64,000 nucleotides of DNA from NCBI RefSeq assembly GCF_032884065.1, contig NC_088880.1:35218008-35282007 (forward strand), in the 5' to 3' direction. The notes beneath the pieces are model-generated. The model saw only the letters and a list, made by a program, of their open reading frames with translations. It had not been told where the DNA came from and made no database searches. A program made the translations under genes and the position numbers. The number at the start of each line of letters is the position of its first letter. Within the stretch, counting starts at the first letter, position 1. Source of the DNA: Artemia franciscana (Eukaryota; Arthropoda; Branchiopoda; Anostraca; Artemiidae). Positions 1 to 64,000 of the stretch are shown here, piece by piece.

Positions 1-236
1 TTATTTCGTATATGAAAGGGGCTGCTTCCTCATCAACGCCCCGCTCTTTACGCTAAAGTTTTTTACTGTTTTAAAAAGCAGAGTTAATAGAAAGAGTCAA
101 ACTTTAGCGTAAAGAGCGAGGCATTGATGAGGAAGCAGCCCCTTTCATATACGAAGTAATTTCTTTTCGTTTTAAGTTTTGATGTCGCTCCTTACTTTCA
201 GCTAAAAAAAAACTTTTTTTTTTATTTAATTAGTAA
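1..236. mobile_element. Foldback element, copy 1 (left end cut by window)
   Basis: Positions 1-60 and about 100-160 are near-perfect reverse complements around a loop of about 40 bases. Both arms carry the family core CTCTTTACGCTAAAG, and a right tail ending in T-runs and ATTTAATTA reaches about 236. The same stem recurs at 2.1, 10.0, 10.3, 13.0 and 15.0 kb. No protein is encoded, so it is a non-autonomous foldback or MITE-like element. The loop is the same type as the copy at 10.3 kb. Confidence 0.8.
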
Positions 237-244
237 AAGAAGTC

Positions 245-1340
245 AAAGCTGGAGCTACTTACTCATATGTTCGTTACTACGAAATATTCGCCTATTAATT
301 GACATATGGATTTAAAAAGTATTCAAACCCCTCCTCCTCTCAGATAACAGAACTATTTCAAAGGCAATCTAAAAAGTTTGTTTAAGGACTCTTCGGTTCG
401 GCGGTGTTAGTTTGTGTAGTTTTTACACGTTGTCAAGGTAGAGATAGCAGAATAGCGTAGCTTTCACGGAGACGATTTCTACATAAAGTTGAAATAGCGT
501 GGTGAATTGAGACACCCGAAACAGTGAATCGGAAGTTCTTATTAAGATAGCATTATAAACAATGTTTTATTTTTAAACAAATGCATATTTCAACACATGC
601 ATATTTCGACAATGCATATCTCAGCGTTTGTTTGCAAACGCCGCCAAAAGTTTTTGAAAAATAACATGTTTTCTTTATACTATTTTCAAATGCAAGGTTA
701 TCTTAAGTTACTGACTGTGACATTCAACGATATTCCTAAAAGCGGATATTTGCAACAAAATATTTTTACATACTTAAAAAAAACATTTAGAGGCTGTTAT
801 TTCAAATGTAGGACATTAATTTAATATGTATCGCTATAAAAAGTATTTAAATGCCTCTCTCTGTCAAATAATGAACTATTCCAAATCAGTGGCATTGGCT
901 GGGGGAGAGATAGGGGGCATATGCCTCCTATATCTTCCCCTGTAGATTTCGAAAAGTGCCTTTTTGGCGTATTTGCAACGAAAAAGCCTTACTCTTAATT
1001 TATTGGAAAATTAAAAAAACAACAAGATTACCCCTTCTAGATTTTGAAAAATACGCCCCTTCTAAGTTTTCGTGAAGTGACGCCGCTGTTTTGAAAGCAA
1101 ACAACAAATTTTAATTCATGTGTTTCTTTCCCGTCTGTCGATGTCAGCTTTTGTAGATTTCATGAGTAGTCAAGGTTAAGATAGCTGAACTCTAAAACAG
1201 TGTAGCCTTCACGGAGGTGATTTTACATAAAGCTGAAATAGCGTGGCGAATTAACAATCCAAAATAGTACTGTGGAACTCTTTTGTAAGATTGCATGTTA
1301 AAAATTGCATATTTTCAAGCAAAAACCTATTTTTAATTGC
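245..1340. repeat. Diverged tandem duplication, period about 735 bp
   Basis: The stretch around 300-560 (AAAAGTATT...CTTTCACGGAGACGATTT...GAAATAGCGTGG) is repeated around 830-1310 with many substitutions; the CTTCACGGA motif falls at about 471 and 1206. No credible reading frame is present in either copy. Confidence 0.55.
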
Positions 1341-1980
1341 TTTGAAAATACAGTTTAGAATGTTGTAAAAATTGTATGTTTTTTAATAAAACTTTCAAGT
1401 GAATCAAAATGTGGATGTTGACCACCCTCGAGATTTAACTGATAAATAAAATATCCAAAACATTTGTATTAAAGTAAAAAGTGACTTAACTTTAAAAAGG
1501 GGTTGTCAGCCCTTCTTATTCTTAAGGATGGGCAAACCCTTATTTAGTGGTGAATATGCTTGACATTTATCTAAAACAAAGAGGGGTAAAATAAATGTAG
1601 TATTTATGAATCAAACCTATTCAATCTTTATTTATCCAATTTTTAGTATATCTTAGCACCCTTATCGAGTGGTAGACCTCCTTCAACAAACGGTGTTTTC
1701 TTGGTTTTTAATTAAATATATTTTACATTTAAGCACAACCTTTAGTTTTACTTAATTTGTGCGGTGCTACATCTGAATTCCAAAGAGATACATTTAAAAA
1801 GAGATATCAGTGCCTCTTAAGCCTCAGCTGTAGAAAAAAATTACAATGCCCTATCTATAAGGATAACGTTGACAAATTCAGATTTTCACTTTATACTAAA
1901 TTATATTAAATGAAACAGTTAATATGAACATGTTAATGTTAATAGTTAATATAAAATTATGAACAGTCACAAAATAGAAT
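1341..1980. other. Unassigned AT-rich stretch
   Basis: No reading frame, RNA gene or clear repeat was recognised here. Confidence 0.5.
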
Positions 1981-2072
1981 AAAGGAGTGACTAGGAGTTA
2001 TAGCAATCAAAGCTCTAGAAAAAGGTATTTCAATGGCAATTCATGCATCAAAGAATCGGCTTTTTATTGACA
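1981..2072 (+). repeat. Fragment of dispersed family B
   Basis: Contains the family motif CATCAAAGAATCGGCTTTTTA, also seen near 7,720 and 13,810. It directly abuts a foldback element, as in other copies. Confidence 0.45.
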
Positions 2073-2392
2073 AAATAAAAAAAAAAATTCCACTGAAAGT
2101 AAAGAGCATCATCACAACATGAAACACACAGAAACTACTAAATAAATTCTTCCCTCCTCAATACCTTGCTCTTTATGCTGAAGTTTGACTATTTGTCCCA
2201 ATTTCTTAAGAGCAACTCCTCAAACGCGTCTGATTAGAATAATAAGCTTTTTTAAAAGTTCTAAGAGGAACTTTACCATAAAGAGGGAGTACTGAGGAGG
2301 AAGCAACCCTCCTAATATAAGTATTCGTTTTAAGCTTTGTTGTTGCTCTTTACTTTCAGTTGAAGAAGCTTGTTTTTTATATTTAATTTCTG
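2073..2392. mobile_element. Foldback element, copy 2 (diverged)
   Basis: The left tail (ACTGAAAGTAAAGAGCATCA), left arm 2143-2190, right arm 2268-2312 and right tail to about 2392 line up with the other family members. The core has drifted to CTCTTTATGCTGAAGT. The loop is of the long type shared with the copies at 13.0 and 15.0 kb. Confidence 0.65.
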
Positions 2393-2815
2393 ATTGTTTT
2401 AAATAGTGTCGGGAAATCTGGCTTCCCATACATGGAAAATTCCTTCCCCCTACGGAAAGTTCCTCCATGAAAAGTTCCTCCTACGTAAAATACCCCCCGC
2501 TAGGAATTTTTTCCCCAGACAATTCCATTTTAGCTGAAAATTTTCCCCGGAAAATTTCTCGCCGACGATGCCTAGTGAAAAATTTTTCTTGCTACACTTT
2601 AATTTGAAAAAGACTTTAATTTCTTATTGCTTTTAAAATCATACTTGAAATCCCCTCCTCTGTGGAAAAGTTTTTCACATATACCCTCTCCCCTCCGTCC
2701 AGCTCTCTAGTAGAAGTTGCTCCTGCATAATATTCCCTCTAGAGAATTTATTCCTTGGTCACTTGAATGAGCTGAATTTGATTGTGTAACTTTTATTAAA
2801 ATTCCTTGACTTTTA
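2393..2815. other. Relic repeat rich in GGAAAATTCC-like runs
   Basis: Degenerate alternation of AAATTCC and CCCC runs resembling the flanks of the foldback copies at 13 and 14.4-14.9 kb. Probably an eroded dispersed repeat; no gene is seen. Confidence 0.35.
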
Positions 2816-3020
2816 TGGCTGCTCCCTCCCCCTTTTAGAAAATCAGGCAAATTTTCTCAGGATCGTAGCTTTTGATGGGCATCATTAAATCTAATCTGTT
2901 TGATATATTTGAAATCAAAATAAATGGTCTATTCTTTATTGGTAACACTAAACTTAATGAATTTTATATATTACGAATCAGCCTAATAAACCGATACTCT
3001 ATTGATATAAAGATTCCATT
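2816..3020 (-). repeat. Dispersed family B, minus orientation
   Basis: Contains the reverse complement of the family B core (GCAAATTTTCTCAGG followed by a GATGGGCAT block), also found near 5,450 (-), 7,790 (+) and 13,880 (+). Confidence 0.55.
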
Positions 3021-3594
3021 GTTAAGAGTTTAGGTTAATATTAAGCCTCTTCGCTCCTCACTTAAAATCGTTGTTACGAAGTGTTAGACTCCAAAGATTC
3101 AAAATTCAGTATGTTTAAAAAGGGTTTAAACATGGGTTAAACAAGGGTTAAACCTCCCGTAAAATAACCCCCCCCCCCGTGGAAAATACTTAATATTTTT
3201 TTGGAAAATTGGCATCAAGAGATTTTCTGTCCTGAAAAAACAATCTAGATAGGTCATGAAATTGAGAAAATTTATTAAAAGCCTTAATTTCGGAATAGAA
3301 AATTCATACAAGTGATATCATATTCATGAGCACAAATTAAGAGCATGAATACATGAATACATAGTTAAGTATAAAATAAGAAGTGTAATGAGATTATTTG
3401 CAAAAAATGTTTTCAGCAGTTTCATAATACCCAGAGGACAAAACTTAAATTAACAATTGCTTAAAATGAACAAAGTGTAATGTAAATCCACAATGGGTGA
3501 ATATGAACAATATTCACCCAGGTCTCAGACGACCTGAGAAATCTAAATTTTCAACGGTCGAAAATTTACAACCTAGGCCGTCAAATGTGACCAG
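3021..3594. other. Unassigned AT-rich stretch
   Basis: Nothing recognisable except a C10 run near 3,168. Open frames here have no family features. Confidence 0.45.
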
Positions 3595-4640
3595 ACCAAT
3601 CTGAGCCACAAAGGTAGAGGTAATTGAAAAAAATCCTGAAGTAATGATAAACGAACATGAAGAAACAAAGAAATTTGTGGACCAAAAATAAGTGGCTGCG
3701 AAAAATAGAACGAGCCATAAATGAAAGTGAAGAACAAAGAAATATACAGTTACAAGACATAAGAAAACGATGATCAGGACGAGTCAAAAATGAAAGTGAA
3801 TAACAAAGAAGGATGTGATTAGAAGATATGTGACAGCAAGAACAAAGGAATAGGTGGTTAGAAAGATAAGTGGCAGCGAACAAGCGCAAGAACCAGAACG
3901 TGTCAAAAATATAAAGTGAAGAACAAAGAATTTTGCGGAGAATGTATCATAAACGAAATCGAAGAACAAAGAATTGTGATGTTAGAAGACAAGCAACAGC
4001 GAGATTCAGAATGAGTCAAAAATTAAAGCGAAGAAGGAAACAAATAGACCTAAAAAACCTAGAAAGTGTCAAAAAGAATCAGAACATGTCAAAAATGTAA
4101 AGTGAAGAACAAAGAATTTTGCGGAGAACATATAATAAATGAAATCGAAGAACAAAGAATTATGATGCTAGAAGACAAGCAACAGCGAGATTCAGAAGCG
4201 GAGAAGGAAAAAAATAAACCTAAAAAACCTGAAAAGATACCGTAAAATGCGCAACTGTTAATTACAAGTCATTAGGACCATCCAATGTTGTGTGTATTTA
4301 CTGTGGAGCCTTTGGTAGTTGGCTTTTTGAAGAGCATCACATACACTCCACGAAATTCTACGAATAAATTTGAAATTCAAACTCATGTTACGCTTTAGCT
4401 TCATTCAACGTAAGCGATGTTCGAACCATCAATAGTCGTAATGCTTTCAGCTTCGAAGTAGCTGGACGAATTTATCACAAAATCATTATAATGGTACATC
4501 CATTATAAGCCCCTGAAGGGAATTTTGAACCTTTATGTGGCCAAAAATTCTTGTTTGACCCCAACGGAGCTGTTGAAGAACGCACAGCACATCTTTAAAA
4601 TTATGGGATATCTTGTAACCTAATGGATTTCTTAGAAAAA
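3595..4640 (+). pseudogene. Degraded Helitron Rep/helicase N-terminal region
   Basis: Remnant of the N-terminal part of a Helitron replication protein, normally a rolling-circle Rep fused to a Pif1-like helicase. From 3,700 a repeated acidic/basic motif reads NESEEQRN..LQDIRKR, with stops, and is present several times, as is usual at Helitron N-termini. Next comes a frame reading LGPSNVVCIYCGAFGSW (about 4,270-4,320), resembling the Cys-containing segment. After a frame change it reads NSCYALASFNVSD and FSFEVAGRIYHKI (about 4,385-4,480), resembling the Helitron-like N domain. Two near-identical sub-blocks (3,899-4,036 and 4,085-4,205) are an internal duplication. Many stops and frame changes make it non-functional. 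No Rep HUH motif or helicase follows, because the copy is cut by the (TA)n/SINE region. Family assignment is from motif recall, not a search. Confidence 0.62.
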
Positions 4641-4675
4641 AAATATTGCGAGACAGAAATAACCAAAGGTTGGCT

Positions 4676-4732
4676 GAAAATAGGAGAAGTGATAGGAGAA
4701 GTGATAGGAGAAGAGAAGAATAGGAGAAGCTT
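4676..4732 (+). repeat. Short minisatellite (GATAGGAGAAGT)n
   Basis: Three to four imperfect 12-mer copies of GATAGGAGAAGT. It lies between the Helitron remnant and the (TA)n tract. Confidence 0.7.
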
Positions 4733-4779
4733 CACTGGGACAACAGTCTCTGTTAGAAGACAGTTGCTAATGAGAATTG

Positions 4780-5090
<311 letters not shown>

Positions 5091-5224
5091 CGCTGAATCA
5101 AATGGCTATCTCAAAATTTTTATCAGATGTCTTTTGAGAAAAAAGCGTAGTGACAAGAGGACTATTTGCAATCCAATCCATTTGATTACTTAAAAGAGAT
5201 CAAGAAATTTGGGTATCCGTTTAG

Positions 5225-5560
5225 GTGAGCCCTCTCCTAATCTTCTTGGTCTATTGGTTTGATACGATCACCCTTGAAAAAAAAAGACAAACAAATAGAC
5301 AAATAAACACACATACATGATCTTTCTTGCGGCCAAATACAAAAGTCTACATTTTTGTGGGCAGGAGTTTGAAACCTCTACAAAAGGGCTCTCTGATTTC
5401 TTGAATCTGATGGTAATGATCGACTGACTTTTCGTGGTCGTTCCCCCCATTTTAGAAGGTTTGGCAAATTTTCTGAGGCTCTTAGTTTTGATCGGCATAA
5501 GTAAACTCGATGAATTCTAAATATTTGGAATCAATATAAAAAGCCAATTCTTTTGATATA
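5225..5560 (-). repeat. Dispersed families A and B, minus orientation
   Basis: The reverse complement of 5,250-5,350 matches the family A segment near 9,450-9,520 (AGATCA-GATG-TGTGTTTATTT, then a T-run and GGGTGATCGTAT). The block at 5,430-5,560 matches family B (GCAAATTTTCTGAGG). The two families lie in the same relative order as on the plus strand further right. Confidence 0.5.
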
Positions 5561-6095
5561 GTTAAATATAGATGTTTTTAGGCAATTGGATCTACTACAA
5601 AAAATCTACTTCAATTCTTTATTTTTTTCTGGCTTTATTTAATTTACATTACCGTAGCATACAAAAAGACCGTTTAGCTAGCTTTTCGATGGCCCTTGGT
5701 TGGCTTTGTCTAGATTGTAAGTAGATCTTGCTCCACTTTGGCAGCAGTTCAATCTACAAATGGGTTCCGTCATATATAGTAAATAGATCACGCTATTTTA
5801 ACGGATATGAAAAAAGCAGGAAAATTGCCTTTACAATTTTCAAACTATTTTTAACTTATTTTTCCATCTGAAGAATACAAAGCGAATTTCAAAAATGTAA
5901 CTTACGAGATCAATAAATCTGAATCTCAGCTACTGAATGAAAAAAAAAAATTATCTAGCGTTGAAATATTAAAACCGCCGAGATATTAAAACTGAAATAT
6001 TAAAACTACCGAAAAATAACGTACCAAAACTTGCATAGGGAACATGTACCTTAACTATATTATAAATTATTTAAACTCTTCTTCTTATATTTCAG
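5561..6095. other. Upstream flank of the Shaker exon (presumed intron)
   Basis: AT-rich, including a small repeated ATATTAAAACYG motif at 5,965-6,015. It ends with a pyrimidine-rich tract and TTCAG at 6,091-6,095, a good splice acceptor. No other exon of the channel was recognised between 1 and 6,095. Confidence 0.5.
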
Positions 6096-6274
6096 GTCAT
6101 GCGATGAAAAAAAGGGCGGACTCATTGACCGAGTCGTGCTCGGATCTGCTTGACCTCGAAGAAGGTTTGTTTGGACTTCATACAACGCTGCATCCACATA
6201 ACAAAATGAAGACAAATTGTACACAAAAAATGAACAACAATGTGAACGCAGTTACTGTGGAGACAGACGTGTGA
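6096..6274 (+). CDS. Sh: C-terminal exon of a Shaker-type (Kv1) voltage-gated K+ channel
   Basis: Last coding exon of a Kv1/Shaker channel alpha subunit, a plasma-membrane protein that forms tetrameric delayed-rectifier or A-type potassium channels. The exon opens after a TTCAG acceptor (6,091-6,095) with two bases completing a split codon, then reads HAMKKRADSLTESCSDLLDL, EEGLFG and on to the stop at 6,272-6,274. The block KK..SLTES.SDLLDLEEG closely matches the cytoplasmic tail of insect Shaker just after the S6 region. The end reads NNNVNAVTVETDV. ETDV is a class I PDZ ligand; Shaker and mammalian Kv1.4 end the same way and use it to bind Dlg/PSD-95 scaffolds. The frame is also open upstream of the acceptor, but that part (MYLNYIIN...) looks intronic. 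No S1-S6 or TVGYGD pore exon was recognised in the window, so the gene body should lie to the left. The exon is more GC-rich than its surroundings. Identity rests on motif recall. Confidence 0.78.
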
Positions 6275-7660
6275 TTCAATGATATGGTTTTCCAAATGCT
6301 GCTTTTAAGAGGTAAACCTGCTTGAATGTATACAGGCCGTTATGCTGATTTGGCTATTATGAGTAAGCCCATGTTGATGTATACGTGAATTTAATATAAA
6401 ATTGGCGATTATCGGTAAACCTACCTTGATGTACATCCAGCTCTATTGTCAAATCAGCCATTATAGGTCAATTGACACTGATGGACACACTACCGTATTG
6501 ATTGTATGGGTCGTAGCAGACCATACTCAAAGTGCCCTCCAACTTGAAGTTTTTACCTTATTTTCAACATCGTGTTTTGCTTAGTTGTTCAATAAGTAGG
6601 AAAACCTTTCCTTGCTGCCTCAGAGCCTAAATATTAATCTAGTGTAGGCCTACTGTTTGAGAATACCTTTGAAAAGTGGAATTTGAAAATATTCTTTCCT
6701 AATTGAAGGAATCATAAAAAAAAATTAAAAATTGCGAAAACTTCCAAATCTTTATATTTATTCGAATATTACCGCAGGATTAATCTAGACTAATGTGGAG
6801 AATTTCATTGTTAGAGGGTAAAAAGATGTTGCTTATAATATGATTAAGAAAACTATGCATGAATTAAAATATTTGAGTAATCTTACTTCCAGGAGAGTTA
6901 GATAAAATATGCGTTTACGACTGCAAAATGTCAAAGTTAACAATTATTAACCACCCATTATACATACTCAGATATACTGAATCTGAATATTCAATCTTTA
7001 GGTACTAATATACTGACACAAATTATTAGATCCAATTTGAAAGAGAATCATGTATCCAGAAAGTTGATGATTTTTTTTTTTTTTTTACTGTTTCTGAATC
7101 TAAACACGAGCTCCTTGTTGAATCCTGACGAGCTGCCGCCACTTATCATTAAGGATGATTACCTATACGTGGAAGAAGAAATCTAAAGAACATTAGGAAG
7201 AGGCCAAGAGAGAGAGATAAGGCCCTCACTCTTGGAAAACAAAAGAAATTAAGCTTTTTTCGATTCGAGACTTAAACTCTCGTGTATTTTCTCAATTTTA
7301 TCTTCAGATTTACATTTATTTTCAAGCCATTCTCAATGAAGATATTATTACCTATTAAAATGTCTAATGTGTTTAGTTTGCTGCCATTACACATGTTGCA
7401 TCAAACATTCTCCCACCTGTAATCTGCCTTGTTTCACTGACGAAAGTTTCTTAGCTTCGTTCTTGCTCTATTAGCCTATTATTTGAAACTGCAATAAATA
7501 TAGATTCGGTCCAGAAACAAAACCAAAAGAATGGGAGGCATAAGAGATGGGCTTAGGTCGCTCAGCGGAACCGTGTTACAATAAAGTTTCTTGTATACTA
7601 CTATGAAGCAAAAGCTTTTATTCAAAACAGACTTTAAATTGAAAGTAGATTTAAGTTGAA
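6275..7660. other. Downstream flank of the Shaker exon (3' UTR and beyond)
   Basis: No coding signal. Probably holds the Shaker 3' UTR, but its end cannot be fixed: AATAAA occurs near 7,493 and other weak signals exist. A T14 run lies near 7,072. The stretch from 6,300 to 6,480 contains loosely repeated TTGATGTATA..GG phrases. Confidence 0.4.
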
Positions 7661-7932
7661 TCCAAGTGCTTATACATCAAACAGTTCGTGGAAACGGAAT
7701 TTTGATATCAATAGTTCAATCAAAAGAATCTCATTTTAATGCTGATTTTAAAAATATAATTTCCATCAAGTTTAATCTTACCTATCAAAAGTTACGAGCC
7801 TGAGAAAATTTGCCTTATTTTAGAAAATTGGGGGACACACCCCCTAAAAATAATAAAATCTTAACAAAAATAACATCATCAGGTTCAGTGTAATAGAAAA
7901 CCCTACTGTAGAAGTTTCAAGCTCTTATCTAC
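7661..7932 (+). repeat. Dispersed family B, plus orientation
   Basis: ATCAAACAGTTCGTGG, CAAAAGAATC, CAAAAGTTACGAGCCTGAG and TAGAAGTTTCAAGCTC blocks match partial copies near 11,450-11,700 and 13,710-13,970. The copy ends exactly where the long inverted repeat at 7,933 begins, suggesting an insertion boundary. Confidence 0.6.
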
Positions 7933-8403
7933 AATAATATGAAAAAAACTTCGTTTTCTTAAAGAGTTAAAGAGGCTGCGTCCCAAAGTCGAACCTTAAA
8001 ACGTACAGGAATTAGAAGAGGCAGTTGGGGGGCTGCCGCCCCCCAAACCCCCAGCTTTTAAAGACTCTTTTGTACAGGTTTTTTGTTTTTTTGCTAACCC
8101 CCCGCTCTTGGCTTCGGAAAGGCCCTCTTTTAATTAACAAAAAATTGAAATGAATGAATAATGGAATAACTTCGAAAAATGTTAAACACAAGAGGACAGG
8201 AGAACCATTGCGCCGAAACTAGTAATTAGTAACAATGAAGTCCCTCCACAAAAAAAACCTGTACAAAAGAGTCTTTAAAAGCTGGGGGTTTGGGGGGCGG
8301 CAGCCCCCCAACTGCCTCTCCTAATTCCTGTACGTTTTAAGGTTCGACTTTGGGACGCAGCCTCTTTAACTCTTTAAGAAAACGAAGTTTTTTTCATATT
8401 ATT
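7933..8403. mobile_element. Long inverted repeat, about 160-bp arms (foldback transposon candidate)
   Basis: The left arm (about 7,933-8,092) and right arm (about 8,242-8,403) are reverse complements with about one visible mismatch, around a spacer of about 150 bp. Each arm contains CTTTAAAAGCTGGGGGTTTG and a nested palindrome of GGGGGGC-GCC-CCCCC type. The near identity implies recent formation or gene conversion. No transposase is present. A related half-arm lies at 8,450-8,520. Confidence 0.75.
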
Positions 8404-8449
8404 TCTGTACGTTTTTCTACAATCCATGGTGGATGTAATTTAATAATTC

Positions 8450-8520
8450 CTGTACTCCTCGTACAGGAATTAGGAGAGGAACTTGGGTGGCTGCCGCCCC
8501 CCCTGCTTTTAAATCATTGT
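8450..8520 (-). repeat. Partial extra arm of the 7.9-kb inverted repeat
   Basis: GTACAGGAATTAGGAGAGG, then a GGCTGCCGCCCCCC block and GCTTTTAAA, resembles the inner part of the inverted-repeat arms but is diverged and truncated. Confidence 0.55.
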
Positions 8521-8652
8521 ATAAAATAGAAAATAAATAGATAGAATGACCGAAATGTTTCTTTTGCTCATAAGAAGCTAATATTCTGTTATCTCTCAAA
8601 TGATAAGCTGTCCAGGTGTTATCAAAATTTTTTTGATGTTGTGAAAAAAAAC

Positions 8653-8724
8653 TGCCCGTAAGGGACTTGAACCCTTGACCCGAGGATTAAAAGTCTCACG
8701 CTCTACCAACTGAGCTAATAACTT
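8653..8724 (-). pseudogene. tRNA-Lys(TTT)-like pseudogene
   Basis: On the minus strand there is a perfect Pol III A box (TAGCTCAGTTGG), an anticodon loop CTTTTAA (TTT, Lys), a perfect B box (GGGTTCAAGTCCC) and a T-run terminator just downstream. The 3' acceptor strand ACGGGCA has no partner: the 5' strand reads close to AAGTTAT instead of TGCCCGT, and the anticodon stem has two mismatches. It is therefore a decayed tRNA gene or a tRNA-derived SINE head rather than a working tRNA. Confidence 0.65.
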
Positions 8725-8814
8725 GCATGTGTGTTAATATAACTTCTCAATAGATTTAAAAATTTCAAATTAACATGTGCTCTTATGGAGAGAAATCCGT
8801 TAATTAAATAGCTA

Positions 8815-9260
8815 ATGGGTGGTTTCTGGAAAACAGGGAAGGAGTTATCAGATCGAGCTGAAATTTCGCAGATAAGCTCCTGGGCCATAGGGGACCTTAA
8901 CTTGTGAATTTCAGCCCGATCGGACAACGTTAAAAGGGGTGGGGGGGTTGGAGGGTCGAAACTTTCGGGGGGTTACGATTTTCCTACGAAACTTTCCAGG
9001 AAAATTACTCGGAGAATTCCGCATCGAATGAGTCTTCGTACACCCAGATCTGATGTCGGATGTGACCTGTAGGCGTCTAGGAAAAAAAGTAAATGAATTT
9101 TAAGTGGCTATGCGTGGTTTCTGGAAAACAGGGAAGGAGTTATCGGATCAAGCTGAAATTTCGCGGATAAGCTCCTGGGCCCTAGGGGACCTTAACTTGT
9201 GAATTTCAGCCTGATCGGACAACGTTAAAGGGGGGCTTGGGTTGACAGGTCGAAACTTTC
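8815..9260. repeat. Pair of direct repeats, about 150 bp, 295 bp apart
   Basis: GGTTTCTGGAAAACAGGGAA through GATCGGACAACGTTAAA occurs at about 8,818-8,940 and again at 9,113-9,235 with about 90-95% visible identity. The minus strand is partly open in both but without recognisable protein features. The pair leads into family A. Confidence 0.8.
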
Positions 9261-9982
9261 GGCCATATTTTCCCCATGAAGGAAAAGTTGGAGGGGGATG
9301 AAATTTTGCAGGTTTCTTAGTTGGAGCTCGGGCTACGAAATGGATCCCTCTCCATCCGTCTGCGACCACTGGAACCGAAGATCGCTTAACATTGTCGTGT
9401 GTCGCCTCTTTATAGAGGCACGAGTGTGCCTCCTTGAAAATGTGAAAGTTTGTATTTATTGCCAAAAGACAGATCACGGATGTGTGTTTATTTTTATTTT
9501 AATTTTTTCAGGGGTGATCGTATTGATCCAGTGGTCCTAGAATGTCACGAGAGGACTCATTCTAACAGAAATTAAAAGTTCTAGTGCCCTTTTTAAGTGA
9601 CCAAGAAATTGGAGGGCACCTAGGCCCCCTCCCACGCACATTTTTTCCAAGGTTACCGGATCAAAATTTTGAGATAGCCATTCTGTTCAACTTAGTCGAA
9701 AACTTAATAACTATGTCTTTTGGGACGACTTAATCCCCCACAGTCCTCGGGGGAGGGGCTGCAAGTTACGAACTTTAACCATTGTTTACATATAGTGATG
9801 GTTATTATGAACTCTACAGATGTTTTCAGGGGGACTTTTTCGCATTGGGGTGAGGGGGAATTGGGGGAGGGGATTACGTGGGAGGATCTATCCATGGATG
9901 AATTTATCATGAGGGAAGAGAATTTCCTTGAAGGGTGTGCAGGATTTTCTAGCGTTATTTAAAAAAACAATAAGAAAATAAA
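9261..9982 (+). repeat. Dispersed family A, fullest copy
   Basis: Contains GACAGATCACGGATGTGTG, GGGTGATCGTATTGAT, AATTGGAGGGCACCTAGG, ATCAAAATTTTGAGATAG and CCCCCACAGTCCTCGGGGGA in order; the same order is seen in eroded form at 12.7-13.0 and 14.0-14.9 kb. Each copy ends in a foldback element. Open frames on both strands (about 80-109 codons) look incidental. Confidence 0.65.
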
Positions 9983-10215
9983 TAATTTTTTTTATTAACT
10001 GGAAGTAATGAGCAGCATTAAAACAAAAAACGAACATAAAATATTACGTATATAAGGGGGTTCGTCTCCTCCACTATACCTTGCTCTTTACGCTAAAGTA
10101 TATCTAGTAATTTCATCTATTTATTCTACAGCCTTTGTGATTCGGGGGTCATTCTTAAAGACTTGGGACAAAATTCAAGCTTTAGTGTAAAGAGCGAGGT
10201 ATTGACAAAATTTAA
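9983..10215. mobile_element. Foldback element, copy 3 (right tail missing)
   Basis: The left tail (ACTGGAAGTAATGAGCAGCA), left arm with TTGCTCTTTACGCTAAAG (10,080-10,098) and right arm GCTTTAGTGTAAAGAGCGAG (10,179-10,199) are present. The loop (10,099-10,178) is of a third type. The right arm stops after GGTATTGAC. Confidence 0.75.
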
Positions 10216-10287
10216 ATTTCGTTTTATTTATTCATGTGCGGTGAGACAAAATCGAAACATGTATTACCCTAATTCAAAAACGTTCAG

Positions 10288-10602
10288 AAATTAAATAGAA
10301 AAAAAAACAAGTTTTTTTAACTGCAAGTAAGGAGCGACATTAAAACTTAAAATGAACAGAAATTATTCCATATATGAAACGGGTTGTCCCCTCCTCAGCA
10401 CCTCGCTCTTTACGCCAAAGTGTTTTTATTGTTTTAAACAGTAAAGTTGTGATAAAGAATCAAACTTTAGCGTAAATAGTGGGGCGTTGAGGAGGGGACA
10501 GCCCCTTTCATATACGGAATAATTTCTGTTCGTTTTAAGTTTTAATGTGGCTCCCTACTTGCAGTTAAAAACGCTTGTTTTTTTTTATTTAATACAAGAT
10601 AA
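10288..10602. mobile_element. Foldback element, copy 4 (best full-length copy)
   Basis: About 315 bp. Almost the whole element folds on itself: about 130-bp arms (tail plus stem) flank a loop of about 45 bp at 10,420-10,462. Both tails read (T)AACTGCAAGTA.GGAG..ACATT. The stem contains CCTCGCTCTTTACGC and its complement. There is no coding capacity. Target duplications are not obvious because both ends merge into ATTAAATA/TATTTAAT. Confidence 0.82.
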
Positions 10603-10979
10603 GAGTTAGTCTACAAAAATTTCTATTAATGCGTTGTTTGACAGAAATGGTACTTAAAAAGACTGAGAAAAGGGTTAAAAAAAAGCTTGAAAAAACTAAA
10701 GTTCGCAAAGGCTTAAATTATCTAATTTTTTTTCTTTTTGAAATTTTGGGGAATTTTGCTGTAAGTTTATTCAAAGCAAATTCAAAGTGGATTTATTCAA
10801 AGTAAGATTCCATTTAAAGTACATTAAATTTAAAGTGGACTTTTTAACTTTTTCCAGAATCAATTTTACAGTAAAGACAATTTTGCTACTTTAGATTCTG
10901 CATTCCTGCACTCTTATGACCTTTTCTGCTATATGACACGTTTGTGTAAAGCCAAATAAGCACAAAGTATAAAGGACGC

Positions 10980-11340
10980 AAGAGTATATGTCTCCCTTAT
11001 TTAGAATATTGTGCCCGTCTTCTCCCTAAATAAGAAGAGGGGCTTAATAAGGACTCCTCCTATGGGACTAAGCTTGTCAATCACTTTAAGCGATTTTGCT
11101 TTTTATCAATTTAGGGTTGAAGAAGTTTAAACTTAGCCTTCCTCTGAGAGGAAGAAACTGTGAAACTTTTCGGAGTTGAGGTCACAAGATAACTTTCTGT
11201 AGCCTTGCTGAAATATATTGCCTTTGTTGTTAAACTCTGGAATGCTTGTCAGTAACTCTTTTTCGGTATTAGCTACCATGTCAGTGCAATTGATAGAAAT
11301 AGTGAGAAATTTTAAGCAATATTTTTCAGCGTAGCGCAAA
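10980..11340 (+). pseudogene. Heavily decayed LINE reverse transcriptase C-terminus
   Basis: One plus frame, interrupted by several stops, reads LPYLEYCARLLP (from about 11,000), then GTKLV..FKRF.FLSI, LNLAFL.EEE and IAFVVKLWNAC (near 11,230). The order LEYC..VWSP / ATKLV / LNL..LE.RR / VVKLWN is the usual C-terminal layout of CR1/Jockey-like non-LTR retrotransposons. No catalytic domain remains. Confidence 0.48.
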
Positions 11341-11449
11341 CTGAGCTTTAGTCTTAACGCTGCTAGCTAGAGCAGTGATGTAGGATTTTTTTAAGTGAAG
11401 AAAACTATTTTATCAACGATATATTTATAAACGAATATTGTGATAAACG

Positions 11450-11710
11450 AATCAAACAGTTCGTGGTAAAAAAAAAACTATTATTAAGGAAGTAAGCGGG
11501 CTAATAGTAGCTTAAATTCTAAAAATGGGAGTTTTAGTAACAATTAGTATGCTTATTCCAAATACACAATAACTTTCGAAAAAGGGTGGTATACCCTCAA
11601 ACAGGTAAAAGACCTGTATGCGAGTCACCCCATCGAATCTAGTATATTATGGAACCCTTAGGTTTCAAGCTCCTATCAATAAAAATGTGGAATTTCGTAT
11701 TTTCTTATTG
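11450..11710 (+). repeat. Dispersed family B, diverged copy
   Basis: ATCAAACAGTTCGTGG at the left and GGTTTCAAGCTCCTATCAA then AAAATGTGGAATTTCG at the right frame a copy whose middle has diverged. Confidence 0.5.
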
Positions 11711-12690
11711 GAAGATGGCCCATCCAAACCAAAAGTAAATTTCTAGCTCCTTTCTAATCTGCCATATAGATGGCGCCATAGTTAAATTGTACTTTTTGCA
11801 TGTTGTGCAACCAAATTGCGATACTGCCCAAAAAGAGCGAAACTGAAAATTCTGAGAGAGAGCAAATTTTGAGAGAGCATCAATGTAAACCAAATTACAT
11901 TACTGCCCAAAAAGATAATAAAATTAAACCAAACCACGATACTGTAGGTTATATAAATTTATTTACAATACATACTGTTTGTGGGCAATGGGTGCACGCA
12001 CCTTGTATATGCAGAATACATATGCAGTGGGGGTAAAAGCTCCCACATATGAAGAGGTGATATTCTTTTTAAAAATTACATTTAAGTTCTGAAATTAAAT
12101 TTGCTAAATCAGCTCTTTCTCTCGAAGCATCGCTGTGCAAAAGTTAAAATTGCATTTGAAATGTTGGCTTTGAGGGGGTTAGCCTTCCTCTTATTTAGGA
12201 CTACCTTATGAAAAACTCTTGGTGCATTTTGGAAAACAAATAGAAGTTTTAGGAACAAAAGACATATTTTCTCTAATGAACGCAAAGAGGGACGTTAAAA
12301 CTTCAAAGACAGAAAAATTGTCCTCTATATCAGGAGAGCTTCCGCCTCCACAACCAACTGCTCTTTCAACAGTCCATGGTAGGGAACCATGGGCAAGGAG
12401 CGATTCAGCCCAATAGTGACCGAAATAAAAAAAAAACTTTGATTACAATAGATACATCTGACATATCGGCCTTTAATTCCGATTGTAAATATATAAAATT
12501 CGTTAATTTATAAAGTTTGTTGTATGTTCGAAAAGGGTAGGAAACATGGGAGGGGGCAATGTATACCATAGTAGTGCAACAACGTAAAATAAAAGAATTT
12601 AATTCATGTGTCAGAAAAACTTGGGGGGGGGAGGTAGCTGAAGTGAAGTTTTTGGAATAAATAATATTGTCTTTTTTTCTCATTCGAACG
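11711..12690. other. Unassigned stretch with a small internal duplication
   Basis: At 11,800-11,940 an ACTGCCCAAAAAGA phrase with ACCAAATT is present twice, about 90 bp apart. Two plus frames of 65-78 codons (11,800-12,036 and 12,219-12,416) have no recognisable domains. I see no gene. Confidence 0.4.
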
Positions 12691-13013
12691 AAACTAAAAA
12701 ATTCTTATGCCGTTTTTAAGGGATTAAAAAGATTGAAGGACAATTATTATCCCCCCCACCCCATATTTTTCCTCGAAGACATCCGATTAAAATTTTGAGA
12801 TTGAGCGTTTGATTCAGCATACTTGAAAGATCTAATAAGATCTAATAGCTATACCTTTGAGGATGACGTGAATCCCCCCGTATTCCCTTTCAATAGGGCT
12901 GTAAGCTCTCGGAGGACTCAACGGGATAAAAACCTAAGGGGGAATTTTTCAGGGAAATATTACTCAGGGGAAGGTAAGGCAATTTCCTGATATTTTTTTG
13001 AAAATGATCCAAA
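12691..13013 (+). repeat. Dispersed family A, eroded copy
   Basis: ACATCCGATTAAAATTTTGAGA, GATGACGTGAATCCCCCC and GGGCTGTAAGCTC follow the order of the copy at 9.6-9.8 kb. It runs directly into a foldback element. Confidence 0.55.
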
Positions 13014-13352
13014 ATTAAAATAAAAAACAAATTTTTTCAACTGAAAGTAAAAAGTAGCATTAAAACTTGGACAGAACAGGAATTATTCTGTACCTGAGGG
13101 GGGCTGTTCCTTCCTCAACCCTCGCTCCTTACGCTAAAGTTTGAATTTTTGTTACAATTCTTTAAGAAAGGCTGCTCAATCACAAGGGCCGTTGAATTGT
13201 AATGACAAGTATTTCTAGAGAGCTTCAACAATTTAGCGTAAAAAGCAAAGGCTGCGGAAGGGCAGTCCCCTCATATATGGAATAATTCCTGTTAATTTAA
13301 ACTTCAATGTCACTCCTTATTTTCAGTTGGTATTTTTTTTTTATTTGATACT
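13014..13352. mobile_element. Foldback element, copy 5
   Basis: The arms (about 13,085-13,145 and 13,226-13,290) carry GCTCCTTACGCTAAAG and its counterpart, with tails ACTGAAAGTAAAAAGTAGCA and CACTCCTTATTTTCAGTTGG. The loop is the long type. Substitutions in both arms indicate an old copy. Confidence 0.72.
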
Positions 13353-13424
13353 CTAAGGGGGCCCTTTTCCTTCAATTTCCTTTAATAGACAAGGACATCG
13401 GATTTGGAAGAGAAAGTCTTCTTA

Positions 13425-13560
13425 AAGAACTAAAAGACTTCAGCGTTGAGGAGGAGGTAGCCCTCTTATATAAGGAAAAATTTATGTATATTTTTGTAAG
13501 TCTCATTGTCACTCTCTACTTTCATGAGAGAAAACTTTTTTTTTTTATTTAATTACTGCA
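13425..13560. mobile_element. Foldback element, right half only (copy 7)
   Basis: Reads GTTGAGGAGGAGGTAGCCCT, then TATAAGGAAAAATTTATG and CACTCTCTACTTTCA with the usual T-run/ATTTAATT end. No left arm is present. Confidence 0.5.
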
Positions 13561-13689
13561 AGAAATTAGTCAGGACAAGTGTACAAATTCAGTTGCTAAT
13601 GCATTATTTTTCACGACATGACCTCCTGTAACACTTTTTAAATTGCAAAGACTGACGTAGACCCATACTTATTATAATTGGGTTGTCCC

Positions 13690-13985
13690 CCGAGAACCAT
13701 ATTCAAATCAAACAGCTTGCGGTAAGGAACTGTAAGTAAGGAACGACATGGCTCGATAGTGATTGAAACTCTTGAAACAGAACTTTAAAATCAGTACATA
13801 CATCAAAAGAATCAGCTTTTTATCCTGATTCAAAATCTATAAAGTTCATTGATTTTAATGTTATCCATCAATAGGTATGAGCCTGAGAATATTTGCCCAA
13901 TTTTTGAAAAATGGGGTAACATTCTCAAATCGTAAAACGACCTTAATAATAATCCTGCCATTGGATTCAGCATATAAGACAACTC
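13690..13985 (+). repeat. Dispersed family B, plus orientation
   Basis: CAAACAGCTTGCGGTAAGGA, CATCAAAAGAATCAGC, TAGGTATGAGCCTGAG and AATTTTTGAAAAATGGGG blocks match family B elsewhere. Confidence 0.58.
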
Positions 13986-14965
13986 TAGTGTAGAGTTTTT
14001 TTTAAAAGAATAAAGACCTGGGATGCGCGTTTATTTGTTTGTTTTTATTTTTTCCTTAGTAAAATAATTGTAGTAAAGTAATTGCTTAGTAAAGTAATTG
14101 CATCAATTTAGTAATCCTGGATGATTGGGAGAGGGTCTATTTGATCAGAAATCAAAAGTTCTAGTGCCACATTTAAATGATCAAAAGGATTGGAGAAAAG
14201 CAGGCCCTCTCCCACCCTTCTTTTCTCAAAAGCTCTGTAGCTATCTCTTCGTGGATAACAAGACACCCCCCCCCTAAGCTACAAAATTTACAAATTGTTA
14301 TATTTGTTATATGAATTTACACGTATAATATTATGCATAATATTATTATTATTAGAAATAATACAGACATTTTCTTAGGGGGAATTTCCTGATTGGGGGA
14401 ATTTTTCACGGTGAGCATTGTCCATAGGGAGGAAGGTTTCCAGGTTGAGCTTTCCAGAAAAATTCACGCTGGGCGACTTTACCAGAATTTTTATACGATA
14501 TTCTTTTTATTTGTTTCACTTTGTCTTAGCCGACAAAATTAACATGTAGATACGTTCCAGAGGAAATTTTAGTGTGATTGAAATTGTCTGTAGGGTTTTT
14601 GTCAGTAGAGGAACTTTTTACGGGAAAAATTTTCAGTGGAGTTTTCCACGGGATCAACTTTCCAATGGAGTATGGTAATTTCAGTGAAAGGTTTTCCACG
14701 GAGGTTGGATCTCTGACATGATTTGAAAAACAAAATAGAATTAAAGTCTTTCTCAAATGGAAACTTGCAAAGGAGTCTTTTTCAGGTGGAATCGCCCACG
14801 ATAAATTTTCCTAGGAGATTTTAAACGAGGTTGGAATTGTAAGGGAGAAATTCCCCGAAAAAAATTTTACGTGGGACAAACTTCATTTTGAGAATTTTTC
14901 TGTAGTGGGAGGGAATTCTCCATGGAGGGAGCTGGATCTTTCGGTATTTATTTGAAAAACGATCA
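13986..14965 (+). repeat. Dispersed family A, eroded and expanded copy
   Basis: TGCGCGTTTATTTGTTTG, ATCAAAAGTTCTAGTGCC and CAGGCCCTCTCCC correspond to family A. The right two-thirds (14,390-14,930) is a run of GGGAATTTTTC / TTTTCCACGG / TTTCAGGTGG phrases, a degenerate motif array. It is followed by a foldback element. Confidence 0.45.
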
Positions 14966-15300
14966 GAAATTAAATAAAAAAGACAATTTTTTCAGCTCAA
15001 AGGAAGGAGGAACATTAAAACCTAAATCGAACAGATATTATTCCGTATGTGAAGGGGGTTACCCCCTTCTCAATACCTCGCTCTTTACGCTACAATTTGG
15101 CTTTTCTTCCAAATTCCTTAAGAATTACTCTTCAAACACAAAAGCGGTTTAATTCAACTAAGAAGCGTTTTAAAAGATCTGAAATACTTTATAGTAAAGA
15201 GTGAGGTATTGAGGAGGGGGAAACCCCCTTTTTATATGAAATAATCCACGTTGGTTTTAAATTTTAATGTTGCTACTCACTTTAAATTGGAAAAAAAAAC
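14966..15300. mobile_element. Foldback element, copy 6
   Basis: The left arm ends in ACCTCGCTCTTTACGCTA (15,075-15,092) and the right arm starts near TATAGTAAAGAGTGAGG (15,191). GTATTGAGGAGGGGGAAACC pairs with GGTTACCCCCTTCTCAATAC. The long-type loop is shared with copies 2 and 5. Confidence 0.75.
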
Positions 15301-15588
15301 TTTGCAAATAAAAAACTGACATAAAATTGCAAAAACTATCATCCTATCAATAAGAGTTTGACATAGTTATGAATGACATAATCCAATCATGGCAATCGAA
15401 AAAATTTTTATTGGAAGCAGAACGAAATCGAAAATATTTGGTAATTAGATAGTGACGTTTAAACTAAATAAAAAAACTTATTTGTCACCTTCGATTTTCC
15501 ATGGCAGTATATCGTTTGCTTATCTTATTTAACTTTGACTTCTGCATCAGGCTGCACAATTCTTACATCATCTTCCTTTTTCTTCTAG

Positions 15589-15727
15589 TGGGCCATCAGT
15601 GATGCAAGACTTCAAAAGCCAAGTTAGAGAGCTTGCTTCTCAACAAAAGTTCTGTGAACAACCAGCAATACTCATGCCTACGAATAGATGGCATGGTGAC
15701 ATAATTTGTGATATCGCTCAATTCTAG
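15589..15727 (+). CDS. Candidate terminal exon of an unidentified gene
   Basis: A pyrimidine tract and TTCTAG (15,583-15,588) form a plausible splice acceptor. From there one frame is open for 45 codons to TAG (15,725-15,727), reading GPSVMQDFKSQVRELASQQ, then KFCEQPAILMPTNRWHGDII and CDIAQF. Composition is more balanced than the flanks. I do not recognise the protein and see no partner exon, so it could be a chance frame or a processed fragment. It lies 9.3 kb downstream of the Shaker exon on the same strand, but its end is not a PDZ ligand. Confidence 0.25.
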
Positions 15728-15840
15728 TCACTTCTGCGTGTATTTTAAATTTTATCGGCTTTTTTATTCCTACAGTGCTGTCCTTTAAACAGGGTTGAGG
15801 AGATGAATTCTTTTTCTTAGATTGAACCTTGTGACTTTAT

Positions 15841-15969
15841 GCAGAGTTGCCAAGTATTGGCTGATTGTTAGTAAAAAAAAATTCTTTATATTTTTTTAAA
15901 GCGAGTAAATTGATTACAACTTTGAAAGAAAGCTCATTGAAATAAAAAAAAAATACTTGGCAACTCTGC
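15841..15969. mobile_element. Short MITE with 17-18-bp terminal inverted repeats
   Basis: GCAGAGTTGCCAAGTATT (15,841-15,858) is repeated in reverse complement at 15,952-15,969, giving a 129-bp AT-rich element with no coding capacity. The flanks TTTAT and TTTAAT may be remnants of a short target duplication. Confidence 0.72.
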
Positions 15970-17439
15970 TTTAATTATAGGCTTGATACGAGCAGACAAG
16001 CGGGTTCGATACCAAGAGCCAAAAATTTGTCAGATTTCGTTATTGTAAATTTTACTATTACTAAACTGCCTTAAATATTTTAATCGAATTTAGATATAAA
16101 ATCTTGCAGTGTCAAAGCGTATGGGAATGAACAGTGGATGTAATTAAGGGAAATAAATATTTAGTTCTTTTTAACTATTAAATATCCAAAAGTTTGAGTT
16201 TCTATGTTATAGGGACGGGTTTCCTAGGAGAGATATTTTAACGTGTGAACGTTGAAAAGGAATTTTTTTGTCAAATTCTGAAACTAAAACTTCTATCCTC
16301 AATGCCTTTAATTAGACATGATTTTTCTGAAAAAAAACTAAATAAACAGAAAATGTAAATCCAAATTTCATATTAGCTGTAAAAACAAAAAAAAATACGT
16401 TTTTCAGCTTAGTGAAATAACAACCTATACTAAAGTTTACATAAGTAAGCACAATACTTGTGTTTAAAACAAGAAAAACGATATATTAGGATAGTACTAG
16501 AACTGTCATTGGAAGAATAAAGTGTAAGATAATGTGGAACAGGTGCACATTCGGAGAGCTACAGGAAGGGAGGTAGGGCACGCCTAGTCCCAAAATGATA
16601 GCTACAGGAAGAAAGACTGTGAAATAGGGATTTGATGAGTAAGAATGAGTGTCCGTTTAGTTTTTAATTCGATTTACTGGGAGTGAGAGCAATTTATGAA
16701 AATAAGTGCTGAAACTACATCGCTTATCGTGACAAAACAAAACGAAAAACGAGGAAGAAAAACGATGAATTGAAAAAAGAAGAAGAAATTTTGAAATTAA
16801 TTTGGTTTAGACCTCCGCTCAACCAGCCGCAGTGCAAAATTAATTATACAAATATAAAAGAAAAACACAGACAGTATTAAGAGAGAAGCCCTTGAAGCAA
16901 ATATCTAGTTGTGAACAAAGGACGGTTGAGTGTAAGTCTCGATTGAAGCATTGGCATTGTATTCTTCATTTTTCACTTGCTGTGATTACTCTTGTTTTTT
17001 CTTCGTTAATTTTTTTTTATGCTTGTTAGAGTAATTAAGTGAAAAAAAAAGAAGGTTGTTATGGAACTTTTTTAGGCATTAATCTTTAGAGTAAGAGCCG
17101 TGAGAATAATTTAATATATCCGACCAACCAGCCATTTCAAAGAGAAACAAAAGAATTTTGTTTTAACAGAGACGAGGGTCTAAAGGCAAAGAGGAAACGA
17201 CAAGAATAGAATAAAATAGCTTGTATAAAATAGCAGTATTTTCAACAGATAAAAATCAAACAGAACTGGCACAGAAACAATAAGAGAAATAAAAAATAGT
17301 ATGTAATGTATAAAAGATGAATAAGGAAAAAAAATTAAAAGAATCTAAAAAGAATAGAGAACAAAAAAGACTAAAATCCCAAAAAATGAATTAGTCTAGT
17401 TTTCCCTTTGTGAATTTATTTTGTTTTAACTTTTTTTTT
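15970..17439. other. Unassigned AT-rich stretch
   Basis: Long A- and T-runs and no coding frame above background. Two AGCTACAGGAAG phrases (about 16,557 and 16,601) are a small duplication. Confidence 0.45.
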
Positions 17440-17905
17440 ATTATTTGGTCCTAAAATTAAGGATTTAGAGCTTTTGTTATGCCTCAAAAGAACCAGAATA
17501 AACTTTCTCACTTTCAAGAGTAAGAACCAGGGTTATAGATAAAAGTTTTTGGGTAGCAATGGGTATTTTCAGAGTGCAAATCGACCATAAAAGACAAGGA
17601 GATTGAGTTTGGTCCTGAAATTACGGATTTAGTACTGTTTTTATGCTTTAAAGAAACTAAAATCAGCTTTCTCATTTCTAAGAATAAGAACTGGAGCTGG
17701 AAACAAAAAGTTTTTGGATCGTTTTGAAATTTATAAATTACCAAACAAGTACAAAAAAGTAAGGGATCAAGCTTGGTACCAATAAAATTAAACATCTAGA
17801 GCTGTTATCATACTTCAAAAGGGTCGTTGCTGACATTCTCATTTCAAAAAGTGAGAATTGGATTTGGAGACAAAATTTTGGGCATTGTTTTGGTATTTAT
17901 GAGTC
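17440..17905. repeat. Tandem repeat, period 164 bp, about 2.8 copies
   Basis: GGTCCTAAAATTAAGGATTT at 17,447, GGTCCTGAAATTACGGATTT at 17,611 and GGTACCAATAAAATTAA at 17,775 head three diverged units. Each also has a TTCTCA(C/T)TT...AAGAAC/AATTGG block and an AGTTTTTGG/ATTTTGGG block. Confidence 0.7.
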
Positions 17906-18248
17906 ACGATCCGAACAGTCCTGATAGTAATTCCTTCTTTATAATTGAACTTCCTTTTTTTAAAAAGGGAAAAAAATTAAACAGCTAGTAAAAATTTTGA
18001 CTGAAATAAAAAAGAAAATATTTAAGATTAGGATTTGTAGTAAACATAAATATTATTCTATTAAAAGACTAGAAGTAATTAAAGCAAATTTTAAAATAAA
18101 CAATATACTATTTATTTTCAAATTGAGAGTATCAAAGAACTATATATCTATTGATTACTAACGCATTTCAACGTAATACCTTGAAGTAGTTATTCTTTTC
18201 CCAGACCACACTACTTTTCTATGACGAAGAAACTAAATGTTCCGATAA
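17906..18248. other. Unassigned AT-rich stretch
   Basis: No gene or repeat recognised. Confidence 0.4.
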
Positions 18249-18454
18249 GGATAACTCCATTTATTTAGACAATGAAAACAGTTACAAAAGTACTTTGATC
18301 ACATATACAGCGGTCGTCATAAGTGGAAATACTACTGATGACGATGACGATGACTGATGATTTTTAATGATGACGACCGCTGTATATCTGTTTAAAACAT
18401 CATGAAAACAAAGACTTTGTGCCTGTTTTCATTGTATAGATAAATGGACTTATC
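18249..18454. mobile_element. Foldback MITE with GATGAC-rich loop
   Basis: GATAACTCCATTTATTTAGA plus CAATGAAAACAG at the left pairs with CTGTTTTCATTGTATAGATA plus AATGGACTTATC at the right. Inside, TATACAGCGGTCGTCAT pairs perfectly with ATGACGACCGCTGTATA. The loop holds a GATGAC microrepeat. Total about 205 bp; no protein. Confidence 0.72.
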
Positions 18455-19308
18455 ACCATTTGAATTTTTGTTTGTTTGGATTATGAACAAAACTAGAGAA
18501 GAAATAAGAGGCTCGGCAAGGCCAAAACAATATGCTTTTCTTCTCATGTCAGCTTGACTAGCTTGAATTTAGATCCGTTTGTAATGAAGAATTATATTAA
18601 ATGTTAAAGTAACGCCTTTTTACTTACCTTTGAAGAGTTTAAATGGACTTAATAACTTTTCTTATCAATTACTATTATATTTCAACTTAGGCAATCCCCT
18701 GTTTTCTTGCTTTTTCCCCTAGTTTACATTAAACAAGAACGCCGCCTTGATATTTTACCAGGAGGAGGTGCATATTTCCAGGGTTGTGGGGATGTTAATT
18801 TGCAATTAACAGATGTGATGTTAATAAATAAAAGCGCTTTAAGCACACTAAAACATCTTTGTTAAATGAAATAAATCGATTTAAGAAGATCTCAGGACAA
18901 AAGAGGACAAATGTGATGGCTTAAGCCTAACAAAATATTTTTTTTTATTGTTCTCTTTTGTAAAAAGATCATTGCTCCATATGAGAAAATAAGATGAAAG
19001 AAAATATTGAGATGAGATGAGATGAGATGAGAAAATATTTTCTCCATGAGAAAATAACTTTTGTTACTCTATTATTTCAGAATCTTGACTGTCATGATTG
19101 ATTAATTTTTAAGTTAAAAAACGACGCTAGTATTTATTTCCTGGCACAAAATCTTTTTAATGTGTCGTTAAATTGTAAGGTAAATTATCAGAATTGGCTG
19201 TAACTTTAAAAGCATTCATAAAATTGTCTCTATGCCTGTTGTTGAAAAAGTTGTATTTCATCCACATAAGGATTTTTTATTTATATTTTCAGTTTTTTTC
19301 CGAACTGT
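18455..19308. other. Unassigned stretch with a GAGAT pentamer run
   Basis: About five GAGAT units at 19,007-19,031 are the only structured feature. No coding signal. Confidence 0.45.
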
Positions 19309-19620
19309 AGTGAGGACGCGATTTCGAATCCCAGTTTACCCAATTATTCATTTTGGGACGGGGGTCAGTGGTGTGACCTTGTAAGCTTAGCCAGAGTCGA
19401 CCCAGCTCAAAATGGGTACCTGGAGAAATCTGGGGAAGTTAAACAGGAAGGGTGTGCGAAAGCACAGGATGGTTGGACCCCAGCCTCCCATTGCACTTCC
19501 TGGCCGAAGGGCCAAGAAACAGAGATCAGCACTACTGGTACGGACTGTAAAGTCTAATATCCTTTATGGATTACGGACTTTATCGGTACGGACTGTAAAT
19601 ATCCTTTACCTTTTTTTATA
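19309..19620 (+). mobile_element. SINE, 5'-truncated tRNA-derived
   Basis: Begins inside a tRNA-like head with a B-box-like GATTTCGAATCCCAG. It then has a GC-richer body including AGCTCAAAATGGGTACCTGG and GCACTTCCTGGCCGAAGG, typical of metazoan SINE central domains in style. The end carries two copies of GGTACGGACTGTAAA around a TATCCTTTA phrase. No A box lies upstream, so the head is truncated. Superfamily is not assigned. Confidence 0.55.
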
Positions 19621-22600
19621 GTGAGATGTTTGAAAGAGGGAGCTGAATTTTTTTTACAGCAACAATTTCGTTTGATAGTTTATAACTGCCACCAACTAAT
19701 TTTTTTTCTCATCATTTCAGAAGATTTTCTCGAAGAAAAAAAAATTCTAAATGGATAAAAAAGCGGACTCAGAAATGGTCAGATTTAAGTAATTTACTTT
19801 ATATACTTTAAGGTCAACTTTATATACTTTAAGACTTTTTTTCAGATCAAGCAACAGTTTTAAGTGACTTGAAATCTATTTTTCAGTACATATTAAATCG
19901 TCATTCTAGCCATGTCTGTATTTTATCCAGAATTTGGACTACGCCTATTTTTTGACTCATTACTATAGCCAAAACTCGTCGAGCAGAATACATACGTGGC
20001 TATAAAGGGGTAATTCACCATTGTAAATTAACCACGAAAGCTTCAATCTATCAGCGGTCTCTGCGACCAAAATGTTGCAATAGTCAAGCGAATGATTATA
20101 ATTTTATACTTGGCTATAATTAAACGTCAAGATGATTATCTTAAAACTCTAGACAAAAGATCTATTCAATTGAAATAGCGTGAACGAATGGGTACGAGAT
20201 TCCTAAAAGGATATAAGCTGTACAAAAATAGATTACTTAAACATCGACTTTGACTTGTGCAAGATCTTATGCACAAGGAGCTTGAGTTACAAATGTTTCG
20301 CAACATAAAGCTACTTGGAGTGCAAAGGACAGTGAAAATATTTTTTTTTTCTGAAAAACGAAATAAAATTAACTTTCATTTTACTTTTCAATAGAATAAA
20401 TTGGATATTCTGAATTGGTTAATGAGCAATTGAAGAATATTTATCTTCAAAAATTAAGAAAAATGGGAATCTACTTTTGAATGAAAAAGAGGTTAATAAA
20501 CATTTTTTTTGTTGTATTAAGCATCAAAATAAAAAAAATACAAATAAGTGTGGGTAAAAGGTAAAAAAAAAAATGATTCTTAAAACATGTAACAGCAAAG
20601 AGCGTAAGAAGGTGAAACTTTTCTTTGAATGTGTAGTTGTTTTTGCGAATTCACAAGTTGTCGATCTTTGAATTCTTGCGAATAAAAATATTTAATTAAG
20701 AGATTTTTACGAATCGAATTATTTTACAGATTTTTATGAATAAAAATGATGTAAAAATTGACTTATTGGTTTTGCTCATTTGTTTTCACGGTTTAATATG
20801 GCCTCATTGACATTAAAGTGATACTACTCAAAAGGGTTCATAACTCCCACCCTAAAGGTAAACAATTAGTTCTCTTCTAGGTCAACGTCTTTCTTAGGTT
20901 CCTCGATTACTTTTTCAAATTAGGGGAGGAGATCACGATTTTCGTAAGGATAAAGGAATATAAAACTGGGTAAAGAGTCTGTGCAAGTAAAAAGAATATA
21001 TTATTTTAGTTTAGTTCAGAAAATAAATAGGGACAGAAGGGCCAGAAAGGTGAACTGATTAGGGATGCAATACAAACCAAAAGGCAGAATAAACAGCAAA
21101 TAACGTTTTATTCCTGAATCAATAATTAGACTTTTATGTTTTATGTTTTGAATTTGAGCTTTCCACCTTCAAAATAGGACAAAACTAATTCAATTGTACA
21201 TTTCACTTTGGTTTTGGATTTTTTTTTTGTTTCATTCTGTGATTACTTTGTTGTTTTTTTTAGTTGTTTTGTCTATGCTTCCACGTAATAATTTCTTTTA
21301 TTGTTGATATTGACCGCATTGTTCGCAGTTTTTTTTTGTCTTTTTACTCTTTGCTTATATTGAGGGAATCGTTTTTATAGAGTTAAATTATTCGCAGCTA
21401 TATTCTTCACTGGCCTAAATTTCTGTTATATATATTATTTTTCTTTTTTATTGGCATTCTTTTTTTTAACTTGGAAAATAAGAAGAAGAGAAAATATTAA
21501 AATCTTCCTTACGGAAATTTGCAGAAAAGTTCTAGAACGTGAAATTAAGTTCCCTTTTAAGAGCTTACCAAAAATTGATTTCAAGCTAGCAAGAGCTAGC
21601 TTTCAAGCTAGCTTTCAAATCTATGGATGATTTTCACTTCAATTACAATTTTTAGTTATGATCTACAAGTCAAGAATATTTTACCACCAATAGAAAAATA
21701 GAAGTCATTTATTTTAACGCTTGTTGGTCGCTATTTTTTGTTGTTGTTGTTGTTGATGAGCTTTAAATTAAAAATTTTTTTATTATAAATATCAATCTGT
21801 AGTTGAAAAAATAATACTGGTGTTAATTTTGTAAAGTGAACACCTGAAGGTAAAAATCCTAATTTTGGTATGTCAAGACCTAATCCCACCTTTTTCTTTT
21901 CTTTTTTACATATCTCTTCAAGTCCAAAGTGTCTTTATTTATTATAATATCAAAAGCCAACTGTTTTACAGTATAGGAATGTGTATAAATATTTTTTTTA
22001 ACTTTTATGTATATTCTGTTGCGTTTTCGGCATGTATTACTTTCGTTGACGTTAAAAACATTAGCTGATTTTGTAATTTTATTAAAATTAATGCAACTGT
22101 GGCAACCATGGTTTACCTATTGTGTTATTTAAAACCCTTGTTTAACGATTTATCTTATATCTTTCATTACATTTTTGTTTAGAGGGATGCCTTAAGTTTG
22201 TTGTGAGAAACAAAGTATGTGGAAAGGATTAAATTTAAGGTCATAGTGTACCCTTACCACAGCTCACCTTGATTTTTGTAATACATCACTTAAGCTAAAA
22301 AAATTTTTCAAATAAGCAAATTTCCGAAGGTTTGATTTGGATTAAACCTCTTCAAACATAGAAAGCTTTTTATAATTTTTTTATTTTAGTTTTTTTTTAG
22401 TTTTTTATTCTCTCAGATTTTATAAACTTTTTTTTTCAAAATGTGGTACGTCCTTTTTTGGCTTACAGAAATTCTTTTAAGCTCAGAATATCACTCCCAG
22501 AACTCTTTCTTTTACGTTTTAGAGTTTCGGTAATTAAAAAGATAAATTTACTTACAAAAAAAATGGATATATTTCAACAGCCATCAGAGACACCCAACGA

Positions 22601-23330
22601 TGTTCCTTATAATGGTTGTTTGCATCCTTACAACCTATTATGTATTAAAAAAAATTGCTTGAAAAAGAATCGAATTGGTTTGCAAACATCTACTTCTCAC
22701 TAAGGGTAAAAAAACCTATAATTAATAGACACAGGATATAAAATAATTGTAAAAATCAAATGTTTAGTTATGACTAAGATATAAGACTATAAAGATTGTT
22801 TAATCAAACTGTTTAATCAGAATACAAGCTGGAATGGAGGGAGTGTTTGTATAATAAAAATCCCGGAAATACCGCCAAAGACCAAACGTTACAATGTTAT
22901 ATTTTTGTCGTGCAAAAACTGGTACGAAAGAAGGTAAAATACGGTTGCCATATGTTTTCAATATATCTGCTGCGGTATTTCAAAGAGCGATACTCACATT
23001 CATTATAGGGGAAGGAGGGCAGAAAATTCGTTTCAGTTTTTTTTTTCAACTGTTATCATTGACAAATGGAGTGCACAGAAAAGTTCTTTTCAGGCCTCTA
23101 AGAAACGGTTTGAAATATTTCCACTGTTGAAGTTTGAATTTCCTAATTTTTCTTTTGTATGAGAAAAATTTAAAAAAATGCTTCAAAAATACTAAAAAGC
23201 TCCAATAATTGAGGCAAACTAGCTCAACCAGTTAAAAAAAATGTTTTCCAATCGAAGTGGTATTTTTGAATCTAATTTCATATAACTGTAAATATTAAAT
23301 TATATTTAATTATATTAAATGTTAAATAAT

Positions 23331-23332
<2 letters not shown>
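19621..23332. other. Unassigned AT-rich stretch, 3.7 kb
   Basis: Rich in A and T homopolymers, including a short (TTG)n run near 21,740 and CAAGCTAGC repeats near 21,585-21,620. Frames up to 86 codons (22,443-22,703) lack recognisable features. No gene supported. Confidence 0.45.

Positions 23333-23402
<70 letters not shown>
23333..23402. repeat. (TA)n microsatellite, 70 bp
   Basis: Uninterrupted AT dinucleotides. Confidence 0.97.
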
Positions 23403-23405
<3 letters not shown>

Positions 23406-24077
23406 AATATAATGTGAGTACAATTGAGAATCTAATTCCAATCTAATGTGCTTCGAATAGCCGTAGCGGATGTGATGAAACCCCATTACCTCGCTTACGA
23501 ATTTTAATTGTGTTTTTACATCTTATTCATTACGGTGCCTTAAATTGATTTTGCCATATCGATCTAACATTAGGTAGCAGCCGATGTTAAATCTTTTCCT
23601 AAGTTTGCTTTGTTATTATACATCTTGTTTGTTTTATTTATTTGTGTACTCGATATTTAGTTTCGTATCTATGTCATTGAAGCTGTCTCTTTATCTACCT
23701 ATCCTTCTTGCATACTCCTCCCCTAAGCCTGTGGAATTTTTATAGTTAGAAGTTTTTCCTATAGTAGATTTGTTTTTTCAGTAAACATAGAATAAATTTC
23801 GCTTGTTATTTTGTACATTAAAATGTAAATATTATAAATACAGGAACATTGTCCTTTGTTACAAAAAATAAACTGTGTCCTAAATTCTCAATGACACTAA
23901 GTAGCAACAATATTTTATTACGGTAAGTCAAATAACTGAATTCGGTTGTTCTTAGTCAAACTAGAATTAATTCACCTTGATCTCAACTTGAAGGAACTTT
24001 CTCTAGTGGTTTAGTCAATATTCTAATATTTTCCTTGCTCTCAATTTTTTAAATTTTACTTACAGTTACACTTACAG
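23403..24077. other. Unassigned stretch upstream of a LINE
   Basis: No coding frame. TTACAGTTACACTTACAGTTAC at about 24,059-24,080 is a small repeat at the 5' truncation point of the next element. Confidence 0.45.
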
Positions 24078-26440
24078 TTACAGGAGCAAATAGACAGGGT
24101 ACCAGGTAGAAATATGGTGTTTTTGCTACGAGATTTTAATGCCCAGGTTGGTAGAAATAGGGATAGATGGTATCCTAGCCTAGGTAAATTTGGTGTAGGA
24201 AAAGAAAACAGTAATGGCAATAGGCTTTTGCAATTTTTTAGGTATAACAACCTAGTTATAACCAATACGGTGTTTGGTCACAAAATGGCCCATATGTTGA
24301 CATGGTATTCACGTGATGGTAAGACAGCAAACCTTATTGATTATGTTATTGTAAACAGAAGACTAGCAGGATCAATACAAGATACTAGGGTGTATAGATG
24401 TGCCGTTTTTTATGTTAAAAGTAAAGATCACCATTTAGTATTGCCTAAGGTTAATTTAAAGCTGAAATTTCGGAAGGGTAACTCCCTCCCGGAAAGTTAT
24501 GATGTTGGTAGACTTCAGGATGAAAATTTGAGAAAAAAATTCCGGGGACAGTTGAGTGCTAAACTTGAGAGTTTAAAATTTGACAATGTGGAAGATGGAT
24601 GGAATAATTTCAGAAAAACAATTTGTGAAGTTGCTGATGGTGTCCTAGGGAAGAGTGCTAAGACTGCAACTAGGAATATTTGTGGAAAAGCTTTAGGTTT
24701 AGTAGAGAGTAGAAGGGGTTTGTATAAGAATTATCTGAGTGATAGGTCGTATGAAAACAAAAGGAATGTAAAGAAATTGAGAAAGCATTAAAATATGAAC
24801 TAAAGAGATGTGAAGTGGAGGCCATGGATAAAATTGCTGAGGATCGCGGCTAGACGGCATAATAGTAAAATATTATACTGGCATGTTAATAAATTGAAAG
24901 GGAGTACCCAATCTGGACTAGTCCCAGTTAAAGATAGAAATGGGGCCACAATTAGTGATAAGGAAAAAGTTAAAGAAAGATGGGTGGAACATTTTGAAAA
25001 TGTGCTAGACCGAGATACAGTTGCAGGAAAAGATATAGATGAAAATGAAAAAGTTTGTGATACCTTGGATGTGAAGGAAGATTTGTTTAGTGAGGAAGAA
25101 TTAGCGACAGTACTAAAAGGATTAAAAAATAATAAGGCCCCAGGTGCTGATAGTATGATTAAAGAGTTTCTTAAATATGGTGGCTCTGAGGTTAGAAATA
25201 AGCTACTAAAGATTATGAACATGATTTTTGAAAAAGGAAAAATACTCAATGATTTTAAGAAAACCTTAATTAAACCACTGTATAAGAAAGGTGACGAGAG
25301 TGAGTGTCGTAATTATCGTGGCATTAGTCTGGTCTCTGTAGGTAGCAAATTACTGAGTAATATGATACTTTTTAGACTGAAAGATGCTGTAGACAAAGTT
25401 TTAAGGGAAGAACAATGCGGTTTTAGCAAAGGTAGAGGATGTGTCAACCATGTTTTCACTCTTAGGTTGATAATTGAGAAGTCGTTTCGTTGTCAAACAC
25501 CTTTGGTCCTCAGTTTTATCATTATGAGCAAGCTCTCGATTCTGTTGATCGAAGAGCGTTAACAAAGGTCTTATCGTTATAGGCAATTGGAGACCATGGA
25601 ATCAAATGGGGAGGAAGAACGCTCTTGGACTTAGATTATGCTGATGATTTAAGCATATTAGATGAAAGTGTGAGCAAAATGAATGAATTTTTAGAGGTTT
25701 TACGAGTTCAGGGTGCTAAAATAGGCTTGAAAATTAATATTAAGAAGACTAAGTCACTAAGGCTAGGAATAAATGAAGATGAACAGGTGACATTAGGTAA
25801 CGAAAAGATTGATCAGGTTAGGAGCTTCAGTTACCTTGGTAGTATTATTAGTAAGGATGGTGGGAGCAGTGAAGATGTTAAAAGTAGAATAGCTAAGGCT
25901 CAGGGTGTTTTTTCACAGTTAAAAAAAATTTGGAAGAAAAGAAAGATAAGTCTACAAACCAAGATTAGAATATTGGAAGCTACAGTGATGACAGTGGTCA
26001 AATATGGCTCTGAAGCATGGGCACTCCGAAAAGCATATGAAAATTTACTAGATGTTTTCCAGAGAAATTGCCTACGGATTGTTCTGGGTACCCGGCTGAC
26101 TGACCGTATTTCAAACAGTAGGTTGTACGAAAAGTGTGGTTCAATCCTGCTTTCTGGGGCTATGATGAAAGAATGGTTAAGATGGCTAGGCCACGTTCTA
26201 CAGAAGAAAGATGACAGATTACCGAAGATTGTCCTGTTTGGCCAACCGTCTGGGGCTACACGGAAAGTAGGTCGTCCTCGTCTGGGTTGGGAGGATGTCA
26301 TAAATAAAGATTTAAAGGAAATGGGAACTTCTTGGGAGGGTGTAAAGAGGGAGGCTTTAAATAGATTAGGTTGGAGGAGGAGCGTGCGTAGCTGTGTTGG
26401 CCTCAGGCGGCTTGGTGCTGGAGTGAGTTATTAGTAGTAG
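24078..26440 (+). pseudogene. Non-LTR retrotransposon copy 1 (endonuclease-RT), 5' truncated and broken
   Basis: LINE of the type often annotated as 'craniofacial development protein 2-like/endonuclease-reverse transcriptase'. It encodes an APE-type endonuclease and a reverse transcriptase for target-primed integration. The endonuclease part (24,078-24,791) begins inside the domain (RDFNAQVG) and keeps LIDYVIVNRR and DHHLV. The RT part (24,810-25,562) has WVEHFENVL, KNNKAPGAD, NYRGISLVSVGSKL and EEQCGFSKGRG. The palm motif LDYADD (YADD codons 25,637-25,648) and the C-terminus (SYLGSII, LRWLGHVL, RKVGRPRLGWED) are in 25,625-26,434. Frame breaks lie near 24,775, 24,845 and 25,520. Relative to copy 2, 183 bp between RT block A and YADD are deleted at 25,581. 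It ends in TAGTAGTAGTATTAGTAGTA, a trinucleotide tail. The clade (RTE-like suspected from the short-repeat tail) needs phylogeny. Confidence 0.88.
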
Positions 26441-26474
26441 TAGTATTAGTAGTAATTTTTTTAATCATTCAGGT

Positions 26475-26990
26475 TTTTGGAAACATGATAGATAGATGGA
26501 TAGATTTGTTCCCACGAAAGTCTTATTGGACTATGATGAAACACAACAAACAAGCAAAAATACAACATCAAAACGCGAACTGGCAAAAACTAAAACTAAA
26601 TAGTCAAAAAAATTGTCACGATGCTTCATGCCTACCCAGACGAACCTTCCAATATTTCTTGTATTTAAATGACACCTACTTTTCAAAATTTCAAAATCCC
26701 ATCCTTTACCCCCATTCTCCCTACCAAAAATCTGTTCAGTTCCTTACATTTCCTTAAAAAACGATATAAAAGACTCATCTATATCTCCACACTTAGGGCA
26801 ACTGTAAGGACCATCCCTAAATCTATTCCTACCTACATATTTCCTTAGCTCTCCAAGAGGCATAAAATTCCCCCTTTCAGACAGTAACCATTTTAAATCT
26901 TTTTGGAATTAATCCCATTTTTGATAAACTTCTTCGTCCCAGTTCTCCTTGACCTCTGTATATAGCCCCAGGGAAATATTGTGTCCCCCT
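26475..26990 (-). pseudogene. LINE 3' fragment with CxxC zinc knuckle, minus strand
   Basis: On the minus strand one frame with a single TAA reads EVKENWDEEVYQKWD, then FQKDLKWLLSERGNFMPLG, ELRKYVGRNRFRDGPYS and CPKCGDIDESF, before decaying after FKEM. A C-terminal CPxCG..ES module of this kind is found in several non-LTR retrotransposon proteins. The element ends on the minus strand in a (TCTA)n-like tail at about 26,480-26,500. It is therefore tail-to-tail with LINE copy 1, 40 bp away, and is a different family. No RT core is retained. Confidence 0.55.
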
Positions 26991-28109
26991 TTTTTTTATC
27001 TTTTTGATTTTGTAAAATATGGAAGATGAGACAAAGAAATTAAAAATATTTTGAGAGCTTATGTATATTAAACTTGATAAAAGTTTGATGAAACATTACT
27101 GTTTATGAAAAAATAACTCAACTTTTTAGTTAATGGAAGTTGCTGTTTGACATACCGCGACCATGCTATGCTGACGAAATTCACCATTACGCCTATTTAA
27201 ATATGATCAAGGAATCAAATCGTGAGTACACTTATCACCTAACCACACCAGGGGTGTCCATTTGAAAGCCTTTATCTTCCACCCTCTTAGATCTGAAAAA
27301 AGGCTTTTATTGTAATTTCGATTTGACAAATTAAGGAAACCGAAATCCCCCCCCTTGGCATTTAGAATGTTTTTATTTTGTATCGTGAATAAGATAATAG
27401 CTAACTACTTTTCTATGAATTAGCATCTCTAAACTATAGAAAGGGTATGTAATCAAGTTAGTTTTTAGGTCAGAATCATGTACCTAGGTATTTTGCTTTT
27501 TTATCAAACACATTGAAACACGTCAAGCACCTCGATTGAGTTGTGTTTGGTCCATACAACGCTTTTATGTTACAAAATGACACAAGATGACAAATGATTC
27601 TGAACAGCTAAAGAAAATTGCGTGGAACAAGAAACAGCGAAAGACACTTTGAATTGCAAATAAAAATGTGCCTTGAAACTGTACACTTATACAATAACTC
27701 TGATGTTGGGTAATTTACATATTTCAGAAAATTACAACAGAATAAGAAATGTGTTATTTTAGCGACTGTAAGGGATAAACAGGAAGGAGGAATTGACTTC
27801 AAGTCAGAATATGAATTTGCTAAGGTCTCAGCAATACATCACTCAGATGAGGTCTCATTCTTTGTGGTAATGGATACCCCATTCCTTTTGTCAATAATAT
27901 AATTAACCTTACACTAAAAAGACATTCCCGTAAAATTGAAGATAGGTTCAAGGTTCCATCGAGTTTAATGAAAAAAGGGAAATAACTAAACTTAAAGTAC
28001 ACTGCTCTGTGACAAAACTCACGTTGAGACCCATAAATATAAAAGATTCTTCACTAACACGCAGCACGGCTCCCACTTCACTCTTCGACACAACCACACG
28101 ACTCCTCAT
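26991..28109. other. Unassigned AT-rich stretch
   Basis: No recognisable gene. TAATTTACATATTTCAGA occurs at about 27,710 and again near 30,050, so parts are dispersed repeat. Confidence 0.4.
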
Positions 28110-28424
28110 TATATATTTTTTTCTTTTTTAATCTTAACCTTAGGGTTCCTCCGCCCCTCCCCGGACGTACAACCACCTCACCTAAATATACTAAAAATCT
28201 AAACTTTATCTAATTTAATTTATCTTTCTTTTTTTATCTTTCACTTATTGACCTTTAACTAAATATTTATTTAAGTTATTTTTGAAAGATCTGAGGGAGC
28301 TCCTACATCTCTGATATTTTCGAAACATGCTCCACACTTTAGCACATACTACATCCAGGGAAAAATCTGAGCGTACTGTTGTGAGTTCGTCTCACTTGAA
28401 GGCCAAAGGCAGAGCGCACAGAAC
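28110..28424 (-). pseudogene. LINE C-terminal fragment, minus strand
   Basis: On the minus strand a frame reads KVWSMFRKYQRCRSS then LRSFKNNLNKYLVKGQ and stops near 28,245. The form '...WN.LP..VR...S...FKNNL.KYL' is the common end of CR1/Jockey-like RT proteins. Upstream frames are broken. The segment is cut at about 28,425 where LINE copy 2 begins. Confidence 0.42.
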
Positions 28425-29614
<1,190 letters not shown>

Positions 29615-31799
29615 GGTGTTTTGCAGAAGACGGCCCTTGGATATAGGGCCAAAATGTTCACTGAATTGAACTCCACTGTCTTGGAAAAATTTACCATTGT
29701 TTCTAAGTTGTATTTATTTGATTTGCCACCATATGACTTGAAGCTTAAGTTTTTTCAGTTTCAGTTCATTCGGGTTTATTAAAAAAAAATTTATAACAGT
29801 CATAACATACTTAATCTCTCATCTCTATGCAAAAACTGCATGCTGAGTCCCATATCACCTCAAAAATAAATACGCACTATGGCTCTCCCTCCACTTCTCG
29901 ATACAACCATGGCCCCCACCAAAAAATATCCTTACAAGTCCCCACCTCTTCATCCAGGAGCAAACCACTCCAACCCCCACAAAAAAACTCAATAATAGCT
30001 AAAATCACTTTTCTAATTAGAAGTGTAAAGCGATGAGTATCTAAATGCGTAATTTACATATTTCAGAGGGTTTATGTATTGAAATGTTCCTGGTTGTTTC
30101 TTAATTACGTAACAACACCGTTAATACAAAAACACATCGACTGGGGAAAAGCTGGGGAAAAGGTTATTGGTAACTATGCCGTAAGGCGAAATTACATATG
30201 ATTTTGAATGAATCCAATCAGCTAAACCAAAATACTTGGAAATCCGTCTGACGTATTTTTTCGTGAAAATGAAGCGCAAACGAGACCTGTGGATAGAAGC
30301 CTTACAACAAGAAACGTAAAAACAAATCCCAAATTAGAATAACGGACAATGAAATCTACGGCTAGAAAAGAAGCAACAATGAGAATCATATCGAATCCCA
30401 AAAGATAAAATCTTATAAAATGGTTGATTCTTTGGTAGATTAACAGCAAGGAGGAACTGAATGAATCCCAGAAGTTCTAAATTTATTTGAAATTGCTGGC
30501 CTCATGACTCAAAAGTAAAGACTAACATGATAATAAGGTTAATGCGTTATTACAAAATCAAATATATGCAAGTGAGCCACGTTTCGCAGGTCACATAGTG
30601 AGGCATGATAGCACTGGCTTTGCCTAGCTAATTTGAGTACCCTCTCTTCTATGGAATGCCAAGCTTTCTTCATTTGTTACAGAAGTCGCTATAGTAACAT
30701 CACTCAAAGAGGATGTCCTAGCCATTTTCATCTCCTCATCTATCCTTCGGAATGGCGTGCCCTCCTCCTGCTATAAAAGTTACAGCGGTTTTAGCTGCTC
30801 TTTTCAAGATTTGATGCGTCTCATTCTCTCACAGTGAGAAAATTATAGTAGTGGACCCACAGCCTTTAAGTATATTGTGTTGAATTACCATTCTCCGTAT
30901 TTCTCTAACAAGGTTTTACCTAGATTCCAATAGTTTCTATAAAATCCTGTTAATATTTTATATTGGCCATTTTTTTCCTCCTCTACTCTTTCTTGGACTA
31001 TAATGTATAAGTTAGATATGTATAATTTTCGGCTCTAGAGCTTGTATCAACTAGTAAAAAAATCCTGCTAATTTTTTTATCCCTCTTCGAAAATCCCTCT
31101 TCGAAGAATTGAAAATTCTTTCTAAATACCGTCACAAAAACCTCGTAAGCAATATTTTCCACCTAACCAGACGAATAAATATGATTTAATTCATTATATA
31201 GATCTCAGTAGAAACCCTCATAGAAGTTCTCATCGCAATTTGAAGGGATTACTCACTCTTCCTGTGTGGTGTACCACTGAATTTCCCCGGGACCCTTTAC
31301 AGCAGTTATGTATGGCTTCCTCGCCACTTTCTGTAAATATCTTATATTTTCTAGAGACCTTATTTGGAGATTGATAAGCAAAGACAAGTGATAGGGGACA
31401 TACGGACACACTGATATATTTTCTTGTTTCTATGGGAAATTTATTCAATTCTAACCCATCATACAATACAAAAAGTACACAGAAACGGAGTACATAAAGA
31501 AAATGACAAGAAAAGGAATAAGGGAAAAAAGACATAACAACATTTATTAGAACAATTGATAAAGGACATCAATAAGCCACTGAACAGCTTTTACTTGTAT
31601 ACAACTTCACTCTATAAGAAAGGGATATCATCGATGAAAAATAGTTTTGTAATCGTGTTTCCAAATAAGTTTTGATAGAGCTATTGCTGGGTCGGCTATT
31701 TTATGACTGCAGATTAATACTAATTTTCGGGTCCACGGGGTAAATTTAAGTGAATATTTACAAATTTGAAATATACTGAATGGAGTTAACGTTTATCAA
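29615..31799. other. Unassigned stretch
   Basis: A TTCATTCGGGTTTATTAAAA block near 29,765 looks like a reversed retroelement 3' end with its polyadenylation signal. Frames up to 101 codons (31,230-31,535, minus) show no family features. No gene supported. Confidence 0.4.
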
Positions 31800-32770
31800 T
31801 TTAAAAAAAAATCTTCCAAAATGGTGCTGTGTATAGAAAAACTGGCAGTGCTGTTGAGTTATATAGTTTTGCGAGGATTATCCGACTGAAACATTTTTTA
31901 TTTCGGATAACTGAACACATTTTTTTAGAGTGGGAAATAAGCAGCAAACGGGTTTGTTTTAAGAGATGGGCCAATTGGTAGATCAACATAGACAAGCTTT
32001 TCAACTGGCTTTTCTAAAGAGCAGCTCAGTTGGACTAAAGGTGTTGGATCCGAAATACCACAATTAAATAGAAGAACCTCAGATTAATTTAAACCTCAGA
32101 TAAATTCCGGCCCCAATTTAGAATATTCACTTTCGAGTATACTGAAGTTTTCTTCGATCCGTTGTAATGACCTGCCGAAATCAAAGACATAATCCGCATA
32201 ACAGACAAATTTCACGTTTGTTGCTACCTCAATTCACGAGGATATGCATTTTGAGCGTCGACTGAGCATCTGAGACACCATTGTTAAAAATATTAGACGA
32301 AGTGACAGTACCTTGATGCGTACATCTATAATCAGAAACAAAACTATTCAGGTCATTCGGTAGGCCTCAGGGACAAGAAAGTCTGTTTCGTGGAGCATAT
32401 GTTAGATTAGATGAATTTGAAACCGGCAATTGGAATTACAATTATGATGTGTACTTTAATCCACGAATATAAATTTATTATGGTATGAATAACAGAGGGA
32501 TCAACACCTCTCTTTGCCGTAAAAAAGAGAATGGCTCCGTGTACCAATGAGTGAAATGCACCCATTACATCGTGTGCTTCTAGAACAAGACCTTTTTGGA
32601 TCAATTCAGCCTCTATTGGGGCATTAGCTACAACGCTAAGGGCATCAGGACACACTCTTTTAAACTGAACATCTAATTACATAAATAACGTGAATTGTTT
32701 ATGGGCGCCTTTTTTGACATCATTCAAAGAATATGCATCACAGTAATTTGAGATGCTTGCTAGACGAACA
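31800..32770 (-). pseudogene. Third LINE family, RT remnant with YADY in place of YADD
   Basis: Minus-strand remains in order: YCDAYSLNDVKKGAHKQF (about 32,760-32,705), CPDALSVVANAPIEAELIQK and VMGAFHSLVHGAILF (32,655-32,407; RT block A region, expected Asp replaced by His), GTVTSSNIFNNGVSDAQ (about 32,310-32,260, in the position of the QG.VTSP block), FVCYADYVFDFGRSLQRIEE (from about 32,210) and LYNSTALPVFLYTAPFW (about 31,880-31,830, thumb/C-terminal). The catalytic box at 32,189-32,200 codes Tyr-Ala-Asp-Tyr, losing the second aspartate. Stops and frame changes separate the blocks. It is unlike the LINE copies at 24-29 kb. Confidence 0.62.
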
Positions 32771-33340
32771 AATTCCTTTGATGGTCAGTGAAGCTTGTTT
32801 TGGTCCCAAAATTTGTTATGACTACAACCGGCCAGGTATCTTTTTTGTACTGTAAAGGTCCTGAGTGCATTGGTTTCCCATTACTAAGCTTGCATACGAG
32901 TTTTGGTCGCCAGGTTCCCCTCTAGGGCCCTAATGCTCCTTCCAACTTTTATGTCCCATATATTTTGCCCACCCCCTTCCTTGATATTTTCATTGAACTT
33001 CGATTTTTTCTTAGGCATAGAATTTTTTTTTGGATTTACAACTTCTCTTTGAATTTAGAATTTTAAAAATATATTTTAACTTAGATTTTCTTTTACATAT
33101 AGGAACGCAGTAACACACAAACAGGCATATAGCCATTCGGGCAAAAAAGAAACTTAGGAAATAAGTCACGCACAAACAGCTACACAGCCATGCAGGCAAA
33201 AAAGACAAAAAATACGGATAGACAAAAAAATCACTCTATGACAAAAAATTGGCTTGTTTTAAGGAAATGTTTGGTGTTACATGCTAGAAGCAAGCTTGAA
33301 TAGCAGAATGTACCCTGAGAAACATTTAAATATCTTCAGA
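32771..33340. other. Unassigned stretch with a short tandem duplication
   Basis: At 33,108-33,230 a segment with ACACAAACAG, AGCCAT and GGCAAAAAAGA phrases is present twice. Nothing else recognised. Confidence 0.45.
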
Positions 33341-34545
33341 AACAATCAAAACGTGACTACTATTGCCAGCATCTAATTGGATACTATCAAAATCATGTTA
33401 CCAATTAACGAAACTTAACATAGTGCTATCAAAATCTTGTCTGCTGTTTTGAAGATTATCCACATCCTCTTAAAAATTATCAAAACCTTACATGATATTA
33501 CAACAGTCTTGCATGATATTACCAAATCTTGTTAAATCTTGCAAAATCATGTCTTGTATTATCACAGTCTTGTGAGAAATTATGAGAATCCTTTAGGGGA
33601 TTACCTAAATCTTGTAACTTATTATCAAAATCTAGAATGATTATCAAAATCCATTCTGATATTGTCAAACATCTTGCATTACACAAAATTTCGCCTGAAA
33701 ACCCGCTGAAAATAACAAGTTCTATAATATTTCACAACATTTTGATAAACTTGATAATAACACACATAATTTTGATAGCAATATGTTAAATTTTGTTTAT
33801 TGTGCAAATCAGTTTGCTAGCACTATATTGGATTTTGGTAATAGCTACACACGTTTTGACTTCAGCTGAATATACTTTATAATGTCAGGTAAGATTTGAT
33901 ATTACCATGCAATATTTTTTTAATAACTTCCAAGAATTTGATATATCATTTAAGGTTTAGATAACATCACGAATAATTCTCACTTTACCAATCGAGAGTT
34001 TAATAATGCAGTGCGAGATGTTCGGTAATATTAGACAAGGATTTTGAAAGTACCACACTACATTTCGGTAAGACTTGGCAAGATTTTGATATTCTTTTTA
34101 ATAGCAGACACGATATCATATTATGATACCACCGCATGGTCTAATATTTGATAAGAATTAACCACGTTTTGATATTACAAGAATATATTTTGCAAGAGCC
34201 TGATAAGATTTTGATAATAACATGCAAAATTTTGTAATAAGCAGTTCGATTTTAATAATACCACATACGGTTTTGATAATGCAATAGAGGATTCTCATTT
34301 TCTAATGTAGTGCAAGATGTTTATAAGATCAGACAAGGATTGGATAAAACGATAGAAGATTTTGGTAATACTTGATAATATTTTGATAGTGCTAGACATG
34401 ATTTCGGTAAAACCTTTCCAATTTCGATGATAACTTGCACCAATTAGGTTATGCTATAAAAAATTCTCACATTATCTCAGAAGAATTTGATAATGCAAGA
34501 CAAGATTTGCAAGACAAAATGCAAGACAAGAATGCAAGACACTGA
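33341..34545. repeat. Degenerate short-repeat array that switches strand
   Basis: From about 33,370 to 33,690 the motif is (ATTATCAAAATCTTG-like)n, period roughly 30-36 bp. From about 33,720 to 34,500 it reads as the reverse complement (CAAGATTTTGATAAT-like). The two halves could fold on each other. The sequence ATCTTCAGAAACAATCAAAAC at the left end recurs, inverted, at about 41,020 in the related array. Confidence 0.75.
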
Positions 34546-35884
34546 ATATAGAGAGAAAATAGAAAAAATGGTCCGATATATCGCTCACTAGTACAAAGTT
34601 CGGCACCATTTACTTCTGACGATTTAAAGAACGTAATTGGATATCTAGAAAACGAGATTACCTCTTGTCACCCTCTGGAGATTTAGGCGTTCCAACCTAT
34701 ATTGGGGTGTACCCAGCATTATCTCGCTGTTGTTTTTTTTCGAGAGAAGTTTCACCAAGCCCAATAGTGTCAAGGAGTCCATCACTTACGGATCCAAGGG
34801 GGATGGAGTGATGGGAGACCTGGTCCTCCCACCCAGGTTCTTTTTTTCTGTTTTTCAATCATTGTTAAAAGAAACTGTCAATTTGGTCAAATATTGGCGC
34901 ACTTGTCACTTTGGCTCCCCCCAAGATTTTCCTCTAGATCTTCCCCTGTAGGCCATCACGAGAGACTAGCATTAACTGACCAATCGATGAACAAAGACCT
35001 TGAATATTAAGTTGAAGGGCTGAGAAATTGTCGTAACATCTAGTATGCCACTTTAATTCAGAAATAAAATGGCTACCTATCGCAGAAGAAAAGTTTGATA
35101 CTAAAACATCTTTTGTTTTGAAGTTCAGGAAGATGTCCACCATTGCAGCAGAAAGATTTGGAACCAGGGTTTTAAATGTTCTTATTACCTTCCATGAATT
35201 ATTAATTAAATTAGCACAGCACCTACCCCGTCTCGGAACTATTAAAATAAAGCGAGACGGGCAGCAAAATAAATATTTAATAAATAAAGAAGAGAATACT
35301 TAAAATATTTTATATGATAAAGATACTGAAATGAACACTGAGATTTATACAAGGGGGAGAGAGGGTGGACAAGCCTTTATTCATTGACTGGTTTGTTTTT
35401 ACTCGCTTTTTTTCTGAGTACGAATAGCAGCAGATATGACGAGCTAAATGCGGGATTTGGACAATTACAGCTTGTAAATTTTGGAATAGCCCAGAAGAGA
35501 TTATCCGAGTTGGAGCCAGAACATCGAGCGTATTTTTCTCAATTCGAGTAAGAGTGAGCTAGATGTCTGAAGTTCTGACACCAGAAATAGTTGTTCGCCA
35601 AGAGCCTATAAGCTTTCACTTTTAGACGCGTGTGGCCAACAAAGATACCCACTATTAGAACCTAGTTTTGGGGTCTCTTATACCTAAATGATAGAAAGAA
35701 AGATCCACTTTTGTCAAATCTTTGTCTTTCATAATAGTGTTGTCTGAAACTTATGATAAATCTTTTCATTTAATGTGTGAGATAAGCTACAAATGAAAAT
35801 TTATTGACAAACTTTAAAAGAAATTTAAAAAAATTGCAGCATTTGTTTCTTTAAAAACCAAAAAAATTAATGCTTGTTTCTTAA
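34546..35884. other. Unassigned stretch with one strong hairpin
   Basis: CCCGTCTCG (about 35,228) pairs with CGAGACGGG (about 35,254) around a 17-base loop. Frames up to 73 codons have no features. No gene supported. Confidence 0.4.
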
Positions 35885-36045
35885 ATAGGCCACATTAGCG
35901 CCAGAGTGGTATTGCGCCGTATGGCGCTAAGGGGTGGCAGTTACGTGGTTTGCGTAGCCATCATGTGGGCTGGGTAGGCTGCATTAAGCGGTCGGTGCGT
36001 CTGGAGAGCTGCGAGGGGTCCCTAGCTTAACGTTGCTCTGGCACC
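35885..36045. other. GC-rich island with nested inverted repeats
   Basis: Much higher in GC than its flanks. TTAGCGCCA and TGGCGCTAA (about 35,892-35,930) form a 9-bp stem, and GCCAGAG near 35,897 can also pair with CTCTGGC near 36,036, closing the whole island. There is no open frame and no known RNA family recognised; a structured ncRNA or a transposon end is possible. Confidence 0.4.
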
Positions 36046-36379
36046 AAAATAGCTTTTCCAAGAATCAAGTGTTTGATTTCTTCATTCTTAAAGATATTAT
36101 CATTTTTTTAAATAATGTGACGATAATTTTGTTTATTCAACTTTCTTTTAAAGCCTCTCGGTTAAGTTTCTTGGAAAGCATTTGTCATGCATGAATGGAA
36201 AGTTTTTCCAAAAAATTCAGACAACGCTCTTATGATAGACTTAAAAATGTAGCTTAGAAGAAAAAAACAAGCCGTAACTTCCAGCCAAGTCAAAGCCATG
36301 AAGTACATAAGTAAATATCTAAAATAATAAGCTTCAGAGACGACACACAAACTAAAGGCTAAGAATAAAGAAGTTATTT

Positions 36380-36770
36380 TTAATTAAAAGAAAGTACAGC
36401 CTTTTCACTAATATGGCTTGGTGTATGTGTATACGTAAAGTTGAAAAATTAATTTTAGGTCTTTGAAAGGAGTATATGAAAATGTGAAAAACAAGGTTTG
36501 TGAGTAGTAATAGAAAAAAACTTGTTTGGAGATAATAAAACAAAGCTTTCTGACTAATATGGCTTGGTATACTTAATGCTGAAAGAACTAAATGTAGGAC
36601 GGTTAAAGGAGTATACGAAAATGTAATAAACAAGATTAATGAGTAGTAAAAAGAAAAATGAAATTCCTTGAAATTAATAAAATAAAGGTTTTTTACTAAT
36701 GCGGCTCGGCGTATGAATAAATAAAGCTGAAAAGCAAGATTACCACTAAATTGAGCAAAAACAGATTAAA
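36380..36770. repeat. Tandem repeat, period about 144 bp, 2.7 diverged copies
   Basis: CTAAT(A/G)(T/C)GGCT(T/C)GG occurs at about 36,408, 36,554 and 36,696, each followed by GAAAATGT(G/A)A(A/T)AAACAAG and an AATAGAAAAA block. A stray unit lies at 39,500-39,590. Confidence 0.65.
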
Positions 36771-36779
36771 TTTAGAAAG

Positions 36780-38185
36780 CAAGGTTAAGCGGCAATAGAA
36801 GAAAGTCAAAAAGTATGGTAACCGTCAAATCCAGAAAGGTCAGTACCCATATGAGGGAGGCTTTCGTACCTGTTTGGTTCCAAAAGTAATGAAATATGCT
36901 AAGATGGACAAAATGTAATGAAAAAAAAATTCCGAAAGAAAAAAGAATTTAACAGAAAAACATATTTAAACACTTGTTTTTGAAAAACAAAATTTGAAAC
37001 ACTAGTCTTAAAAAAGAACAAAGAAGACTAAAATTTAAAAAGCAAAGAAAAATCAGGGTTTAAAATTATAGGAAATAACTAGTTAAAACTTAAAAACGGA
37101 AAAAGTCTTCTAATAAGAATAGAAATGATAAACATAACGAATGAATTAAAGAAATTCGAAGACTATGGTCTGCTTCAAATCCTAGAAGGGTCAGCGCTGT
37201 GAAACGGAAGCTTATCAGGTTCATTTGGTCCAAAAAATAACATTTTTTGCAAGGTTAAGCGGCAATAGAAGAAAGTCAAAAACTATGGTAACCGTCAAAT
37301 CCAGAAAGGTCAGTGCCCCTATGAGGGAGACTTATCGTACCTGTTTGGTTCCAAAAGTAATGAAATATGCTAAGATGAACAAAATGTAATGAAAAAAATT
37401 TCCGAAAGAAAAAAGAATTTAACAGAAAAAAATATTTAAACACTTGTTTTTGAAAAACAAAATTTGAAACACTAGTCTTAAGAAAAGAACAAAGAAGACT
37501 AAAATTTAAAAAGCAAAGAAAAATCAGGGTTTAAAATTATAGGAAATAACTAGTTAAAACTTAAAAACGGAAAAAGTCTTCTAATAAGAATAGAAATGAT
37601 AAACATAACGAATGAATTAAAGAAATTCATAGACTATGGTCTGCTTCAAATCCTAGAAGGGTCAGCACCGTGAAACGGAAGCTTATCAGGTTCATTTGGT
37701 CCAAAAAATAACATTTTTTGCAAGGTTAAGCGGCAATAGAAGAAAGTCAAAAACTATGGTAACCGTCAAATCCAGAAAGGTCAGTGCCCCTATGAGGGAG
37801 GCTTATCGTACCTGTTTGGTTCCAAAAGTAATGAAATATGCTAAGCTGAACAAAATGTAACGAAAAAAATTTCCGAAAGAAAAAAGAATTTAACAGAAAA
37901 ACATATTTAAACACTTGTTTTTGAAAAACAAAATTTGAAACACTAGTCTTAAAAAAAGAACAAAGAAGACTAAAATTTAAAAAGCAAAGAAAAATCAGGG
38001 TTTAAAATTATAGGAAATAACTAGTTAAAACTTAAAAACGGAAAAAGTCTTCTAATAAGAATAGAAATGATAAACATAACGAATGAATTAAAGAAATTCG
38101 AAGACTATGGTCTGCTTCAAATCCTAGAAGGGTCAGCGCCGTGAAACGGAAGCTTATCAGGTTCATTTGGTCCAAAAAATAACAT
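36780..38185. repeat. Tandem array of three 470-bp units
   Basis: AAGGTTAAGCGGCAATAGAA starts units at 36,781, 37,251 and 37,722 (periods 470 and 471). The units are nearly identical, differing by isolated substitutions and 1-base indels. They carry GGTAACCGTCAAATCCAGAA, TGAGGGAG and CACTTGTTTTTGAAAAACAA blocks. No reading frame is shared. Confidence 0.9.
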
Positions 38186-39379
38186 AACTGCTTACATGAA
38201 AAAAATACGTTTGGAACAAAACGAATGTAATAGCAAAAACAACATTTAACACCTAATTTTTGTAAAAAGAGAATTTTAAGTATCAATTTTGATAAAATAA
38301 ATAATCGAAAAGAGTAAAACTAATAAAACCAAAGAAATTAGTCTTAAAATTCTGAAATTACAAAAAAAGTAATTAAAAGATAACATATGGAAAAACTAAA
38401 TTTAAAAAAGCTGATAAATGATAGATTAAGAACAAAGAAGTATTAATTGAAGAAATTTTAACGGCAAGACAGACTCGAATCCAAGAAATTCAAACCTCCT
38501 TAAGATGGGCCCTCATGATACTCCTTCAGTTCAAAAGATAATTAAAAAAATATGCTAAGACGCACAAAAGTCTTACTTAGAAGGCTCAAATAGTTTAAAA
38601 GTTATTTATTAAGAAGGAAAAGCCGTAAAACAGAAATAGTTCTGAAGGAAAGTTGTCCTACCAAGCCAACTAATCTTACCCTTGTTAATAATACCCATAA
38701 GATTAAGCTTTTATTAAAGAAATTTGAAAAGCACAGCGGGCATCAAAACAACTGATTCCTGCGTACCATGTAGAAGATATTTTTGAAAAGAGGGAATGCT
38801 AGACCTCTATTGTGCTTAGCTTAGTTTTAAATTTGTGCCAAACATACAACCCTTTGAGGTAATGCACCGTGAGATTGCAGAAGAGAATTACTGTCTGCGA
38901 AAGGCAGTGTTATAACATTTCCTGAGCATTCGGTTGCAAGAATCCGAAGTAGAGAAATTGCCTTGATGACGGTAATATGAAACTTCAAATTGAATTCTTG
39001 TGACTGATTTATTTCGATATTCCCTTTTTGAACGAAAAGCTAGAGGCTGCGAAGTCAGGGTAACGATTGTCTGAAAACCTATTTTAAAAGGTGAAATAAT
39101 GGAGTGAAATAGCAATCTCTTTGCATCAAAACAAGGAAATTTACCAATGCGTCCTTATGCTCCTATTCCTTGTTGTCACCTATCCTTTCCCATATATATT
39201 CTCAATAAAATGTATAATAGGTACAACAAGTGGCGAGAAATCCTTGAAAAATGCCGTATAGGATCCCTAAAAAATTTATTTATCACAAATCAGTTAATCA
39301 TGAAGCATTGTTAATCACTGTTAAGCACAAGTTAATCACAAATTTATTACAAAGCAGTGAGTGAGCAACCCGCTGAAAA
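38186..39379. other. Unassigned AT-rich stretch
   Basis: No gene or clear repeat. A GTTAATCAC phrase repeats near 39,295-39,345. Confidence 0.4.
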
Positions 39380-39500
39380 TGCAATATGAACTATTATTAG
39401 TACTGTTAAAGTACTTTTAACAGTACTTTGGATAGGTGTTATTAGTACAAAAAAATAGGTGTTATTAAAGGATAGGTGTTATTAGTACATTATAGAGTAC
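39380..39500. repeat. Small repeats and a palindrome
   Basis: GTACTGTTAAA and TTTTAACAGTAC flank GTAC at about 39,399-39,425, a near-perfect palindrome. ATAGGTGTTATTA recurs three times just downstream. Confidence 0.7.
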
Positions 39501-39587
39501 TGTTAAAGGTGTGTATGAAAATGTAAAAAACAAGGTTGATATGCATTGATAGAAAAAAACAACTTGATTGAAATTTAAAAAAATCTA

Positions 39588-41770
39588 TTGGATCGTGTTT
39601 TCAGAAGCCAAACCTCTTTGATACATCATGTCGATTCACACCACTGTCCCCCAGTAAGACTGGCACTCTGAAACACTATGGTACCCCTCATCATTCCTAA
39701 CACATTTTTAGTTGTTTTTTTTTAATAAAGTGATATCCACTTCCACTTAACTTGCTTCTGACCCCTGCTTATAACGGCTCCACCTCCGATTCTGCTGGCT
39801 TCCACCCCGGTTCCACCGATTCAAATTCCAGTCCCACCGGCCCTGATTGCAATTCCGGCTCTAGTTCTGCCACTTCTACCCTCCAGATACCACAATTCCA
39901 AATTTCACCAACTTTTGGACATTACCTAAATCTTGCAAGTTATTATCAAATTCTAGGATTTTTCTAGCAAAATCACGTCTCTTGCAATCGAAATATTATC
40001 ATGAATTACCAAAATCCTGTGTGGCATTATCAAAATCTACTCTGTCATTGTCAAAATCGAAAATGATGACATCAAAATCATGTCTGCTATTACTAAGGTT
40101 TAGCTTAGTAATATGAAATTATGTCTTCTATAATCAACATTAACAAAATCTTGACAAGTATTACAAAACTCTCGTATGATATTATCGTGTAAAATTGTTA
40201 GCATTATCTTGTAAATAGTCTCAGCTATTATCAAGATTCCAAACGTTATCAAAACCTTAAAGTATTTTATCAATGTCTTGCATGATATTACCAAGTCTTG
40301 TTATATTTTACGAAATTTATTTATGCGTCATCAATGTCCTGTGAGATAGTTTTACAATCCTTTCGGTCATTACGTAAACCTTGTAAATTATTGCCAAAAT
40401 CTAGAATGGTACTAGTAAAATTGTTACGAATAAAATTGTGAAAATTGTGACTACTATAAATATATTATCAAGCATTATGGAAGTCCTGCGTGGTATTATC
40501 AAAATCTACTCTATTATTGTCAAATCTAAAATGGTGACATCAAAATCATTGTTGCTATTACTAAAATTTAACGTAGTAATATGAAATCATGTCTGCTATA
40601 ATCAAGACTATCAAAATCTCGCCAATTATTACCAAACTCTTATATTACACTATCGTGTAGAATTATTAACATCTAGTCAAATGTTATCAAAACCTTACAG
40701 AATTTTAACAATATCTTGCATGATATTACCAAGTCTTGTTAAATTTTACGAGATCGTGTCTTGCGTTATGAAAGTCTTGTGAGATATTATGAGAATCTTT
40801 TCAGTCATTACTTAAACCTCCAGATTTTGTAATACTTAAAATGATCTGGTAATATCATGCGAGACTTTAATAGTACCATGTAAGGTTCTGATAATATTTT
40901 ATAAGGATTTTGATAATCTTTATAGTAGCAGACACAGTTTCGATAGCGCTATGTTACTTTTCGTTAATAGGCATCATGATTGTGATAGTATCATATTAGA
41001 TTTGGGTAAAGCAGTCAAGTTTTGATTGTTTCTGAAGATACTTCGTCAATAATTATTGAGATTACGATAATACTATGTAGGATTTTGCTAATAACTTGAA
41101 TGATTTTGATAAAACTGTGTGTGGTTTTGATATTTCCAAAGAGGATTCTCATTATATCAGTCGAGATTTTTATAGTTTAGTGCGAGTTATTTCATAATAT
41201 AAGACAAGATTTGGATAATATTCATCATAGCATACATGATTTCATATTAATACGTTAAGTTTTGGTGATAGCAGACGTGATTTTGATGTCACCATTTTAG
41301 ATTTTGACCATAAGAGACTCGATTTTGATAATACCACACAGGATTTTGGTAATGCATGATAATATTTTGAGAGTAACAGATATGATTTTTCTAGAACCAT
41401 TCTAGTTTTTGATAAAAACATGTAAGATTTAGGAAATTTCGAAAATTGGTGGAATAAGAACTATGGATTCCGAAGGAGGGGGCAGAGGTGTCGGAACTCA
41501 AGGGAGAATAGGAGTCAGTACCGTTGGGACTGGAATCGGTGGAACTGGGATGGGAGTCAGCAGAATCAGAGGTGAAACCGTTGTAAGCGGGGTCAGATAA
41601 GAAGGAAGTAGTATTGGATAACTTTTCATTAAAAATATAACTAATAATTTCTTAGGAATAATGGGGGTGCGATAGTATTCCAAAGGGTCAATCATAGTGT
41701 TGGATAATAGCGTGGATTGACATAATACATCACGGAGGGTTGGCTTGTGAAAACATCATCCAATGACTTG
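39588..41770. mobile_element. Large foldback element with strand-switching core array
   Basis: The left arm (about 39,588-39,895) and the reverse complement of 41,465-41,765 match over about 300 bp. Outer blocks are TGTTTTCA.AAGCCAA.CCT, then CCATTATTCCTAA-like, then a C/T-rich minisatellite (CTTCTGACCCC, TCTGCTGG, GGTTCCACCGATTC). Between them lies a degenerate ATTATCAAAATCTTG array, in sense orientation at about 39,900-40,830 and antisense at about 40,835-41,430. The layout resembles FB/Galileo-type foldback transposons with internally repetitive arms. No transposase is seen, and the right arm continues into more tandem units. Confidence 0.65.
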
Positions 41771-42430
41771 ATACTTAATTTTTGAAAAGAAAATATTCGG
41801 AAAAAGTCTTAGGAATGAAGAAGGGTGCCAGAGGATGCCAGAATGCCAGTCATAGTGTGGCACGGTAGGGTGAATTGACATGTGGTGTTTCGTAATGGAT
41901 GGCTTACAAAACATGAACCATCGGATTTAGATCACATTTTTTTTAAATATGGAGACAGTGTCTGAGGAATAATAAGGGAGGTATAATGTGCCACAGTGCC
42001 ATTCAAAGTGTAGCACGGTGGCTTGAATTGAGATGGTGTATCTCAATTCAAAGTGTCAAAGTGTAGCACGGTGGCTTAAATTGAGATGGGTTGCGAAAAC
42101 ATGAGCCAATAAATTTCAAGCTTGATTTTTAACAAGGAAATGTCTGGAAAATGTCTTAGGAAGGATAAGGGGTGCTAGAGGACTCCAGATGAATGGTAAG
42201 AGTGTGATCGGGTGGTGAGAATTGACAGTTTGTTTCATGGAGTTTTGGTTTGTAAGAATATGAACCAACTAATTTAATCTATGATAATTAACAAGAATAT
42301 TTCTAAAAACGGCTTAGGAATGAAGAAGGTGTGCTAAAGGTGCCAAAGGATGTCATAGGGCCGGTAAATTGTGCCATACTGGCTTGAATTGCCAAGAGTC
42401 GTATTTGCGATAATAGCTGACAGATGGTGT
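41771..42430. repeat. Tandem array, units of about 155-180 bp, extending the right foldback arm
   Basis: TCTTAGGAATGAAGAAGG-like heads at about 41,808, 41,965, 42,155 and 42,318, each followed by GTGCCA/GTGCTA, CATAGTGT, GTGGCTTGAATTGA and ACATGAACCA blocks. They are the same unit as the outer part of the 41.5-41.77 kb arm. Confidence 0.65.
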
Positions 42431-43930
42431 CATGCGTCAGCCATTGAGCGTCAGAGGCTGGTTTTGCCATGGACCATTTCACTCTAGCAATGAAAAGAAA
42501 AGTTTTCGCTGTTCAAATAAAAACAATGGTCAAAAACAGTTTATAAATCTATTTTATAAGAGAAAAAGGGATGAAAAATCCTTGGGTGACAGTATAGCCC
42601 ATAGAGGGTTTTATCGATGGAAGAAAAATTGTGCCACGCTTGCCTCAATTGCTAGGAGTCATCAGAACAAACACTAACGGGGATTATCTTATTAAGTTTA
42701 AAAGATCGATTCTAGTGTAACCAAATATTTTTGAATGAAAATGCACGAAAAATGCTATATTTGCGAATATTACCTGCAAGAGGGTGCCATCAGTCGGCCA
42801 TTCACTGTCAAAGACTGTGAATTACCATGGAACATTGCAATCTAACAATTAAGTAGCAAGTTCTCCCTGTTCAAGTAAAAACAATGGACTTTTTTTCAGT
42901 TTTTAAAGTTATGAGAAAAAGGTTAAAAACCCTTAGGTGCGGTAATATTCTCCTCAGAGGGTGTCATCATGCTGGTAGATTGGGTCATGCTGGCCTCAAT
43001 TGCCAGAAATTATCAGAAGTAACACTAATGGGGGTTTTTCATTAAGTTTAAACAGTTGACTCAAGTGTAAACGAATATTTTTGCATGAAAATGCACGAAA
43101 AATACTACATGTGTGATAATACCTGCAAGACGGTGCCGTAAGTCAGCAATTCGCTGCCAGAGGCTGGGATTTGCCATGGGATGTTGCAATCTAATAATGA
43201 AAGGGCAAGTTCCTGCTGTTCAAGTAAAAACAATGGTCATTACTTATTTTGCAAAGTTATTTTTGAGAGAAAAAGGTGAGAAAACCCTTAGGTATGATAC
43301 TTCCCCCCCCTCCACAGGATGCCATCGTGCTGGTAGAGTGTGCCATGCTGGCCTTAATCGCTAGGGGTCACCAGAAGAAGCGCTAATGGGGTTTTTTAAT
43401 TAAGTTTAAACGATCGACTCTAGTGTAAACGAATATTTTTGCAGTAAAATGCCTGTAAAATACAATATAATGCTTGCTAGAGGGGGCCGTGTGAATTACA
43501 AGTTTCCGCTGTTCAAATAAAAACAATAGTCATTTTCTAGTTTATAAATTTATTTTTCAGAGGAAAAGGTTGAAAAACCCGTAGGTGTGATAATGTACCC
43601 AGAGATAGTATCATTAGGATTGGTACATTTTCCCACACTTGTTCAAATAAAAACAATCGTTATTTTTTAGTTTAAAATTTTGTTTTTGAGAGAAAAAAGT
43701 GTGACAATGTGCCCCAAGAGGTTGTCATCGGGGGTCGTACGTTTTGCCTTGCGGGTCTCAATCCCTAGGGGTCATACGAGAAAACACTAATAGGGATGTT
43801 TTCACAAGTTTAGACGATCTATTCTAGCATAAACGAATACTTTTTTGGGAAAATGCCCAAAAAACCCCTATGTGCTATAATGCTTGCTATAGGGTGCCGT
43901 GTATTAGCCATTCAGTGTCACATCGAATAA
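42431..43930. repeat. Tandem array, units of about 350 bp, shortening to the right
   Basis: GTTCAA(A/G)TAAAAACAATGG occurs at 42,511, 42,869, 43,218, 43,511 and 43,641. Other shared blocks are TGCCATGGGA/ACCATGGAAC, GAGAAAAAGG, GTGCCATGCTGGCCT and ACTCTAGTGTAAACGAATAT. Open frames inside are incidental. Confidence 0.75.
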
Positions 43931-44484
43931 GACAATTGCACTTCTCAGACCCTTTAAAGATCTTTTAAAAGATTCAAAAATTATTTATTTAACAAAAATC
44001 TTCACTTTTTAATAAACGCCAAGAAAGACGTAGATGTTTGCTCATCAAAGAAAATATGCAATCAACGTTTCAAACTGCGGTCTTGTTCGTTCAAGATTGC
44101 CTATAATATATATGCTAAATTTAGTGTAGTGAAGAGGAAAACAAAATTCTTGTGATCATGTATGAAGGTGTATTATAGACATAATGATTCTCTCGCTTTT
44201 TTCATCGCTGATATCACATTTAAAATCCAATTGAGTAAAGGACTTTACTAAAAAAGCGCTAAGAACAACTCACAATATTATGTGATAACACGCTCAAAAG
44301 AATTGCTTAAAATGCATATGCATGCCAAATGTATGCAATTTCAAGTAATCGATTTTCCCCTCTGCGTGTTGGTTGGGACATGCCATTCATATAATTATTC
44401 CAGTATGCACGAACAAGGGATTCTACTTTCTTGCAATAGGTTATCATGTATAAACTATTCTCCAAATCAAAATGTCAGAAAGAC
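43931..44484. other. Unassigned stretch
   Basis: No coding signal; the 79-codon plus frame at 44,282-44,521 has no recognisable features. Confidence 0.4.
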
Positions 44485-44550
44485 TTTCGTAGTCCAACTG
44501 GTTAGCGGTCCATTCCATTGAGAGAGAATCCCTTTTGAATTCTAATGTGG
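44485..44550 (+). pseudogene. tRNA-like relic (SINE head or tRNA pseudogene)
   Basis: TAGTCCAACTGGTTAGCGG resembles a Pol III A box with D-arm. About 43 nt downstream, CCTTTTGAATTCTA resembles an eroded B box. Stems are not well conserved. Confidence 0.3.
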
Positions 44551-44689
44551 ACAAAACATCTTTGGAATATAGAGGTTCTCTGAAAAAAACGTCTCGAAAG
44601 AACATGAAATTTCAAGAAGAAAAATAAACGCATAAATAAAGGAAAACGTAATCGATGAAAGTATAATGTAACATTCCACGTGTACATGG

Positions 44690-45220
44690 TTATTACGTAA
44701 CACCCACGTGATGCCCCCCCCCCTCAGTTACGACCGGGTATTCTGTTCTTGACTAGCGGACTCTAACAAGTCCCATTACGTAACAGCCAAGAGTAGACAA
44801 AACTAATTATGTAACAAGTGCCTGATGGGTTGGATTTCCTGCTAAGTCCCCTCCGTGGAATTGAATGCTAGGGTCTCGGTAGGTTTTGTTGCTAAGGTCC
44901 CAGTGAAATTGGATGCTAGGGTCTTCAGTGAAAATGGATGCCCGGTACCCCTGGTGATACGGTTACGTTATGGGTGTTCCATGGAAAAGGTTACTAGGGT
45001 CGTGTTGGAAATGTTCGGGGGCCCGTTAGGATTAGATGCTAGGGTCCCCAATGGAATTGGTTTTAAAGCCCCCTTGGAGTTGCTTGCTTAGAGGTCCCCA
45101 TTTGAATCGAATGCTAGGGGGTCTGCTGCAATCCCTCACTAGGGTCTGGAGTTTTATAAACTATTAGGTAACTGGCATACATAACATGCAAAAGTAAACA
45201 TTCCCTATGACGTAACAGAC
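44690..45220. repeat. Minisatellite flanked by TTACGTAAC-rich sequence; left member of an inverted pair
   Basis: Degenerate 30-36-mers around GATGCTAGGGTCCC run from about 44,850 to 45,150. The flanks (TTGACTAGCGGACTCTAACA at about 44,750 and ACATAACATGCAAAAGTAAA at about 45,180) match, inverted, 50.38-50.51 kb. A 78-codon frame over the minisatellite is an artefact of the repeat. Confidence 0.6.
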
Positions 45221-45261
45221 ACCTACTTTTTGCCCTGAGGGAATCGTTGTTCCACTTAAAT

Positions 45262-45307
45262 CATATATATATATATATATGTATATATATGTATATTTAT
45301 ATATATA
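45262..45307. repeat. (TA)n microsatellite, short
   Basis: 46 bp of TA with GTA interruptions. Confidence 0.9.
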
Positions 45308-45354
45308 AAAATAAGTTGTCTGTGTGTCTGTGTGTCGAGTGACGTCATGTTTGT

Positions 45355-45790
45355 CGACTGACGAAATTACGGACCGGGACATCGGGACACAAATGACGAC
45401 CGGGACACCGGGACATAGGGAATATAAAGGACGACCGGGACACTCAAAGAGAAAGCGACTGGGACACAAGGAATGTTCGATTAGCAATCACCATCAACAA
45501 AGCACCGGGACACAAATGACGACCGGGACACAGGGAATATAAATGACGACCAGGACACTCAAAGAGAAACTACAGACCGGGACACCGGAAAACAAATGAC
45601 GACCGGGACAAAAATGACGACCGGGACACCGGGACACAGGGATTATAAATGACGACCGCGACACTCAAAGAGAAATTACAAATTGGGACACCGGGACACA
45701 AATGACGACCGGGACACAGGTAAACAACTACAACGGGGACAGCGGGGGGCATAGGGGGATATATAAATGACGACGGAGACACAGGGAATG
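45355..45790 (+). repeat. Minisatellite (CGGGACACAAATGACGAC-like)n
   Basis: Interlocked copies of ACCGGGACAC, AAATGACGACCGGGACAC, AGGGAATATAAATGACG and CACTCAAAGAGAAA. It directly precedes a Helitron helicase remnant and contains a 33-bp duplicate of that remnant at 45,470-45,502. A few CGGGACAC-like words reappear at 46,185-46,215 beyond the (TA)n tract. Confidence 0.85.
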
Positions 45791-45792
45791 TT

Positions 45793-49154
<3,362 letters not shown>

Positions 49155-49217
49155 AACTAGGTCGACACTAGGTCACTAGGACACTAGGACACTAGGTCAC
49201 TAGGACAACTAGGTCAC
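49155..49217. repeat. Minisatellite (CACTAGGA/T)n
   Basis: Six to seven copies of a 9-10-mer CACTAGGAC/CACTAGGT. Confidence 0.85.
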
Positions 49218-50339
49218 ATCGTGTAACAAATAATAATAGCAGAAAACACTAAAAAACATGCATTCGTTCAGAAGGCAAATACAATATTAAACATATCTTA
49301 TTGTAGTGGCTTGAGGTATTGGATCAATGGTTCTCAGCCCTGCTTAATTTCATGCCATATTTTATCGAGATTGCCACATTTTTAAAAAGTTCTTTTTTCA
49401 TAATTATGTGAACATTTTCTTGCACTTTGAGCATTTACTGCAAGCTCAAAACAAATACACATTTGGAATAAGACGCTGATCCTTTGATTTAATGTTATCA
49501 ATACTTAGGTTCTTATGATTTCGTCATTGATATGGATCACTATTAACTCACCATTCATTACTACGAAGAATCCAATATTAATTCTCAAACAAAGGCAAAT
49601 AGAAAAAAATAACGCTTTTGCAAAACTAGAGAAAGGACATTTCATTACAAATTAGAACCCATTTTGCCCTTTTTAAGAGCCAAAACTAATTGACTAGCAG
49701 AAAACCATGGTCCAACACGCAATTTTCCATATATTTCCCCTCTGTAATTTCTTTCTTTTTGTTTCCTAATTACTACCTTATAGTCCCCAATTACCGGGGG
49801 TCCAAGCTCCCCCACCCCCAAGGCGTCCATGGGAAAGGAGCAGCCCCCCTTTATATACAGAATAGTATGTATAATGGTTTTGATGTAAAAAACAATTTGT
49901 TAAATACGAAAGTCACAATGAATTTTAACAATAGAGAACATATTGAATTTTATGATATATCTAATGGCTATTGTTTTTCACTTAATAAGAATGCTGTAGG
50001 CTAGAGGGTATAATAAACCAGAGTAACGTCATCGTCCCCTTTTTGTAATATAAGAATTTTGAATTTGTCAGAAAAAACTTTATTTGAGAACTAAAATGAA
50101 TTCATATTCTGAATCAGAGAAAGAAAAGGGCATTCAAATGAGCTAATAGTCAAGAAGATATGGTTTAGTCCCAAAAAATAGTTTCTGACCCCTTATAAAA
50201 ATAGTCCCTCTGCTCTAAGATAATTGTGCTTGTGCTCCAACTTGTGAGTAGTATCTCCAAAGGCACTTTAACAACATCCATATCAACTACTTTTTTCTTC
50301 CTTTAATGACTTATGACGACGAAGAAGGTTAAGGGCGAT
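49218..50339. other. Unassigned stretch
   Basis: Contains a foldback-tail-like GAGCAGCCCCCCTTTATATA at about 49,838 and the second copy of the 48.2-kb block. The 104-codon plus frame at 49,690-50,004 overlaps both and is judged non-genic. Confidence 0.4.
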
Positions 50340-50890
50340 ACATAGGTGCATTCTATGTCATAGGGAATATTTTCTTCAAGACGCAGGTGTATGTTACGTA
50401 ATAGGGGATGTTTACTTATGGATGTTATGTACCATGTTTTGGTTCTTACATCATAGTTTCTTTTGATTTTTGTGTATTAGGACGTGCTAGAGTCCACTAG
50501 TCAAGCGGGGGAGTTTTATTAAGAATTTTTTTTCTTTAAGTTGTTTTTCAGGATGTGACAAGGTATTTCAAGATATTTTTCAAGAGATTTTTCTTCAAAA
50601 AATTTCAAGACATGTTTTTCAAGAAGTTTTTCAAGACGTTTCAAGACATTTCAAGACATTTTTAAGAGTCTTTCTTCAAGACGTTTAAAGACATTTCAAG
50701 ACGTTTTTCACGATGTTTCGTAATTTCTTTTTGTTCTTATGTAATAGGGAATGTTTACTTATGCTAAGAATGACGCATTCACACGTTACTTGTATCTTCA
50801 GCGCCCGTGAGGAATCCCCGCTTGTTGCTGAGGAGAACACACACTTGGTATCTTGCGTAACGAAAGTCCATATGTGGGTTGTTACATGAT
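50340..50890. repeat. Minisatellite (TTTCAAGACRTT)n and right member of an inverted pair
   Basis: About a dozen degenerate 12-18-mers of TTTCAAGACATT run from 50,540 to 50,720. The flanks (GCAGGTGTATGTTACGTAAT, CTAGAGTCCACTAGTCAAGC) are the inverted counterparts of 44.7-45.2 kb. Confidence 0.65.
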
Positions 50891-51419
50891 ACTTTAAGAG
50901 ATTTCATTTTCTTTCAAGACGTTTTTTTTCCAAAGGAACCTCTCTAATGTAAAGTTAATTTCTGTCCGCATGAGAATTCAAAAAGGATTTCCCCTCATTG
51001 GAATGAAGCCTTGACCATTGGGACCATCGAAATATTCATATTATTTTGATTCAGTAAATATTTTCTATGTAATAACCTATTTCGCCTAAGGAGAATCCCC
51101 CTCCCCGCATACCAGAATGATTAGATGAACTGCGTGTTCCCATATCGCTGTGATAACTGACATGCTGGGTGGAAAATTGATTACTAAAAATTGCAAGTTT
51201 CGACAGGGTCTGATTTTCACTGTCTAGGTTGATTATTGACTCGCTCACGTACTCGGTGTCACATATCATACAACCGCGTCTGCGTTTGCTCTTCATATTT
51301 ACTTTTGACGCGCTGTCGCTGCTCCTCTAATTGCGTGTGTGCTTGCGTATTACAGACCAAGTGTGTGTATGTGTATTTGGACGACTCTAAATCAATTGAC
51401 TTTCTAAGAATTTTCAAAC
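50891..51419. other. Unassigned stretch
   Basis: No coding signal; GTGTGTGTATGTGTA near 51,360 is low complexity. Confidence 0.4.
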
Positions 51420-52040
51420 AATAGCATTTTGGTCTTCTTCTGGCTGAAATTGTTGATTTGCGCCACAAAATGGCTGAAAACACCACTTTGCTGTGGGACA
51501 TTCCTTTTGGCTAAAATAAATGTATATGCTAGCCGTTTATTCTGTAGGACTACCTGCACTATTTAAAAACAAATGCGCTTAAAATACATCATTACTGCCT
51601 CGGAAACTCGAGGATTAATATTCGTATAAATTTTCGAGGATTCGAAATCATTCAACTATCTCAGAATTTTAACAAAATAGCATTTTAGCCTTCTTTTGAC
51701 TAGAATGGTTGTTTAGCACAAGAAAATGGCTGAAAACAGCACTGTACTTTGGGACAATCTTTATGACTAAAATTAATGTCTATGTCAGGCATTTATTTTT
51801 TAGGACTACCTGCACCTTTTAAAAACGAATATATCATCGTACGGCATTGCTGCCTCTGAAACTTGACGAGCAATATTCTGTAGGTTTTCATAATTTTCAT
51901 GCAATAGCTTCTTAGCATTTTTTGAATTTAAATTGCTGTTTTGCACCACAAAATGGTTGAAAATGCCATATTTCTGTCGGACAGTCTTTTTGGATAAAAT
52001 GAATGTATATATTAATCGTTATTTTCTAGGACTACCCACA
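51420..52040 (+). repeat. Tandem repeat, about 240-bp units, left block
   Basis: Three units marked by AAAATGGCTGAAAACACCAC-like blocks (51,468, 51,726, 51,953), AATAGCATTTTGG, AAAATAAATGTATATG and AGGACTACCTGCAC. The same unit recurs at 55.48-56.42 kb in the same orientation. Confidence 0.75.
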
Positions 52041-52179
52041 CAGAACTAAGAGCTCATATGGCACTTGTGACGAGATAGGAAGAGCCAAGAGCTCATATGG
52101 TATGAGCTCTAGCAAAATTCTAAGAATCAATTGACTGTTTTAAAAGGAAATTCAGAGGCTTAATGCCGGTCGGGATTTA

Positions 52180-55100
52180 AAATAAGAGCTCTGAGTCACA
52201 AGGTCCTTCTAAATATCAAAATTCATTAAGATCCGAATACCCAGTCTAAGTTAAAAATACCTCAATTTTTCTAATATTCCCTCTCCCTTCAGCCCCCCAG
52301 ATGGTCGAATCAGGGAAAACGGCTTTAACAAATCAATTTGTTCAGCTCCCTGAAACACCTAACAATTTTCATCGTCCTAGCACATCAAGAAGCACAAACT
52401 CGCCAAAGCACAGAACTCCACCACCTAACTCCCCCAAAGTGAGAGGATCTGGTCCGGATACGTCAATCACGTATCTACGGCTTTTATAAACGTTTTCCAA
52501 GATTTTCGATTCCCCCGTCCAACTCCCCCAATGCCAACATATTTGACTTTAATTCTAAATAAGAATTCAGAGACATGAGTTCCTTTTAAATATCAAGTCT
52601 CATTAAGATCCGGTCAACCGTTCTTAAGTTAAAAATACCTCAATTTTTCTAATTTTTCCAAATTAACAACCCCAAGCTCCCCCAAAGAGAACGACTCCGT
52701 ACCAATTATGTCAATCTCGTATCTATAACTTGTGCTTATTCTATTCATCAAGTTTCATCCCGATCTCTCCAATCTAAGATTCCGATTTCCGATTCAAGAT
52801 TTCCAATTTCCAAGATTTCTGTTTCTCCCCTCCAACCCTCTATGTCCCCGGACCCGATTCGAATTGAAAATGGAGCATCTTAGACATAAGATTCTTCTGT
52901 ATATCAAGTTTCACTAACATCCGATCAACCATTCGTAAGATACCTCCATTTTCACGTTTTCCAAGAATTCTGGTTTCCCCTCCCAATTCGCTTTAGTGTC
53001 ACCAGATCCAGTCGGGATTTAAAAAGGGAGTTTTAAAGCACAAGATCCTTCTAGATATCAGATTTCATTAAGATTCGATTACCCGTTCGTAGGTTACAAA
53101 TACCTCATTTTTTCTAATTATTCCGCATTGCTCCCCCCCCCCCCAACTCCACCAAAGAGAGTGGATCCGGTCCGGTTATGTCAGTCACCTATGTTGGACT
53201 TGTGTTTATTTGTTTCATCAAGTTTCATCTTGATCTCCGCTTTAAACGTTTTTCAAGATTTCAGGTCCCCCCCCCTAGTGACACTGGATCCGGTCGGGAT
53301 TTCAAATAAGAGATCTGAGCTATGAGGTCCTTCTAAATATGAAATTTCATTAAGACACGATCATTCTTTCGTAAGTTAAAAATACCTCATTTTTTCTAAT
53401 TTTTCTAATTAACCCTCCCCCCCCCCCAACTCCCCCAAAGAGAGCTGATCCATTCCAGTTATTTCAATATCGTATTAAGGACTTGTATTTATTTTTCCCA
53501 CCTAGTATCATCCTGATCCCTCCACTCTAAGCGTTTTCAAAGATTTTTGGTTCCCCCCCCCCCAGCGTCCTCTTCACCGGATCCAGCAGGATTTAAAATA
53601 CGAGCTCTGTGACATGATATCCTTCCAAACCTCAAATTTCATTAAGATCCGGTCATTCCTTCGTAAGTTAAAAATGGCTCATTTTTCTATTTTTTCAGCA
53701 TTAACCCTCCCCCCAAACTAATTAACACTGATTAACACTCCCCCTAACTCCCCCAAATAGAGCGGATCCTTTCTGGCTATGTCAATCACGTATCTAGGAC
53801 TTATGATATTTTTCCCATCAAGTTTCATCCCGATCCCTCAACTATAAGCGTTTTCCGAGATTTTAGGTGCTCCCAAACTCCCCCCAATGTCACCATATCC
53901 AGTTGGAATTTAAAGTAAGAGCTCTGAGACACGATATTCTTCCAAATTTTAAATTTTATTAAGATCCGATTACTCTTTCGTAAGTTAAAAATACCTCATT
54001 TTTTCTAATTTTTCTGAAATAACCCTCCCCTTCAACTCCCCCAAAGAGAGTGGATCCGTTCCGGTTATGTCAATCACATCTTTAGGACTTGTGTTTATTT
54101 TTCCCACCAATTTGCATCCTGATCCCTCTACTCTAAGCGTTTTCAAAGATTTTAGGTTCCACCCCCCCCCACCTACTTCCCCTTCACCGGATCCGGTCAG
54201 GATTTAAAATAAGAGCTCTGAGACATGATAGCCCTCCAAACCTGAAATTTCATTAAGATCCGATCATTCCTTCGTAAGTTAAAAATGGCTCATTTTTCTA
54301 ATTTTTCAGCATTAACACTCCCCCCAAACTCCCCCGAAGAGAGCGGATCCGTTCCGGTTACGTCAATCACGTATCTAGGACTTATGATTATTTTCTCATC
54401 AAGTTTAATCCAGATCCCTCTACTCTAAGCGTTTTCCGAGATTTTAGGTCCCCCCAAACTCCCCCCCCCAATGTCACCAGATCCGGTCAGAATTTAAAGC
54501 AAGAACTCTGAAACACAATATCCTTCCAAATTTTAAATTTTATTATGATCCGATCACTCCTTCGTAAGTTAAAAATACCTCATTTTTTCTAATGTTTCAG
54601 AAATAACTCTCCCCTCCAACTCCCCCAAAGAGAGTGGATCCGTCCCAGTTATGTCAATCACGTATCTAGGACTTATGATGCTTATTTTTCCATGAAGTTT
54701 CATCCCGATCCCTCCACTCTAAGTGTTTTTCAAGATTTTAGGTTCTCCCCTCAGTTCCCCCCAATGTCACCAGATCCAGTCAGGATATAAAATAAGAACT
54801 CAGAGACATGATATTCTTCCAAACTTCGAATTTCATTAAAAATCTGATCACTCCTTCGTAAGTTAAAAATACCTCATTTTTTTCTAATTTTCTAGAATTA
54901 ACCCTCCCTCCCCCCAACTCCCCTAAACAGAGAAGATCGTTCCGGTTATGTCAATCACGTATCTAGGACTTCTGCTTATTTTTTCCACCAAGTTTCATCT
55001 CGATGCCTCCACTCTAAGCGGATTCCAAGATTTTAGGTTCCCCCCTCCAACGCCTCTCAATGTCACCAGATCTGGTCGGGATTCAAAGTAAGAGCTCTGA

Positions 55101-55250
55101 GACATGATATTCTTCCAAATATCAAATTTTGTTAAGATCCCATCACCTGTTCGTAAGTTAAAAATACTTCATTTTTTATATTTTTCAAAATTAGCCGGCC
55201 CCTCACTCCCCCTCCTAATCGTCAAATCGGGAAAAAACTATTTCTAGTTT
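52180..55250 (+). repeat. Tandem array, about ten units of 285-320 bp
   Basis: CGTAAGTTAAAAATACCTCA-like heads at about 52,624, 53,089, 53,371, 53,663, 53,980, 54,273, 54,563, 54,858 and 55,153, mostly 290-317 bp apart. Each has a C-run plus CAACTCCCCCAAAGAGAG, TATGTCAATCACGTATCTAG, AAGTTTCATCCCGATCCCTC and ATGTCACCAGATCCGGTC blocks. Homopolymer C-runs vary in length. No frame is conserved across units. Confidence 0.85.
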
Positions 55251-55479
55251 AATCTGGTCCGGTCCCTGATACGCCTGCCAAATTTCATCGTCCTAGCTTA
55301 CCTGGAAGTGCCTAAAGTAGCAAAACCGGGACAGACCGAAAGATCGGCAGAATTTGCGATTCTGCCGATCCAATACCAAATGCCATAAAAACGAATGCGC
55401 TACCGTACACCATTGTTGCCTCTGAAAAATTGAGGCTCAATATGCGTATATATTTGATAATTCTAATTCAATTGACTAT

Positions 55480-56420
55480 CTCAGAATTTTTGCACTATAG
55501 CATTTTGGGCTTCTTTTGGGTAGTATTGTTGTTTTGAAACACAAAATCGCCGACATAACCACTTTGCTTTGGGATAGTCTTTTTGGTTAAAATAAATGTC
55601 TTCATTACTTGCTTATTATTTAGGATTATCTGCTACTTTGAAAATGAATACGCAACCTTACGGCATTACTATCTCTGAAACTTGAAGCTCAATGTGCGTA
55701 TAGTTTTTCGGTGATTCTAAACCAATTAACTATCTAACAATTTTCAGGTTTTTTAGTCTTCTTTTAGCTAGAAATTTTATTTTGCCCACAAACATGGCTG
55801 AAAATGGCGCTTTGCTTTGGGAATTTTTTTTGGCTAAAATAAATGTATATGTTAACTGTTTACTTTCCAGGACTACCTGAAGCCTTAGGAATGGATGCGC
55901 CACCTTACGCCATTGCTGCCTCTGAAATTCGAGGCTCAATATGTGTCTATATTTTCGATGATTCTGGATCAATTAATGACTATTATGACTAGAATTGTTC
56001 TTTGGCACCGCAAAATGGCTGAAAACACCACATTGATGTGTGACAGTCCTTCTGGCTGAAATAAATGTTTATGTTAACCACTATCTTATAAAATTACCTT
56101 ATTACATTATAAAATATTTTATATATTATTTTTATATTTATATCTTATAAAATTACTCTTAGAAAACGAATGCACTACCTTACAGCAATACTAGCTCTGA
56201 ATTTCGAGGCTGAAGATGAACATAGTTTTTTTTTATAATTCTAAAACAATTGACTATTTGGAATTTACACGTTTTTGGTCTTCTTTTGGGTAGCATTCTG
56301 GTTTTACACCACAAATTGGCTGCAAAAACTGCTTTGCTGTGGGGCAGTCTTTTTTCTGACTAAGCTAAACGTAAATGTTCACCTTTATTGTGTAGGGCTA
56401 CCTGCACCTTTAAAAACCAA
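55480..56420 (+). repeat. Tandem repeat, about 240-bp units, right block
   Basis: Four units marked at about 55,546, 55,793, 56,016 and 56,314 by CACCACAAAATGGCTGAAAA-like sequence and TTTGCTTTGGGA. Homologous to the block at 51.4-52.0 kb. Confidence 0.75.
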
Positions 56421-56519
56421 TGCGCTATAGTGCGACATTACTGGCTCTGAAACAGGAGCCTCAATATTCGTATAGTTTTTTTTAATCAATTGAATATCTC
56501 AGAAATTTCAAACAAGGCC

Positions 56520-57110
56520 GAGGTATGTCGATTTTTTCTTTGTAAAATCTGTTGTATGTTAATCTTTTGCTCATGAAACTTGTTATATTTTTATTCTATC
56601 TTCATGGAAGTTGTTTCTTGTTGGTTTTTTATTCGTGAAACATGTTGCATAATGATTTTTTTCATATTCATTTTTTCAATAAGTTCCACGGAATAAAATA
56701 TCAAGATAATTTGAGTTTCAAAAGCGAAAAACCAGCAAGCAACCAGTTCCATGAACGAAACTGGTTTCATAAGGAGAAAAACCATTGTAAAAGTCTCGTT
56801 AAGACAAAAATTAACATGCAACAAATTTCAGGAAGAAAAAATCAATATACTTTATGCTTCACGAGCAATAAATCAGCATTCAACAAGTATCTCGAACAAA
56901 CAAAAGCCAAAATGTAACACGTTGCAAGAAGAAAAATATCAAGATATAACAAGTTTTAAGAAAGAAAAAAGATCTACGTACAAGGAGTTTCACGAAGAAA
57001 AACTAAAAGTACAATAAATTTTACAAGGAAAAATTAGCTTGCAAGAGGTTTCATGAAGAAATAATTAACTTACAAGTTGTTTCATGAAAAAAATGACCTG
57101 TCTATCCTTT
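56520..57110. repeat. Degenerate repeat array that switches strand upstream of H1
   Basis: From 56,565 to about 56,690 the motif reads ATTCGTGAAACATGTTGCAT-like; from about 56,730 to 57,095 its reverse complement (TGCAACAAGTTTCATGAAGA-like) is repeated at about 30-50-bp spacing. The two halves form an imperfect foldback ending about 270 bp before the H1 start codon. Confidence 0.65.
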
Positions 57111-57380
57111 AGTATAGGTTTCGTTCCTCAAAAGCTTACCTCCTAGTAAAAAATTCGAATAATGCCATTTCAAACAAACACAAGCACGGCCGAAATTCCT
57201 TAGCTCGCAGACACAGACAAATGTTAACCCGGATACGGCGGTTTCCGAAATATAATTGTAAGAGTCATGAAAATGAGCATGTATTCGATATTTAGTCTCA
57301 CTAGTGACAGAGAAAAGTAGAGAAGTAGAAAAGTAGAAATTGAAGCTGAAGTGGCACCAGCATCTGTAGAATCACAGAGC

Positions 57381-58004
57381 ATGGCTTCACCAGCCAAGAA
57401 GGAAAAGAAAGCAAAGGCTCCAAAACCAGCTAAGGCTGCAAAACCTAAAGGGGATAAAAAGGTCAAGGCACCAGCAAACCACCCAAAATACGTGGAAATG
57501 ATTATCAAATCCATTGCTGACCTGAAAGAGCGTGGGAGATCTAGCCGTCAGGCCATTCTCAAATACATAATGGCCAATTTCCAGGTTGGTAATGATGCCA
57601 AAGTTGTGAATATGCATCTTAAGCAAGCTTTGAAGCGTTGCCTTGCAAATGGAATTGTTATAAATCCCAAAGGTACTGGCGTAACTGGTTCTTTCAAGCT
57701 TGCAAAGCCTGTCAAGGCCGAAAATTCCAAGGCTATAGAGCCTGCCAAGCCCAAAGCTAAGAAAACTTCAGTCAAGAAAACAACCAAACCTACTGCAGTG
57801 AAAAAGTCAACTTCAGCCAAAAAGGCTACCAAGTCAATGGCTGGTAGCAAGAAGCCTGTAAAGGTTTTCAAGAAACCCACTGTTGCCAAAAAATCAGTAG
57901 CAGCAAAGAAATCGACACCCAAGAAGAGGCCGTCAGTCAAGAAAGCTCCCGCCAAGAAAGTGGCATCTAAAAAGTCAGTAGCTAAGAAACCAGCTAAAAA
58001 GTAA
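57381..58004 (+). CDS. H1: Linker histone H1
   Basis: Complete intronless gene for a 207-residue linker histone, which binds nucleosome dyads and linker DNA and compacts chromatin in the nucleus. A Lys/Ala/Pro-rich N-terminal tail (residues 1-32, starting MASPAKKEKKAKAPK) is followed by the winged-helix globular domain at about 33-108. That domain includes HPKYVEMIIKSIADLKERGR, SSRQAILKYI, VNMHLKQALKRCLANG and the GTGVTGSFKL wing. The basic C-terminal tail of about 100 residues is made of K/A/P/S repeats with a TPKK motif. The frame is open upstream to 57,321 but contains no earlier ATG, so 57,381 is the start. Length and architecture are normal for animal H1. A canonical histone stem-loop 33 bp after the stop marks it as a replication-dependent gene whose mRNA would not be polyadenylated. 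TATAAT at 57,251 is a weak TATA candidate. No core histone gene lies in the window. Confidence 0.97.
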   Translation: MASPAKKEKKAKAPKPAKAAKPKGDKKVKAPANHPKYVEMIIKSIADLKERGRSSRQAILKYIMANFQVGNDAKVVNMHLKQALKRCLANGIVINPKGTGVTGSFKLAKPVKAENSKAIEPAKPKAKKTSVKKTTKPTAVKKSTSAKKATKSMAGSKKPVKVFKKPTVAKKSVAAKKSTPKKRPSVKKAPAKKVASKKSVAKKPAKK

Positions 58005-58036
58005 TGTGTGCAATAAGTTATCCTGCAGTATCAAAC

Positions 58037-58052
58037 AGCCCTTTTCAGGGCT
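58037..58052 (+). terminator. Histone mRNA 3' stem-loop
   Basis: AGCCCT-TTTC-AGGGCT, a 6-bp stem and 4-base loop, followed by ACCAAA. This matches the animal replication-dependent histone stem-loop bound by SLBP, and cleavage is expected just after the ACCA. Confidence 0.97.
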
Positions 58053-58070
58053 ACCAAATCAAATGCTCGA

Positions 58071-58090
58071 AACTTTCTGTTCAGAAAGTT
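58071..58090 (+). promoter_or_regulatory. Perfect inverted repeat at the histone downstream element position
   Basis: AACTTTCTG-TT-CAGAAAGTT, a perfect 9-bp stem, starts 19 nt after the histone stem-loop. CAGAAAG in the right arm resembles the purine-rich downstream element that pairs with U7 snRNA. That it forms a hairpin is what the sequence shows; a role in processing is inference. Confidence 0.6.
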
Positions 58091-58310
58091 ATAATGCTAT
58101 AAATTTCAAATTTTGACTCTCTACTTTTCGCTTTCAAGTATAATTTAGCTGTTGTTTCACCCCCAAAAATACGTTGTATAATATTTTCTTTTGCATTCTA
58201 GCGCTATTGCCGTCTAAAAAACTCCATATTAAAGACTAGATTTGACGGCTGGCTCATTAGGTTCAATCTTGTTATTAAAGTGCTCACATTGATAAATATA
58301 CAAATATATC

Positions 58311-58376
58311 GCCATAGCCGAATGGGTATAGCGGCACCTTCAAATCGCGGTAGCGGAGGTTCCATTCCCGACTAGG
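58311..58376 (+). pseudogene. tRNA-like relic with A and B boxes
   Basis: TAGCCGAATGGG fits a Pol III A box, and GGTTCCATTCCC lies about 40 nt downstream in the B box position. Acceptor and T stems pair poorly, so this is a decayed tRNA or SINE head. Confidence 0.38.
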
Positions 58377-58526
58377 CTAATCAATGATAACTAATATGAT
58401 TATATCAATCAAAAATAATAACAGATTAAAAGTAATTATAGGCTACAACAGAAATATGATATAATTAAATTATGTTTTTGCTTAAGACAATATAACTTTT
58501 GTTTTGAATAAATTCATGAAGGAAGT

Positions 58527-58720
58527 GTAAATCATGAGAGTTGAAGCTTCATTCCAACTAGGCTTATAAATAGTAGTACTATCTTAAAGGTTAGGTTAGG
58601 TTAGGTAAAATAACACAAATTTAAATATTTTTGCTAAATTTCTTTTTTCAAATCTTTGACAAAAAAGAAAAGGTTTGATACAAAAAATTTAGACTCTAAA
58701 AATGACTGTTTTTGTTGGTA
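58527..58720 (+). repeat. 194-bp block with interstitial (TTAGG)3, copy 1
   Basis: Starts GTAAATCATGAGAGTTGAAG and ends TGTTTTTGTTGGTA. It holds three perfect TTAGG units (58,591-58,605), the arthropod telomere motif. The block recurs inside the satellite at 59,134-59,327 and 60,644-60,837, where the motif has become TTAGGTTAGTTTAGG. Confidence 0.85.
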
Positions 58721-59133
58721 AAGTTTTCTTTTTTAACAATACAAGACATGAATCGCAATCTTTGCAAAAACAAAACAGAAGGAACAAGGATTACGTAAAA
58801 ATAACTCGCTAGCCTCTGAGCAGAAATTGTTCGCCCAGGTAGAGCGGTTCCCTGAATATAAGTTAAAAGATAGTCTTTGATTAAAGTCAGTTGTTTTCGC
58901 GGCGCTCTTGAAGGAGCAAGTACTTTGGTATTATTGATGCTACTGATAGACAAAGGTAGTTGGAACTGTAAATTGAAGTTGAGGCCGAAAATATTTGAAG
59001 GGACTTTGAACATAGACCAATCAAAGACTAACTTAAAAGTTAGTCTTTGATCTAAGACAGTTGCTTAAACGGCGCTATTGAAGGAACAAGTACACTTTTG
59101 CTATAGATGCTATTGCTAAATTGTAATGTAATT

Positions 59134-59327
59134 GTAAATCATGAGAGTTGAAGCTTCATTCCAACTAGGCTTATAAATAGTAGTACTATTTTAAAGGTTA
59201 GGTTAGTTTAGGTAAAATAACACAAATTTAAATATTTTTGCTAAATTTCTTTTTTCAAATCTTTGACAAAAAAGAAAAGGTTTGATACAAAAAATTTAGA
59301 CTCTAAAAATGACTGTTTTTGTTGGTA
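59134..59327 (+). repeat. 194-bp TTAGG-containing block, copy 2
   Basis: Near-identical to 58,527-58,720, with the telomere-like motif mutated to TTAGGTTAGTTTAGG. It lies inside the satellite. Confidence 0.85.
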
Positions 59328-59880
59328 GACTTTTGCTATAGATACTATTGAAAGACCAAGGCAATTTGAACTGTAATTGGAGTTGGGCTCTACAACATAT
59401 GAAGAGGATTTACGTCAAAAGTCTTTGATTAAAGTCAGTTGTTGTCGCGGCGCTCTTGAAGGAGCAAGTACTTTGGTGTTATTGATGCTACTGATAGACG
59501 AAGGTAGTTGGAACTCTAAATTGAAGTTGAAGCCGAAAACATTTGAAGGGACTTTGAACATAGACCAATCAAAGACTAACTTAAAAGTTAGTCTTTGATC
59601 TAAGACAGTTGCTTAGGCGGCGCTATTGAAGGAACAAATAGACTTTTGCTATAGATGCTATTGAAAGACCAAGGCAATTTGAACTGCACCATGGAGTTGG
59701 GCCCGACAACACATGAAGAGGATTTACGTCAAAAGTCTTTGATTAAAGTCAGTTGTTGTCGCGACGCTCTTGAAGGAGCAAGTACATTGGTGTTACTGAC
59801 GCTACTGATAGACGAAGGTAGTTGGAACTGCAAATTGAAGTTGAGGCCGAAAACATTTGAAGGGACTTTGAAAATACACC

Positions 59881-59914
59881 AATCAAAGACTAACTTTAAA
59901 GTTAGTCTTTGATT
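59881..59914. repeat. Perfect 34-bp palindrome in the satellite (example)
   Basis: AATCAAAGACTAACTTT followed immediately by its exact reverse complement. Other units carry the same palindrome or one with an AA centre (arms of 15 bp or more). The unit at 62,985-63,014 has one arm mutated. Confidence 0.97.
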
Positions 59915-60643
59915 AAAGACAGTTGCTTAGGCGGCGCTATTGAAGGAACAAGTAGACTTTTGCTATAGATGCTATTGAAAGACCAAGGCAATTTGAACTG
60001 TACCGTGGAGTTGGGCCCGACAACATATGAAGATAATTTACGTCAAAAGTCTTTGATTAAAGTCAGATGTTGTCGCGGCGCTCTTGAAGGAGCAAGTACA
60101 TTGGTGTACTTGCTATTGGTAGACTTTTGCTATAGATGCTATTGAAAGACCAAGGCAATTTGAACTGTATCATGGAGTTGGGCCCGATAACATAAAAAAA
60201 GGATTTACGTCAAAAGTCTTTGATTAAAGTCAGTTGTTGTCGCGGCGCTCTTGAAGGAGCAAGTACATTGGTGTACTTGCTATTGGTAGACTTTTGCTAT
60301 AAGTGCTATTGAAAGACCAAAGCAATTTGAACTGTACCATGGAGTTGGGTTCGACAACATATGAAGAGGATTTACGTCAAAAGTCTTTGATTAAAGTCAG
60401 TTGTTGTCGCGGCATTCTTGAAGGAGCAAGTACATTGGTGTTACTGATGCTACTGATAGACAAAGGTAGTTGGAACTGTAAATTGAAGTTGAGGCCGAAA
60501 ATATTTGAAGGGACTTTGAACATAGACCAATCAAAGACTAACTTAAAAGTTAGTCTTTGATCTAAGACAGTTGCTTAAACGGCGCTATTGAAGGAACAAG
60601 TACACTTTTGCTATAGATGCTATTGCTAAATTGTAATGTAATT

Positions 60644-60837
60644 GTAAATCATGAGAGTTGAAGCTTCATTCCAACTAGGCTTATAAATAGTAGTACTATT
60701 TTAAAGGTTAGGTTAGTTTAGGTAAAATAACACAAATTTAAATATTTTTGCTAAATTTCTTTTTTCAAATCTTTGACAAAAAAGAAAAGGTTTGATACAA
60801 AAAATTTAGACTCTAAAAATGACTGTTTTTGTTGGTA
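60644..60837 (+). repeat. 194-bp TTAGG-containing block, copy 3
   Basis: Duplicate of the block at 59,134 produced by the 1,510-bp duplication. Confidence 0.88.
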
Positions 60838-63420
60838 GACTTTTGCTATAGATACTATTGAAAGACCAAGGCAATTTGAACTGTAATTGGAGTTGGGCTC
60901 TACAACATATGAAGAGGATTTACGTCAAAAGTCTTTGATTAAAGTCAGTTGTTGTCGCGGCGCTCTTGAAGGAGCAAGTACTTTGGTGTTATTGATGCTA
61001 CTGATAGACGAAGGTAGTTGGAACTCTAAATTGAAGTTAAAGCCGAAAACATTTGAAGGGACTTTGAACATAGACCAATCAAAGACTAACTTAAAAGTTA
61101 GTCTTTGATCTAAGACAGTTGCTTAGGCGGCGCTATTGAAGGAACAAATAGACTTTTGCTATAGATGCTATTGAAAGACCAAGGCAATTTGAACTGCACC
61201 ATGGAGTTGGGCCCGACAACACATGAAGAGGATTTACGTCAAAAGTCTTTGATTAAAGTCAGTTGTTGTCGCGACGCTCTTGAAGGAGCAAGTACATTGG
61301 TGTTACTGACGCTACTGATAGACGAAGGTAGTTGGAACTGCAAATTGAAGTTGAGGCCGAAAACATTTGAAGGGACTTTGAAAATACACCAATCAAAGAC
61401 TAACTTTAAAGTTAGTCTTTGATTAAAGACAGTTGCTTAGGCGGCGCTATTGAAGGAACAAGTAGACTTTTGCTATAGATGCTATTGAAAGACCAAGGCA
61501 ATTTGAACTGTACCGTGGAGTTGGGCCCGACAACATATGAAGATAATTTACGTCAAAAGTCTTTGATTAAAGTCAGATGTTGTCGCGGCGCTCTTGAAGG
61601 AGCAAGTACATTGGTGTACTTGCTATTGGTAGACTTTTGCTATAGATGCTATTGAAAGACCAAGGCAATTTGAACTGTACCATGGAGTTGGGCCCGATAA
61701 CATAAAAAGAGGATTTACGTCAAAAGTCTTTGATTAAAGTCAGTTGTTGTCGCGGCGCTCTTGAAGGAGCAAGTACATTGGTGTACTTGCTATTGGTAGA
61801 CTTTTGCTATAAGTGCTATTGAAAGACCAAAGCAATTTGAACTGTACCATGGAGTTGGGTTCGACAACATATGAAGAGGATTTACGTCAAAAGTCTTTGA
61901 TTAAAGTCAGTTGTTGTCGCGGCATTCTTGAAGGAGCAAGTACATTGGTGTTACTGATGCTACTGATAGACAAAGGTAGTTGGAACTGTAAATTGAAGTT
62001 GAGGCCGAAAACATTTGAAGGGACTTTGAACATAGACCAATCAAAGACTAACTTAAAAGTTAGTCTTTGATCTACGACAGTTGCTTAGGCGGCGCTATTG
62101 AAGGAACAAGTAGACTTTTGCTATAGATGCTATTGAAAGACCAAGGCAATTTGAACTACACCATGGAGTTGGGCCCGACAACATATGAAGAGGATTTACA
62201 TCAAAAGTCTTTGATTAAAGTCAGTTGTTGTCGCGGTGCTCTTGAAGGAGCAAGTACATTGGTGTTACTGATGCTACTGATAGACAAAGGTAGTTGGAAC
62301 TGTAAATTGAAGTTGAGGCCGAAAACATTTGAAGGGACTTTGAACATAGATAAATCAAAGACTAACTTTAAAGTTAGTCTTTGATCTACGACAGTTGTTT
62401 AGGCGGCGCTATTGAAGGAACAAGTAGACTTTTGCTATAGATGCTATTGAAAGACCAAGGAAATTTGAACTGTACCATGGAGTTGGGCCCGACAACATAT
62501 GAAGAGGATTTACGTCAAAAGTCTTTGATTAAAGTCAGTTGTTGTCACGGCGCTCTTGAAGGAGCAAGTACATTGGTGTTATTGAGGCTGCTGACAGACA
62601 AAGGTAGTCGGAACTGTAAATTGAAGTTGAGGCCGAAAACATTTGAAGGGACTTTGAACATAGACCAATCAAAGACTAACTTTAAAGTTAGTCTTTGATC
62701 TAAGACAGTTGCTTAGGCGGCGCTATTGAAGGAACAAGTAGACTTTTGCTATAGATGCTATCAAAAGACCAAGGCAATTTGAACTGTACCTTGGAGTTGG
62801 GCCCGACATTATATGAAGAGGATTTACGTCAAAAGTCTTTGATTAAAGTCAGTTGTTGTCGCGGCGCTCTTGAAGGAGCAAGTACTTTCGTGTTATTGAG
62901 GCTGCTGATAGACAAAGGTAGTTGGAACTGTAAATTGAAGTTGAGGCCGAAAACATTTGAAGGGACTTTGAATATAGACCAATCAAAGACTAAGTTTAAA
63001 GTTAGTCTTTGATCTAAGATAGTTGCTTAGGCGGCGCTATTGAAGGAACGAGTAGACTTTTGCTATAGATGCTATTGAAAGACCAAGGCAATTTGAACTG
63101 TACCATGGAGTTGGGCCCGACAACATAGGAAGAGGATTTGGATATGGACACACCAAAGACTAATTTTAAAGTAAGTAGTTTAATTTAAGTCAGCTATTTA
63201 TGCGGCGCTATTGAAGGAACAAGCAGATTTGTGGTGTTGATGCTATTAAAAGACAAAGGTATTTGAACTGTCCAATGGAGTTGAGCCCGAAAATATATGA
63301 AGACGATTTGGACATAATAAACACTGTCCAATCACCTTTTATCATAAATTACTGGTAAAGTGTCGCCAATGAAATATATTGAATGACACGCCATCTTTTC
63401 GGAAATCAGAAATGAGTGTG

Positions 63421-63775
63421 AGTCAACTGTTGTTTTGGCGTAGCTGATGAACCAATAAGTAAAGTCAAAAATTGTGACTTGTGATAAAAGTGACATTATA
63501 AGCTCCCAGATCAAGGCGATGCCCCAGCGATGGGCTGAAAAACTAATTCCGGCATAGGAGAATTAATCATTTATAACTGTATGTTTCTTGGTGGCTTTCA
63601 ACTTCATTTAATTGCCGGAATGGTCAACTAAAATATCTTGGGGGCTTATAATGTCACTTTGGTTACAATTTTTGACTTTATTTATTGGCTTAGATAAATG
63701 TGAGTCAAATGTTGTGGCTGTGTTCAATTTTCGCCTTCATTTAGTGGCTTATCAGCTAAACCAAAACAGTTGACT
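63421..63775. mobile_element. Imperfect inverted repeat between satellite and 5S
   Basis: AAGTCAAAAATTGTGACTT and AGTGACATTATAAGCTCCCA (63,460-63,510) pair with GGGGGCTTATAATGTCACTT and ACAATTTTTGACTTTATTTA (63,640-63,693). The outer AGTCAACTGTTGTTTTGG pairs with CCAAAACAGTTGACT (63,760-63,775). ATTCCGGCA and TGCCGGAAT lie inside. The right arm has an insertion of about 55 bp. A foldback MITE is likely. Confidence 0.65.
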
Positions 63776-63944
63776 TGCATTTATTTATTACCTATAGATG
63801 GAAATCAAGGAGATGTCCAACTTAGTCTCTTCTTTTTTCTTATAAAAGATATAATCAGCTTGGGGCTATTAGAATAAGGAACCGAGTTTGTTAAAGAATA
63901 TTATTTTAGTTTGAAAAAAAAGAATCATAATAATAAAAAAAAAG

Positions 63945-64000
63945 ATGCCAACAGCACCCGGTGTTCCCAGGGGGTCACCCATCCAAGTACTGACCAGGCC
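63945..64000 (-). rRNA. 5S ribosomal RNA, 3' portion (window edge)
   Basis: On the minus strand the sequence reads GGCCTGGTCAGTACTTGGAT, then GGGTGACC and TGGGAACACCGGGTGCTG, TTGGCAT. This is the 3' half of eukaryotic 5S rRNA (domains II-III and the closing helix), followed by a T-run terminator (reading out through 63,943-63,935). About 56 of 120 nt are inside the window. The expected GACCGCCTGGG reads GACCCCCTGGG (substitution at about 63,972), so this copy may be a variant or pseudogene. In Artemia 5S genes are reported within histone repeats, matching H1 nearby. Confidence 0.93.

Follow-up and report, generated by a model that had tools for sequence, protein, structure and literature searches.

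Introduction

Close to the left end of a 64,000-nucleotide stretch of Artemia franciscana DNA (the window, analyzed here in full) lies a short open frame on the + strand, positions 6096-6274, whose translation resembles the cytoplasmic tail of a Shaker channel. The question that this locus raises is whether the frame is indeed the end of a potassium channel gene and, if so, where the remainder of that gene is to be sought. An earlier reading made from the letters alone (the sequence-only reading) had taken it for an isolated C-terminal exon of Shaker/Kv1 type. In what follows we show that 6096-6274 is very probably the last coding exon, at the 3' end, of a voltage-gated potassium channel gene of the animal Shaker/Kv1 type, an assignment based on the splice acceptor, the open frame and the sequence matches described below. 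The exon is an ordinary Shaker-type tail, real but unsurprising.

Splice Acceptor and Open Frame

The exon spans 179 bases and encodes HAMKKRADSLTESCSDLLDLEEG...NNNVNAVTVETDV. The first two bases (6096-6097) belong to a split codon, and 58 codons (6098-6271) and a TGA stop (6272-6274) follow, with the full translation from 6098 reading HAMKKRADSLTESCSDLLDLEEGLFGLHTTLHPHNKMKTNCTQKMNNNVNAVTVETDV before the TGA. The sequence-only reading had chosen the right frame, and its count of 59 codons takes in 58 residues and the stop. Bases 6096-6097 are GT and would complete a codon started in the preceding exon. The frame remains open upstream as far as 6020, with a TAA at 6017-6019, and third-position GC is 0.50 in the exon vs 0.32 in the flanking 1000 bases.

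As read from the sequence, 6020-6095 (+) is probably the 3' end of the last intron; it carries a polypyrimidine tract and ends in a CAG acceptor at 6093-6095 (...CTCTTCTTCTTATATTTCAG/GTCATGCG, the slash marking the junction). Pyrimidines occupy 14 of the 16 positions between -20 and -5, the acceptor trinucleotide is CAG, and no further AG occurs within the 16 bases that precede the terminal AG. When these three features are scored over both strands of the window, 34 of 7260 AG dinucleotides, including the one at 6093-6095, are found to be equally good, which is approximately one per 3.8 kb of strand. An acceptor of this grade at such spacing, together with an exon of just 58 codons, leaves room for a reading in which a chance open frame happens to resemble a Shaker tail, and it is against this reading that the matches in the following two sections have to be weighed.

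Two Conserved Blocks in One Frame

In order to score the exon against a known tail we have used that of Drosophila Shaker, confirmed against the end of the chain in PDB 7SIP chain A. The conserved block that follows S6 in Shaker/Kv1 tails, KK..SL.ES.SD..DL..G, is present in the exon as KKRADSLTESCSDLLDLEEG (6107-6166, +). Across the six reading frames of the window, the top score of the Drosophila block MKKSSLSESSSDMMDLDDG is 51, at the exon, where its best ungapped placement starts at 6110, and the runner-up site reaches 27. The last 12 residues of the exon score 41 against NNALAVSIETDV, and the next best of the 7929 12-mers that precede a stop in the six frames reaches 18. When the window was simulated 200 times with a first-order Markov model, the maxima were 34 for the conserved block and 32 for the C-terminal block, so that each block in the exon lies above every simulated window. 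Both fall in one open frame and in the correct order.

The frame closes with ETDV (6260-6271, +; 6260-6274 with the stop), a class I PDZ ligand as in Drosophila Shaker, with the role of the motif taken from PMC9025546 and PMC3519636. When all six frames are scanned for E[TS][DE]V or [TS]DV directly before a stop, this site and one other emerge, the other being an SDV at 15451 that has no Shaker context. Acceptor, coordinates and motif had been placed correctly in the sequence-only reading.

A tblastn search of the window with the pore-to-tail region of Drosophila Shaker has the conserved block as its top hit (E 0.008). The C-terminal block is recovered in the same frame at E 2.1, below four chance hits, and by itself this match is not significant.

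Comparison with Kv1.2

A phmmer search of the 58 exon residues against 177,635 PDB sequences returned five entries up to E 10, and all five are Kv1.2 or Kv1.2-based, with exon residues 4-58 in an alignment that extends to the chain's final residue. The E-values (0.38-0.55) are individually weak, a point in favor of chance; the weight of the result comes from the fact that all matches agree on one protein and one register. Using the register fixed beforehand from this search we compared the exon with Kv1.2 in shuffle tests. Over 55 ungapped residues there are 18 identities, giving z 7.2 with none of 20,000 shuffles as good, and the first 20 residues give z 5.6, again with 0 of 20,000. The linker alone is matched less strongly (z 3.35; 18 of 20,000 shuffles as good), and for the last 8 residues taken by themselves the match is not significant, 1130 of 20,000 shuffles doing as well. 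The Kv1.2 tail (6EBK, 3LUT, 2A79, 8VCH, 8VC3) is equal in length to that of the exon, 55 residues from KK to the end, and the two share the NCT and VN positions, differing at the terminus where Kv1.2 has LTDV and the exon ETDV.

Chains of Drosophila Shaker were not returned by phmmer with the 58 residues at E up to 10. The PDB contains 8 distinct sequences of this channel with its full tail, and the long linker gap is likely the reason that they were missed. Pfam assigns no family to the exon at E up to 1; no Pfam model is known to cover Kv1 tails.

With an end-to-end match to Kv1.2 added to two separate blocks, each outscoring all 200 simulated windows and ordered in a single frame, chance similarity is very unlikely as an account of this sequence. 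The two separately found blocks and a phmmer search that returned only Kv1.2-type chains support the identification as a Shaker/Kv1 tail exon.

Tail Length and the PDZ Ligand

Drosophila Shaker and the exon both carry MKK..SL.ES.SD..DL..G followed by NN...AV..ETDV before the stop, and what separates them is the linker. From KK to the end there are 139 residues, 35 of them Gln, in the Drosophila channel, whereas the exon has 55 residues and 1 Gln. The remark in the sequence-only reading that the middle of the tail is much shorter than the Gln-rich insect version is therefore true in comparison with Drosophila. We do not, however, retain the short tail as an oddity, because the tail of Kv1.2 is just as long and aligns gap-free across 55 residues. 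Should the split codon be GGT, the tail would after joining begin G-HAMKK, in parallel with G-QHMKK of Drosophila.

From a comparison of three sequences we put forward, as a tentative suggestion held with rather less than even confidence, that the short tail ending in ETDV represents the ancestral state in bilaterians and that the Gln-rich expansion arose in the insect line, in which case anchoring of the channel would not need a long linker.

The ETDV motif is common to the exon and to mammalian Kv1.4, and according to PMC9025546 the Kv1.4 motif is a strong ligand of PSD-95, and affinity is likely lowered by the leucine that Kv1.1 and Kv1.2 have in their LTDV. The exon would be spliced behind an S6 exon lying to the left of the window and, once expressed, would supply the cytoplasmic tail of the channel, in which a short variable linker joins the conserved basic/Ser/acidic block to the terminal ETDV. 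This terminus would then bind PDZ domains of scaffolds of the Dlg/PSD-95 type, and such binding may hold the channel at synapses or axons.

Among the titles and abstract openings listed in literature searches we found none about an arthropod Shaker tail exon or the position of its intron, a search at a level from which no absence is claimed. For mammals, PMC3519636 describes 7 of 8 Shaker genes as intronless. A tail exon set behind an intron would point to a protostome gene, plausibly an arthropod one. In a collection of viral contigs there were 24 pattern matches, of which 0 were confirmed by tblastn, a comparison sensitive to close relatives only.

Search for Other Channel Exons

Three query pieces were run by tblastn against both strands of the window, with an E limit of 50 and composition correction switched off: the pore-to-tail region of Drosophila Shaker, a Kv T1 domain, and Shaker S2-S6. 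They produced 41, 57 and 87 matches, respectively. Among the top six matches per piece and all matches within 1-6095, no credible T1, S2-S6 or pore exon is seen besides the tail exon, in a search whose sensitivity is such that a short diverged exon could escape. The best non-tail matches (E 0.69 and 0.71) fall on one site, 19419-19493, and run through a stop codon; the best T1 match among those examined has E 1.5. Pfam searches covered ten frames together with the three + frames of 1-9902, and in the latter no family appeared at E up to 0.5. Signature motifs of the pore, S4, S6 and T1 were also scanned for, and the single match, NEYFF at 43832, lacks context.

Since these searches of the window showed no channel exon besides the tail, the T1 domain, S1-S6 and TVGYGD pore of a Shaker/Kv1 alpha subunit are expected outside it, with the gene body predicted on the left. 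If the gene does continue in that direction the last intron would exceed 6 kb, consistent with 1-6095 being free of any channel exon that we could find.

The same result can be read in another way: a duplication may have separated the tail from its channel, or the gene may have two alternative last exons of which this is one, with the tail now used seldom if at all. In favor of this reading, no other channel exon was found in the preceding 6.1 kb or in the rest of the window, and much of the window is repetitive, 37% of it matching another part of the window. Yet the frame, the acceptor and both blocks are intact, and the exon sits in a stretch, 5561-7690, that at E 1e-3 matches no other part of the window. 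We consider an orphaned or alternative tail unlikely, and prefer the last exon of a Shaker gene. As to the description of the exon as buried in transposons, the window is indeed rich in repeats, but the exon's own stretch is unrepeated there.

As the last exon, 6096-6274 would mark where a Shaker gene ends, on its 3' side, amid repeat-rich DNA, and so helps to complete the gene model. It adds one further case to those indicating that Kv1 tails can be short yet keep the PDZ ligand, and leaves the general picture unchanged.

The 3' Flank and Other Features of the Window

Immediately downstream, 6275-6560 (+) is probably the start of the 3' UTR. It includes about three degenerate 52-bp units at 6311-6466, for which the self-match over 6275-6560 is 47% at period 52 and next 38% at 104, values computed without a shuffle control; the units have no convincing match elsewhere in the window. 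Hexamers resembling poly(A) signals occur further on, including those at 6724 (ATTAAA), 6863 (ATTAAA) and 7493 (AATAAA), and are common in AT-rich DNA of this kind.

A tRNA-like match at 8659-8718 on the - strand (Rfam, 42.1 bits, E 1.5e-5), which ARAGORN does not call, may be a tRNA-derived SINE, although this is a guess. A LINE-type element occupies several frames of 24027-26431 (+), with a second, partial copy at 28315-29485 (+); the two are 96.7% identical between 25581-26446 and 28634-29500. RVT_1 is above the cut-off at 24804-25559 and 28315-28737, as is DUF6451 at 28736-29485, with weaker RVT_1 and DUF6451 matches over 25583-26431 and an endonuclease match below the cut-off (E 0.01) at 24027-24788. 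Tandem arrays with units of 471, 294 and 314 bases are located at 36779-38185, at 53731-55193, and at 59326-60107 and 60835-63139, respectively.

Finally, a linker histone H1 gene is present at 57321-58001 (+; Pfam Linker_histone, E 9.5e-27). Its open frame begins after a TAG and has its first in-frame ATG at 57381, and the residues before this ATG already look H1-like. A match to the histone 3' UTR stem-loop at 58032-58078 starts 27 bases after the H1 stop codon, scoring 28.3 bits, under the Rfam gathering score of 34, with E 7e-6 in a search of 701 bases.
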